In this document: one piece after another, positions 1-64,000 of the stretch
How positions within the stretch are numbered: position 1 is the stretch's first letter
How the letters are laid out: every line of letters begins with the position of its first letter
Assembly (NCBI GenBank): GCA_963971425.1
Contig: OZ020522.1
Coordinates: 1,524,168-1,588,167 of the forward strand
Direction: 5' to 3'
Source: Bryoerythrophyllum caledonicum
Lineage: Eukaryota; Streptophyta; Bryopsida; Pottiales; Pottiaceae
DNA length: 64,000 bases
Position numbers and translations under genes: made by a program
Notes under the pieces: model-generated
Database searches by the model: none
The model's input: only the letters and a program-made list of their open reading frames with translations
Told to the model about the DNA's origin: nothing

Positions 1-816
1 ATAACTTTGGCGGACTAGGTGCTTCTTTGTGCAAGAAAGTAGTCTTTAGAGCATCTTTGATGCAAAATCTGGACCCAACCTTGAACCTCAGCTTCAAGGA
101 TACTAACGGTAACCTCACCTCAATCCACCGGCAAATCAAGCCTTAATATTATTTGGCTTGCAAAGTTGGGCCTCCCACATGCTAGATTTGTAAAGTTTTC
201 AAAGCTCTCAACATCTTTCTCTACTCGTAGCATAGTCAAAGAGCACTGTAGCTAGCTCTTAGGGACACAGAAATAACCTACAAGTAATCTGAGGCTAGAA
301 GAAAGTTCGAGGCAAGATCTAACAAGAACTTGGATTAGCAAGATGAGTACACAAACAACACCAAGAGGTGAGCTAGAACTCCAAGAAGTGCGCTGTAGAG
401 ACTGAAAAATTCTTCAGCCTCAACTCCCATATACTCCTAAAACTTCTGCCGACAGAAACTTCCATAAAAGCTTCTGGCGGTTGCTAATAGAAACTTCCAG
501 GGGAGCTTCCAAAGGGCTACTGACGGAAACTTCCAGAGAAGCTTCCAATGGAAACTTCTAGAAGGTTCTAAGACTCATTCCTAGAAGGTTCCAGAGGTTG
601 TGTCCCTATCATCACCTCCTCATATAGCTTCGAGGTCTCCGAGAAGCGTTGTTGTTTCCAGTCAATACTAGCGCATGAAGTTGAAAATATGTCGTATAGT
701 GTTGGCTATATACACCTTCTAGGAATAAGTCTTAAAACCTTCTAGAAGGTTCTACAAACTTACTAGAAGGTTCTACAAACTTACTAGAAGGTTCTAGAAG
801 CTATGTCTCTAATACA
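1..816 (-). repeat. LTR-like retrotransposon end with heat-shock-element arrays
   Basis: On the minus strand this block begins near 816 with TGTATTAGAGACATAGC. A second, shorter copy begins at 29066 with TGTGTTCGGGACATAGC and lies in the opposite orientation. Both then carry many short units built on CTAGAAGGTTCTAG, followed by a shared tract ending near GTGTCCC (plus position about 265 here). A TG start and a dispersed second copy fit a long terminal repeat. The part from 1 to about 260 may be further LTR or internal sequence and is cut by the window edge. I see no primer-binding site, polymerase or target duplication, so the family is unassigned. Confidence 0.5.
551..799. promoter_or_regulatory. 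Cluster of perfect heat-shock-element-like motifs in the LTR-like block
   Basis: Heat shock factors bind alternating GAA and TTC units spaced by two bases. Four contiguous units with exact spacing lie at 551-568 (GAAnnTTCnnGAAnnTTC). Three-unit sites lie at 740-752 (TTCnnGAAnnTTC) and 787-799 (GAAnnTTCnnGAA), with two-unit matches around 584-591. The spacing is seen directly; binding by a heat shock factor is inferred. Confidence 0.5.
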
Positions 817-878
817 ACCAGTAGTTGATTCCTCATGGCTCAAGTTGAATCCCAACGTCAAGAGGGGAAGAACTTCTC

Positions 879-1720
879 TAATGAACAAGAAAGACAAGTT
901 TGTCGCAAATTCCTTGCCATCTCACAAGACCCTATCATTGGCAGTGGATAGCAAAACTCCACATTTTGGTCACCGATTACTACAACAACACGCCTCTTGA
1001 AGGAGAAAATTGTGGATTGAGGTCACTAGAGTCAAAGAGGGGTCCTATTAAGCACAATGTAACTAAGTTGATCAGGATGCACAAATAAGTTTCAGACGCA
1101 AGGTAGTCGGGGGCGAGCTTGGATGATGTTCTTCAAAACTCACTGTTACACAAGGTAGAGCACTCCAAACAACAATCTTTCTTCCCTTGCATTGTTGGTT
1201 GATCTTGGAGGACATTCCTCATTGGATGGAATTTGGACCGGTGCAAAGTGGGCGGCAACCTCAGAGGACTTCCCTTGCTCCAATGCAGAAGCAATCTTGG
1301 GCATTTAGAACTACAACACAAGGTATATCTGAAGAAGAATCTAATAGCTTAGGGTTTTTAGACCTAGAAGATGGGGAGGAGGTTACAGTTGTTATTTTAT
1401 CCTTCGGCAGCTGTTGGAGAAAGTCCATTGAGTCCTAGAAGACGACATCCACAACCCCAAGGCAACAAATCTACCAAAGAAGAACATCTCATTCAGAGGA
1501 ATACAAAGCTTGCATAACGTTCCAAAGGGAGGCCTAAGACTAACATGGCCATTGCAAACATGCAAAAGGCTTATGTCATGTAAGACCACGCCACATTGAG
1601 TCTCTTTACAATGCTTGATGAGAACATGCTTAGTGAACAAGCGCAAGAGTATCTAGGATTACTAACAGAGGAAGAAATGACAAAGTTGAGTATTCAAGGC
1701 AAATTGCAGAAGAGATATGA
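879..1720 (+). pseudogene. Broken Myb/SANT-like (NAM-associated, Harbinger ORF1-type) gene
   Basis: Translation in three forward frames, switching by frameshift, gives a connected protein. First comes a helix segment NEQERQVCRKFLAISQDPII, then RSLESKRGPIKHNVTKLI, then SLDDVLQNSLLHKVEHSKQQ, and at 1187 a segment LHCWLILEDIPHWMEFG. The pattern SLE.KWG.IKH...KF followed by HCW..LKD.PKW is the hallmark of plant Myb/SANT-like proteins with a NAM-associated C-terminal region, many of which derive from PIF/Harbinger accessory genes. At least one in-frame stop (TAG near 954) and two frame changes are present. A weak tail (LTEEEMTKLSIQGKLQKRYE) runs to the TTAA element at 1722. It is dead as it stands. 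Confidence 0.5.
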
Positions 1721-1721
1721 A

Positions 1722-2664
1722 CCCCTAAGGTACCGTGACAGTTTTACACCAAAACACTTCAAAATTGTTGGATTCTAGAACAATAAACAAAGAAAGAAAC
1801 AAAAACTTTGATTTTTAATTCTAATCGTAGGATCTCAATTAAGACTTATTAAGTAATATATATTTTTTAAATCATCATTTTTGACCGCATGGATTGAAAG
1901 ATTATAGTGTTTGAAGTCAAGCAAATAGTTCATTTTCTTCCCTGTGTTCAGTGGATCAGCAGACTTTGACTTCACTTGGTGTCAAATTTTTGCACTACAC
2001 AATGTCTAAATCCATTACCATCTTGTTAAACATGATGTTAGTTCCTTATACACTAATTTTTAGAGTTAGAAGACAGGTGTAGCATATTCAAAACAAGTGT
2101 GCAAGGAGTGGAGGTTCAAAATTTGCCAATTCACACTTTAATTTTTTGTGAGCTTGATATGTTTTAGATTGATTATCCGAACGGTCAATAAGAAGGTTTA
2201 CACCACATATTGTTGTGGAAAAAATAAAAAGTGAAAAATATAAAGATATCTAGGTTTTATGTGGAAAAGAAGAAGTTTTTTTGGTACCTTGCCCGACAAT
2301 GAGTGACAATGTGAGAAAATGTTTGACTTCGGTTGATATGCTATTTTTCACTAAAGACAAGAACTTTTTTTTGACAATATGAAGGATAACAATATTACTT
2401 GCAAGTGCTGTAAATCTCACATTCAATAGAGTGTCCTAGTAAAAGTTTTTGGAGGTGCCCGGGGTGCCCGCTCTCCCCATTTGAAATTCAAAACCCTATA
2501 ACTTTTTCATCAAATGTCCAATTTAGGAAAAAATTGTTTTTTACTAAGGTCTTGGTAATGCCTTTTTACAGTAAAATTTTTAAAGACAAATGTTGGAAAT
2601 TGACATCATAGGAACCTTACCAAACTTTCAAAAAGCCCATTTTTGACACTTGGTCCTTTAGGGG
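1722..2664 (-). mobile_element. TTAA-flanked TIR element, copy B (943 bases)
   Basis: The left end reads CCCCTAAGGTACCGTGAC and the right end reads GTCCTTTAGGGG, imperfect terminal inverted repeats. The right flank is TTAA (2665-2668); the left flank is TGAA (1718-1721), one base off. The whole element is an inverted copy of 60879-61823, which is nearly the same length (945 bases). It contains no coding sequence I can recognise. The ends and the target site resemble non-autonomous piggyBac-type elements; Kolobok elements also use TTAA. Confidence 0.6.
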
Positions 2665-2668
2665 TTAA

Positions 2669-4086
2669 AGGAAGCCCTTGTAGCAGTTGCAGCCACGCGT
2701 GTAGCAGTGGTGCATGTTGCAAGGTCAATCTCACCACCAGAATTTGAACCCCTCCTACTCCCCTAGTTCCTACCACCCTTAATGCCTTCTCCGCTCGACC
2801 AGCATCAAACACACCTTTGATGACAGAGCCGTTTCGTTTGGAAGAGCCCTTCGATTTGGAGGAACCTACATTTGGCCATGATGGTCATGATCACAACAAT
2901 TTGCAGCTCCATGTAGTCAACTTGCTAGACGATTTACAACTCCTTGACTCAGATAAGTATTTTCTATCTTTAAATGTATTAGGGTTTTGAGTTTATGCCT
3001 CAAATTTACTACTTGAATTCCTATGTTAATTAGGTTTTTTGGTTTTAAACAAATTATGACTGGCACAATTGAGTTGGATTGAGTTTCGTTCCGTTCCATT
3101 ATGTCCAATCTGTAAAGCATGTCTTTAGAACAAGGAGTATTCACATTGCTGGTTGAAACTTTGGGGTTATTTCGGTGGATACAGGAGAATGTTGTTCATG
3201 AGCTAATGTTTAAAAATACAATCTCCTTTCACTTCCTTGAGGTGTGGCCTTGGTTTGACTAGCTAAGAGACATATAAGAACAAAAAGTTGTAGGTCGCAA
3301 CTCTTGCATTGGTAGGTCATTGTCCGTAAGATTTTGTTCTAGGTTTCGTAGTCCTGCATTGCCTTATGAAATCTTCTCTGATTTTGTGAGTAGGTTTTGA
3401 CAGTTCTTTGTGCTAGTCATAAGATATGCACAACACAACTCTTGGATGCTTCAATTTTGGATACATATGATTTCTTTATAGTGTTGAAGTTGAAACATTT
3501 GTCTTTGCAGGCCATTGTTCAGCACTAGACATATATGAATTTGTTTCTAACCGAAGTAGGGATAAGTTTTGTGTCTAGTTTCTCAATAGTTGCATTCGCG
3601 TTTATCACATTACTTAAGAAGCATCAAGTATAAGCGATGTAGGAAAGTGCAAAAGGTTGTAGATATTTGTTTAGAAATTAGGGTAGATTATTGTAACGTT
3701 TTGTGCTAAGAAAGTGAGTTCCTTTCATCCTCTTTTATTATGTGGAGTTGTTATATGAGATTATGCTTCCTGTTTTTTTGTTAAAATGTAACCGTAGAGG
3801 TCAATGGTGCTATATTTTGATGACACCAAACTTCTAATTATCTAGTTTACAAATCCATGCAGAAGGATTTCTTCTATACATGGAATTCCAACAATACCAA
3901 TCATGGATAGCATGGCTGAAAAACACACAAAGATGTCTGGTGAAAAGATTATAAGATTTCCAAGCCTCATTCCCCATCGAAGTCCTTGAAGTTCGAGGAC
4001 AACATATATTAATATTTTCTTCAATTTCGACATTTCCCCAAAGTAATTCCCACATAATTGAATTAATAAAAACCAGTGGTGACCTT
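2669..4086. other. AT-rich intergenic sequence, no gene seen
   Basis: The stretch between the TTAA element and the 4.1-kb MITE has only short open frames on both strands without recognisable motifs. The 2700-2930 part is more GC-rich with several broken frames, possibly a worn gene fragment. Confidence 0.4.
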
Positions 4087-4377
4087 CACCTACGGCGATT
4101 TCACAGGATATCCCCACGCTCAGACTTACCGCGTGGGGCCACAAGGTGGTGGGGCCAAATCCAGCCCCTATTTTGTTTTTGGATGGGGCCCTATTTACAG
4201 CAAGGTAGTAATAAAAAAACAGAGCCGTAGGCCTCAAATTTGTCAAAAAAAATTCCAAAACAATCCTCTGACCCCCCCAAAATAAAAGGGCCACAAATAT
4301 GAGCCCATGCAATTAACACGGGCCCCACCTCGGGTAAGTCCGAGCTTGGGGGATTTCCTGTCCGCGCCCACCTACGG
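4087..4377. mobile_element. MITE of 273 bases with a perfect 9-base target duplication
   Basis: CACCTACGG occurs at 4087-4095 and again at 4369-4377 as a direct repeat. Inside it, the left arm CAGGATATCCCCACGCTCAG (from 4104) is matched in inverted form by the right arm at 4321-4360 (CAGGAAATCCCCCAAGCTCG on the complement). The two arms continue through GACTTACC and GTGGGGCC. A 9-base duplication is typical of Mutator-like elements, so this is probably a non-autonomous MULE-type MITE. It lies about 1 kb upstream of the PP2-A10-like start codon. Confidence 0.7.
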
Positions 4378-5350
4378 TATCCATTCAGATCAGAGTTCAC
4401 CTCCTACAGGATAAACTCAAAGGCTTTCCCGAAGCTGAGACTGGAGCCACATCACCCACCCCAACAACCAATGCCCGCAACTCCCCCTTCCACATCAGCA
4501 CCCCCCTTCAAAGCTGGAACCAACGCCCGCCAGATCCTCCTCTTCCTTCTTACCCGCATCTCTCATCCATTCTCCGTCCTTTTCCATCGCTCCCGCCGCC
4601 GCGATCCCGCGACATTCATCCAAAACAACACAACCTCCGTCCAAAAGATTGCCTCATTCATCCATCAAACTCCGTACATTCTAGTAACGGTTCTTCGTTC
4701 TGTACCTGGAGTTGGTACCGAGCCTAAAAGGTACATTTGGGGGACGGGGATCTAGGAAAAGGAGGGATTTGGTGATGGTGACTGGGTTTGGGGTTGAGTG
4801 ACTTTGGAGTGAAGTGTGTATTGAGCCTGAGCTATGGAGTTCTAGGGCATGACGAGGGCGAGGGCGAGTCCGGTGCGTGGAGGCGGATGATTGGTTCGGA
4901 TTCCGGAGTTTCTTCAGGCAATCGTTAGTTTTTCCTCGTTTCAACGACTGCTTTCATGCTTAATTTTGCGCCTGTGGTTGGGGTTTGGGTTTTTCCATAA
5001 GAGAGTGTTGTTGTCGTTGTTGTTGTTGTCGTTGTTGTTGTTGCAGGATTCTTCCCGGGTTTTGTTCGGAATTTCATGAGAATATGCGGCGGAGCTTTGT
5101 TGATGGCATTTAAAGGAATTTCCAGGGCGAGTTTTGGCTATGGTTGACGTAATTTTGACGGTGTGTAGGTTTGCGTGGTTGTGAAGGAAGCAGTTGTGTG
5201 AAGAGGTGTTTGCTGTTTTAATCTGGTGGTGGAGGAGAATTTAGAACGATTGAGGTGATTGAATTGCGGGAGTGTCAGGATCTTGAGAGGAAGAAGGCGG
5301 AAGAGAAAAGAGGTTGTAACATGTAGCGGTGGTGGCGGGCGTTCGTGAAG
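4378..5350 (+). promoter_or_regulatory. Probable promoter and long 5' leader of the PP2-A10-like gene
   Basis: From about 4440 the composition becomes GC- and CT-rich (4440-4640), as in a plant core promoter or leader. Several short upstream open frames precede the start codon. A TTG/GTC trinucleotide run lies at 5007-5045 and ends in a plausible acceptor (TTGTTGCAG), so a 5' UTR intron is possible. The exact transcription start cannot be read from sequence alone. Confidence 0.35.
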
Positions 5351-6994
5351 ATGTTTACAATTACCCGGCGCAGGAGGAACGTCCTTCTTGCGTGCGGGGC
5401 TGTTGCAGCAGGTGGCTATGTGACGTACAGGGTGTACCAGTCGCGGAAGCGGATTCGCGTGTTTCTCTTCTTCGAGTCGTTCTCGACTCTTCTTGAGGTT
5501 CTTGCTGCGGGGAGCGATTCGTTCGCGCTCGTTTTGGCCGATCTTCGAAGTTTTCTTGTTTCGGAAGTGGATGAGGTGCCGCGATCGCTGAAGCAGCTGA
5601 TGAAACTCGCTCGTTCGCCTGAGGCGCAGGATAGCATATCTGCTGTGACGGCCGCTATTAGCCGTGGCCTTCTCGCGACGTTCACCGATGGCGGGCCTGT
5701 TGCCCCGAGCATGGAGCGGCCTTGGAGGTTGCAGTCGTTTCGGAGCCCGTTATCGAGTTCTAAGGCACTTGGAAATTTCGAGGAGTCAAAAGTGATCAAG
5801 GATACTCATGCTTTGGAAGGAGGCGCATCGAGCTCTGTTGATGACAGAGCTTTATTCCCGGATTTTGACGAGGAATTCGGTAGGGAATGTGATGGAGTAC
5901 TGGATGTTGACGCTTGGACCAATGCTGGAAGTGCGTTGGGCGGTTTCAAGGCTCAGGTCGATTCGTCCATTGTAAGAGGTACGAAGGAAGCTTTGCAAGC
6001 AGGGCTGGGTGTTGACAACAACTCTGAAGCTGATATGCATTCTGGAAAACGGAATGGCAAAGGAGAGTTGGTGGACAGGCTGGCTGATAAACTCTTTTCT
6101 GAATCTGGTAAGGGCTTTGCCTCCGCCGTGGTGGCCTCTGCCTCTCGAAGTTTTGTGATCTCTCTTGTAGAGCACATGAACTCTCCCAATACTTCGGAGG
6201 TGGACAGTAAAGGTGGAGTCGTGAAGGGGTTGATTGCATTTGCAAGAAGCGACGATGGCAAAGCAATGCTGACGGATTGGATTCAGACTTTTGTGGGAAC
6301 TGCTGTATCGGTGTATCTGGACCGAACGAAGGATATTAATACTTTTGATGAATTTGCTGTTACTTTGGAGAATCCGGAACACAGAGACGCCATAACTGAT
6401 CTCTTGAGCACTGTTTGCGAAACGTCGACGTCTAGTTTCGTCCGTACCTCGCATGAGGTTTTGACATCAAATCCTAGCAGCTCAAAGCAGATTCTGACCT
6501 CAAAGGCAGTCGCTCCCTCGACAGACTTGGGTGATATGTTTCACGACACCGAAGATTCAGAAGTGTTCTACGACATGGGAGAGCAGGAGCCCATATCTCC
6601 AAGCCATCCCCCAGTCAAATGGAAAGGGAAGACCATTATCGGGAGGAGCGAACCAGCTTCAACGAACTACATCGAACAAATTTCGAACGTGCTTGCCGTT
6701 CCCAGCAACCGGAAGCTGATACTGGATATTGCAGGAACGATGACTTCTTCAGCTGTTCGGTCGACGATTGATGTTTCCTTAAGTAAAGTTTCAGCCGCCT
6801 TGGGTGGGAGGGACAAGGAGCCTGCTTCAAAAGATGAGGCTGTCCCCAGAAGGGCAGGCGTTGGTGAGAAGCTGCAGGCTGTTGGGGATGCAACCAAGGC
6901 AGCAATGGACAAATCAGTGGTGCTTATGACCATGTGCTTTGCCGTTTGTTTGCATTCTGTTGTGGGCGGGGTCAGAATGGTTCAGCCCTTCTAG
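5351..6994 (+). CDS. PHLOEM PROTEIN 2-LIKE A10-type protein
   Basis: This is a single-exon frame of 547 residues starting at ATG 5351; an in-frame GTG at 5345 is not needed. Residues about 9-29 form a short hydrophobic segment (LLACGAVAAGGYVTYRVY) after an RRRR patch, which fits an N-terminal membrane anchor. The body matches the plant family annotated as protein PHLOEM PROTEIN 2-LIKE A10. Examples are VPRSLKQLMKLARSPEAQDS near residue 77, LADKLFSESGKGFASAVVAS near 238, TFVGTAVSVYLDRT, and a C-terminal domain with NRKLILDIAGTMTSSAVRST. It ends in a second weakly hydrophobic stretch. The family is plant-specific and its biochemical role is not established; despite the name it need not be a lectin. 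The protein is longer than the seed-plant members I recall (roughly 400-470 residues) because of a linker around residues 385-430. Codon use is GC-rich and the frame shows no lesion. Confidence 0.85.
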   Translation: MFTITRRRRNVLLACGAVAAGGYVTYRVYQSRKRIRVFLFFESFSTLLEVLAAGSDSFALVLADLRSFLVSEVDEVPRSLKQLMKLARSPEAQDSISAVTAAISRGLLATFTDGGPVAPSMERPWRLQSFRSPLSSSKALGNFEESKVIKDTHALEGGASSSVDDRALFPDFDEEFGRECDGVLDVDAWTNAGSALGGFKAQVDSSIVRGTKEALQAGLGVDNNSEADMHSGKRNGKGELVDRLADKLFSESGKGFASAVVASASRSFVISLVEHMNSPNTSEVDSKGGVVKGLIAFARSDDGKAMLTDWIQTFVGTAVSVYLDRTKDINTFDEFAVTLENPEHRDAITDLLSTVCETSTSSFVRTSHEVLTSNPSSSKQILTSKAVAPSTDLGDMFHDTEDSEVFYDMGEQEPISPSHPPVKWKGKTIIGRSEPASTNYIEQISNVLAVPSNRKLILDIAGTMTSSAVRSTIDVSLSKVSAALGGRDKEPASKDEAVPRRAGVGEKLQAVGDATKAAMDKSVVLMTMCFAVCLHSVVGGVRMVQPF

Positions 6995-7939
6995 GTTCCA
7001 ATAATTCTTTCGTCCGTTCGTTGATGAGCACTGGCTCAATTGTAAATATTGAGGCAGACTCCATTCTTAGAGCCTATGCAGATTTCAAGCTGATAGGTTT
7101 GTAGGTTGTCCCTTCATGTTGATATATTCAAACATTAATTCGCAAATTACATTGTTGATTTAATCAATTTTTTGGATACGGACGCGGTCTTGGAACCATC
7201 CACCCATTCTCGAAGCCCTTGTCGATGATAGTACACTCCATGGTCTTGATAGACACGGGATTCTCGAGGATACCACAGTTTATTTTCTATTAACCTCAGC
7301 GTACAAGTCCAGAGCCGTTACGGTAATCCTTGAAACTCTGATGTGGCTCTTGCTTGGTTAACCACCACCAGTAGTTCGAGACCAGCGTGGTAACCGACTG
7401 CACCAACCAAACTTTTTCGGACACCGGTTGACCCGGTGAGAGGCAGGTTCGGTTGGATACGACCGGTCAGATCCCGTTGTTGTCCTTCGAGAGGCTTTTG
7501 ATGTATGTAAAAAATTAGATACTCATTTCAGTGGTCTCTAGAGTTGAATTTCTGATCACTGTGTTTGTTGCCTTCCTTCGACAGAATTAATTAAGGTTCA
7601 CTACACTAAACATCGCATTTAGTGTATTGCACACTAAATTCGAACCCATACACTAAATGTAAACATTACAATTAGTGTAGTGACACAACAAGACACTAAA
7701 TCTGAAATAGTACACTATATGCGGATTCCAGTAAATAGTCTAGAATACTGCTTGTTACTCCAAGAACAACAACCATCAATAGAGCAAGCATAATAACATG
7801 TAGCACTTATCTATTATACAAATGAGGAAAGTGATTGTTTCGAAACCAAGCATTTCCTGTGAAACAAAAAACTCTGTCGCCATGCCCAGAAATATTTATA
7901 GATCCTCGTAGCAGCCGCCACAGATGTGCTCCATAAAAG
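6995..7939. other. Intergenic region with CACTA-like repeat motifs
   Basis: The first 120 bases are probably the 3' UTR of the upstream gene. A stretch at 7140-7520 carries no recognisable gene. At 7599-7682 a small inverted-repeat unit starts CACTACACTAA and ends TTAGTGTAGTG. The motif ACACTAAA recurs on both strands up to 7725, like the subterminal repeats of a CACTA element. No target duplication is visible. The tail of the convergent hyccin gene follows. Confidence 0.4.
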
Positions 7940-10800
7940 CTAGTTATTATACAGCGGATGCTTGTCCAGTTTCTCCGCAATACGAGCCTTGGTGGACGGA
8001 GAAGGGCCGAGGGAAGCAGAGCCCACACCGAGGCGGATGAGGCTTCTGGACGCCAGGATTGCCTCCGGAAGCAGGGACTGCGAGGCCCTCGCGTACAACG
8101 CCTTGGCCGCGTCCACCGCCGCGGACTTGAGCGTGGGCGTGCCGAGAGGCGCCATGAGGCAGTGGCCCAGCACCTTGAACACGGGACGGAGCACTTCCAT
8201 CTCCAGGGACACTCGCGGCCCGTCCGCGGAGTCGTCTTGGTAGTCGGACTCCCACGCTGCGTCACGGTCGTTGGCTCGAGACTCTGGCGAGTTATCCACT
8301 GATCTCGATTCTGTACAAGTGGAGCACAATCAAAGAAATGCAAACGAAGCAAAAAATATATATTGTACAAAAATTTATAATGCCTCTGGCATCCTTCATA
8401 CCCAGTACCCTTCGTATAATACCCAGATGTTGAATTGCTAACTCCTCAGTGCCCGTTTGACGAAAGTGTTCAAAGCCATACCTCATTAAATCTCAAATGG
8501 AATACTAGAAACTTTCAGGAAGAGGTTGAATTGTACATCATAGGGAAGAATAAAGGATGCCTTACGATATGAGGTAGCTACATCTCAAATAAACTACTAG
8601 AAAATTGTAGAAAGAGGTTCAACTGTACATCAACGGAAAGGAGAAAGGCTGCCCTACAATGTGAAGTAGATTTTATCAATACAAGTTTCTATTTATCTCA
8701 ACAGAGGTTTGAAGATTCATCTCTAGCTTGAGAACTTAGGAGTTAAGGTTCAGTCTTCTTTGGCTTTGGACATGTAATTGATGCTGAACCTTTGAACTAC
8801 AGAATTCAAACCCCATCCCAAGTAGAATGCAGTTAGGGAAGGCCATAACGAAGAAATTGTTCAGCAACTAGAAGTACTGAGGAATCGAACATGAGCATTG
8901 AGAAGGGACTTTACCAGTGACATCCCATCTTCCAGGGTGATGAGACCTCCGAAATGGAGGAGGCTCCAGAGGCTCCTGCTCCAGGGTGAGGGCTTCCCCA
9001 ATGGTCAAAGCAGCTCCCAAAGCGGCGGAGGAGCCTTCTCCCCGGACGTGGGCAGGGTTCAGAGAAGGCGGAGGTGGGAGAGCGGACCGAGCTATGCTCT
9101 CTACTTCATTGCTCCAGCCGCAACCCTTGACTGCCCAGCTGCCACACCAAGACAATTATGCCTTGAGAACATACAAAGTTACACACGCTGTGACGCCATC
9201 AGAAACACATGCTGAGAGAAAAATACAAAGAAGACAGCCGCACCTTCTAGCATAGTGACATAAATCAAGCTTCGCTTTGGATGGCATCAGAATGATCCGC
9301 TTGTAGAAGAGCTCCAGAGCAACGCCCACAATCACTGCCCGCTTCGTACTCTTCACTGAGCTCTGAGGCTCCAACGCCGGCGAGATGATTTCCACATGCT
9401 GTCACCACAAAGTGAACACCAACACTGAATGATCTGCCCTTTCTCATACATAATATTTGGTCAGGATGGAGGACTCACAGGTTGAGGAGAACCAACAGTC
9501 TGACGCGGAGAGTGGTAAAGACTGGCGTGGCCGAGGTCCGGGATGTTGATCATCACAGGCCTGCCCCCTCGTGCCTTGGTTTCCGCCCCATATAACGCCA
9601 GCAGCACCGCCTCGAAACCTGACGACAAAGAGAGAAGACGGAGCAACTGGTCCATGTCAACAAAATCCTCACTGAAACACAGATTAACCTTGCCATTATG
9701 CCATTATTTTTATGTGTTTGGAACAAATCGACTGACCTCTGGTAGGTCTGAGTCACAGAGAGAAGTTGGAATCCAAATTAACGTGACTCTAGAAGCTATT
9801 GGGTCTATGGTTATCGTCAGAAAACCCCTAAATCCCAATACATGTCTTTGTTGCAAGGAGATTATGGTGCTCAGGCACTTCAATAGATCCGAGACATAAA
9901 GAGAAGTTTTAATTTAGATCAGTATGATACGGTGAACTATTAGTCCCTGGTTCGGGCTCTTCATGGTAAATATACAGCTCTATCCATAGTATTCCCATTA
10001 GAGGTTTAGGGTTTAAATGTAACTAAAGAATTATCAAGCCCTCATTAATTTGGATTGCCAAGAAGAGAAAAAAGAACCATACAGAACTGCAAAAAACAGA
10101 CCTGATAAGGGCTCGTCTGGACAAGTGGTGACGCGAGGCAAGTACACCCCACACAAGATGGGCAGGAAGCGCAGCACCACGAGCTGCAGCTCGGGATCCT
10201 GCGTCTGGTATGTGTCGAAAAGCCATTGACACACCTGGTCATTTCCCTGCCACAACCAAAAAACAAAACCTCTAAAACATCAAAACCCTAAAACAACCCC
10301 ATGGAAATAATTCAGCTGGATTTTTGGCATTAGCCCCCAACAAAAAGCTCAAATCAAGGACCCAATAGCTCACTGATTAGAGATGCCTTAAACTCTAAAC
10401 ACCCTACGGGTATAGTACAGATTAACCTCACACCATAATTTACTTGCAAAGAGGGCATGTTCTGAGGTTTAGGAATTCAAACAACCCAAGCTAGAATCCC
10501 CTCACCTTCCCGGAGGCCGCTTGCAGGAGGCGCCGCGAGATCTTGTCCGCCACATTTTCATCCTCCAGCAAGTGCTTCGCTGGCCGCTCCGACTCCTGAT
10601 ACAAACCATCATCCCATCAGCACCAACAGCCGGGTCGGATAAAAACAATTAGCACTGATAGAGGATGAGATTCGGTTGCATACGAGGAGGGTATTGAAGG
10701 AGTCGAAGGCGCCGAGGACGCGGTGCAGCGCGTGGATGCGGTCGTGCGCCTTCACCATGTCGCCGTGCCGCGCCTGCGCCAGTTGCACCTCGCCCGGCAT
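7940..10800 (-). CDS. HYC: Hyccin (HYC, FAM126-type) subunit of the PI4K-alpha1 complex
   Basis: Seven exons on the minus strand join in phase to 413 residues: 10800-10684, 10595-10506, 10246-10102, 9618-9479, 9398-9244, 9138-8915 and 8310-7940 (stop included). All junctions are GT-AG and the total is 1242 bases. Recognisable hyccin segments run in order: MPGEVQLAQA at the start, ELQLVVLRFLPILCGVYLPR, GFEAVLLALYGAETKARGG followed by VMINIPDLGHASLYHSP, and ALEPQSSVKSTKRAVIVGVA followed by LELFYKRI. In plants HYC is a scaffold partner of PI4K-alpha1, together with the NPG (TTC7-like) and EFOP (EFR3-like) subunits, and helps make PI4P at the plasma membrane. The C-terminal exon is GC-rich and encodes a conserved-looking helical tail. 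A Mutator-like element begins about 210 bases upstream of the start codon, so the promoter is probably disturbed. The gene is convergent with the PP2-A10-like gene. Confidence 0.88.
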
Positions 10801-11012
10801 CGCAGCAGCAGCTGCGCAATCCGTAACACCGGCACAGTTTTTCAGCCCATAAAATTGCGCGACCCTCTCCCCGTAGAACAATGCTGAGGTCGGGGACTCC
10901 CCGAATCTCAAGCACTAAAAATCGGATCGCCGTGTTCTTCAGGCACGAGCGTTTCCCGGCAGAAGCTGGCAGGGCGCTGATCTGCCCACAGTCCCCGCGA
11001 GACCTGGCGGGA
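10801..11012 (-). promoter_or_regulatory. Remaining 5' leader or promoter of hyccin, next to the MULE
   Basis: About 210 GC-rich bases separate the hyccin ATG from the left terminal repeat of the large MULE. The frame just before the ATG is open for a few codons (an alanine run) but no better start is seen. Any promoter further out would now lie beyond 27.2 kb. Confidence 0.4.
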
Positions 11013-11382
11013 AGGATCTGGCTAATTCACCCCGACGAGCGTTGGCCCATGCCGCAGCCTCGTCAGGGTGGTTGCCTTCGGTCCCGACCCTCCTTCTCGG
11101 ACCTGGCCAGCCCAACCCGGTTTCCCCCCGCCCGCCCAGCCCGGTCTTCCTCCCGCCCGCGCATGTGCCCGGCCATCCCTGCCCAGCTCCTTCCTTTTTT
11201 CCCCTAGCCCGTCCTTCCCTTCACCGGGCAGCCCACGCGTCGTCAACCCTGACCGGCAGTAATGTAGCAGCCGAAAAATGGATCTTGACACCCTGCTGCT
11301 CCTGCCATAGCCGCCCTCCACATTGATGACAGTTTGGGGTTTGAACCATGCTCTTGCAGGCCAGGGAGAATGTTCGTGTATA
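11013..11382 (+). repeat. Left terminal inverted repeat of the large MULE
   Basis: Inverted match to 26834-27237, about nine-tenths identical by eye in the outer 80 bases, then with small insertions and deletions in the GC-rich core. Open frames reported here (for example a glycine/proline-rich frame on either strand) are by-products of the GC-rich repeat. Confidence 0.75.
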
Positions 11383-12257
11383 GGGATTGTCATTGGAGTG
11401 CAACAAGGATATTGAACTTGCCATCGACATTCTTGATTGGAGGTTTTTGTGTTGCTTTGTTTTCTATACATCTGTGAAGAGTTGCGTGAGAGCATGGTAC
11501 TAGAGCGTGGTTTAGGGAACGTCAATCATGCTGGAATGGAGTGCGGTTTCTTGCATGCCTCCAAGTTGTTTTTTTGAAAGGCAAGAAGTTGATGCTGAAT
11601 CTAGACCATATCTTAGTGTGCATTAAGTTCCATGGCTATTTTGGCGAAGTTGCTTACAATGAATAGCTTCCGTGCAGATTTCCGTGTTTGGATCTTGGAT
11701 TTCGGTTCGTTCGGATCTTGATTTCCGTTTCGTTTGATTAAGATCTATATAATGTGCGGTTTAGTGTTTCAATAGAACCAAATATAGATCTAGAACTTGA
11801 ACCCGACCTTGCAGGGCAGGACTACACAGATATCACTTCCTTAGAGAATCATTTGTGGCCCGCTGGAATTGCCTTCGACGACTTAGGCCACCCCCTCTGT
11901 TGTGAGCACGACTACTGTCATGTAGATGACCCGTGCCAATTTCCCTCCGCCATTGTAGGACGTGGCCTACACGGCCGTGAAGCTCATCACTGCCTGTCGA
12001 ATGTTCTCCACCTTCGCATGGCCAGTCAGCGTGTACCAGAATACGTGTCTGATTCTGTGCCCTGCCTACCTGACTTCAAATGCCCTACTCTGGCTGCCAC
12101 TGACATACCCCTACAATCTTTCAAGAAGCCCTGGTCAAGGAATATTTTGGAGAAGGTTCGCGATAGTGTACAGAGGCCACCACTCGGACCGTTCGATCGC
12201 GCAGATCTTCAATGGAGCGATAAAGTGAACCAAGGGGGAGGGAAATAAACCACTAAG
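11383..12257 (+). other. MULE interior upstream of the transposase, possible fragmentary gene
   Basis: A 164-residue open frame runs 11754-12248, and an overlapping frame from 11962 encodes LITACRMFSTFAWPVSVYQN and FAIVYRGHHSDRSIAQIF. I do not recognise either as a family, and neither has a clear start or splice sites. This could be transposase leader sequence or a captured gene scrap. The 11390-11750 part shows nothing. Confidence 0.25.
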
Positions 12258-14684
12258 ATGGCCACAATATTATGGGACAGATTGGAGGATTTCCTTGAGG
12301 ATGAGATGAGTACTCGACAATATCATTGTACCTTTCTTGAGGACAGCAATCACAATTTCAAGAGCAACAGAAAGGACATTGAGAGAACACAAACCCGGTC
12401 TGAATCTGCCATACAAGAAATCAAGTAAGTATTCCTTGCCAACAATTACTGATTTATATTACATGTCCCCTTAATAGAGATCAATCCTCACATTCCCGGC
12501 TTTCATTTCTTCAGGTTTACTTGGCAATTTGGTCCGGAGGACCCCTCAAGCCAGTATAAAGCTGAAGTTCAAAGAGTATTTGCCCACACTGTGACGGGCC
12601 GGCAGAAGTCCACCAATCGAAACAAAACTATCTAGAGGGCGAAGAAGATCATTCAACAGTCTGTGATGGCTGCGACGGGGAAAGGCAAGGGTACGAAACG
12701 CAGTCGGTCACAATTAGAGAGCACATCCGAGAAGGAAATTGATTTGAACGTTGAGGCCATCGAAGAGGACAATGAAGTGCAGGCCATGATCCAGGAGGCC
12801 CAGGCCAAGCTTCTGGATGCACTGAAAACTATTGACGAAGCCGCTACACCTAGGCGCAAGACCCGAGTTGGCATAATACAGGCAGGTATGTCAATCAAAC
12901 GAGGTTGTCAATGTTGCTTCGTTGCAAAACAACTTTTGCTCGATCCAACCTTGTGCACGATACACTTCCATTGTATGGACCACATCAACAAGGAGGGGAA
13001 CCCCTGCCATGGTCTAGATTTTGGTGGCCAGAGGGCAGGGTTATCCGGTCGACTTTCACAGGCTACGAAGGACTGGATTCAGAGCTCCCTGCAAAGTGGA
13101 AAGTCTCCAGCTCAAGTGATGGCTGACCACAAAGCGAAGGTTCTTCGTTGTGCTACATTAAACTTACCTACGACTAGGGATACGTTTGTCATGCCTAGGG
13201 ATGTCTACAACATTGCTAAAACCCTTGCTAAGGAACTTTGGGAGAAGCAGCCTCGAGATGCCCTTAGTGTTCGAATGTGGAAAGAGGAGAATCCTGAGTC
13301 ATTCTACCATTATAACGAATATGGGAACATAGATTTGAATGAGCCTCCAGCAAATGACGACCCCTTCTCCATCGCCATCCAAACTGAGTGGCAGCTCCAA
13401 ATGATGGTAAGACACGGAAATAGACATGCACTTGGGATAGATGCCACCTTCGGTACAAATCTGCCTAAGGTACCCAATCACCTAAACCTTGCCTGCATGA
13501 TGCTGCATCTACATTTCTGGTTGCTCTTCTAACTATTTGATTGTGTCTGGCCTGCAGTACCCTTTGTACACAGTCATGGTTTTTGACGAGTGGGAAGAAG
13601 GTATTCCAGTGGCATTCACAATTCAGGGAAAGAGCCGTCAAGAGGACATTGTTGTTTGGCTCAAGAAGCTTAGAGATCGATGTATCACGGTACAACCAGG
13701 TTGGCAGCCTAATGTTGTCGTCACCGACAATGACCAGGCTAAACTGAATGCCATCAGGTATCATGCTGCCCTTCGTGACATGGCTTAAATATTGCAGCCC
13801 GAACACGCATATTACTGGCCATAGATCTAAACTTGCCGGGATTTCTGTGTAGGGAGGTGTGGCTTGAACGGGATGGCGTTGACGGGGTTAAGATCTTTCT
13901 TTGCCTATGGCATGTACGCAAGGCCTGGCTTGAAAATGCTATGCAGAAAATCAAAGCCAACTACCTACGTACTGACATTTTGAAGGACTATGCCGATTTA
14001 ATGTACGGGAATGGAATTCTGGAGGGCGAATCTGCAGTGCAGAATTCTAGGGCCAGGTTCCAGCAGCTGCGGAATAAGTATGGAGACGGGGCCAAGACTT
14101 TCTTCAACTATTTCGAAAAGACTTGGATTCCAAAGCTAGAAATGTGGGTTACAGGATTCAGATCTGTTCCCCATGCAAATCAGGATACGAACGCCACTGT
14201 GGAGAGCTATCATGCTATTTTGAAGTCCATATTGTCCACGTCAAGGCAGAAGTTTAACGGCCGTCGCGTGGACTGGTTGATACACCACTTGGTCAAGGAT
14301 GTCCTCACTCACTACTGGTACGCGGTTCAGTGCAAGCTCTTCGGTTTTATCAAGAACGGGAAGGCGGAAGGTATGGTGGCCAGCGTTGTCATCCGAGCTA
14401 GGGAGATTCCAGACGGGCATGTCTTCGTAGACTTGGACCAAGACATAGCGTACGTGGCCAGTCAGACGAACTTCTCAATGGTGTGGGTGGTGGCAAGCCC
14501 TAACACAAACTGGGTTCGTTGTACGTGTCCTTTGGGGATGCGGGGGAACATTTGCAAACACGTTGTGAAGGTGTTTAAGCTTATCAATGTCGGAGTGCAA
14601 GACGCGGCCATTGTACGGTATGCTAGAACTCTATGGGGGTACCATTGTTGTGGGAGGAATTCCTGCTGGCGTGGAACCTCCTAA
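12258..14684 (+). pseudogene. MULE transposase with SWIM zinc finger (one in-frame stop)
   Basis: Exons read 12258-12424, 12515-13469, 13558-13757 and 13853 to about 14684; all introns are GT-AG (88-95 bases) and phases agree. The only lesion seen is a TAG at 12633-12635, after which the frame stays open. The DDE catalytic triad of MULE transposases is visible: Asp at 13440 (GIDATFGTN), Asp at 13726 (VVVTDNDQ) and Glu at 14202 (NATVESYHAILK). FLCLWHVRKAW lies between the last two. Near 14520-14565 the SWIM finger CTCPLGMRGNICKHV supplies CxC...CxH ligands. These enzymes cut and paste Mutator-like elements by acting on the terminal repeats. A further frame to 15045 with a coiled-coil look (RADLHDFAIQNVDLRGHLLA) may be a spliced C-terminal exon. 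The N-terminal region before residue 130 is not recognised. Confidence 0.8.
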
Positions 14685-14699
14685 GGCGGATGGAGTGCC

Positions 14700-15045
14700 C
14701 GGCGCAACACAGACCCAAGGTAAAAATGCCAGAGACATTGACACATCGAATCCACAAAAACAATTGGCGGATATCACCTCCACTAGGGCTGATCTCCATG
14801 ACTTTGCGATTCAGAACGTAGACTTGCGGGGACATTTGTTGGCTGGCCTCAATGAATTGAAGGGCAAGGTCTCAAACTTGAAGGCGAGAGCTGATGCTGG
14901 CATCCTACATCCAGCATCTCAACCGTCGTTTCATTTAAACGAGGGGAATAACACCAAAAGGCGATTCAAAGCATGTAGTGAATTAGGTAGGCATAAGTCT
15001 GGATCATCCATGAGGCCAAGTAGACGGCAAACAGGTGGCTCATAG
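14700..15045 (+). other. Possible extra C-terminal exon of the transposase
   Basis: The frame from about 14690 to the stop at 15045 contains a leucine-heptad stretch (HLLAGLNELKGKVSNLKARA) and a basic tail. It would join the transposase if an intron removed the region just after the SWIM finger. Donor candidates exist near 14617 and 14636, but I cannot decide between them. Confidence 0.3.
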
Positions 15046-15977
15046 GAGGTTCTTAATTTTTCCATAACTATACAGTAGTTCTGGCATTTCCTGCCCAGTT
15101 TTTTGGATTTCTACTGTTCCATATATACCTTCTGTACGTTGATTTCTTATGTCTATAGGAAGTTTGATGTTCATTAAACTAATGTCGTTTTGGACTAAAC
15201 TCTGAAATGGGATCACCCCTCCCCATCTTTTTTTTCAATTTCAGTTTAATTTTATGAAGGATAGCTCCAATATTTCAATAATTACATTTTATATAATTAT
15301 TTCTCTCCATGAAAATTTCTCCATGATGGAGAAATTTTCATATTCTCCCTTTCTTCCATATTCTCCCTCTCACTCTATTCCTTATTCAGCTTTTTTTAGA
15401 CAATTTGATGTCATTTTTCTTCTCTGTCTCATGTTTGTTTTATTTGAAAATATTATCTTATTTAATTCATGTTTAAATTCTGAATTCTTTTTCTGGATTA
15501 TCGGTTTTTTTAATATTTAATAACGTTTTGTAAATCTACAATCGTGTGTAAACATTTGATTCCTTCTTTTCTTCTTTCCGGTATTAGTTGTCCCTTGCGA
15601 TTTCCCTCCTCCTTTTATCATTTAGTCCAACATTAATGCTTTACATGTTCCTAAGTGGGACCAGATAGTTTAGGCCATGTTCAAGGCAATGTTCCCGGCC
15701 TTCCATCCAACCATAGGCCGTCCATCATATATAAAATGCATTGAGAGATTATTACTACTCATTGTAAAAAGTTCATGTTTTAACAATGGTGTGGGAAATA
15801 ATTTAAACCGTAAATACATAGCGATAATATAACGTAGAGTAAGTCCCGTTTACGTACTCTGAACGGGAATCATAAGTACACCTACACTAGAACACACGTA
15901 CGCAGCAAAACAAAAACATCAACCTCCATACTTACTAAGCCTAATCAAAACAAAAATTGGACGAACTATCCAGACTT
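15046..15977. other. AT-rich spacer between the convergent MULE genes
   Basis: This spacer separates the 3' end of the transposase from the 3' end of the minus-strand accessory gene. It has no coding signal. It contains a perfect inverted repeat at 15309-15341. Confidence 0.5.
15309..15341. repeat. Perfect 33-base palindrome (16-base arms, 1-base centre)
   Basis: The left arm ATGAAAATTTCTCCAT and the right arm ATGGAGAAATTTTCAT are exact complements around a single G. It lies in the spacer where transcripts of the two convergent genes would end, so a transcript 3' hairpin or a cruciform is possible. Function is unknown. Confidence 0.7.
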
Positions 15978-17880
15978 CTACGCAGCCTGATATGTTGTCA
16001 CAACGGCAAGGCCTTCTCCATCCATGGAGACATCGTCTAGAACCGTGGCCAGGCCAACCGCGGAGGTCACCTCCAGAGGAACTGCGGGAAGGACTGCAGG
16101 TGGCAACGCGATGTGGCCTGCAGATGCCAGGTCAACCGTGGAGTACGCAACAACGGAAGTCACTTTTGATGTGCCCACGGCAGTACTGGGCATGCCCGCC
16201 ACCAATGTCACTCCGGAGGGTAACTGTGCTTCCTCCGCACGCCCAAAACCTGCAGCCAAAATGTCTTTGGCTACGACCAAGGCCTCCGCGAACGAGTCAT
16301 TGGCCGCCCCGAATGAGCTGGGTAGCTGAGCTTCCATGGAGCCCATGAATTCCGCCTGGTCACCATCTACAATGATCTTGTCCAACTTCGCACGGCAAGC
16401 TGCAACACTAGCCACCATCAGATCTCAGGACACAAGCTGCAACCGCTCCTGGATACCTGGTGGCCACACACCCATAGCCTCTACAGAACCTACAGCATAG
16501 CCCAAAGAGATATTCTCACGCAAGAGGAGAACATGGTCAAACCTAGGACTCTCCAATGGCAACACAATCGACCCATCCTTGACCCACAACTTGCGAAGCT
16601 CATCGGCCATGTTCGCGTGCAAGATGTCACAGCACGCGAACACAAACGTTGCCCGCAGCCAGTGAACATATTCACTACGCAGCTCGGAGTTGATGTCTCG
16701 CATCTCGAGCGTATCTCGAAAAGCGCTGAAATGTGGTCCGGTGGTATCTATATCGGGAAAATAAATCTTCCCCATGCGGACGAGTTCACGCATGGCTGTG
16801 AACACCTGAGACATTGGTCCATCCACACTTCCGTCTGCCGGTAATCCACGCACAGGACACGTCATGGGCACCCTGTAGCCTCTGACATTGCACGAATGCA
16901 ACTTCAGGACGCGTGCAAATGGTGGCGGTGTGACATCCAGCTTGCCGCCCCGCTCCTCCTCTAACATCCATGATGTTAACACATCAAACTCCACGTCAGA
17001 ATGCGAAAAGGGACGCTCTATGACGGGTGGAATCGGTAGCATACTAAAAACACAAAAAAATGGAGACCATGCCCACTAAGAACTCTCCAAGTTGATGGCC
17101 ACGCGATGATCATATGCGCCAATGCAATGAGAAATATATGCACTCCTCTCTTCTGCGATCTGTGCAACCTTCGCCTTCCAATGTTGGAGGCGGTCTTCGT
17201 AGGTAAACACCTCATCGTGGTGGAGGTAGAACTTCTCGATCTCCTCCTCCATCAAGGCCTCTCTCTGTCGCATGAAAACATCTTTACAAGCATCGGTGGC
17301 ATCCATGTCACGGGTAGAAATCACGTCCTGCAATATCCAAATTGGACACATGCACCGTTATCAATCACAATTGTTATGTGTGGTACAAAAATAGAAATAG
17401 ACGTGGCCAACAACTTACAAGGAGTTGTAAGTCGCAGTGGACTGCTCCCCAAGCGCGGAAAAGTAACTTTGGCAATCGTCCATTGCCGTGCATTGCCCGC
17501 AGCGTGGATACGAGCCTCTCCAATTCGTTCAACTCCGCCAATGGAATGACATCACCTATCAACTTCACAAGCAAGTATAATCCAGGAGCCGCTGGAAGGG
17601 CATCTGGCTCCAAATCTGGATTAACATCCGGAAATTTGAACTTGGCTTCTCCTATGATCTTTGCGAGCTCCCGGGCCCTCGAATCGCTTGCCCGCCAATC
17701 TGGAACTTCGCGCTGAAGGCCATCTTCGGTTTGGCCACAGTGGGGGCTGTCCGGGGCAGGTCCCCCAAGGCCTGGACTGTCTTGCGTTGAGCTGTCCGGC
17801 ATAGGCCCGACATATTCTGGACTGCTTGGCGGGGGGGGTGCCCTCCGGAACCCGACGTTGTCGTGATGCGATACAGTTCA
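15978..17880 (-). pseudogene. Degenerate accessory gene of the MULE, convergent to the transposase
   Basis: Reading leftward, a frame starts MNCIASRQRRVPEG at 17880 and shifts frame at an eight-G run (17831-17838). It then continues through ELAKIIGEAKFKFPDVNPDL to a clear donor at 17419/17418. The next exon begins at 17327 (DVISTRDMDATDACKDVF). The frame from 17042 (MLPIPPVIERPFSHSDVEFD) runs to a TGA at 16425-16427 and stays open in the same frame to 15978. The one doubtful junction is near 17043-17076, where the best-fitting intron would be only 33 bases. I recognise no domain. A gene convergent with the transposase is the layout of mudrB in maize MuDR, but no sequence similarity to MURB is claimed. 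Confidence 0.5.
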
Positions 17881-19271
17881 TGATATAAAAAATAAGATTG
17901 AGAAGAAAAATGGAGAATTTAGCTGGTTAAGGTAATTGTGGAGAATAAACGGCTTTTCCTCAATTACCCTACCAGGCCAGAAGCTTATCTTAGAGGATCT
18001 TTACTACATCTTGTCATTAGCTCAGGGCTTAGGAGCGTCCACCAGCTGGATTTGCTGCTGATTCCGGCAGTCCCCTGACCACGCGAGCGCCAGCCGCTCT
18101 GACAAGCCAAGGAATCGAGGTCGGACCGGCGAGGTGCAACGAAAAGCTTAGCCAGCCGAACTAAGCCGCGGTCGATGGCAGTACGTGGGCTCTATTGATA
18201 TTTAAGCTATTCTCTTACTCTTCTGAGATCAAAAAACTTAAACAGAGTGCTATGATATTATAGTTTGTAGTAGAAATAAGAAATGTTTAGTTTGGGGATT
18301 AGTTTAGAGGGAGAAATATAGTGCCAACTTGTAGTAGAGTTATAGGTTAGAAAATAAAAGTCAAGCTAGGCTTATGTGGGAAGATTTAGATAAGATTTGG
18401 AGGTAAATAGACTTTGGCGTCCAAGGGTGAGTCAAAAGGAAGGCAACAGAGGCATGGGCTGATTTAGGCCCTTGACTTTCCTTCCCTCCTCCCTCGGCCA
18501 AAGCCTTCTCCATTTAGTATAAAAGACGCTCAGGTTTTCTTGTGTGACAGGTACGATTTTGTGGATTTTGATGTCAGTTTTTAGAGTGATGTAGAACTTG
18601 TTAATAGCTTTTAACAAGGTATCACACGCTCCAATCGAAGTTATGTAGAAGCTGTGGTGTGGATTTGAATAAAAGAGGGTACTACTGCCATGAATTTTCG
18701 AGAGGAGTAACTTTGATTCCATGTAGAAACTTGTATACAAAGAGTGAGATAGTGAATCTTTGTACGTATAGTGGTGATTGTATTAGCTTTCTAATGAGCT
18801 ATTACAAGCTCAAATCCGAGTTGTTATGGAGCCATGGCACTTGATCTATTGAAGGGGTGTTCTCGGAAGAGCGGTTTTCATTCCACAAATTTAAAGCAAA
18901 GACTTTGAGTAACCATAGTTCATTATGATTAGAGCCAGTAGAGTTGAAACTTTTGTCAGTTGTTTATCTTGTTGTTAGCTTTTCAAAAAGCTATTGCATG
19001 TGTTTATATAGTTAGTTTAGAAGTAAAAGAACCCGATTTAGTGGGAAGGGGTTCAGCTGCCCATGTTAATACAACTTCATGTTTGACTACTTGCAAGGGT
19101 TTGTCAAGATGAACCAAAAACTCGACTTTCTATGTAGATCAAGACTTTGGTCATCATTGTAGATTAATGGAATTCATATTTGTGGCATCTTCGTTTTCTT
19201 TTTACTGAAACTGGTAGCAGCCAAGAACCCAGCGTTTTCCCAAGGCAAATTCTTTCTCCACGACAGCATGT
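17881..19271. repeat. Non-coding interior with low-copy repeat tracts
   Basis: No gene is visible. From about 18540 to 19000 short phrases such as TTTCTAATGAGCTATTAC recur in varied form. They resemble, on the opposite strand, the diverged repeats at 24.9-25.5 kb. This suggests pieces of one repeat family on both sides of the nested CACTA element. Confidence 0.35.
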
Positions 19272-20578
19272 CTAAAGAGGATCAGCGGCGCTAAACTGAA
19301 GTAGAAGTGGAGCACTGGCTAGATCACTGGGAGAACCGTGTGCAGGAGCTTCGGCATGATGGCTGGAATGGAGAGGATGAGCTCCTCCGGGTCGGGTTGT
19401 GGCCTCCGGAGGCACGCGTTGGGGTGGCCTACATCGGAGATTCCGCTTGGACATTGAGGGTGTGACTGTGGCCGCCGCAGAAGCACGCTGTTGCTTGGCA
19501 GCCCTTGGTAGAGTTCGATGCTGGCTGGCTTCTTCACGGCTGTCTCCCTTCCGCCTCGGTCCTCTCCTTTTTGGCTCAGAACTCTGCCCTGCACTCTGGG
19601 AGGCAGCCATGAGATCCGCAACCGACATACCGGCCATGGCTACATTCGAGAAAGTGGAGTGAATCCCCGGTCTTCGTTTCCGGTTTGGCCCATCGTCCTC
19701 CCTAGAGCTAAGGAGCTCTATTGGATTTGAAAGTGGTAGAAGGGCCGAGCTGGTACATGTGCCCTTCGTCCACTTCGCTGTCTTGCCTGTCATCACAAAA
19801 GGAATGGGAATACAATACTTCTGGAAAACATCCCGAGCATCTCTATTGCCATCGACTCCACGTGAAGGGTAGATCTTCAAGTCCCCATCTTGCTCGTAGT
19901 CGAAGTCCTTGCAGAGCCGCTCCTGCCGGTGATATCCAAGTGTCGATGAAGTCCTGGCCACAATACCGGCAAAAGAAAGGGACCTTCGCCCGCGCTCTGG
20001 AGCCTCCCTCCCATGATTTCTCGCGCCTCCAAAGGGTGTTGATCTCTACCATCAACAACTCGTACTCAGAGATGGTGAATGCGCTACGGTTTGGAATGCA
20101 GCGTATCCACTGACTCTGGCATACAATAACCCCTTCTTCACCGAATTTGCCCCCCACCATAAGCTACACATGGGACGGCCTCTATTAGAATAGGGCAGGC
20201 CAGATTTGGTGCAAATATTAAATGAAGGGCAGGACTACACGTACCTGGGGAACAATACCAGGTTCGCATTGTTTGATGTAGTCCCGCCAATAAGCACTCA
20301 GAGGGGCCTCATCCAATATCGTGGCCCTGGCCCTGAGCATCCTCAATTCGTCGATGGCATCCTGAATTCGTAGATTCCGTAAGTCTGGGACACCCGGGTC
20401 TCTCACCTAAGTCCACGCCACAATCAAATATGCGTAAGGCAGGCCAGTACAATAGAAACATGGAATAAGTTGGTCTAAATAGATCTTGGCCTATGTATGA
20501 ATTGATTGAATGAAACATCCAAAAGAAGTACATAATGTGGCCACAGACTCTCACCAAGCTATCAATCACAGTGGCCAT
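19272..20578 (-). pseudogene. Second accessory reading frame of the MULE (frameshifted)
   Basis: Exons read 20578-20555 (MATVIDSL), 20406-20245 (VRDPGVPDLRNLRIQDAIDE and following) and from 20163 (LMVGGKFGEEG) leftward, with GT-AG junctions that keep phase. Near 19935 the frame shifts: CRYCGQDFIDTW is followed in another frame by GYHRQERLCKDFDYEQDGDL and a proline/arginine-rich tail ending at 19272. The CxxC and a later Cys hint at a small zinc-binding unit. The starting MAT resembles the transposase N-terminus (MATILWDRLEDFL), but similarity stops there. It may be a separate gene or the 5' part of the frame at 15978-17880. Function is not recognised. Confidence 0.45.
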
Positions 20579-20989
20579 GATGATGAAGGTAATACTCTTC
20601 AAAAGCCAGATCTGAAATCCTAAAACCCTAAACCGTACACCCTACCTATGAATTAACTCTAAAATACCTTGGCCTACCCTAAATCCTGAACTAAGTTTAA
20701 CTTTTGCAATGTTACTATGGCCGTGGGAGGTGCATGCTGGCCTGCGTCATCTAGTGTGGCATGGTGATGGTGGAGCAACCAACTGTTGAAATGGCGTTGA
20801 TGCAAAAACTAGCCTGCTGCTACTAAGGGCACAGTAGGTTTGACAGCACTCATCAATCACAAGAAGGGTTTAAAAAAATATATATATATCGAACATGGAA
20901 AAGGTCAGATGGGAGAATTATAAGGGACTGATCGAAAAAATCACTAAACTCTTGAGTGGAGAAAGAAAAGACGCTTACCTGAAACACGC

Positions 20990-21103
20990 CCAGCTCGCGT
21001 CCAAGTCGCGCTCTCCCGCGCCCACCTCGCGCTCTGCTCGTTCTCCCGCATCTACGCGCGCTATGCTCAAACCCTGATCGCGCTCCGATCAAACCCAGCT
21101 CGC
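20990..21103 (+). repeat. GC-rich minisatellite, part 1 (left of the CACTA insertion)
   Basis: Irregular repeats of CGCGCTCTCCCGCGCCCA and CTCAAACCCTGATCGCGCTC. The same array resumes immediately after the CACTA element at 24129 and again at 26245-26690. Confidence 0.6.
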
Positions 21104-24100
21104 CACTATAAGAAACCCCTGTTTTTTGTTATGTCCTTAATCATGTCAGCGTGTTTTTTTGATGTCTTGGAGCTAGCCAGTAATGTCCCCGTGAACGTGA
21201 GGATGTCCACGAGTCAATAATGAACAGTGGAGGTGGGAGGGTCCCGAAACGCGCGTGCGAAATAGGAGACGCGACGATGTCTCCACCAACGCGCCCGTCT
21301 CCGAGGACGTCATCGAGGACATCTTGGGTGATGCAAAACTGCCACGCTGGCAGCGGACAAGCGTTTCACCTGAGGTAAGAATGTCGAAGTTACTGTTGTG
21401 CAAGGTAGAAAGCAGTCCAACGTTAAAAAAAATAGCGAAACGGGCAGCGGTATGCAAGAGGAGAAACAAAAGGGCACGAGCCTTATAAAACAAGATTTTT
21501 TTTTTAAAAATATATAAAAAATTAAATATATAAAATTGAAGAATGTTCTGATTATATTTATTAACTTTGATCCTCTGAAATTTCTGATTTGTCCACTTCG
21601 TATCAAAATGGTTTCCAAAATAAAATTTAATTTTAAATATCAAAAATACAAAATATTAATTAATATTATAATAATATTTTATAAAAACTGATTATTCTGT
21701 AATTAAAGCGGACATATTAAATTCAGTACTGTATATTTAAATATTAAATAATATTTATTAATTAATATAATATTAAAATACCACTTTTCTATCAAAACCA
21801 GAATTATAAGGAATTTAGGGTGATTTTGTAAAGTCCTTGGTGGCTTACCCATGCGGACATATTATATATTTTGTAGTTTACAGCACTTCATCTACATGGC
21901 AAACACAATTCCATGTCAGACAAGGTGACACGTCATTTTGTGTATAGGTCCACGTCACTTGAGACATCCAATTGAAGATGTCTCGAGTAACGTCTACATG
22001 TCTTTGAGGACATCCCACAGAGACGTCTCTGAAAACATCAGCAGTGTTTGGCAAAACATTGACATGTCCTGGAAAACATCATCGTGTCTTGCAAAACATA
22101 ACCATCAAGTAGGATGAATTTCGTCAAGTTCATTGGATGAATAGAGGCGGCGAGGGTTAGCTGCTGCAGCCATAGTTAGGTCATGAGACCTTTAAGTAGA
22201 ATTTGAGGTTGCACAAAGCTCACTTTGGCCTTCATTTCTCCAAGTAGTTAGAATTTAGAATGTAGAGGTTGGAGTTTTAGAGTGTAGACTGAGTTTACAA
22301 GTTAGAATGTTAAAGTTTAGAGTGTAGAGGTTAGAGTTTTAGAATTTGAGAGTGTATGGTTTAGATGTTAAAGTTTGAGAGTTTGAGAGTGTTAGAGTTT
22401 AGAGGGTAGAGGTTAAAGTTATATAGTATAGAGTTTAGAAGTTAGAAGTTAGACTTTGAGAGTGTAGAGTTTAGAGTGTAGAGGCAGCAAAGAAGAAATG
22501 AAGAAAGAAGCGTGCAGGTAGGCGAGTAATTGCACAATCTAATGCTGGCCCAAATGAGACTTAGGTGAGCCACTGCATGATGTATGAACAACACGGGAAA
22601 TCTAGAAGACGTCTTCAAAGACGTCCAATCAAAGGCGTCGACGTTTCCATGAGCGTCTGAGATGTTTGCTAGAACATCCCAAGAGACGTCTTGTCACATG
22701 ATGCAGGTTGTATTGCACTTTGTGGGGCATGTTGAACGTTCACACAGTGCTGTGATTAGAACTAACAGTTTATGGACGTTGTTCTACTAACTAGATTTAT
22801 AGCAATTTCCTTCTTTTGTAAATCCCTTGTTTAACCGCATGCGTTGTTGGCCTGTTGAACATGTACAGTGTTGGACATGCAATGTCCTGTGAGCGACATA
22901 TAGACGTGACCATGTTGTAGAAGACGTATGCCGCAACACTTAGGAAACACAGGGACGTCTTTTGAAACATCCCCTTGTCTATGGAGACATTCCTCGACAT
23001 GTTCACAAACGCGGCAATGTTTTAGGCTACGATGTCGTGACACTTTAGCGACATGGGGATGTTTTATGAGACGTCTACTTTTCAAGGGTTCAGTTTCTTT
23101 CTCGGATCAGATAGACGTGCGGATGTATTTTCAAACGTCTCGGTCTACGTGATGATGTCTTCAGTAACACCTATGACATGGCGAGTGGATGTCTTTCGCG
23201 ACGTCTACATGTCGTCGTTGATGTCTTGGTAACACGTCACATATGACGCACAGATGTTTTCAGGGACTATTATAGGGTCACGATGACGTATTTCATAACA
23301 TCCATAAATTTGAAGTAGATGTTTTCAGAGACGTCCTGAAGAACATTATGACGTCATCATATAGACGTCCGCGCGTTCACAACGACGTCCACATAGAGAG
23401 TACTCGTGTCTTCTATAGCACGTCTCGTATCCTCCAAAACATCATCAAATACACGCCGTGAACAATACCATGTCTCAGGAGATGTCACGTCAGACACGCA
23501 TAAATTTTATGAGACATCCGCGATGACACCTATAACCACGTACATGGATAAGCAACGTACCTCAGAACTTGGTCATGTCTATGGACATGTCCTGTGCAAC
23601 ATGGCAATGTTCGACAAAACGAACATCCAGAGCTAGTACGCGTCACTGTAGACATCCACGTCGACATCTCCACGTCAATCTGGGACGTTTTGTAAAACGC
23701 AGCCATGTTTCTAATGACGTCCCACCAAACATGAATCTGAAAAAAAAACGGCCCAAATCTGTGCTGACATGGCACGCCACGTCACTCTTTTTCCGGGTCC
23801 ACATCAGAGGCCACGTGGGTCCACGTTACATGCCACGTCAGATGCCACGTCACCAATGGAGAGGATGAATTTCTCGGCCATGTGGCACTACCTGTCATCC
23901 TGCCGCTTAGGTGTCATCTACGTGGCGCCCAGTTGGCACCATTTCCAGCCTCCCAAAATCTCCGAAAATCGTCCCTGTCACAGGGATGTCCTCACGTTTT
24001 TTGTGATGTCCCCACGCGTTATAGCGTGTTACACGCGTTGGTACGTCAGAGGGATGTAAATTCGGATGTCTACATGTCTCCTGGGACATGATTCAGGACG

Positions 24101-24128
24101 TGACAAAAAACACGGGTTTCTTATAGTG
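21104..24128. mobile_element. Nested CACTA (En/Spm-type) element, 3025 bases, target duplication CGC
   Basis: The left end is CACTATAAGAAACCCCTGTT and the right end is the inverted form (AACACGGGTTTCTTATAGTG on the plus strand). The flanks are CGC on both sides, a 3-base duplication as expected for CACTA elements. The interior has no transposase frame. From about 21940 to 24090 it is packed with short motifs of the forms GACGTCT, GATGTC and GACATGTC on both strands, like the subterminal arrays bound by En/Spm-type proteins. A stretch at 22250-22480 repeats TTTAGAGTGTAGAGGTT. It would need a transposase in trans. Confidence 0.8.
21940..24090. repeat. Dense array of GACGTC/GACATGTC-like motifs inside the CACTA element
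   Basis: Dozens of short units related to RACRTCT occur every 15-30 bases on both strands, for example GAGACGTCTCTGAAAACATC, TTTTATGAGACGTCTAC and GTTTTCAGAGACGTCC. The units are not tandem copies of fixed length. Such arrays normally lie near CACTA ends, but here they fill about two thirds of the element. Confidence 0.6.
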
Positions 24129-24360
24129 CGCGCTCCGTTCAAACCTTGGTCGCGCTCCCTTGAAACCCTGGTCGCATTCCCTGCTCGCACCCTGGTCGCG
24201 CCCTACTCGCGCTCTCTGGTCGCGCTGCCTACTCGTAGTCTCTCGCGCCCAGCTCAAACCCTAAACCGCGCCCAACTCGCACTCTCGCGCGCCCACCTTG
24301 CACCCTACTTGCGCTCTCCCGCGCCCAACTCGCGCTCTGCTTGCTCTCCCGCTGTCGTGT
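24129..24360 (+). repeat. GC-rich minisatellite, part 2 (right of the CACTA insertion)
   Basis: Continuation of the CGCGCTC/CAAACCCTGGTCGC array interrupted by the CACTA insertion. Confidence 0.6.
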
Positions 24361-24434
24361 AGAGAGGGGAGCGCTTTGAGAATACGCGAGGTATCTAGCT
24401 GCGACTTCGTATAGTCTGCTACGGAGTTCTGTCA

Positions 24435-24480
24435 AATCTTGTGGTCTTCGGTCTTCAGTCTTCAGTCTTCAGTCTTCAAA
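24435..24480 (+). repeat. Heptanucleotide microsatellite (GTCTTCA)n
   Basis: About four tandem units of GTCTTCA. Confidence 0.7.
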
Positions 24481-25850
24481 CTCCTCCCCGTTGGCCTATC
24501 CTGTGGTGGTTCTAAAGGGTTAAGGGTAAAGGTGGGTGATAAGAAACCACGGCCTCGGACGGGTAAAACGGGACGGCCAGACCACAAGCTGAAACCGTCC
24601 GAAAGATTGGCTCCTAAAATTCAAACCCACGGTGACCAGCAAACGTGCCTCACCGGTGGGAACGACATAAACACGACCGTGTGGGCAATTAACCCCACTT
24701 CGCCGCAACAAAGTTTACAAGAACAGAATTGAAATACAACTAGCCTCCAAAACTGGCTTGGAATCACAAAAAAAGAAATCGGACCACAAGCCACAACACA
24801 CTTGTCCCCATCTTCTCTTCTCTTCAATCCTCAAGTCTTCAATTCTTCCATCCTTCAACTCCAAAGTCTTCAAGTGTTCAAAAACACTAAGAAACTCAAA
24901 AGAAGTGTTCAAAAACACAATGGAAAAGTTTCACCAAGGCTGTAACCTTCAAACAAGTGACACCGATGACTCAAAATTTCAAATACTAAGTGTAATAGCT
25001 CTCTGGAAAGCTAATTCAGACAACTAACACTCCTCCAAATTTCAAGTCAATCTAAACTACTGTCCGAAAGATATACGAGTTCAAAGTTCTGCCCCTCCAG
25101 ATATTCAATCGCTCATAACTTCTTCTTTAAAACTCCAAATCTCAATTGTATTAACTTTTTGAAGAGCTATGACCATGGTTTACGCACCTTCCAATTCTCA
25201 AACAATTCCAAACTACTGTCCAAAAGTTATGGACAATCAAAGTTCTGCCTACCCCTATTCATTCAAATCTCTATAACTTCTTGCTCACAACTCCAAATCT
25301 CAATTGTAATATCTTTCTATAAAGCTAAGATAGAGATGCACAGTCCCTCAAAATCTCAAATCAAATTGAGAACTACAAAAAAAGTTGTGGCTCCTCGAAA
25401 CCTCTGCCCCTCAATGGATGGCCTCGGGTTTTCACAGAATTAAAACCTCAATAACTTTTTCTCTACAACTCCGAATTCAAATTTTAAAACGAGTATGGAA
25501 AGCTCTTGAAACAAGGAACAAGATCACAAATTTTCAATTCCATAGCATTCAAGCTCAACGAGTTACACACAGTCAAAGTTCTGCTCCAAACCCTTGCTCT
25601 CTCACCCGCACACACACACACACTCACTAAGGAATATCTTTCCCAACTTTTGCACCTCAAGTGGACGTCGGCACTCCAGCCCATGTCACCCTATCCAAAG
25701 TACCCCACAAGGTACTTTGCTACTTTCTTATCCTTTCCACTTTCAACCACATAAATCCCCTAGTCTTTTATTTATTGGAAGACAAAAAATTTAGACCTTC
25801 CAACCAACAAGATAAGTAAAATAAAAAAAATAACTAAAAAATAAATAAAT
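24481..25850. repeat. Diverged tandem repeats and a CA microsatellite
   Basis: Phrases such as AACTCCAAATCTCAATTGTA recur (25131-25150 and 25289-25308, 158 bases apart), as do ACTACTGTCC and CAAAGTTCTGCC. This points to a diverged repeat of about 150-180 bases from 24.9 to 25.5 kb. A short (CA)n run lies at 25609-25624. An edge CTAAAGGGTTAA at about 24512-24523 looks like one end of a TTAA-type element with no partner found. No gene is seen. Confidence 0.4.
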
Positions 25851-25899
25851 AAAAACTTATCGTAAGGTAGCTGATGGAACGGACGTATAAAGGTGTTGA

Positions 25900-26100
25900 T
25901 TCGCACAACCTGATCGCCAAGTCGTGGACTTGGTTGGCTGGAAATGTCGTGGTCAGTGGCCGCCGCCAGTCCGGGTTCGAACCCGATCGAGCCCGTCGAG
26001 TGGTTGAGCGGCCCACGGCTTGGCTCGCTAGTGAGGCAGGAAAAATACCAGTCAACCCGCTACCTACCCCCCTGAGCAGTGACAAGAGCGGTGCAGCACC
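25900..26100 (+). repeat. Possible tRNA-derived SINE
   Basis: A perfect RNA polymerase III B box, GGTTCGAACCC, lies at 25974-25984. A box A-like segment (TCGCCAAGTCGTGG) starts near 25914, about 60 bases upstream. The sequence between does not fold as a full tRNA by eye. No poly-A tail or target duplication was found. Confidence 0.35.
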
Positions 26101-26244
26101 TACATGCTAACACTTGCCCAAATCCTCAAACCGTGGTTCTCACCGCGACCAAACCTTTTTATCCCAACTCCTTACTTATTAAAATCCACACATATAAAGA
26201 CTAATACTTGTATGTACATGATGGAAGAATTTCCATCAGGACAC

Positions 26245-26690
26245 CGCACCTACGCGCGCTCCGATCAAACCCTGCTCGCGCTATGGTCGCACCCTGCTCT
26301 CGCTCTCTGGTCGCGCTCCCTGCTCGCAGTCTCTCGCGCCCAGGTCGCACTCTCCCGCGCCCAGCTCAAACCCTAAACTGCGCCCACCTCGCACCCACCT
26401 CGCGCTCTCGCACGCCCAGCTCGTGCTCTGGTCGCTTTCCCGCACCAGCGCGCGTTGTGCTCAAACCCTGATTGCGCTCCGCTCAAACCCTGCTCGCGCC
26501 ATGGTCGCGCCCTGCTCGCGCTCTCTGGTCGCGGTGTTTGGTCGCGACTACTAGCTCTCCCGCGCTCTACTCACGCTCAGCTTGCCCTCTTGTCGCGCCC
26601 TACTGGCGGTCTCACGCGCCCTGCTCGCAATTTGCCTAAACTCTCTCGCGGTCTGCCGCGCCCTGCTAGCGGTTTGTCGCGCCCTAATCC
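26245..26690 (+). repeat. GC-rich minisatellite, part 3
   Basis: A further array of CTCGCGCTCT, GGTCGCGCCCTGCTCGCG and AGCTCAAACCCT units near the right end of the MULE. Frames through it are artefacts of the repeat. Confidence 0.6.
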
Positions 26691-26810
26691 TCACCAAAAT
26701 TCACACAACCAAACCCTAATCCTCACCAAAACTCACACAACCAAACCCTAACCCTCACCAAAACTCACACAAAAATCAAACCCTAACCCTCACCAACTTC
26801 TCATACAACC
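26690..26810 (+). repeat. Short tandem repeat with telomere-like AAACCCTAA motifs
   Basis: Three to four units of about 32 bases, each with AAACCCTAA followed by TCCTCACC or CCCTCACC and AAAACTCACACAA. The telomere-like heptamer is not itself in long tandem array, so this is a minisatellite or telobox cluster and not a telomere. Confidence 0.6.
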
Positions 26811-26833
26811 ATCCCAGTTCGCAGAACACCCAA

Positions 26834-27237
26834 TAACATATTCTCTGGCCTGCAAGAGCATGGTTCAAACCCCAAACTGTCATTAATGTCGAGGGCGGCT
26901 ATGGCAGGAGCGGCAGGGTGTCAAGATCCATCTTTTGGCTGCTATATTACTGCCGGTCAGGGTTGACGACGCGTGGGCCGCCCGGTGAAGGGAAGGACGG
27001 GCTGGGGAAAAAAAGGAAGGAGCTGGGTAGGGACGGCCGGGCTGGGGAAAAAAATGAAGGAGCTGGGCAGGGACGGCCGGGTACATGCGCGGGCGGGAAG
27101 AAGACCAGGCTGGGTCCGGCGGGGGGAAACGGGACTGGGCTGGCCGGGTCCGAGAAGGAGGGTCGGGGCCGAAGGCAACCACCTTGACAAGGCTACGACA
27201 TGGGCCAACGCTTGTCGGGGTGAATTAGCCAAATCCT
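26834..27237 (-). repeat. Right terminal inverted repeat of the large MULE
   Basis: Inverted partner of 11013-11382; it is slightly longer because a GGCCGGGCTGGGGAAAAAA-like unit is duplicated around 27030. Confidence 0.75.
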
Positions 27238-27871
27238 GGCTTCCCGAAGTCCCCCGGCCCCTGTCTGAAGTCCCCCCGTTCCCTCGCTCCCCGGTTTCCA
27301 TTGTGCCGTTCCCCTTTCGCTACTTTCGGGTTGGATTCTCATCCCTGTCCTCGCGCGCCGCCACTCCTCCTTCTCTGCGCTCCTGTCGACGTTGCGCCAC
27401 CTGGTCTCCGCCCGCTTGCTCGCAGCTCCGCATCGACATTCTCGTCGCTGCGCAGGGACGTCGCCCCGCGGTGCTAGGTGCCCACGCGAAATTTCCCTTG
27501 GACTTGAATTTTCGCGTTGTATTTTTAACGGATGGCGTGGTAGATGTAGACTCTTTTGCCGGCCTGCGGACGTTTCTAATGAATCGCGCGGAGGAGCAGT
27601 AGTTTTGGAGCTACCCTGAGTCGTCCAACTACATTCTAGGGGTTTTGAGCTACGAGTCCGAGGTGGCGCGACCCAACTTTCGAGCGTCTCTATATCGTAT
27701 CTGAACGAGTTATGAGCTGCAGCTGCAGCCCGGGAAGGTCAATTTTGAGCGCCCGGCATCGGTGCCGAGTGCTACATGTTGTTGCCTGCAGGTCTGGAGG
27801 TTTCTGCTTGGTATAAATCAGACTTTTATTATCCACCAGTTTCGTGTTTTCCAGGGACACCACTCAATTAA
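27238..27871. other. GC-rich flank, possibly the displaced hyccin promoter
   Basis: From 27240 to about 27620 the sequence is CpG- and CT-rich like a plant gene leader, with an open frame to 27602 that has no recognisable domain. It lies directly outside the right MULE repeat, where the original upstream region of hyccin would be if the element inserted there. From 27620 to 27867 nothing is seen. Confidence 0.3.
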
Positions 27872-28550
27872 CCCTTTAGCGCCCATGAAGCCCGAAATGG
27901 GACTCCGGAGGTGCTCAAACTCAATTTGCATGAAATCCATGAGAAACTAGGCTTCGAGATACGAGGTTCAGATTTGCGCACTCATTACACAAACACTCTC
28001 CAACAATCAGATCATGATTTGGATTTATAGAACTCTTGGAAAAAAAGAATTTTTTTACTTTGAATTAGAGCGGTTCACATGTGCACTAGGTTGATAGCTT
28101 CGCATTGACATATTATATGTGAAGAAAACATTTGTACCCAATTATTGGTGATTTCTTTCTTTTTTCTACTTGGTTGTATACAAAAATGTTCCGAATCAAA
28201 ACGGAAGTTTCATATGTGAGAAGAGAGATCAACAGTTCTAATTCAAAGTACAGAACTCAAAGTAAAACAATCAGATCATGATTTGAATTTATTGATGGTT
28301 AAAGTAGTACACCCTCCAAATTCCACAGTTTTCACTACTAATATACGGTAACTTTAAACACTATAATCTGTTCCATCAACCGTTGGATGTTGTGCAAGAT
28401 TTCCCCAAAGTTTAGGTCATGGGTAAAGTTCAATTTTGTAAGGTTAGATATTAATATTAGTCATTTTATTTCCATCAAATCCGGTTCAAAGAAAAAAATC
28501 AGTAGAAATCTTGGTTTTTCCAAAAACATCCCTGGGCAGTAAAGGGTTAA
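27868..28550. mobile_element. TTAA-flanked MITE, copy C (675 bases)
   Basis: TTAA stands at 27868-27871 and 28547-28550. The ends inside are CCCTTTAGCGCCCA and, on the complement of the right end, CCCTTTACTGCCCA: 12 of 14 match. There is no coding sequence. The part at 28075-28260 is shared with 38475-38660. Confidence 0.7.
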
Positions 28551-29065
28551 GGGTTGTTGAGGCCTTGCAAACTATTCGTACTGCTGGAAGTGCCAGGCAA
28601 TATTGTTGCAGAATGGTGTGGAAAAATATAAGTTTAAGCAACACTTCGGAGTTCAGAACACCAGAATCTCACACTTCTGATTCTAGGAAGATTCAACGAA
28701 TTACTCTGAAAATCTACAACATACTTCCAGTCGCACCAATGACGGTTGAGGAATCTCCAAACATTCAAGCCCATAGCAACTTCCACAGTGAAGCTCTCAC
28801 AATGAAACAAATGAGTCTAAAATGAAGGAGAATCCTACTGGTCTCAGTGAGCGACATCCATAGACATTCACAACTTAGAGTGAACCGCAAGTGAATCTTG
28901 CGATAGTTTCCAGTGATTCTACAGATCGGATGAGCAAACGATTCAGACATTAGCTCAAGAATACACATCATTAGAGTTATTTGTGAAGAAAGAATCTGCA
29001 TGATATTATACTAGCTACCTTTTTTCCCTTTGAAAGGTAGTTTTAATCATGAAAACTAAGGGGTA
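28551..29065. other. Intergenic sequence, no feature recognised
   Basis: Short frames only, such as 28511-28825, with no motif. Confidence 0.4.
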
Positions 29066-29378
29066 TGTGTTCGGGACATAGCCTCTAGAACTTTCTAGTA
29101 AGTTTGTAGAACCTTCTAGGAATAAGTCTTAGAACTTTCTAGAAGTTTTCGTTGGAAGCTTCTCTGGAAGTTTCCGATGGTAGAAGAACTAGGAGTATAT
29201 GGGAGTCGAGGCTCAAGAGTTCTTCAGTCTCGACAACGCACTTCTTGGAGTTCTAGCTCACCTTTCTTGGTGTTGTTTGTATACTCATCTTGTTAATCCA
29301 AGTTCTTGTTAGTTCTTGTCTTGAACTCTCTTCTAGCCTCAGATCACTTGTTGGCTATTTCCGTGTCCCTGACAGCAT
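29066..29378 (+). repeat. Second LTR-like copy with heat-shock-element motifs
   Basis: Starts TGTGTTCGGGACATAGCC and is homologous to the complement of 265-816. It holds a perfect three-unit heat shock element at 29132-29144 (GAAnnTTCnnGAA) and GAAnnTTC pairs at 29155-29162 and 29167-29174. It is shorter than the first copy, so it is probably a truncated or solo LTR. Confidence 0.5.
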
Positions 29379-30129
29379 GTTATTGAAAAATTAGGTGACT
29401 TCACAAACAAAGAGAGAGGTTGCAAGAAAGCAACTCCAAAGAGTTGAGCTGAAGACAGATGAGCTTCTTGCAGTTTGACAGATTCAGTGTCTGCAAATAT
29501 GGAACCACCAAATGTAGATCATCAAGCTGCAAACAAACAATAAGTAAGAACAAATTCGTAAACCCTAACCACTTAAAAATTCATTTTTTTGCATTGGAAA
29601 AACTTATTTGCGGTGAAAAATGTGAGAGCTACGAGAACGCCAACGCGGAGCGGCGAGCAAGTGAGGAGAAATTTGAGATGCAAAGCGGCGACACTTCGAT
29701 GCGGATCTTTGAGTAGGCGAGGAAGACGACGTGCGCAGGTGAGGCGACGTAACAACGATGAGAGAGTAGACGGAACCCTACCCCCCAATGGCAACGACGT
29801 GTCTGGGAAGGAAGGGCTTTGGAGGAGGAACAAGAGGACTTCCGCATGCCCGTCTTGCCCCGGATGGACAGATCTTTTGAAATTTTCTATTGTTTCTTGA
29901 TCCTCCGCCTATTTACAGGATCCAAATCTTCAATCCTTTGAAAATTCACAAATCCATCACCAACCAAATCCAAACAACCTTAATCTATTGGAATTTCGAT
30001 AATCTATTTGCACCTATTTACCTCCATCTGGTAGAGGTGCCCTTTAGAAATCCAAAAATCTGGTCATTGGTGGTTCTAAAGGCAATCCTCTCATCTATTC
30101 CCTATTTCTTTCATGAACAAGCTTCACAT
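29379..30129. other. Unassigned sequence with a short CpG-rich patch
   Basis: The patch 29620-29830 is CpG-rich, with open frames on both strands (one plus-strand frame of 103 residues rich in arginine). It could be a scrap of a host gene leader. I see no domain, splice site pattern or repeat match. Confidence 0.3.
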
Positions 30130-32120
30130 TGAGAAATTGTATAGCTTTCTTTCCATGACAACGACAAACTGTGGCATAATGTGAACGATCATCCAAGATT
30201 CTTGTTTCCATCATCACAATTGTAATGTATGATTGACCTAGTATTACTCGATATGTATCACAATTTTGCACGAAGAAATTCTACTCCACTTCCACATCCT
30301 CCATCTTGGTTTTCAGCCCGACAAGCCCTACAGAGATTACCTTGCTCATAGTTTGCAGCTCTAATCATCCAGCCATGGTTGATCTCAATTGGTCACTTGT
30401 TCTTCTGATACACTTGCTTGGACATAATATTGATCTTTGATCCATGATCAACTAAGGCCAAGAATGGGTCCTTAGAATCTCCGAGCATTTCTTGTGTCTT
30501 TGTAGTAGCTCTGGCCCTATTGGAAACTAAGTAGTTATTTCTCATCTCATCATCATCCCTTCTTGAGAAACTAGCAACTAGGGCTTCATGTACAATCTTT
30601 TTTTCTTACCAGATCCTTCAAGTGTGCTCATTGATTAATATTTTTCCACTTTCTTAGCTTTGTCCTCCACATGAACCTTGTTTTCGAACTCTGATAATGC
30701 ATATTGAGCAAATACTTGTCCAATCTCTTCTTCCTTATCCTTGGATACATGAGTATCCAATGCCTCCACCATAATAGCTCCAGCTGTGATTTGTCTTTTT
30801 TTTATCACATCAATAATTAGCTCATGGAAATCCCTCTTTGCAATACTGAGAGCTTCTTTTAGAGTGAACTCAATTTTAGCATCCAAAATCTTCTCTTTAA
30901 AAATACTCTTCATGTTTGTAGATGTTTTAATGTTATACTGACGCTTGTAGGCATGACTTCTATCTTTGTGTTTGCTTGAGTCATCCTTCTCCTTCTCTTT
31001 GCCCTTCTCCCACCACTCCTTTTGTTACGGAACATCACCAGGATGAATAGGAGAAGGCTCTTTCTCTGATTTTTGCCCTTGAGAACTTTCCTTGGTTCTA
31101 GGAAATCTCCTCTTGCATATTGATTCAGCAACATTTTCCTCTAAGGTGGCTTTGCATCTCTTATCTTCAATCATAGCGTCATGCAAGTCATCATTTTGTT
31201 GGTCTCCATCCAAAAAAATGTTTTGATGCTAAGAGCATCTATCACACTACATACATCTCTCCACATACCCTTTTTCAGATGCCTTGAATCAACTTTTTAC
31301 ACGAGATTTCTTCAACTTAATCATCTCCACCTTCAGATCTCGTATGCACTTGATCAACTCCTTTAAAGTGTCATCTTGGATAATCTTCGTTGTATTCTGA
31401 GATAACCTTGAAGTTTAAGAGGTAGGCATTGGCTCCAAGCATGGTGATAAACCACGAGTCTTGATTTTCTATTGTTAGCAACAAGTCCCACTGTCTCTTT
31501 CACCAACCTCTAGTTGTTTGTAAATCCACTCTCATATGTCATATCAATGAGATGAATGAACAACTTGTCCCCTAGGCCTTTATCATTTTCTTGCAAGAAT
31601 AACTTAGTCTTCCTTGCATCCAATAATTGCCTCTCTTGTCATAGTAGCTGACAAAACTTCTCCTCAAATTCTTTGCCCAATTCATTTAGAGCCTTTGATT
31701 CCCTGACCTTTTCTCAATCCATTCCGAAGATGATCTATTGGTCATCCTTTCGTGATCTTCATTAAAGACTCATCCTTGAGCAATTCCTCATATCTGTTTT
31801 ACACTACCACTCCATCTTGCAACTCTTGCACCTTCTCTTTGAGCTCTGATATCACTACAAGATCAAAAGTAGCAATCATCTTCAACTGTGAAACTTTATG
31901 GACCACCATTTCACATGTGTAAGCCCTTAGGAACTTGGTGATGTTCATGCCATCAAATCTCCCTACTTTGTCCACTACCGTCTTTAACGCCTTGGTAGTG
32001 TTCCTATCAACATCTTAAATCCGTTGCCGCTCATCCCTAAATTAGGCAAATGCCTTGAATAGATCATAAGCACCTAAACCACCTGGTAGTACAACCTCAG
32101 GGTTAGAATTTTCCATCTTG
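30130..32120 (-). pseudogene. Gypsy-type gag-protease remnant
   Basis: On the minus strand a gag-like region includes DDTLKELIKCIRDLKVEMIK (about 31350) and EFTLKEALSIAKRDFHELII (30635-30913). It is followed by a retropepsin-like segment DPFLALVDHGSKINIMSKQV near 30410-30480, where the expected active site D-(T/S)-G appears as DHG. Stops and frame changes occur throughout. No reverse transcriptase or integrase follows downstream, where the frame ends near 30130. The layout is that of a truncated LTR/Gypsy polyprotein. Confidence 0.6.
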
Positions 32121-33690
32121 ACTTAATGAGTAATAGAGCCTTAAGACTCTCTCAATGGAAGCACTATTATGTCATTGTTAAGAAGTTATGTCTCAAAAAA
32201 GCACCGGGCATTTGGCTGCTACTATTCCTGAATCAAGTTCTTAAAATGTAAAACACTCCAAATAAATATACTTTGTCCCTTTTTTGGAGCTTCATTACAC
32301 AAGTCCTCAATAGACAAAGATATCCAACTACTTATGAAAATACTATGAAATTCACATATTTTAGAAAGGGAAAAAAACTTGAATCTTAAAAGACTATATC
32401 TCACAATTCATCCATCAAATAGATTTAAATTTTATTAGCCGTACTGATATACCTTCAATAATTATCAATTGCAAATTCATCACAAATCTTGAGATATCGC
32501 CAAAATACTCACAACATCTTCAAACCCTTGATTACAAACACCAACATACTAAAATCTTCATTACTCATACAAAAAGTGTCCAAATGCCATGAAACTTGAT
32601 ATATGACTTTTCAACACAATAAAATATCATTTAAAAAAGTTTTAGATAAAACCTTGTCCGAAAACCGAAGGTATGGCCAAAACTATAACTAAAGCAAAAT
32701 GATCCATTTTCAGCCTTGGAAAAATATGTATTGTCTTCAACTCCAAATATTTTCTTTGTCCAAACTCCAAATGTATTTATTCTTCCATGTAGAATGTAGA
32801 ACTTGAAAATACCTTTTCAAATGTTCCTTTCAATCTCTAAAAGCTCTAATAAACTCCTCGTATGACCAAAAGAGTGGTAGTGTGTCTTGAAATACACTTC
32901 GACTTCAAACACTTGTAACTTCCTCACCTAACTCCAAATCGTATGTTTTTTGTATCAAATTATAGCCTAGAATCTAAACTTTGCAACCATGGCCTTTTTT
33001 TTATGGTTCAAATTCCCCTTTCAAAGTCGCCGCAAATGTTGAATCATATGGCCATGAACAATCCCTTGAATCACATTGGACATGGAATTTGGCAAATGAG
33101 AAGAGGACATTCATCCCTTTGCCATCCTTCCTCCATCCCTTGTCACCTCCTTCTATCCTTTGCCACATCCTTCTATCATTTATCCCTTGTCATGTCATTC
33201 TATCCTTTACACTATCTTCCCCATATGTTATTTTATCTTCCCAAATGAAACCTGTAAATCTAAATTCTAAAGTTTAGGCCTAAAATTTTCTTTACAAGCC
33301 TAACATTAAACATTAGGTTCCAAACAATCTAAAGGCCATAAACAATTTAACAAAAATATATGAAATAAACTTTCTATATGAACTCTAAATCTAATTACCA
33401 ACTATTTTAATATACTTCAAATTTATAAAAATACTACTAATTATAATTGATTTTTTTACATATTGTAATTAACCACAGTGTAATAGTGGCTTACATATAA
33501 CTAGAAACTATTTACATACATTAACTGCGGCTCAATAGGTTGGTTGAGCGTTTCCGCCCAATGAAGTTTGAATGTGTAATTTAGAATGAATCCATTGGCC
33601 ATGTCTCCACTCTCGGCCCTGACATTCAAAATCTCATTTTTTCTTTATAAATCTACATTTTAACATCATGTATTTAATCTCTTCACAACA
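32121..33690. other. AT-rich sequence between two gypsy remnants
   Basis: No gene. A CTTTTCATCC-like pyrimidine-rich tract (33110-33240, repeated CCATCCTTCTATC phrases) is the only marked pattern. It may include LTR or untranslated sequence of the neighbouring elements, but no repeat pair was found. Confidence 0.35.
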
Positions 33691-35700
33691 TTGGCAAACA
33701 CCTTTGGTGATTTGAACGCCCTTCACATGAGATTTTTGGAGGAGTTCCGGTCAGAGGTGGAAAAGAGTGCGGCTATAGCCTATGATGGCCTTATCTACGA
33801 TTAGACAACGTGTGGAGGAAGATTTTACTCCTTACATATGTCAATTTGAGCTAATAGTCATTAGATTTGTGGGCACGTTGCTCAACAACGACACCTTAAA
33901 ATAATTTTTCATCCAAGGTTTTCAAAACGAAAAAATAGTTAGAAAATTTATTTTCTAACCTCAAACTTTAAAAGAGGCCAAGGAGGTAGCCAAAAGGATG
34001 GAGCACATGAACAAATAGCATGAGAGGTTATGAAGAAGAGTAGGGGACAACTTCGCCAGTTTCATTTCAACTTACATTCAGAATACAGAGTATGCTCACC
34101 ACGTATTCCGTGACAAAGTCCCCACATGGTTGCAACATGGGACGAATCCCACTTCACTATTGTTGACCCATGTTCCTCTGAACAATCCTATGTCGGTCCA
34201 ATTGTAGTGTTAGCTTCCCTTGAGAGAAGTTCAAAAGATGAGATGAAAGAGATAGAGAGCTTGCAAAGAAAATTTGAAGACCGTATTGTTCAACAAATGA
34301 ATCAAACGAGTATTCAAGTGACGGTAATGATGAAGAATACGAACTCCAACCCCCCTCTTCGACCAATTGAGTCTAAAAGGCACCCTTCACATATATGATG
34401 CACAATATGTGGCTACCCCGGCCACACATCCCCGTTCTACGAACCTCCTCTTGGGTATCAACCCCTCAAGCAAGCTCCATAGGTTTAAGTGCAACCACAC
34501 CAAAACCATAGCTACTAGAGTGGTAAAAAAAACAACAAGGGCATGCCACAGAATAAATTCCATGCGTTTTATAGTAAAAAATACCTACCAGGGCAATGTT
34601 GAATTGAAAACCAAGTAGTTTGCCGCAACTATGGTGGAAATCACCCTACTCACATGTATAGGAAGCTAGACAAGGTAATCCCACTCTAACCTCCACCTAG
34701 AAACTATCAATAGTATGCATAATATTAGCAGATGGGGGCCAGACAACCTATACATTTAAATCATTTGAGGCCACTCAATTTGTACTATGATTACGGTAAC
34801 CATTGGTAGAATCAGCATCTACAGGGCCGATTTATAGACTCGAACTGGGTTTATTCAATTAAACCAAAATCAGAGACAACTTGATTCTCAATTCCTGGAT
34901 GTGAGATATATTAGTCAGACAAATGAGAAAGGCTATGGAATAGCTCCCTCCACTTTTTTGGTTGTATTCCAATCTCTATCACTAGAGTCAAATTTGGTTA
35001 CTCACAGCCCCTCCGAGGACGGTCTCAATCTCTTGGCCCCTACCTTAGCAATTGTAACTAGGTCAAAAGCCCCCCTGCCAATAGTCCCTGAAGAGGAACT
35101 AGACTCCACCACCGATAGCCCTCTACTATTCTCGGATTTAGAAGACGTGACTAAGAATGCAGCAAGGGCGACTAAAGATCAAGGCAAGGAGCTTGTCTAC
35201 ATTGAATCGTTGCCGAAAAACTTCTCTTTTTCAGTTCCAGCCCATGAGCACAGTGTAAATTCAGAAGGTGAAAAAGGAGAGTGGAATGGCATAGGTGTAC
35301 GAGACGCGGAGTGGTTGCTCCCCCGGAAGACCAAAACCAAACCAACACTTGGTTTGTATGACTTGTGGACAAACTTGGGAAGAATTAAGGCGGATATCAC
35401 TATAGCCCAACTATTAAAACTATCACCGGAGACCGGTAAATTGCTTAAACCAAGCTATCCATTAGACTCCGGAGAAAAACGAAGGTAAACATGCAACAAG
35501 GGCTTAGGTTATCAACAAGTCAACATATGTAAAAGTCATGGAAGTGGAGGCGTATATTGTGGACAAAATGTCACCCAACATTCTTGTAGATGGGGGGAGT
35601 AGTTTAAACATAATGCCTTTACTGACCATGGAGAAGCTCAGGCTGAGTATCACAAGTCCTTGTAGAAATTAGACTACTAACTATGAAGGTGTTTAATTGC
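33690..35700 (+). pseudogene. Second gypsy-type gag-protease remnant, opposite orientation
   Basis: The plus strand encodes a gag-like stretch (FLEEFRSEVEKSAAIAYDGL at about 33730, later TLKEAKEVAKRMEHMNK in shifted frames). Two worn zinc knuckles follow, CTICGYPGHTSPFYE near 34400 and CRNYGGNHPTHM near 34620. A 195-residue open frame (34901-35488) then leads into a retropepsin segment NILVDGGSSLNIMPLLTMEK at 35577-35636. The knuckles lack their last cysteine and several stops interrupt the frame. No reverse transcriptase is found. Confidence 0.6.
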
Positions 35701-35879
35701 TTCACAGATGCCCAAAAGAGTTTCATCAAATTGAACATTTCAAGAAATTAAGATCTTGTGTCGGTTGTAGTCAAAGCATTGATAAACCTTTGATTCATCA
35801 TCACAGCGGACCAAGATCAAGGATAAGGATTTAAAGTGCACTTAGGGGCTAGTCTTTAAGTGGACATATGCTCAACAAC

Positions 35880-36480
35880 AAAATATCTTGAGGTGTGAAA
35901 TTGAATTTCTGTCTTGAATTTTGTTCAATAGGTGTAGTGGTTTGTAGCATTTGGTGTAGCATGCGGTTAGCAAAATGATTTGCCGCTGCAAGTATAGCCT
36001 CTTCCTACAAAATAGCTAGCAAATTAGCTCCAAACAACAACGTCTGCATTGTTTGGCATAAGCAGCAATTCATCCTTTCCGCAACCCCATTTTCTTGTGG
36101 TGTGTGCGTAGCCATTAGTTGCCACTAAATTCCTCATAGTGAGTAAAATTATTTAAGTCTGTTGAGTGATATTCTCCACGACGATCTAACTTGGAATGTG
36201 GAAAATGTTTTGCTTCTTGCAGCGAAGAAGTATATCCATATGCGCCAATAATAATCATCTATAAATGTGAGAGAATGGCGTGCTCCATTGGAGGAAGTCC
36301 GCAAAAAAAGTCCGTAGAGATCTAAGTGTACGAGTTCGAGTGGTTTGGAAAACTGTGTATGATAAAGTATGTTTTGGAATAGGGTGGACGTACGTGTTGT
36401 TTGCCTTAAACACATGCTTCACATGTGGATTGGATATTCTTGAGAAGTGGTAAGCCTCAAACCATGCCTCTAGTCTGAGA
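35880..36480 (-). pseudogene. Copia-type integrase remnant
   Basis: Minus-strand frames read KPLELVHLDLYGLFLRTSSN and LTFIDDYYWRIWIYF (36149-36415), then AKHFPHSKLDRRGEYHS in another frame near 36180. These are the first and second aspartate regions of a Ty1/Copia integrase core. The third motif (usually NGVAER.N) appears degraded near 36080. The remnant is frameshifted and has no polymerase. Confidence 0.65.
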
Positions 36481-38269
36481 AGTTAAAACGGATAAACAAC
36501 ATGGACTCACAGTCTAAACAATTCTTCACACATTTGTCGCATATCAAAAGTAGCCCCGCAACTTTACAATGTTGCCTACATGTCCATAATTCCACAAGTA
36601 TCACATATGTATAGACCTAGAACTACTTGAGTATCACATATGTATAGACCTAGAACCACCTGAGTATCACATAGGTGTAGGCATAATATAACCTCTTCTA
36701 TCTGCCATAGGTCCATTACATCAAAAGCAGTTTAACGAGCAGAATATGCAAAAAAAATTCAATCTTGTAACACACCAAAAGAGTGCAGACATCAAACTAA
36801 AATGCGTGCTCTAACAAATCTTATCTCAACAAAAGAGCAAAGATCCAAAAATCGGCTTTACATCCATCTATGTGATCACGCCCACTCAAATTAGATGCCC
36901 CCCCTCTAGCACCCAAAAATCCTCCACCACGTCTTCATTGCACAATGCCTTTGCCTTGGAAGCCACATGCTAAGTATTGTGAGGATTTACTAGCATCACA
37001 TGCACAGAGACGCATGGTGTTAAATACAAAAACAACTTCTCCTTTATACCACACTTCAGAGTGTGAAAAACCCATCGCAAGATACTTAAAAAGAGTCATT
37101 GCAAGCGCCACATGAGCGCCTTTGGCTCCATCTTGCCTTTTATACGTCTTTTTTGAGAAATCAACAAAGTGAAAAACTTGACTTGATGGAGCTCCAAGCA
37201 CAAATTGGAAGTTATCTTATAATGCGTGAGATCATTTAGATTTGGTATTAGAGTTGCACCATAGCTTTTTTCTGTGATAAATTTGCAGCCAAAGCCACCT
37301 CAATGTCTGTAGCGCCTACATTTTTTTCACCTTCGGAAGAGCATCCTGGTAAAACTAAGCTTACGCTCTTGAAAGGTCTAAAATACAGTTGTAATATTGG
37401 CAATTGGTCCAATTGCATTGCAATGATGACAATTATTTGTTTTTTTAAGTTTGGTGGCACATATCAAAATTTGTTGTATTATAGTTATGGTTTGTTGTGT
37501 TTTCTACATTTATATCACTTGACTGTGGTTAGCTTGTGATCTTTGTGCAAGTAAAAAAAAACATCTTACAATCAATTTGCTCTTCAAGCAAATGAACTTG
37601 GTGCTTGGCAAACACTCATGCATAGCTTGACAATTGTATTGTTACAAAGCCCATCATACGTGGATTTTGGTGAACGGATGGCAATTTTCAACTCTTTGGA
37701 AGTTTGGAGGCTAATTTCCCCGACTTAATAGTTCAGCTTGGTGAAAAGTATCAACCTCCGCTTGGATGGTTCAAATACTACAACATTATCAATTCACATA
37801 GAGCCTTCCTGTTTAGAATCCATTTTATGGGAAAACCATCTACGTAGAGCTATTTAGGACACAACGGAAGGTGATCTTGTGTTATTACTTACAAGTATTG
37901 TTTGTAGGATTTGAGTTTCTCTAGTCACTAGGGGACCAATGAAAACCTCTATTTACCTTTACTATGGAAGAACAAATAACTTTAATTGAGACCCTGAGCG
38001 GTATTTGTGGCCTAGCAACACACCTAGCATTCATGAAATTAATCGCTAATTTAGGTCGCACATTCTCCATCAATGCAACAACTTCCTTTGATGTGTAATT
38101 GTGTATAATGGTGGCTAAAGTGGGAGTTTCTTGCTATTCACATCACTCACTTTAGTTGAAGACATCCACAAGACTAAAATATTTATACCATATATCAAAA
38201 CTGCCACATGCAAATGTGTTTAAAGTTATTAGTATACTTTGGAGGGTAAACTACTTTTATCCGTCAAAG
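36481..38269. other. Worn retroelement-like and AT-rich sequence
   Basis: A minus frame at 36935-37201 may be a scrap of the copia polyprotein but has no motif I can name. A short local repeat, TGAGTATCACATATGTATAG, occurs two to three times at 36590-36675. Nothing else is seen. Confidence 0.3.
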
Positions 38270-38299
38270 TCCACAATTTGCATGTGTTTAAAGTTGCCG

Positions 38300-38491
38300 T
38301 ATACTTTGGAGGGTATACTACTTCTATCCTTCAATAGATTCTTGCAAGAGTGTTTGTACTTTGAATAAAGAAGGTGCACTTGTGCACTAGGTTTATATAC
38401 TTTGGAGGGTATACTACTTCTATCCTTCAATAGATTCTTGCAAGAGTGTTTGTACTTTGAATAAAGAAGGTGCACTTGTGCACTAGGTTTA
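38300..38491 (+). repeat. Perfect 96-base tandem duplication
   Basis: Copies at 38300-38395 and 38396-38491 start TATACTTTGGAGGGTATACT and end TTGTGCACTAGGTTTA. A third, diverged start lies near 38236. The duplication has few or no differences, so it is probably recent. Confidence 0.8.
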
Positions 38492-38660
38492 CAGCTTCGC
38501 ATTGACATATCATATGTGAAAAAAAAGTTTGTACATGATTATTGATGATTTTTTTTCTCTTTTGTCTACTTGATTGTATTAAAAAATGTTCCAAACAAAA
38601 ACGAATTGAAACATAAGTTTTATATGTGATGAGAGACTTGATCAACAATCACAAAATAAT
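38475..38660 (+). repeat. Segment shared with the TTAA MITE at 28.1 kb
   Basis: Similar to 28075-28260 over about 185 bases (both contain TGTGCACTAGGTT, CTTCGCATTGACATAT and AAATGTTCC). No TTAA ends are seen here, so it is a fragment. Confidence 0.5.
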
Positions 38661-38879
38661 GAAGAATCTCTTAAACACAAATTTCAATCAAAATTTAAGA
38701 CCAGAATCATTTTGTATGTGTTGCAGAAGGAGCTGACTATATACCATGCTCTACATATGCAAGAGCTGAAAATTGGCCCTGGAGTGATGAAGAATCGCGG
38801 CAAGCTCTTAGCTATGGCGGAGTCAGATCCCTACGATGAGACAATGCTGCAGGAAAAACCTGCGGAAAACGATGTTCCA

Positions 38880-39845
38880 TCATAATCTGTACGCAAATAA
38901 GGAGTCGTCTCGCATCCTAATCTCGGTTCCGGAGCTCGTCCTCATCTGGGTCTGGAAGTGAAACTCCAGAGGCCCGGACATGGTCTCGCGCTTCGCAGCA
39001 ACGCTGCGATCCGCAGACCAGTTGCTATCAGCATACGGATTGACGTGCATCTTCTTCCCGGAGCGCGATCTGTGCGTAGACCGGGAGAAGAAAACCTCGT
39101 CGGAGAGGCTGTTCGACTTGCTGCGCGACAAGCGTTCGTTGCTCAAGCGCCTCCCGGACTTGCTAGCTCCGTTGCTGAACGAGAAGTAGCTGGCGCTCAC
39201 GTCGGGCACGCCCCTGGACGACTTGCTGCGAGAAAGAACTGGAGGTTTGGAAGGATTAGATCTCAAGGAGTTGCCTCGCTCGAGTTCGACGAGTTGTGCG
39301 ATGGATTCGGAGTCGAACTCGCGCGAGAAGAAGAGAGTGGAGCCTTGCGTGCCGGAGTCGTCGCCCATGGGCCCTCCGCCGGGGATCACGCCCGAGGTCG
39401 CGACAGTGTTCATCATGTGGACGTACGTGTCGCGGATACGCGCGAGCAGGCACAGCGGGTTGAGGTACTGGCGAGTTTTCTTGGACGATTTGTGGCGCCG
39501 CAAGCCTTGCACTTGCACTGACTTCTTCGACGTCACTTGCACCAGTCCGCGCTGCGCCCGTTTGCGCCAATGCAGAAGCGTCAGCGCCAAGCGCGACCGG
39601 ATCCCGGCTGTCGTCTCCTTCTCACTGTCCTCCTCACTGCCTGTGGACGGCGCCTCCGCTGCGAGCGCCGCCTCCTTCCGCTTTGCCTGCAACTCCTGCA
39701 ACCCGGTCGGAGCCGGCGCAATTACCTGCTCACCAGCTGATCTCGGCGTGTCTGGCACATTGCCTCGGAACTGCGGCGGCACGAAATCCTCCAGCACCGG
39801 CGACAGCATCGGCACCACATGCACAGCAGCTCCCTTTGTCGGCAT
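38880..39845 (-). CDS. Basic Ser/Arg-rich plant protein of unknown function
   Basis: A single-exon frame of 321 residues on the minus strand starting at ATG 39845. The N-terminus is proline-rich (VPMLSPVLEDFVPPQFRG). The middle holds a basic helix (LALTLLHWRKRAQRGLVQV) and a short hydrophobic/amphipathic motif NPLCLLARIRDTYVHMMNTV near residue 150. The C-terminal half is rich in Ser, Arg and Lys (SRSKSSRGVPDVSASYFSF and several RSRS-like stretches). GC-rich codon use, no frameshift, and a GC-rich leader on the 5' side support a real gene. The motif around LLARIRD.YV.MMN looks like a conserved core, but I cannot name the family. No catalytic residues or transmembrane segments are seen; nuclear or membrane-peripheral location are both possible. 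Confidence 0.7.
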   Translation of the reverse strand: MPTKGAAVHVVPMLSPVLEDFVPPQFRGNVPDTPRSAGEQVIAPAPTGLQELQAKRKEAALAAEAPSTGSEEDSEKETTAGIRSRLALTLLHWRKRAQRGLVQVTSKKSVQVQGLRRHKSSKKTRQYLNPLCLLARIRDTYVHMMNTVATSGVIPGGGPMGDDSGTQGSTLFFSREFDSESIAQLVELERGNSLRSNPSKPPVLSRSKSSRGVPDVSASYFSFSNGASKSGRRLSNERLSRSKSNSLSDEVFFSRSTHRSRSGKKMHVNPYADSNWSADRSVAAKRETMSGPLEFHFQTQMRTSSGTEIRMRDDSLFAYRL

Positions 39846-40680
39846 CGCTGCTCCAATGACCTCAACCTAACAACCCCAAGCTCGCGAGTCCTTCCTATCT
39901 ACCACCGCAGCGACGATCGCCTCCTCCCCGTCCTTGTCAAGCACATCTCTGCCACAAAGCGTCCTCAAATTCACAAAATCAAGTTCCTCTGCACCCCGAT
40001 CAAAACAACCGCCTCTTCTCTGTCCTCGTCAGCCACACGCATCCTCTGCAATTCCGTCGTCTCCAATACCACAGTCCACCTCAAATCCCACCGCAACTCA
40101 CTGCACATCCAAAAATCGAAGTACGCTCCCAGTCCGAACCCCGGACATAACACCTGCGCTAGCTCGTAAGAAAGCATTCACAATTCCCCTCAAATCACAC
40201 TGCAACTCAAGCATCCACGAATTGTAGACCTCAGGCGCTTCTCATCTCCAGCCTCCCAAACTTGCTCAAATTACAGCCCCACCTCAGCTCCTCAATCTGA
40301 GTCCGACCGAAAGGGAGAAAGCATATAGCAGGCCCGCAATGTGAGCTGAATTCGCCATGGAAACGCGTGCAGAGATCTCTGCGATCGAGCATCATTCGTG
40401 TTCGTGAGACCGCGAGTTGAGCAGGTTGAAGTTTGGTGACGCATGGAGGAGCTGGAGGTGGTAGATTTGGGGGCGGAAGATCCACGAACTGTGTACATTC
40501 GAGGGGTTTTGGTGGATTTTAGGGGTTGGTGCGAGATTCAACTCGGAGTGACGGGAGTCCACGGCGTGGTCGTGGAACTGGGAATTGGGAGGACGAAAGC
40601 GGGCGGGGATTCAACAAAGGGGGCGTGGTCGGGGTTGGAGGATTGACCTGGGAGGGGGAGTTCGCGTGATTGGTGACCAA
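39846..40680 (-). promoter_or_regulatory. Leader and promoter region of the 38.9-39.8 kb gene
   Basis: The 600 bases upstream of the ATG are GC- and CT-rich on the coding strand, with several short upstream frames. The CpG-rich character ends near 40680. A plus-strand frame at 40443-40646 overlaps it and has no domain. Confidence 0.4.
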
Positions 40681-41253
40681 TCATGACGCTGGACTCGGTC
40701 TGGTGTTGACTGGCTCATGATGTCCGGTGTTAGGGACTCCATCGCGTTACCGTCAAAATAAATTTAAAAAACAGTCTGAAATTAGATTTGTGACATTTTG
40801 GATTTTTTTCTAGAATAATTCTTTTCGGTCGAAATCTACATAGGGATTTAATTGCACAAAGCCATCTAATCTTTCCTGGCTTGATATCCTTGTAAATAAG
40901 AACGTGAAAACTACACTAAAAAAGATATTAGTGTTTTTGGACCAATAGTGTAGTTACCCCTATGGCTTTACTCTCATTAAATGTCACTTTGGTGACAATT
41001 AGTGTTCAACCGAGTGTCACAATGATGCGCCTCCTAACTAACACAACTTGCCTCAACTTCACTTTTGGATATAGTGAAAGAGAGAAAGATTCACAATCAC
41101 TCACTAATTAGTTGTGTTCATTTCATTGCCATCTCTCTTGTCCTTCTTTTGCATTTGTAAAATTCCGCAGGTGGAACCTCTTCTAGTTTGGACAATGAGC
41201 AAGAAGGCGTGAGTTTTTTGGGTGTGAAGTTGAGGACGTTTAGGGTTATTTAA
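40681..41253. other. AT-rich sequence with CACTA-like fragment
   Basis: At 40911-40957 CTACACTAA and TTAGTG/TAGTGTAG form a short inverted pair, similar in motif to 7599-7725. No gene is seen. Confidence 0.3.
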
Positions 41254-42440
41254 CCTCTAAACGACCAAGCTTTGTACTTCACCAAAACCACCCCAAAATT
41301 GCCACTTTGAAACAAGATAAAATTTGACTAATTCAAACAACCATTTACTTTTTCAACCCTGGGATTTGCAAGCCAACTATTACAAAAAGACACCCTTAAA
41401 TTTTTGTAAAATTTGACCGTGAGGATTGAAAGGTATATGCATTTGAAGAGGGAAGAATTGTTTTTTTCTACTGTGTCCGGACAGGTTCAGCATACTTTGA
41501 CTCAGGATAATTGCAATTTTTGCACTTCACATTGCATAAACTCAATGGATCTATGTTGTACCTTGTATTAGGTCATTGCACGCCAAAAATCACATGTAAT
41601 GGAGGTGTTTACGATAACAAAAATGGACCTGCAGCCACTAGAGGTATAGAAAGTGGCCCTTTATTTGAGAAGCAATTTTTTTTAAAAATAGATAAATAAT
41701 TGTTGGATCTAAAATCCAAATGGTCAATAGAATTATTATGAATTATTCTAAATATAGAAACAATTTTTTAAAAAGTAAATCCTTAATTTCTATGCATTTT
41801 AAAGTGAAAACAATGATAGTTGCCAAGTACTTTCCTTCACTACTACCCGCCTAAAAAGAGTGCAATTGTCAACTCTAGAGTAGCACTATTCATCTCTATA
41901 GTACCCTAGCCAACTACCAAAAGAGTCAAGCTTTTTATGTTTGAAGCACCATAACCTTTTCCCTATAAGTCCAAAAAAAAAAAAAAATCCTTGGAAAGAT
42001 AATCCATACTTCTGTTAGCAATAAAAATTACATAAAGTTTTCTTAACCCCTAAGAGCCCAAGTGTATGTGGGGCGTACGTTTCCAAATTTGGGCAGGTTC
42101 CTAAAATTCGAAAAATAATCTTTTTTTTAAACTCTTGTGCTAGATTTTCCTTGATAAGAGCTCCATGGAGATATTTTTATTATTTTTTTGGATTCATGGT
42201 TTGAAAGTTAGTACCACTCAAAGTTAGAAATGGGGACTCCAAAAATTTTCTAGAAGTCTCTATTGACATCCATTCATGTAGAGAATATTTCCTTCTCTGA
42301 AAATGTCAAGAAAAATTCTTGTCATTAGTGTAAAAAAACATTTTAAAACATTTTACATATATTGGGCAAGCAGGGAAACAAACGAGCGAAGCTATTTTGT
42401 GAGCCGAAAGCGGCGAGCAAAAAAATTAGGGTTTTTGGCA
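41250..42440 (+). repeat. Two diverged fragments of TTAA-type elements
   Basis: TTAACCTCTAAACGACC begins at 41250 and the following 450 bases resemble the left part of copy B (1722-2200; shared phrases include ATTTTTGCACTTCACA versus ATTTTTGCACTACACA). A second start, TTAACCCCTAAGAGCCCAAGTG, lies at 42043 and the following 400 bases resemble the left part of copy A (60879 onward, for example CAGGTTCCTA). Neither has a visible right end. Both look like old, truncated copies. Confidence 0.45.
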
Positions 42441-43248
42441 GAATGTGAAATACCTTGAATTTTTTAATAGTAACAATTTTAAAATGATTCAAATATGGCC
42501 GAAATTCACTTTTTTTGGTAAGAAATTGGATAAGTTACTATGGAAACTAAATGAGCCTATCACCGTGGGATTAAAGAATTTTGTAACTATATTCACACAT
42601 TGGAAATGAGACCAAGATTTTTAGTTGGTTTTAAAATTCACTTTAGAAATATATTATTTTGAAAATATTTAAACCGTGCGTTTATTCAGTATTTGAAGAG
42701 CACCATTACAATACTATAGCATAGATAACAAACCTAACAAATTGTGAACACCACCGCTTCCATGTTCGTTACTTTTACAATGTCAAAATATGCAAGGATA
42801 AAAATTATAGAAATGACCTTATTAGTGTCTCGTTTTTTTTTCATTTTCTTTTATCTTGAAAATATTAGGAATTTAGGATGTGAATCAAAAATATACAATA
42901 GGATATCTAAGGTGTACAAAGAAGACCTAGTACTTAGTACATTTTGTGAAGAGAATTACGTATGCAATATTTTTTTATTTTATGAGATTGATAGTATTGC
43001 TAAAAAAATCATAAAATACTAAGAAGAAACTAGACAAGACGCATGTATCGCACTATAAAGTGGTGGCCCTTTTAGTCCCACCACTATTTCTGTTAAAGAT
43101 GCAATAACAAGTACAATAGGAGTAATTGTCAAATTGTTCTAACAGTTTGGCACTTTAGTAGAAAAAATTCTAAGACATTCTTGATTTTGTTGTAGCTAAA
43201 ACTAAGTGCGTAGATAGAGTGACCTACTTCTGGAAGCAAACCACATAG
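42441..43248. other. AT-rich sequence, nothing recognised
   Basis: Only a 92-residue AT-driven frame (42744-43022) rich in Phe, Ile and Lys, without motifs. Confidence 0.4.
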
Positions 43249-46200
43249 CTACGTAAATACATAATACATATGTTTGCAATTTATCCACTGGCCAGGCTTA
43301 CCGAGGGACTTTGCTGCCATATCCTTGAAAAATGGACAATCACAACTTGGAAATTGTCCAACAATGAGCAAGCATAGAGATGTCTTGGATCCTTGGCAAG
43401 ATTCAAACCTTAAAATTGAATCCAATGTTGGAGTGGGAAGCATAGAGACTTTTAGAACTTTACCGTTCACAGAGAAGACAGACGCATAGATGTTGGAGTG
43501 CTTTGTTGTTGGTGCCTTGGAGTTGCGCGGCATGTTCTTCCCAAATCTGCGCCTCGGGTATTTGTCAGGAAAACCTGGGACTGGGTGTTCATTGAAATTT
43601 ATAAGCCCTAGGTTTTACTCACGAAACAGCTCTTGCAGGGCTAGCCTAGGCCGTTCTGCCAAACAAAATCCTGCATGCTCTACAGCAAAAACTTCTTGCT
43701 GACTAAGACCGGTGCCAAGCTTGACATGCCAAACCTTGGACACTGGCAGTTTTGTCAAAACCCACTTGCGTCTTGTGCCCTTCACACAACGTTCTCTATT
43801 GTCATTGCAAAAGAAAAATTGCATCTGTTCCACCTTGTTCTTCTTGTAATTCGTCATCACCCCCGTGTATGTAGGAGCAGGAGTAGACTTGTTGTGTTAG
43901 ACAATCTTGGCCACGCATTTCTTCTTAGTGAGAGCTTGTTGTGCAAAACAAGCTTTCGCTAAAGTCTTTGGAAGTCGTGCAATGTGCTAATCCTTCTCAT
44001 TACAAGCGGACTCAAGGACCACCTTTTGTATGATGTAGAGTTGGATCGACAACTTCTATTTCTTCACGTGGAGAAATTTCTTCAACGATTTCTGACTCAA
44101 CATCTCGTGTAAGATGGATAAATTGTTGCCACCACAACGTGTCCTCTTCAGAGGCTGACATATGCTAATCTAGTTAGGGCGGTAGGAGTCATACTCTGAT
44201 CCAATGTGAACGTTTGTTTTGCGCTTTAGAGATAAAAAAAACCTCTTCACCTTCTAGATGCGGCTCTCTTGTACAGAATTCTCAAGCGCTTGGCAATTCT
44301 TCTAACGCCGCATGTAGCTTCATAGGATCTCCGATGCTCTTGGCATTGCGTTGGGCTAGACAAAGAGGAAGGTCTTATTTACTGGGTCATGTGACTGCTC
44401 TATCGCCTTTGGAAAACTGATAATATGCAACGACTTGCGTAAACGCTTGGACATAGTTGTCCACTGTGGCCACATACAAATCATTTCCCCTCTTTCGAGA
44501 TTGTTGAAGCCACTTGTTGTGCATCGTTTCTCCAAGGTTGCAAGAGGGCATCTCCACAAGTTCCGCTTCCGTATGATCCTACGACATGGAGTCACTTGTT
44601 AGTTACAAGATAATAGGGTAGATAAAATTTCAATTTATTCCTGAAAAAAACATGTGTGGAAGACATGACCTACAAGATTCATAAATCCACCCCATTGGCG
44701 GTAACAAAAGTGCCAAAATGCCAGTCAAAGGTCTAGTCGAATAAGGCCTTCATCTATTGTAGCGCCTAATGATAGCCACCAAGACTTAATGGCATGGTAC
44801 TTCATTTCAGCATCTTCCAACGAATTAGCATCCTTGTGTTGTTTACACAAGCAACGGTGCTGCTCCTGAAGATTAGGTTGAATATCCATCTTTGTGTGCT
44901 TCTCAAGAGATTGTGTCCAATGGAATAAGCATGTGCGTTCCCAATCCTCCATTGGAATCTTTGCATCACCAAAGCCGTAGATGATCCTCAGCGCATTTCA
45001 ATTAGCTTGGGCACTATCCGCCATAAATCGGTTAAATTGGGGTTCCAAAATGCTATGTTGAGGTGCAATGACATTCAAATTCTTCCAGAATACAAATTGG
45101 GCCTCAACATCCTCAGATTGCATATCACATACAACTATTGTCAAAACACGACAACATGAGGCGTCGTACACATGACAAGCCATGGTAGTCCACCCCTTTA
45201 TACGCTTCACATGGTCAAACATCAGCCAAGCATTGCACAAATCTCCATAAAGCTACATCCGCCTTACAAGATCAACACCATTGCCCGGTCCAACTTCAAA
45301 CATTTTGAAAACAAATACTTTGTCAGACTGCAAACCTTGTCCCGGAAACAAGTTATTCTGCAAATATGCCCATTTGCTAGATCCTCTTAGTTTCGTAGTA
45401 TTGTCCATAACTTCATAGCGTCTTAGGTACTAGAAGGATGTGACCTTGTTGCGCAGATTTGGAGATGTTAAATTCTTGCACTTCTCAAGGATATGTACCA
45501 ACTCCTTCGTGGACAAACTCTCTTCAAGAGAACCTTCCAGATTCAACAAAAGTTCTGCTACAAATTCTTTGCAAGAGAACCTTCCGGATTCTACAAAAGT
45601 TCTGCTACAAATTCTTTGCTGGCCTCCAAAACTATAGCAGAATTTGTAGCGGATGGAGTTCTCTCAACTTGTTCTCTGAGGAGGGTCGTCAATTTTCCTA
45701 AGCTTCTTTGTCAACACCAATCTTGACACGATGTGAGTGAATACCAATATGAACACAAGCACGGGACATGGGTGGAGGACTTAAGACATAGTAGATCTTG
45801 ACAAAGAAAATGTTTGAACAAGAAGGAGGTGTCTGACACACTTTGTAGACAACTGTGGAGTTTTTTGGAGTTTGGATTCAATGTCATATGGTAATTACAA
45901 TGCCCCATCCCACTCCATTTCATTAGCTGGTGTTGGTCTATGAACTCTATTGAGATAGTTACATTGGTAATTGGTGCACTGCAAGTGACCGAGGCAAGAT
46001 GACATTGTAAAAGAGAGACTCATGTCATTCTTAATGTGGGTTGTGACTGTACGAGTCCAGCATGACCATTGTGACGTTTATCCATGCCCTGCAAGAGCTT
46101 CGCTTGAGAATGCGAGGAGGACATTGTAGTTGGCGGCAAGTCAAAAATTACATTGCCATCAAAGCTTGGAGGTAAGCAATCAACGATTACTATCTGAACA

Positions 46201-46813
46201 CTAGAAAAATCCACCCTTGAAATGATAGACTTTGATCCCTTTCTTGCATCTAATTTTTTTATGCAATCTAAAATTATAGACGAAGACGACCTAGATGGTG
46301 GAAGGGGTGGTTTTGCGCTTTGTGTTGGTTTGAATTTAGAGGACTAAAATACCGGAGAGTCAAGATTCACAGAAGATGGTGTTGAAATCAGCTTATCTAG
46401 GTGAATAGTAACTTAAGTATTCAAATCAGAGTCATCACTCAGAATATGAACCGTCTCACAACCTGGCTCAACTTTGATTTTGCAAGGAACAATTGACTGC
46501 TCCTTGTTGGTACTAGATAAATCAGACCCCAAGATCTGAGTGGATGAAGAGAGGGGACTATCTCTAACTCTGTACACTCTATAAGTTCCACACTTGAGTA
46601 GCCAAGATTTTCCTTCATCAGTAGTGGTTGCATCCTGACAAATGGTGTGCGTAACCACTCCAGACTTTGGGTCACGCACATCATCATCAACATATATTGA
46701 ACCTTCCAACAACTAAAAACGCGAAGAAAGTCTATCTGCACTAACATAGCAATGACCATTGTCTGGTACACAAAATGTAATCGGTATTTCTTGACCATTA
46801 CCATGAATTTCAA
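43249..46813 (-). pseudogene. Second SWIM-type transposase-like gene, broken
   Basis: Read leftward, frames connect into one long protein. An N-terminal part begins near 46740 (IYVDDDVRDPKSGVVTHTIC). A catalytic-type core includes GWTTMACHVYDASCCRVLTI (about 45170), FNRFMADSAQAN (about 45010), ERTCLFHWTQSLEKHTK (about 44900) and NKWLQQSRKRGNDLYVATVD (about 44490). At 43290-43390 a SWIM finger is visible: CDCPFFKD followed about 20 residues later by NCKHMYYVF. Asp in DASCC or MADS and the CLFHW motif fit a Mutator-type DDE transposase related to, but clearly different from, the one at 12-14.7 kb. Multiple stops and frame changes occur, and a 47-base duplication at 45525-45618 shifts the frame. 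Confidence 0.55.
45525..45618 (+). repeat. 47-base tandem duplication
   Basis: Copies at 45525-45571 and 45572-45618 (CAAGAGAACCTTCCAGATTC and CAAGAGAACCTTCCGGATTC starts). Two single-base differences by eye. Because 47 is not a multiple of three, it disrupts the minus-strand reading frame. Confidence 0.75.
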
Positions 46814-47354
46814 CTATACCAAGATTGTCTACTTAAGCAAATGCCATCACGAAGCACTCAAGAAGTTGAACAATCAAAAGGGAAGATAACTTTAAGCTAT
46901 GCAATGAGATGTATACTCAGTAGCAGAAATTGATATTGTGTCCTTTCTATTATGGATGAAAAACATGAGAACTGTAGAAAAACTAAATCAGTGTTCAATG
47001 AGATGGTTATAGCGATGTAGCATAGCCAAAAAGGTATAGAAATCAACAATATTCAAAATTACAGCAAAGATGATGAATCAAATTTTGAGCCTAACCAAAA
47101 CGAATTGGAAGCTGATAATAGTTGAGGAAGTAGATATTAATATATGAGGTAATTTAGGTGTAAGGCAAACTATATGAGGTGTACATTAGCATGCACATCA
47201 ATGCATGCTAACAAAAAATAATTAAACTTTGGGTGGTTAGTTTTGAAAATTTGACTCCACAATAAAAATCTAGGTGTCAGATATTAATAGTGCAAATTAT
47301 AATTTATAAAATCTATAATGTGTGTAATGTAGCTTGTAAAGGTATTCATTTTTA
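46814..47354. other. AT-rich spacer, nothing recognised
   Basis: No frame or repeat of note. Confidence 0.4.
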
Positions 47355-47842
47355 ATGGAATTTCTGCACGTGTTCATGAAAATGACGGCGGATGACAACA
47401 CTTATGATTTTGCCAACAAGGATCTAAATTTGTTAAGCAGTTGTCAATATTGTAAAGAAGAAATGTGGAACTTTCAATTGGAGTTTTGTACATTCAATTT
47501 GATAACGTCTACAAGACATAAAATGCAAGATATAACAGAGATGACTTCACCTAGGTTGATGGAACTGATATTTCACAAATGACTAGGAAATCCCTAGTCA
47601 ATGTCGCGGATCTAACAACTCAGAGAAAGAAGAAGCAAAGGAGACGAGGTCTTTTGTTTTCGATGCCTAAGCAGTTGCAGAGCGCAAGGATGGAAAGGAG
47701 AAAGGCTTATATTTCCGAAGCTGACATTTCTGATATTGCAAAGGTGTTGTCGTTTGCTTTGACAGTGCGTGATAGTGATGGTGCACTTCTTTGCATTATG
47801 GAGAATGATGAAGATCCAGTCGTAAGTCCAATCATAGAGTAG
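47355..47842 (+). pseudogene. Short fragmentary reading frame of unknown family
   Basis: Frames from 47355 and 47579 connect across a frame change (VDGTDISQMTRKSLVNVADL then KKKQRRRGLLFSMPKQLQSA and LTVRDSDGALLCIMENDEDP). The balanced amino-acid composition suggests a former gene, possibly the 5' part of one of the mobile genes nearby. I do not recognise it. Confidence 0.3.
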
Positions 47843-48860
47843 TGTCTTTCAATGATCATGAATACATATCGATATTATGTCCATTTTGAAGAAATTTTTT
47901 GTGTCATATTGGAGCCGTGCTAGTCATGTGCCTCTATTTGCAAATCCTTTAGCAAAATATATGGTTTGGGTTTGCGAGAAGAACAACACATGAGTGCCCT
48001 TGATGAAGCTTATTAGAACTAGCAGGGATGATCTAGCAAGTAGAATGGGATCAAATATAGAGAGAGAGTGCAGGGACTACGCAACTTGTGCAATCACACA
48101 ATTTGTGGTTAATATGCATTTGATGATTGCAGAGTAGTCGTGGGTAACAAATTTAGCCTCATTAAAAAACTTAGGCATGACCACCCATGAGGATTCAAAG
48201 ACATCCATTGCAGGGCATTGTCCGAGGAGAGATCGTTGAAGAAGATATGGCGGAGTCAACAGAAGAATATACTCGAGAAGCTTTTGCTCATTTAGGTTCA
48301 CAATTGACGTTGGTGACTCCAAACGTGGAAGTAAGTTAAAATTATGAGTTGCATATTCTGTTTTCCTCAAGTTGCATGCTTCACCTTAAAATTTTGATTC
48401 GGTTTCAAAATGCGGAGCTGAAATTACGTATTCAATCCTTTGGTGCCACTTGTCATTTGTGTTGTTTCATTCACAAACTTTTAACTCAGTTGAAATCCTC
48501 TGGGGAATTTTTGGCACCAAAGGATGTATTATCCGCATCCTTCTTATCCCTGGGTGTGTCCCGGCGGTATGAGCAAGAGAAATCAAGCGGTCATTAATCA
48601 TAGCATTAACATATTCAGTGGAACTTTGGAAGAAGGGATATGTTTTTTTCACTCACAAACTAGAAGCTTTGTTGGAATTCTCCGGGATGTTTTGGCACCG
48701 AAGGATGTTTGATCCACATCTTTTTTAACCTTTAGTGTGTCCAGGCGGCAAAATGCAAGATAGACAAGTGGTCACTTTGACCCACATTTTAGCTTATGAT
48801 TCATATGTGGAACATTGGAAGAAGCGATTTGACTTTGTGATGTTTCTTTGATTGCTGTAA
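47843..48860. other. Low-complexity spacer with a local duplicated phrase
   Basis: Two related segments at about 48500-48590 and 48680-48770 share TTTTTGGCACCAAAGGATGT / TTTTGGCACCGAAGGATGT and GTGTGTCC.GGCGG. This marks a diverged duplication of about 180 bases. No gene is clear. Confidence 0.4.
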
Positions 48861-48869
48861 ATGTTCTTC

Positions 48870-49110
48870 TTGTGTAAAGCACCATAGCCTTGGTGTAGTG
48901 GTTTGAGTCATGGCATACCGGTGAGGTGGTTGTGAGTTCAAGTCTTATTGTCGGCGTGGTGCCTACCACCATAGTCCACCCAATTACGGTGGGGTCCCAA
49001 GGCCTCGTTGTATGGGGACCCACAAAGCCCTTTGGGGAGATGACATGTCGGTTGCCTCTAAGGCAATTAGTGTAGGGAAGCACTTAGTGTAGAAAAGTAT
49101 TTAGCCTCGA
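48870..49110 (+). repeat. tRNA-derived SINE
   Basis: A polymerase III box A (TGGTGTAGTGG, 48891-48901) and box B (GAGTTCAAGTC, 48934-48944) are 43 bases apart, the normal spacing in tRNA-type promoters. The body downstream (ACCATAGTCCACCCAATTACGG...) has no tRNA 3' half. I did not identify the poly-A end or duplication. Confidence 0.55.
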
Positions 49111-52100
49111 GAGGGAAAAGTAGTTCTATTACACAAGCCTATGTCCCATGGCCATATGCTTAGTGAAGAGAATGAACAAACATTATATTCACACCGGTCT
49201 CCTTCAGAGACCGGAGTTCTTCTTCTTCTTGGGTAGAGAGAGTTTACAAGCTCGCTGTCATGAATGTGATTGTGAGGTTGTTGGTTTACGCTACTTTCAA
49301 AGTGATATTGACATCTTCCTTCTTTCAACCTGATTTAGAGACCCTAAAAGGGTGTTTCGGCACCGAAAGTGGCCAATGTCATATGTTTTTTTGTTCAAAT
49401 TTCCATTAGGAATCTAAATTCTTGAATTCTGACGCCTTGAGAGGATGCATCGGCACCGAAGCATCCCTTCTTCACTAAATACTCATGTCTCTTTGCTCAT
49501 AATGCTCTGTTTTTGAATGCATTGGAGATAGATTCAACACCGAAACATGTTGACCATGACTGTTGTTCCGTAAAGATGTTCATTATAGTTTAGAGTTTTC
49601 CATAGATGACCAAGGCCTATAAATCTCAACATTAATAATCTTATTTAGTGCAGAATTGTGCATGAAAAATCTGTTTGGGACTGTCGTTCGAGACTTAAGG
49701 TACACAATCGAATGGAGTTCGTGAGTTGAGCGATCTAAAGTCAATCTCCTGTGATCAACACCAGGTGATGAATCCGGTTGAATGAACGGATGAGTTGTCC
49801 CCGGATGGATGAAATAATGGCTATTAGGATTGACGGGCTGTTAGGGTTTGAAAGCGGGTGTCATTTCTTCAGATTGACGCGCTTTGGTGCGCGCTTCGGT
49901 ACGAGCTTTGGTGCAACTACTGCAAGAGTCGGCTTGTGAGTTGCGCACCTACATCTCAATACTCACCGATATTGGCTCTCCTTAGTTTGCAGGAACGAGT
50001 TTGAAGGAACGGGACCGGGGCTTTGAGCAGCGAGAGATTGGAGGTGTTAGTGGTTGCGCCGGCCGTTCACGTTTTGGTGGCGAAGGACTGAAATATTGAT
50101 TCTCTGTTCGAGTTGGGTCAGTTGTGTTTCTACAGGTTTATGTTTGAGTTCTGGTGGAACATTGTCGTATGTTGTCCGCGCTTTGATCGTCAGTGGTAAT
50201 AATCATAAATTTTGACTTGTACCAGGTCTTTGAAACGCACGCGCGCAACACTGATGATTTCAACGAGTTTTTTACCTTGGCGAATTAGGATATGTCTGCA
50301 TTTGTATTTTAAAGAGAACTTTGCATGCCAACCTTATGTTGAAATAGCGTAGGCTCAAGCGCAGGCTGGAATTTCGGCACCGAAGCAAGGGTTTTGATAT
50401 TTTGTTTCAATGGTGTGCTAAATTGTCGAAAGAGTTCAAGAAATTGAGAGGTTGAGGGTTTGAGAGATTGAGATTAGTTGTTGTTGCTTGGCCGCTCTTT
50501 TGTCCGGTAAGTTCCGTTATCGATTTTGACCTCAGCCTGCTACCAACAAACATTCGCAAAGAATTCCCTTCAATGCGGCCAACTATGTTGAGGGACTGTC
50601 GGCGTCTACCGAATGGCTGTTTGACAAATTAATCGGTTTCAACATAAACCTGTAGAAACAACAACTAATCAGTTTTGGGACGCTCGCGCGCTACATTGAT
50701 GAGTTCATTGAGTTTATACCTGGGTCGATTGGCCGAGGTAGTCTTCTGAACTTTTGTTCATTGCAATTATTGATGTTGCACAAAGAATTTTGAAATAGCT
50801 TCAATCCTCAGCTTGTGTAACTACGTTCCTGCCCTTTGAACACACCACCTGTCGCTTCTACCAATTAAATGGTCTGGTGTAGTTTTCGGATCGAGGCGAC
50901 ACCGGCGGCTTCGGTGGAGTGATATGTAAGGTTCAGTGTGTCAATAATAGAGAGCTCAGCCAACTAATGAGAAATTTTTAGGTAGTTGGATGAAGTTGGT
51001 GGCTTTGAAAAAATTCAGTAAGTTACATTTTTCAGTCAGAAAAGTTTCATTGTCCTTGCACATTGAAGAAGGAAAATTTGTCTTGTAAATATAAATAAAT
51101 CCAAGATAATTTCCTAGTGGGGGATCTTAGGGAGGCTTAATTCAGTCTATTGTTTTAATAACTAAGGTCACATGTTAGATAGGAATGTCTTTTGTTTAAC
51201 AAATTGCTTAAGATAACAAATTATCCATTATAGGTGTGTTAGTTAACCCTTGAGTTTTTCCCGTGAGTGCACTCTACACTCTTACAGTCAATTAGTGGTT
51301 AAACATGCATTTGTGATTGTGTGGGATCCTCTCACTAAAGGACACAAGTAGTCTTTAAGTGTTTTAGTGAGTGATACAATTTGTCTATTCATAATCAATG
51401 CATCATAACCAATTCCATTGCCAACTCTAATTGCTAATTCCTTTTTATAAGAATTCACAACTATGCTAGCTATTCTACATTGCCATGAGCTTTTGGGGGC
51501 GGAATTTTATCCTCGCTTCCCACTTTCGCTCCACTGGTCCGCCTTAAATTAATCATTTCATCATACCTGCAAAACTTCCCATTCAAAGAAACACCGGACA
51601 ACAATTATATCTCACTCTTTGTATAATTGTTGTTATTGGTAACCCTCTACTATCAAATCTATGTGTTCTGTCACTAATACTTCCTTATGGCAAACGGTCT
51701 TGTTTTATGTCGTCAATCTCATGACACAAACAAACAATCTCTTTTTCTTTAGCTTGACATAATGGCCACTTGGTCAAACTTTAATTCAAAAGGCATCTAG
51801 TCCAACTTATGACAACATGGTCATTAACATAAATTCTCAAGACTCTCTCGGCCCACTCATGGCTCTTTGGTCTTACTACTCCCTCTTCTCTATTGCTCTC
51901 TTTTTTAGCAATTCTTTTCTTCTCAATTTACCTTCACTATTTATCATGCTTCACCTACATGATCTTTTAATGCTTCAATTCATACTACAATGACATAAAT
52001 TTCTTTTGGGGGAAATTATTATTGCCTCCTAATTTAATGACTAAGGATGATCAATCCTTATTTCATACATTATAGACTTAATTTCACTCGGCAATTCTAT

Positions 52101-53730
52101 GAGACAAATAGTATACTTGTATCCATTTTACCTCACCCTCTATCCACTCATCTCAATTTTAGACTAAAGGGAATTACAACAGTCATACATGACTAATTAT
52201 AAATATCGCTTTATGGTTTTTATAACTTGTCTCGTCACTCAGTGTTTACCATCGGAAAGGATGTGACAAATGGTAATATAATAGAAAGTCTCAATCACTA
52301 CAGTGCTTCACAGATTCTCCATTTATGATACTCAATTTAGTTATAGATATTGGTAGTATTTAAGACAAATGATATATTATAGCATTCTCAGTGTAGTGAT
52401 TGAGAATTGGTTGAAGCATCGATTAATTGTATCATGGATACACCCGTTCATTCCTGAGTCATTAATTGTGCAGAAGAAGAAGAACGTTGGTCCCCACTAA
52501 AGGGGGCCGGCGTGAGTGAAGTGTCCGTTCATTCCACCACTAAGTCCATGCCCACCGGGCATGGGTTAGTAGTATGGAACTACTTCCCCCTTTCGAGGGT
52601 AGACACTATGTACCCGGTAACAACCACCGAAATCAAAAGGACCCAAGGTCCCAAAAGGTCCCAAAGGAGGGAGGGCAGGTGCGGTGAAATGCCAATGCAG
52701 AGTAGATCTATGGAGGGGGGTTTGAAACATCAGGAGGGGGTTGGTTGTTTTCAAGTTTACGTTTATGCAGGAGTATCGACATAGCATGTTGAATTGCAAT
52801 AATGTTAATATTTGAAAAAGTGGTTTTGATTGAAGTGATGGGGATTTTAAATGTTTCTTCAAGGGTTGTCATTGAGGGGATGAAGGTGGTGGCTCTAGCA
52901 CCCGCGGTGATGACAATGAGGGGATCTACTTTCCAACCTAGTGCTTAAATATCGTCAAGTAGTGGTTGATATTTAGTTCTTTTGTTATTAATTGTGCACC
53001 ATTATTACAACTCGAGCATATTGTGAATTCCGATGGGTAAGGCTCAATCAATGACTATTGGTCTTCCGCAATCAGCCATTAAATCTCATGGACTTTGATT
53101 TTGTCATCCTCAAATCTCCAATTAACATTTCTGATGGAATGTAGACCATTGGTAATGCATGAACTACACCAACATATCCGAAATCATAAAACAAGGCTTG
53201 TATTTTATAAAAATTGAGAGTTACAATCACCAAGTTGAACCTAGGACACACATTCAAAGTGAGAAAAATGTGGTGTTTCCTGAGTTGCATTCAGTTCCTT
53301 TATATTCCTCTCGTGACTATTGGTATCTCGACCTAGATCAATGATCTTCTCTCTCAACTACCATAACTACTCTTATAACTTCCTTTTGATAACTTCCTTT
53401 TTACTACCTAACTTAACCGCCTATTGGTCTTTTTTACACTATTCCAAAAATTAGGGTAAATGTTCACACTGTTTTATACTATTTGTAAACTAGTGCTACT
53501 TATGATCCCTATTTACATTGTAAACATCAATAGTGTTCAAAAAGTAAAATTTCTGCACTATACACATCAGTGGGTTCATGAGTTTGCTCTCATGCGGAAC
53601 ATTTTAGGGGTTTGAGATTTAGGGTGAAGTAAGATGTTCTTTGATTCCTTCCTTGCTTCCTTTGATTTCAAACTTGCATTTGAAAGTCTAGACTCGAAAA
53701 TTACTGTCATGCTAATCACAAGAACTCATT
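49111..53730. other. AT-rich region with repeated gene-leader fragments
   Basis: No intact gene. The phrase TTCGGCACCGAA and variants recurs at about 49354, 49450 and 50373. A leader-like block at 50455-50580 (GAGATTGAGATTAG, TGGCCGCTCTTTTGTCCGGT, GACCTCAGCCTGCT) is repeated in diverged form at 54200-54330. A phrase TGATGATTTCAACGAGTTTTT (50252) has a relative at 50697. From 51000 to 53700 I see only AT-rich sequence with short frames. Confidence 0.35.
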
Positions 53731-53989
53731 ATTTTCTTTAAAATAGTGTGCAAAAAATTTCAGCTAGTGCAGCGTAGAAAGAAACAGGTCCTCAATGCTA
53801 GATTTCTTTTACAACTCACGAGAAGATGATGACATCTCTAGGTGTGAGATCACCTGACGCAATTGAAGGCGTCAACAACGAGATCAGACTCTACTCGTTT
53901 ACTCGTAGAAGCACAGATATTGTCTTATCGCTAAGCATAGAATCTTGTTATTTAGTCGAAAAAAATGGAAAATTTTACAATGTAGACAA

Positions 53990-56900
53990 AATCAGGTTTT
54001 GAATGCTAGACTCTTCTATGTTTCTTTGTTTTCAAGAAGACAAGGATCAACCAACAATCCCAAGTTGCTTTGCTAACAACTTTTTGAAAGAACTGGTTAA
54101 GTCGCGGAGACAGAGATGGTATTTTGACATCGAACCATGGATTCCGCGGGGGAGTTTGAATGCTAGGCTAATGGGTTTGTGTTTAAAGATTGATGAGGAT
54201 TAAGAGATTGAGAGTATAATCTTGGTTTTATGGGTGGTGGTGCATGGCCGCTCTCAGTTGGAGGAGTGATTCATTGATTTGTCTAGTATTTTCCGTTAAT
54301 TAATCATGACCTCAGCCTGCTTACTAAAATCCTTCTTGGCAAACTTTGTTAAGGAACAAGTTTAGTCGAAAATGCCGAGGCAAAGAAGGTACTTCGGCAC
54401 CGAAGAATGGAAGTATGAAAGCAATGCATGGATTCCCCGGGGAGTATGGATGCTAGAGCAGTGATTTAATGACTTGTTGATTTGAACACTACATGGGGAT
54501 ACTGACATGGATTGACAGATTATGAGCATTATTTCAATTCTTTGGGTGGTGTTGCATGATAATGAGAAATGAATTTGGTCTCATATTGTTTTTTCAATCT
54601 GTTGTAGGTGTCAAATTGCAACATGGAAGAATCTGCAAAGGCAAATCTAGATGCTTCAATTTTGGTAAGTCACCTTTGCTCAAGTGATCCTATTAAATTG
54701 AGAAGTTCCCGCACTTCATTTTTGGTAAGACATCATTTGATAAGATTGAACACTAATATAGATGTGTAGTTTCCATTTGTATAATTAGTCTAAAATTTGT
54801 CATTTGGATATTGCTATTGACATATTCTATCCTTGGTATCATGATTTGACAGACTCCGACTTAGTAGATTCGGGCGACCTCAAATGTTTTGAAGGTCTTT
54901 GTGATTTCAAAGCTGGTGAACACGCAAGAAGATAACAACAAAAATCTGATTTTGTTCAGGTTCTTCATGGTATGAGTATAACACATGGGCGTTTCTATGT
55001 GCATGTGTAGGATGATTCTATTACAAAGAGTAAGACCTCTGTAGGAGGTTGATGTTGCTACACTGGAGAGGCGGTTTGAAGGAGGCTACATTGACGGAGA
55101 TTGACCATTCTACATTTCCATCTTCAATTATCACAAAAGGATCGAAGATGTTAGTGAAGAAGTAAAGGCACGTTGGAGTTCTCTTTGACATGAAGCTAAT
55201 GAGCGGTTTGAGGATCTTCTGAGTTCAAACCCTGATTATGCTGCATTCCGTGGAAAAATGTTCTATATTTGGGATGGTAATCACAGGTTCTTAGCGTGGT
55301 GGCGCTATATCAATGCGGAGCATAGACACGATCTCAATGGCAATATTCCGTCTTCAATATAGTCTTGGATTCCAAGGGACGAGTTTCAACGTTGCTCAAT
55401 TGTATGCACAATGTGAACTGGTATGAATTTATGACAATTTCAAATTTATTTCTTCTTTGGATCATAATTTTATCACCAATTTGCTCATACTATAGTTTCA
55501 CAGATCGACAGAGAACGATCACGTCAAGAACAATTTGACGGCAAAATTGCAACGCATATGGTATTATGGTGAGCTGAAGTTAGAGGATTAAAAAGATCTT
55601 CCTACACTAGAAGAGTATCGCACTCAAGTCTCAAAGTAAAGAAAACTAAACCAACATGGTTTCCGCTTGCCATCGACATTTTCATATCTTTTATTTATGG
55701 GATAAATAATTCAATTCAATGATATGAATTTGATTCACTCTTTTTTTTACTTGATTGTTTATATTACGTGGGTTTCGTTTGTAGCAAAACATTTCTCGTG
55801 CATCTGATGAAGTTGTTGCTGAGTACGAGAAGTCTACTCCGGATGAGGAGAATACACCAGAGGATGCGTGGGATGCGATGGCTAGTGCAACAAATGCAAC
55901 AGTTAAAGCTGTCAAATCTAAGGATTTTTCTAAATACCTTTCAGTTTCAAAGCCTGATAATGGAGATGGTTTCTTTGAAGAGGTATGTATTCTATTTTAT
56001 TAACACATTCATTTTTAGAATCATATTTTTACTTTCATGTTTGTGATGTTAAATATTATCTTTTTATGCTTTCTTGGTGTGTAGAACAATTATCATTTTA
56101 GTCATTTCAAGAAGACCGAGATGACAATTATAAAGCTGCAAAAGGTGGCTACTGCAGTAGTTGAGCCTCGCTTTAAGGCTAGATGGCTTTATTGGTGGAA
56201 TTTAGGGTCAACACTTCTAGCTTCTTTTTCCATCCCGGGTGGACATGTCAAAGAAACTGTGCTTGACTCTTGGCTGAGCCGTGCTATGTTTTAGGCTCAG
56301 GTATGAACTAAATTTTTTTAAATTCTCATCTGGACATTCAATGTAATTGTTTAAATTTTTTAATATTGTGCATTCACCTAGAAGACTTGTTTATTGCCGA
56401 GTTTGGCGGCCTTTGTTCGAGAGGAACCATTTCAATAGATTTGCAGGCCACTTCTGGAATTATGAGGCCTGTTGACTATATTAAAAAGTGGCGTATCTTG
56501 TTATGGGACAAAGTATATTTATCATTTTTGGATACAAGCGTCAAGCCTCCTTTTCTGAAGAGTTCTTTACTTGAAAATATACCAACTGGGGACTTTGCTG
56601 TTACGCGTCTTGTCTATAGGTTTGAATTAAACTTTGCCATTTGGTCTGAATGCATTGAATTAAATTGTTTCATGTTTTATAGTTGATTTTATTTTATTCT
56701 AATAGTTGCGTTGTGATTACAGCTATGTCATGAGAGAACTTTTGCCTAAAAATGCGCTAAAGGATAACAATTGCCTCCCATTCTTTGCAGCATGGACTCA
56801 ACCTAATTATGGTCTCTACATCTATACGCTGACTTAGCAAAATAAGTTCTCAGCATCACAACTCCATGGTGGTGGGTGGTATTTGGAGTGCCCCATCACG

Positions 56901-57990
56901 TTTACCCCTGATGAGGAGGTGGAATTTCGCACTAGCCGCCTTGACAACACACATGTGATACTCGTGGCACAGGAGGAAGACAACATTGTATTGCAGGATC
57001 CTACTTCATTGCCTCCAGCTGCAGCAAAAGATGGGACATCTTCTTAAAAGAAGAGGTTGTCGAAGAAAGAAAAAGAGAAGCTAGAGGAAGAGAAGGCAAC
57101 TAAACATGCAAAAGAACAAGCTAATATTGTGGAAAAAGCCGTGGTAGATGCCCTTGCTAAGGCGGCAATTTCAAATCATCCTACTATAATGGATTCTCCC
57201 CCTGTTATGGATTCTCAGGCTGCAGGTTCATGTTATTTGCAAACCTCTTGGAATAAGGTTGCACAACGTAAAGCACGTCAACCTACAGCATCAGATTCTT
57301 CTGCACCACCTCCTATTGTGTCATCAGAGTCATTCATTCAAAATGCCTTAGTTTTCACTATCATTTATTCTTTGGAGCAACTTGATGGTCCTCATCTTCT
57401 TTGATTTTATATCTCGGGTACTTATTTCTCCTACCTATATATTCCCTTATTTTTGTTTTCTTTAATTTCATTGTATTCTTCTCATTAATCTTTTTTTTCC
57501 TAATTGGTTGGAGCTGGGAGGATCTGTCATGTTTCTAATGCACAGTGCAAGCACACTGGAATTGATCTCATCATTGCAAATATTCCAAAGGACTTGCCTA
57601 TGCCTGGAATATCAGTACCAAGTACAACCATTCCATCTTGGAATGTTTGGCCAGAAAAATATTTGGAGACTGTGTTTGAATTTGTTGACTTATATTTGCA
57701 TGACGATGCCATTCTCCTACTTTTCCATCCAAATGACCGTAACGTCTTGTTTGAAGTAGAAGACTTAGCAAAGACTTATAATTTTTGCCTTGAGCACGAT
57801 TGGTGGGCCATGAATGAGCTTCCATTGGCTTTGACACAAAATCCCTCATCTACAATATGTTTCATAATTTTTCTTATTTATTTTTTCAACTTGAGTACTT
57901 CTATACGTCCTAATTTATTCATATCTAGTTTTTGTAGTGTACACGATTCTGGGTTCAGTTATTTGTACGAGATGGTTCAATTCAATCTCA
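53990..57990 (+). pseudogene. Broken multi-exon gene with WDGNHR motif, unknown family
   Basis: A connected set of exons with several in-frame stops. Segments in order: RRQRWYFDIEPWIPRGSLNA (54090, with a second copy near 54380), PDYAAFRGKMFYIWDGNHRF (55220-55290), VVEPRFKARWLYWWNLGSTL and IPGGHVKETVLDSWLSRAMF (56160-56290), DYIKKWRILLWDKVYLSFLD and TSVKPPFLKSSLL (56470-56570), LHGGGWYLECPITFTPDEEV (56860-56930), a Lys/Glu/Ala coiled coil EKEKLEEEKATKHAKEQANI (57060-57160), and a C-terminal part LIIANIPKDLPMPGI and LHDDAILLLFHPNDRNVLFE (57550-57760). The DGNHR motif resembles the nucleotide-binding signature of ParB/Srx-fold proteins, and the end loosely resembles a methyltransferase fold; both are tentative. 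Stops include TAG near 55360, 56291 and 56837. I cannot name the family; local duplications suggest mobile-element behaviour. Confidence 0.5.
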
Positions 57991-60878
57991 ATTTTACTTC
58001 CGTGAGGGCATAAATCAGCATGACACCTTCTACAACGTGGTAACATTTGACACTCAGCTTAAACACAAAAGTGTGCCTCATTAGCCTCTAAATCAATATA
58101 TTTTGTAACACGACTATCAAATCCGCGCTTAGGTGGCCGTGATGATGGCAATGGCAAGCTTGCCATCAGTTGAACTGCATCTGCTGCGTAGGAAGGGAGA
58201 AAAATGCTTGATGGTGGTGTAAACCTTTGAGGCCGTGTTGGAGCAAAAGAGCATGATATTAATGAAACTCTATGAGAAAAAGAATTGGTAAGAAATAAAA
58301 GAAAAAACATATGTTCCTAAAATGAAAATAAACCATAATCCAGGGGCCAAACTCACGAGATGCTTCTCAAGACGCTCACTAGAAACATGCCTCCGGATCC
58401 TCTTATTCTAAGCCAATGGAGCTGACAATACTGTTGGAATAAGAGGTTCCAAAACAACCTTGAAGGTTTTTGGGTTGCGCAGTGGATGGCCGGAGTCGCA
58501 ACCTTCAGTACGAAGACAAACACTTAAAAGGGTTTTCCCAAGTCTCAAAACTTGAAGTTCTATGGAAATTTATGGAAGTTAGTGTTTGTAAACACAATTC
58601 AGCCCTTAAAAATCATCATTTAGGGCTGAAGATCATCTTCAAATGTCAATCCAATAATTCTAAAGGATTCCTTGGCAAATTTACTTGGAATGAGAGCAAA
58701 ATTTGCTCAAATCCAAGCTAAATTGCCTCCACAAATGAACTTTAAAGATTAGACTAATTTTTTAATTATTGTTTTAACACCCACAAAATGTGGTTTTTCA
58801 AAAACTTTTTAATCAAAATTTTCTCATTCACTCTAGGTAGAAATCCCTCTAGAAAACTCAAATCCGAAGTCAAAATCCAAAAATAGTAATTATTTTGGAA
58901 GATATTAACTCATAGTTAGATGAATCTGCCTAAAATTACAGTTTCATCCACAGTGGATGAAAACTGCGAATGCAGATGAAAAATCACTCGACGGATGAAA
59001 AATTGATCAACGGATGAAAATGGAAAAAATGGAAGAAACTGTCAGTAGCATGTCCAGTAGCTGTCCTTCTTCACTTCAAACTTTCACCGCATATAATTTC
59101 TTCAAAATTGATCAAATCACACGCCGTTTGTTGCATTGGAGTTGTGTAAACGCGCATTACAACATCAATCTAAGTACCCACAAAAAATTCCATATTTCTA
59201 AGCTCTAATTTCATAGCTAAAGAGGGATATGTCGGGAGGTCTTTGTCAAGTGAATAAGTATGAAATCACTCACTTAGTCAAGCGTCTTGCACTCCACAAA
59301 GGGAGAATCAACGAGTTCAAGTAGCATAGGAGAATGCGGAGCCTTTACTAATGATAAACAATCACTTATAAGCAAAGTTAATCACTAACACTCTCTAATT
59401 AACTCACAAAGCTTGATTTGACAAAGACGTCAAGTCAAGGACGTGTGCGCCGCAATACGCACACGCATACAACCTTAAATGGATGAAAATCACCCACGAA
59501 TGGTTGCGGTGCGCCACGGTTTGTCCCTAAATACCCTTAGATTAATAACTAACTAATCTATGCTAATACTACGATACAGAGAGGCCCTTGTCGCCACGTC
59601 CTATGACATTTTGCATATCTGTACAAAATTTCAAGGATTGCAAATATTAATTGCAACCATGGAAACGTGCCAAAGATTTGCAAAAGCCCACCTCAGGACT
59701 TTATTCAATTAGGAGTTAATTCCATGTTTCAATCTATCACACAACATACTCTCCCTACAGTTGGACAACTTCGAATCCAATTGTTTCAAAAACAAAAGTG
59801 TTTTTGAGAGTGTAAAAAGAGGTGCATGAGATCAACCATGAACTTTGGCTGTCCTTCTGGGTCATAGTACGCTAAGATTACTCATTATTGGGCAATAAAG
59901 GAGTATTCAATAAAAGTTGAAAAAAAAATTATATTTTTGTTGATCGGTATAGGAAGTTAACTTGATTCTACATGTGGGACTAACTTTTTTGTTATTCAAT
60001 CCCTTCTACAAGGAATTCTTCAGGAATGCTAAACTTAAGAGGAGGCACATTGTGACACTAAAAATTTCTAACTTCGAATTTAGAGTTATTTCAAAGGAAA
60101 AATGATTTATTTAAAATTATACCCACGTGTAGAATCTTGTCAACTTCCTCTACCAATCAATAAAAGTGTAAAAAAATTATTATCAATTTAAAAAATTGAA
60201 TTACCCATTTTTAGCAATTTTTAAATCTAAAACTAAATATTGATTATAAATGGCAAATTGCCCTTGAACCCTAGGATCCATTAGTAATGTCAATTATTAC
60301 ACCAAATTCAATAATGTAAATTTCCTCATTAATGTACCCTTTAAATTAATATTTTCTAAACATGGGACACTATGACATCAAAAGTGGGGTACCTTAGTGT
60401 ACTTACACCCTTCTCTTTTTTGAGGTTATTTTGAATGATGAGACCTACGTACAGGTAATTTTATTTACTGCTTAGTTATTAGATCAATGGTGGTTTCTTA
60501 ATTACCCTACGTGGAGGTCTACTTCGTACATTATTAATTTAAAATGGCCGGTGTCCAAATTTCTTGGAGAATATATACATTTTGTCTAAGGTGATACCCA
60601 TGTGATGCCAAGGTCATACTCATATAATATCTATGTTATACTTGTGTAATATCTAGGTGATACCCATTAAGTCCGAACCACTGTGCGAGGAAAAAATAAT
60701 TAATTCGACACAAGGTTGTTGAACTAGACCTTGGGGTACGGTATGACCCTTTTTTCCATGTGTTTGGCTACCGTAGAATGTCCCAACAACTGATAAATAT
60801 GTTCATACTGTGACTATGTAGAGCTCATGTTATTTATTCGGAATGTTTTCAAACTGACGGTGACCACATCTAATTTAA
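57991..60878. other. AT-rich intergenic region, no gene recognised
   Basis: Only short frames. A local repeat of GGATGAAAA/ACGGATGAAAA occurs at 58945-59025. From 60560 to 60680 GTGATACC and similar phrases recur. No coding or RNA feature is supported. Confidence 0.4.
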
Positions 60879-61827
60879 CCCCTAAAGGACCAAGTGTCCA
60901 AAAAGGGCTTTTTGAAAGTTTGGTCAGGTTCCTATGGTGTCAATTTACAACATTCTTCTTTGAAATTTTTACTATAGAAAGACATTACCAAGACCTTAGT
61001 GGGAAAACAAATTTTTCCTAAATTGGACATTTGATGAAAAAGTTATAGGGTTTTGAATTTTAAATGGGGAGGGCGGGCACCTCGGGCACCTCCAAAAACT
61101 TTTGATAGGACACTCTATTGAAAGTGAGATTTTCAGTACTCGCAAGTAATATTATTTCCCTTCATGTTGTCAAAAAAAAGTTCTTGTCTTTAGTGAAAAA
61201 TAGCATACCAACCCAAGTCAAACATGTTCACACATTGTCACTCATTGTCGGGCAAGGTACCAAAAAAACTTCTTCTTTTCCACATAAAACCTAGAGATCT
61301 TCATATTTTTCACTTTTTATTTTTTCCACATCAATATGTAATGTAAACCTTCATATTAACCATTCGGATTATCAATCGAAAACATATTAAGTTCAAAAAA
61401 AAAAGAAGTGTGAATTAACAAATTTCGAGCCTCCACTCCTTGCACACTTGTTTTGAATATGCTACACCCGGTCTCTACCTCTAAAAATTGGTGTAAAAGG
61501 AGCTAACATCATGCTTAACAAGATGGTAATAGATTTAGACCTTTTGTAGTGAAATTTTTTGACACCAAGTGAAGTCAAAGTCTGCTGATCCACTAAACGC
61601 AGTGAAGAAAATGAACCATTTGCTTGACTTCAAACACTATAATCTTTTAATTTGTGCGGTCAAAGTTTATGAAATTTTGAACATGTATTACTTAATAGGC
61701 CTTTATTGAGATCCTACAGTCAGAACTAAAAATCAAAGTTTTTGTTACCTTCTTTATTCGTTGCATTAGAATCCATTTAGTTTGAAGTGTTTTTGGTGTA
61801 AAACTGCCACGGTACCTTAGGGGTTAA
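60875..61827 (+). mobile_element. TTAA-flanked TIR element, copy A (945 bases)
   Basis: TTAA flanks stand at 60875-60878 and 61824-61827. The left end is CCCCTAAAGGACCAAGTG; the right end on the complement is CCCCTAAGGTACCGTGGC. The interior is homologous along its length to the inverted copy at 1722-2664. No transposase is encoded, so it is non-autonomous. Confidence 0.7.
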
Positions 61828-62099
61828 AATCGTTTAGAAATCTATGTTCAAGTGTAGATGATGGATAGTAGAAAGACGTGAGGCGCATAAGTGCTTGGGC
61901 GACTCTTGGCTTGTCAACAAGAGAAGAATAAGAACTCCGAAAAGGCTCAAATTCCAAACGGAACAGATAGGCTCTTCCAAAACCATTCATTGTGATGCTC
62001 ATATTGCAATACAGGCTTTTCCTAAAAACTTGGGATTTTTCAACAAATCCAATGATCTCAACTCAATCCTCATATCATAAACTTGGTGGTCTCAAGTCC

Positions 62100-62384
62100 G
62101 TAACCCTTTAAGGCCTTTAGCCTCCCAAAATCTACGAGTGTTCTAGATCACGCACAATAACATCTATGCAAGGGGTACATTTCATCACAACCCTCATTCA
62201 CAGAAATCATTGTCGCTTGCAGATGCTTGCACCAATTTTTGTGGTGATTGTCTCAATAGATGCTCATCTTCCTCAACCTCTTTTCTATAGTTTAAGTCTT
62301 TCATGGAGGTGGCTTGTAGGAGTTGCTATCGAGATTATCGTGCCAAAACGACCCAAAATGGGTCGCTCGGCCTGAAAGGATTAA
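62100..62384. mobile_element. Small TTAA-type MITE, copy F (277 bases)
   Basis: The left end CCCTTTAAGGCC follows GTAA (62100-62103). The right end on the complement is TCCTTTCAGGCC, followed on the plus strand by TTAA (62381-62384). The ends match copy C in type (CCCTTTA). One flank and several terminal bases have changed. Confidence 0.45.
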
Positions 62385-63313
62385 GTTGGTTGTTTAAGTA
62401 AGGCCTATTGAGGGGCTCAAAGTAGGTCTAATTAATAACAACGACAGTCAAGGTAATGGGACATCTAATTCATAACAATAGTAGTTAGAGTAATGAAGCA
62501 TTAATTTGAACCAACCTAAGACTTAATGGTTGAACAAACAGCTTCCTTCATAGACCGGAGTTCTTCTTCTCTAACCAGCTCTTATCATTCCCACTTCATC
62601 CATTTCCTGGCACTTCATCTACCCGCGCATTCATCCATTGGATCTCCGTCACGCACTACAGCGCTCGGGATGCGCAAGCTTCACGTTCAGTCACGACGAG
62701 AATAACTCACATAAGTGACACTCGCCCGGCAAACGCTGCTGATCCGGTCGCGGGCCCTCGTGCTCCGAACTGTAGCTTCCACTTCCCCTCTTCTAGCCCA
62801 CCTTCCTCTCATACCATCATTTCACCAAAGTCCACACCTTCATTTACAACAGCTAGCCGCGCGCACAGGCTGTCTTCCCTGCCTCCAACAATCTATCAGT
62901 ACTCATTCCTCGATCACCACGTACCTGCCAATGATTCCCACTCCTCACAATGACGATTCAATCGTTCTTGCTCACCTGGGTCGTTAGAAAAGCCTGTCCT
63001 TGATGCTTCAACCAACTCCATTCTTTGATCCTGCATTGGTCTGATCGGATCTTGTATGAGCGTTTTCTGCAGCTTTGGAGGGTGAAGTGGTCTTGATGGG
63101 TCCCATCTCTTGATCAGGGGATATCAGAGATGGCTACATTGGCGAGTTTGTCATGATCCGAATATATTCCGAATCTAGTTGCGATGGAAGCGCCGAGCTT
63201 TGCTAGTACGGCGATGGAGGTAGTTGGGAGTGGTGATCTTCAGGCTATGGCGGCGGAGAGGTGAGTTGGATCATTGAAGGGTTGGGGAGTGAGTGAGTGA
63301 GTGAGTGGAAACG
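62385..63313 (+). promoter_or_regulatory. Promoter and 5' leader of the NPG-like gene
   Basis: From about 62540 the sequence is CT-rich and lacks gene fragments except a 90-residue frame (62715-62987) without a domain. A (GTGA)n run lies at 63283-63307, just before the start codon. An upstream open frame is present at 63184-63264. Confidence 0.4.
63184..63264 (+). promoter_or_regulatory. Upstream open reading frame of 26 residues
   Basis: An ATG at 63184 opens a frame ending at TGA 63262-63264, 49 bases before the NPG start codon. The end overlaps a GAG|GTGAGT donor-like site, so a 5' UTR intron is an alternative explanation. Confidence 0.4.
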
Positions 63314-64000
63314 ATGCTGTCATGTGCGTGTAGCAATCACTTCAAGTCGGAGCCTGAAGGAGGGGGTGCGGTTGCGCCGCACCAGAATGTGGCCCGGGTG
63401 CTGTCTGCCAAGCTCAGAGAGGGCGAGTTGAAGCTGCTGCAAGGGAGCATCCGGGAAGCCGAAGCCTCGCTCCGGGAAGCTCTCTCCCTCAACAACGAGG
63501 TACTACCACTTAGACTAGCTTCTTGTCCATTTTTTCCAATGCACCAAAGAGGACTCTGAAGATTTTAATCGAGCACAACTTGAAGAGTACTCGGTTTTTC
63601 ATCTGTTCAGGACTAGGTCATGTGAGGTGATGTGCCAGCAGCTCCCTGTCGACCAACCTATCATGCTAAGGCTATCCGATTACTCGATCAGAGTATCTGC
63701 TTCACTTTCTCAGAGATTATGGACCGCACTTTTTCTCATTTGATACGATCGTCAGATTGAGGATCAGTGCTCAGTTTTACACTTGTTTAGGGAATTGGTA
63801 ATGCGAGGTAATGTGCAAGCAGCCCTTGGTTGTGAGAACGATCACCCTATTATGTCAAGGCTATTCTATCTCGATCAGAGTATCTGCTGAATCTCTTTCT
63901 CGAAGATTATGCCACAATTAGGTATTCTTCGTTGATGAGAACTTGTTTTTAGGGACGACGTAATGTGCAAGCAGCCTCTGGTTATGAGAACAATGGTTAT
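63314..64000 (+). CDS. NPG-like (TTC7/YPP1-type) protein, first exon, cut by window edge
   Basis: The exon 63314-63499 starts MLSCACSNHFKSEPE, ends ASLREALSLNNE, and is followed by a GT donor in phase 0. Plant NPG and NPG-related proteins start with ML.C.C..E and reach the first tetratricopeptide-type helix in LREGEL...AE..L+EALSLNYE, followed by an intron and EARALLGRLEYQRGN. The position of this intron after SLNNE fits. The protein would be a calmodulin-binding tetratricopeptide scaffold of the PI4K-alpha1 complex; NPG1 is needed for pollen germination in Arabidopsis. Only about 62 residues are visible. The rest of the window from 63500 is intron 1, with a diverged tandem repeat. The GTG at 63305 is not the start. 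Confidence 0.75.
63604..64000 (+). repeat. Diverged tandem repeat inside NPG-like intron 1
   Basis: Three copies begin near 63604, 63784 and 63944 with TGTT(C/T)AGG and GTGATGTGC/GTAATGTGCAAGCAGC. The first two also share CTCGATCAGAGTATCTGCT and CGA/AGAGATTATG. The period is 160-180 bases, and the third copy runs out of the window. Confidence 0.65.

Follow-up and report, generated by a model that had tools for sequence, protein, structure and literature searches.

The window analysed here is a stretch of 64,000 nucleotides from the moss Bryoerythrophyllum caledonicum (contig OZ020522.1). At positions 11014-27236 it contains a Mutator-like element (MULE) with inverted ends of 361 and 402 bp, a MULE/SWIM transposase gene that is read rightward and one accessory gene that is read leftward (Table 1). 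It represents a cut-and-paste MULE with two convergent genes, here in a broken copy that carries in-frame stops and frameshifts.

Table 1. Features of the element, with positions in the window.
Feature	Position	Strand	Basis or remark
Left terminal inverted repeat, 361 bp, begins GGATCTGGCTAATTCACC	11014..11374	+	local alignment and sister copies
First transposase exon, Met start	12258..12426	+	exon end by eye from GTAAGT site
Transposase exon, presumed first catalytic Asp region (GIDATFG); in-frame stop 12633-12635	12519..13463	+	tblastn with sister copy's exons
Transposase exon	13558..13785	+	tblastn with sister copy's exons
Last transposase exon, SWIM-type zinc finger; frame shifts ~14638-14654	13842..15042	+	tblastn; Pfam score below cut-off
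Accessory exon encoding conserved domain B; stops in frame at 17076-17078 and 16425-16427	15981..17357	-	tblastn
Accessory gene, variable linker end	17446..17772	-	tblastn
Insertion of ~1.4 kb splitting the accessory gene	17859..19265	.	absent from 4/4 sister copies compared
Accessory C2HC zinc-finger exon and linker start	19272..20163	-	conserved part 19632-20163; frame shifts ~19942-19973
Accessory first exon, MATVIDSLVRVCGH...	20537..20578	-	splice end approximate
Nested CACTA-like element, 3.0 kb, 44-bp inverted ends beginning CACTATAAGAAAC, 3-bp duplication CGC	21104..24128	.	
Remnant of right-hand noncoding tandem arrays (CTCGCGC-rich)	24129..24352	.	sister-copy comparison
~1.9-kb stretch with no match to sister copy C12a	24353..26243	.	
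Rest of right-hand noncoding tandem arrays	26244..26683	.	sister-copy comparison
Right terminal inverted repeat, 402 bp	26835..27236	-	local alignment and sister copies

The ends, which the sequence-only reading had described as inverted partners of 370-400 bases, are indeed such partners. In a local alignment (score 534), 11008-11374 is paired with 27246-26835, the two differing once in length, by 40 bases; gapless comparison gives arms of 208, 125 and 105 nt, and sister copies place the element edge, GGATCTGGCTAATTCACC, at 11014 and 27236. The left end has at least 41 matches in the genome. Among nine complete sister copies, the 9-bp target duplications match at 9/9 bases in four, at 8/9 in four and at 7/9 in one, and at the window copy 4 of the 9 bases match. 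Seven of the nine measure 9.3-11.0 kb, the other two 2.4 and 19.5 kb. The earlier description as a 16-kb MULE with long inverted ends was thus correct in element type and ends, but the 16.2 kb was reached by insertions: the growth of the window copy from about 10 to 16 kb is accounted for by the ~1.4-kb insertion, which divides the accessory gene and makes it appear fragmented, by the CACTA-like element, and by the ~1.9-kb stretch, probably a further insertion to judge from the sister copy. No Rfam family matched the window at gathering scores.

The transposase gene is read rightward, as had been proposed, but by tblastn it extends beyond the proposed range of 12258-14684 to 15042. The peptide stretch of its first exon is also open in a sister copy (C7a ORF 840-1526), and the GIDATFG of the second is taken to be the first catalytic Asp motif. 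The Pfam MULE family (PF10551) is matched at 28.0 bits (cut-off 27.6) at L015:2583-2867, a score that comes from the sister counterpart of exon 13558..13785 and not from the window's exon scanned apart. For the SWIM zinc finger, the window reaches 18.1 bits and L015 18.4 bits (cut-off 19.6), and the relative L048 exceeds the cut-off at 20.3 bits; the last exon gave 0 matches to the PDB at E<=10.

The leftward frames are real and, joined by tblastn with sister exons, form one gene, not several, with a first exon near 20578, a zinc-finger exon, a linker and a domain-B exon. In each of the 10 copies matched (C11a, C11b, C12a, C14a, C14b, C1b, C3, C7a, C8 and the window), the first exon is located on the 5' side of the exon with the zinc finger. 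In the encoded protein, a C2HC zinc finger is separated from the conserved domain B by a linker that changes fast. Zinc-finger residues C65, C68, H81 and C87 are invariant in 5/5 families, and the zinc-finger profile matches PRDM9 C2H2 fingers (E 6.9e-10). The statement that these frames carry no recognisable motif has to be given up, as the zinc finger is present and one lineage has an Ulp1 exon. For domain B, no Pfam family was matched in the accessory frames scanned (E<=1; 7 members at E<=10), and its profile gave 0 matches to the PDB at E<=10, which supports, at the level of sequence comparison, the suggestion that MULE accessory proteins of a new class are encoded here. AlphaFold2, run on the single domain-B sequence of the window copy (341 aa, with stops entered as residues), gave an uninformative model with a mean pLDDT of 33.6. 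Searches in collections not intended for plants gave 32 pattern matches, 0 confirmed, for domain B against viral contigs, and 52 pattern matches, 0 confirmed, for the zinc finger against bacterial and archaeal genomes. A weak Colicin label (E 0.02, under the cut-off) was rejected as chance. That the leftward frames themselves are chance frames in repeat DNA, as the stops and frameshifts of the window copy might suggest, can practically be dismissed, being contradicted by open frames of 460, 503, 379 and 539 aa in sister and divergent copies, by at least 150 genome matches for one exon and by the purifying selection described below.

The genome searches scored the best 132 of 856, 150 of 202, 150 of 208 and 104 of 943 candidates, and since only these were scored, the counts are lower bounds and loci that appear unlinked may have unlisted transposases. 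Homologues of the leftward frames were sought beside the SWIM transposase and within the same ends, as the sequence-only reading had proposed, and they do occur there. Among the matches listed, the accessory homologues merge into 127 loci; 98 of them have a transposase match within 25 kb, and 97 of these 98 are tail-to-tail; this count took in the full domain-B list of 150 matches and supersedes one of 76/127 obtained with one transposase exon as query. All 79 accessory loci within 5 kb of a transposase match are tail-to-tail, again among the matches listed, and the random expectation from 200 random sets is a mean of 0.52 and a maximum of 3 tail-to-tail. The homologues are therefore not host genes that never occur beside the transposase, though 29 of the 127 have no transposase match within 25 kb among the matches listed. 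Two of these 29 were examined: C15:19637633 does have a tail-to-tail transposase (L052), and C9:7847900 has none in 12 kb (L045, L049). The zinc-finger part was found 5' of domain B, on the same strand and within 6 kb, at 95/127 domain-B loci among the matches listed. Accessory and transposase identities fall together (Spearman 0.85, n=67; 0.46 in the 41 with B identity below 70). Secondary pieces of already listed loci were left out of this correlation, of the zinc-finger count and of the identity-band count given below.

Both genes evolve under comparable constraint. By the Nei-Gojobori method, in pairs that are not independent, median dN/dS is 0.48 for domain B and 0.35 for the zinc finger, each below 1 in 55/55 pairs, and 0.49 (<1 in 52/55 pairs) and 0.34 (66/66) for the transposase exons; in the related families fC7b/fC12 the values are 0.25 for domain B, 0.20 for the zinc finger, and 0.27 and 0.32 for the transposase. 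The accessory gene is maintained by selection and has been co-inherited with the transposase through deep divergence, and we regard it as nearly certain that the element belongs to a two-gene MULE with an accessory gene under selection. MULEs capture genes, and the leftward gene could accordingly be a captured host-gene passenger of the Pack-MULE type; a chitinase class I fragment in fC7b (95.3 bits) and C9:7847900, with an open 366-aa domain-B frame and no transposase in 12 kb, would fit such an origin. We consider it very improbable and have set it aside, since the tail-to-tail order of the linked loci persists down to ~24-30% identity among the matches listed, dN/dS resembles that of the transposase, and the accessory and transposase trees agree for supported groups.

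The genome also contains a transposase clade in which no accessory gene could be detected: in the band of 40-55% identity, 4/32 have one among the matches listed, and none was found in L047 or L048. Together with the 29 unlinked loci, this clade indicates that the accessory protein is not required by every relative. One divergent lineage has, beyond domain B, an Ulp1/C48 exon that scores 24.9 bits (cut-off 20.7); in L050 and L051 this exon lies 3' of domain B on the same strand, an arrangement which suggests that the two are spliced together. The genome holds 23 C48 loci, 12 at >=91% and 11 at 38-40% to the query. It could be imagined that the accessory protein derives from an Ulp1-like protease module that ancestrally removed SUMO, or a tag like it, in the neighbourhood of the element, the window family having kept the targeting part and lost the protease. 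The C48 exon and its genomic loci would agree with this, as would the ULP domain in reverse orientation that the available text of PMC2528002 describes for KI-MULEs. However, no main-family copy searched has a C48 match (best E 3.4), the splicing to domain B is deduced from order and strand, and the position of the L050/L051-type lineage in the accessory tree, on which the choice between gain and loss of C48 depends, has a support of 0.36, so that we think this origin is improbable.

MULE second genes are known mostly from flowering plants. With maize MuDR (mudrA/mudrB), the moss family shares long inverted ends, 9-bp duplications (here in sister copies) and a transposase convergent with a second gene, but its accessory gene encodes a C2HC zinc finger together with domain B. 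The earlier label "mudrB-like" thus holds for the convergent order, seen at 97 of 98 linked loci among the matches listed, and the likeness is one of gene order alone. Mutyl of Yarrowia, a fungal host, likewise has an antisense second gene, MutB, with a C2H2 zinc finger listed for its group, a likeness by description. In the accessible part of PMC6446971, the function of mudrB is still described as unknown, although it is apparently required for integration, and MutB is described as DNA-binding and antisense. These descriptions fit a transposition cofactor that joins the transposase at the ends and aids reinsertion, as proposed for mudrB and MutB, and the convergent order, the zinc finger and the tight co-inheritance with the transposase are in line with such a role here. 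The transposase clade without a detectable accessory gene speaks against it, and the Ulp1 exon of one lineage is unexpected for a mere end-binding cofactor; we regard the cofactor role as a serious but rather doubtful alternative. Table 1 of PMC6446971, as far as accessible, also lists MULEs in which a plant mobile domain (PMD) gene lies antisense beside a SWIM transposase, but no accessory frame scanned here against Pfam matched PMD.

The VANDAL elements of Arabidopsis offer a further comparison, as VANC, too, is a second gene in which conserved regions stand beside a variable one with repeats, tandem arrays occur in the noncoding DNA of the element, and some lineages have an accessory gene to which Ulp1 is joined, namely the KIU genes according to the portion of PMC13317346 consulted. 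In contrast, the inverted ends of the moss family are long, and DUF1985 and DUF287, named for VANC in an excerpt of PMC5735166, had no match in the accessory frames scanned against Pfam (E<=1; 7 members at E<=10). The L050/L051 lineage resembles KI-MULE/KIU and other ULP1-MULEs in having an Ulp1 domain antisense to the transposase, whereas KI-MULEs are non-TIR elements in the same text of PMC2528002 and the window family does have inverted ends and gave no match to Ulp1.

From the arrays at the right noncoding end, those of fC7b, the linker repeats of family fC4 and the Ulp1/C48 exon after domain B, we tentatively propose, as its likeliest role, that the accessory protein may be a DNA-binding anti-silencing or regulatory protein that is VANC-like in action, with the balance leaning somewhat against this assignment. 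The protein would act on the DNA of its own element: the zinc finger would bind it, most likely at the tandem arrays found in the noncoding end. Domain B, with the Ulp1-type protease in one lineage, would preserve the element's capacity for transcription and movement, either by opposing silencing by the host or through regulation of the element, as VANC does for VANDAL elements. The full reading, a two-gene MULE with an accessory protein that acts on the DNA of the element itself, seems to us almost evenly poised, with a slight tilt towards doubt. It is unlikely, though worth stating, that mosses hold an independent VANC-like anti-silencing system, in which a MULE-borne zinc-finger family, unrelated in sequence to VANC, would read fast-changing arrays in its own element and open its chromatin, joined in one lineage by Ulp1 as in the KIU genes of Arabidopsis. 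On that view, land plants would have evolved anti-silencing encoded by the element itself on two or more occasions, each time from the same components. The accessory family is large, under selection and built on a zinc finger; a sister transposase clade lacks it, and in another lineage it bears Ulp1. One genome thereby offers natural contrasts between MULEs with the gene, without it and with a protease, and the role of MULE accessory proteins becomes directly testable in the lineage of Physcomitrium, a tractable moss model.

Tandem arrays can arise without function. In four gap-free sister copies they make up 27-38% of the right noncoding end, compared with 0-6% across the gene part; at that end they amount to 8% in the window copy, enlarged by its insertions, and to 0 in C11a and C14b, where the assembly has gaps. 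Family fC7b has different arrays at the same end, but their unit also contains CTCGCGC, a core chosen after the arrays had been seen, so that a different specificity does not follow from them. In family fC4, the linker of the accessory gene contains 30-bp tandem repeats.

In the genome searched (assembly of 437 Mb, 894 contigs), the leftward accessory gene of this element lies next to a transposase far more often than random placement gives. Matches to domain B of the window copy were found at at least 150 places (identity 24-100%), merging to 127 loci, and the transposase set comprised 159 merged loci from two exons as queries (132 and 106 listed matches). Among the matches listed, 98 of the 127 accessory loci are within 25 kb of a transposase match and 97 of these are tail-to-tail, with corresponding values of 88 and 87 within 10 kb and of 79 and 79 within 5 kb; in 200 random placements the mean was 2.3 for linked loci (maximum 10) and 0.5 for tail-to-tail loci (maximum 3). 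The sequence-only reading had assigned the leftward frames to the element, and this linkage of their homologues bears it out. Five of six divergent loci likewise carry transposase exons and, after them, domain B and the zinc finger on the opposite strand; the sixth, on contig C9, has domain B and the linker end, and no transposase in the 12 kb examined. The domain-B frame on C9 (L045/L049, C9:7843000-7855000) is open over 366 aa, has no transposase in the 12 kb examined and adjoins B3-domain genes that look duplicated; it is either a remnant or a domesticated accessory gene. The accessory and transposase trees concur in joining the element families fC7b and fC12, these with fC202, and fC4 with fC7c and the locus L052, and they disagree on the placement of the divergent lineage u1, where support in the accessory tree is 0.36.

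The leftward frames are real reading frames, but they are not separate as had been supposed: all are parts of one gene, of which the zinc finger and the linker form a single 503-aa frame in the sister copy C7a. In the window, the accessory exon is interrupted by a stretch that is absent from all four sister copies compared. The protein consists of a zinc finger, a linker and domain B. No motif had been recognized in it before, but the zinc finger follows the pattern CX2C-X12-H-X5-C, with its four ligands invariant across five aligned families; a search of the PDB with its profile hit the C2H2 fingers of PRDM9 (E 6.9e-10), and single sequences score under the cut-off of Pfam C2H2. The linker is variable and made of 30-bp tandem repeats in fC4. 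Domain B (about 340 aa, 38 invariant columns in an alignment of seven sequences) matched no Pfam family and nothing in the PDB.

Across 11 family copies, dN/dS was below 1 in 55 of 55 pairs for both zinc finger (median 0.35) and domain B (0.48) and in 41 of 55 for the linker end (0.61), and the transposase exons gave medians of 0.49 (52 of 55) and 0.34 (66 of 66; 12 copies); these pairs have a common history and the values are descriptive. Between fC7b and fC12 the ratio was 0.25 for domain B, 0.20 for the zinc finger, and 0.27 and 0.32 for the transposase exons; dS was saturated in most deeper between-family comparisons. The middle transposase exon of sister copy L015 matches Pfam MULE with 28.0 bits, just over the cut-off, and the SWIM and DUF5575_C scores of the window and a sister copy are under their respective cut-offs.

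Features of the window copy and its surroundings
Feature	Position	Strand	Basis or remark
Open frame	5327-6994	+	uninterrupted, 555 aa
Left flank	11005-11013		TGGCGGGAA
Element bounded by inverted repeats	11014-27236		local alignment
Transposase exon	12519-13463	+	alignment of sister copy's exons
Transposase exon	13558-13785	+	alignment of sister copy's exons
Transposase exon	13842-15042	+	alignment of sister copy's exons
Transposase, in-frame stop	12633-12635
Transposase, frame change	near 14640
Stretch interrupting accessory exon	17859-19265
CACTA-like element	21104-24128		3.0 kb
Right flank	27237-27245		TGGCTTCCC

Because of its zinc finger and its co-inheritance with the transposase, the accessory protein would act on the element's own DNA. 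Tandem arrays make up 27-38% of the right noncoding end in the gap-free sister copies C14a, C8, C11b and C1b, 10-42% in four others whose assembly has gaps and 8% in the window copy, insertions included, and 0-6% of the gene part. The heptamer CTCGCGC, picked after inspection, occurs 5-20 times at this end in seven of nine copies, versus a Markov expectation of 0.06-1.83, and is absent there from C11a and C14b, both with assembly gaps. In VANDAL elements, VANC proteins bind short motifs of such arrays and strip methylation (PMC5735166, PMC10398659), and some VANC genes carry Ulp1 (PMC13317346). The likeness here is one of parts and layout (arrays, Ulp1 in one lineage), not of sequence, and DUF1985 and DUF287 were not found in the accessory frames. 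By this analogy the protein may work in a VANC-like mode; that it is a transposition cofactor is nearly as likely.

Among the matches listed, a tail-to-tail accessory gene accompanies 28 of 32 merged transposase loci of at least 75% identity, 46 of 66 at 55-75% and 4 of 32 at 40-55%. Two loci of the last band, L047 and L048, were read over 8.8 and 8.0 kb; both carry transposase exons, and neither gave an accessory match. At L048 (C4:20263500-20271500) open transposase frames (383-2927) precede a complex I 51-kDa gene, with near-identical scores at C223; this is possibly a domesticated transposase. The most divergent accessory lineage includes L050, where a transposase of about 40% identity faces domain B (28%) with a C48-like exon between them, and L051, where the zinc finger and domain B are joined by a C48 exon scoring 24.9 bits (cut-off 20.7). 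The C48 query found 23 loci, 12 of at least 91% identity; by eye, 10 of these 12 are accompanied, at a distance of 7-13 kb and on the same strand, by another C48 locus (38-40%). At u2, a second zinc-finger exon adjoins the first gene. These observations suggest elements that carry two accessory genes in tandem. Two tandem genes are seen at L051 and L054 (C7:2036800-2048500), separated by frames that we take, from their reading frames, to be LINE-like.

Antisense second genes of MULEs are known, namely PMD in several plant groups and MutB of Mutyl (PMC6446971), and ULP1 in KI-MULEs (PMC2528002). The host table of PMC6446971 includes flowering plants, red algae, fungi, oomycetes and animals among others, and names no bryophyte. 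The host of the present element is probably a moss. Proteins of two chlorophyll-binding genes were compared with the PDB, and one of them (L057) scored highest against chain 9 of 7xqp and 8htu (315 and 314 bits), with a large LHCI protein, 9vfj, next at 278 bits. 8HTU is a large photosystem I complex from the moss Physcomitrium patens and contains one Lhcb9 (PMC10005731); chain 9 is presumably this Lhcb9. Among the papers listed on MULE accessory genes, mosses and ULP1, subscription papers and preprints excluded, we found no account of the present accessory gene family.

The inverted ends were recognized correctly at the outset: they pair by alignment, and their outer edge GGATCTGGCTAATTCACC is common to sister copies. 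Left-end matches occur at at least 41 places, and nine sister copies in which both ends are present were compared, seven of them 9.3-11.0 kb long, C1n 2.4 kb and C8 19.5 kb. Their 9-bp target duplications agree at all nine bases in four copies, at eight in another four and at seven in the remaining one, and the element family therefore moves like a MULE, even if the window copy has no clear duplication (4/9 bases). Its flanks have only four bases in common, and their final five bases are mutually reverse complementary, by chance or by rearrangement.

The nested CACTA-like element has 44-bp inverted ends (91% complementary), a 3-bp duplication CGC and many short GACGTC/ACATC-like repeats, and no long reading frame. 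In fC7b, the DNA that separates the accessory gene from the right end includes a fragment of a class I chitinase (PF00182, 95.3 bits; L055:765-1373, C7:5482701-5485700), which was probably captured from the host. The open frame on the left of the element matches no Pfam family, and its product presumably resembles a plant PP2-A10-like protein.
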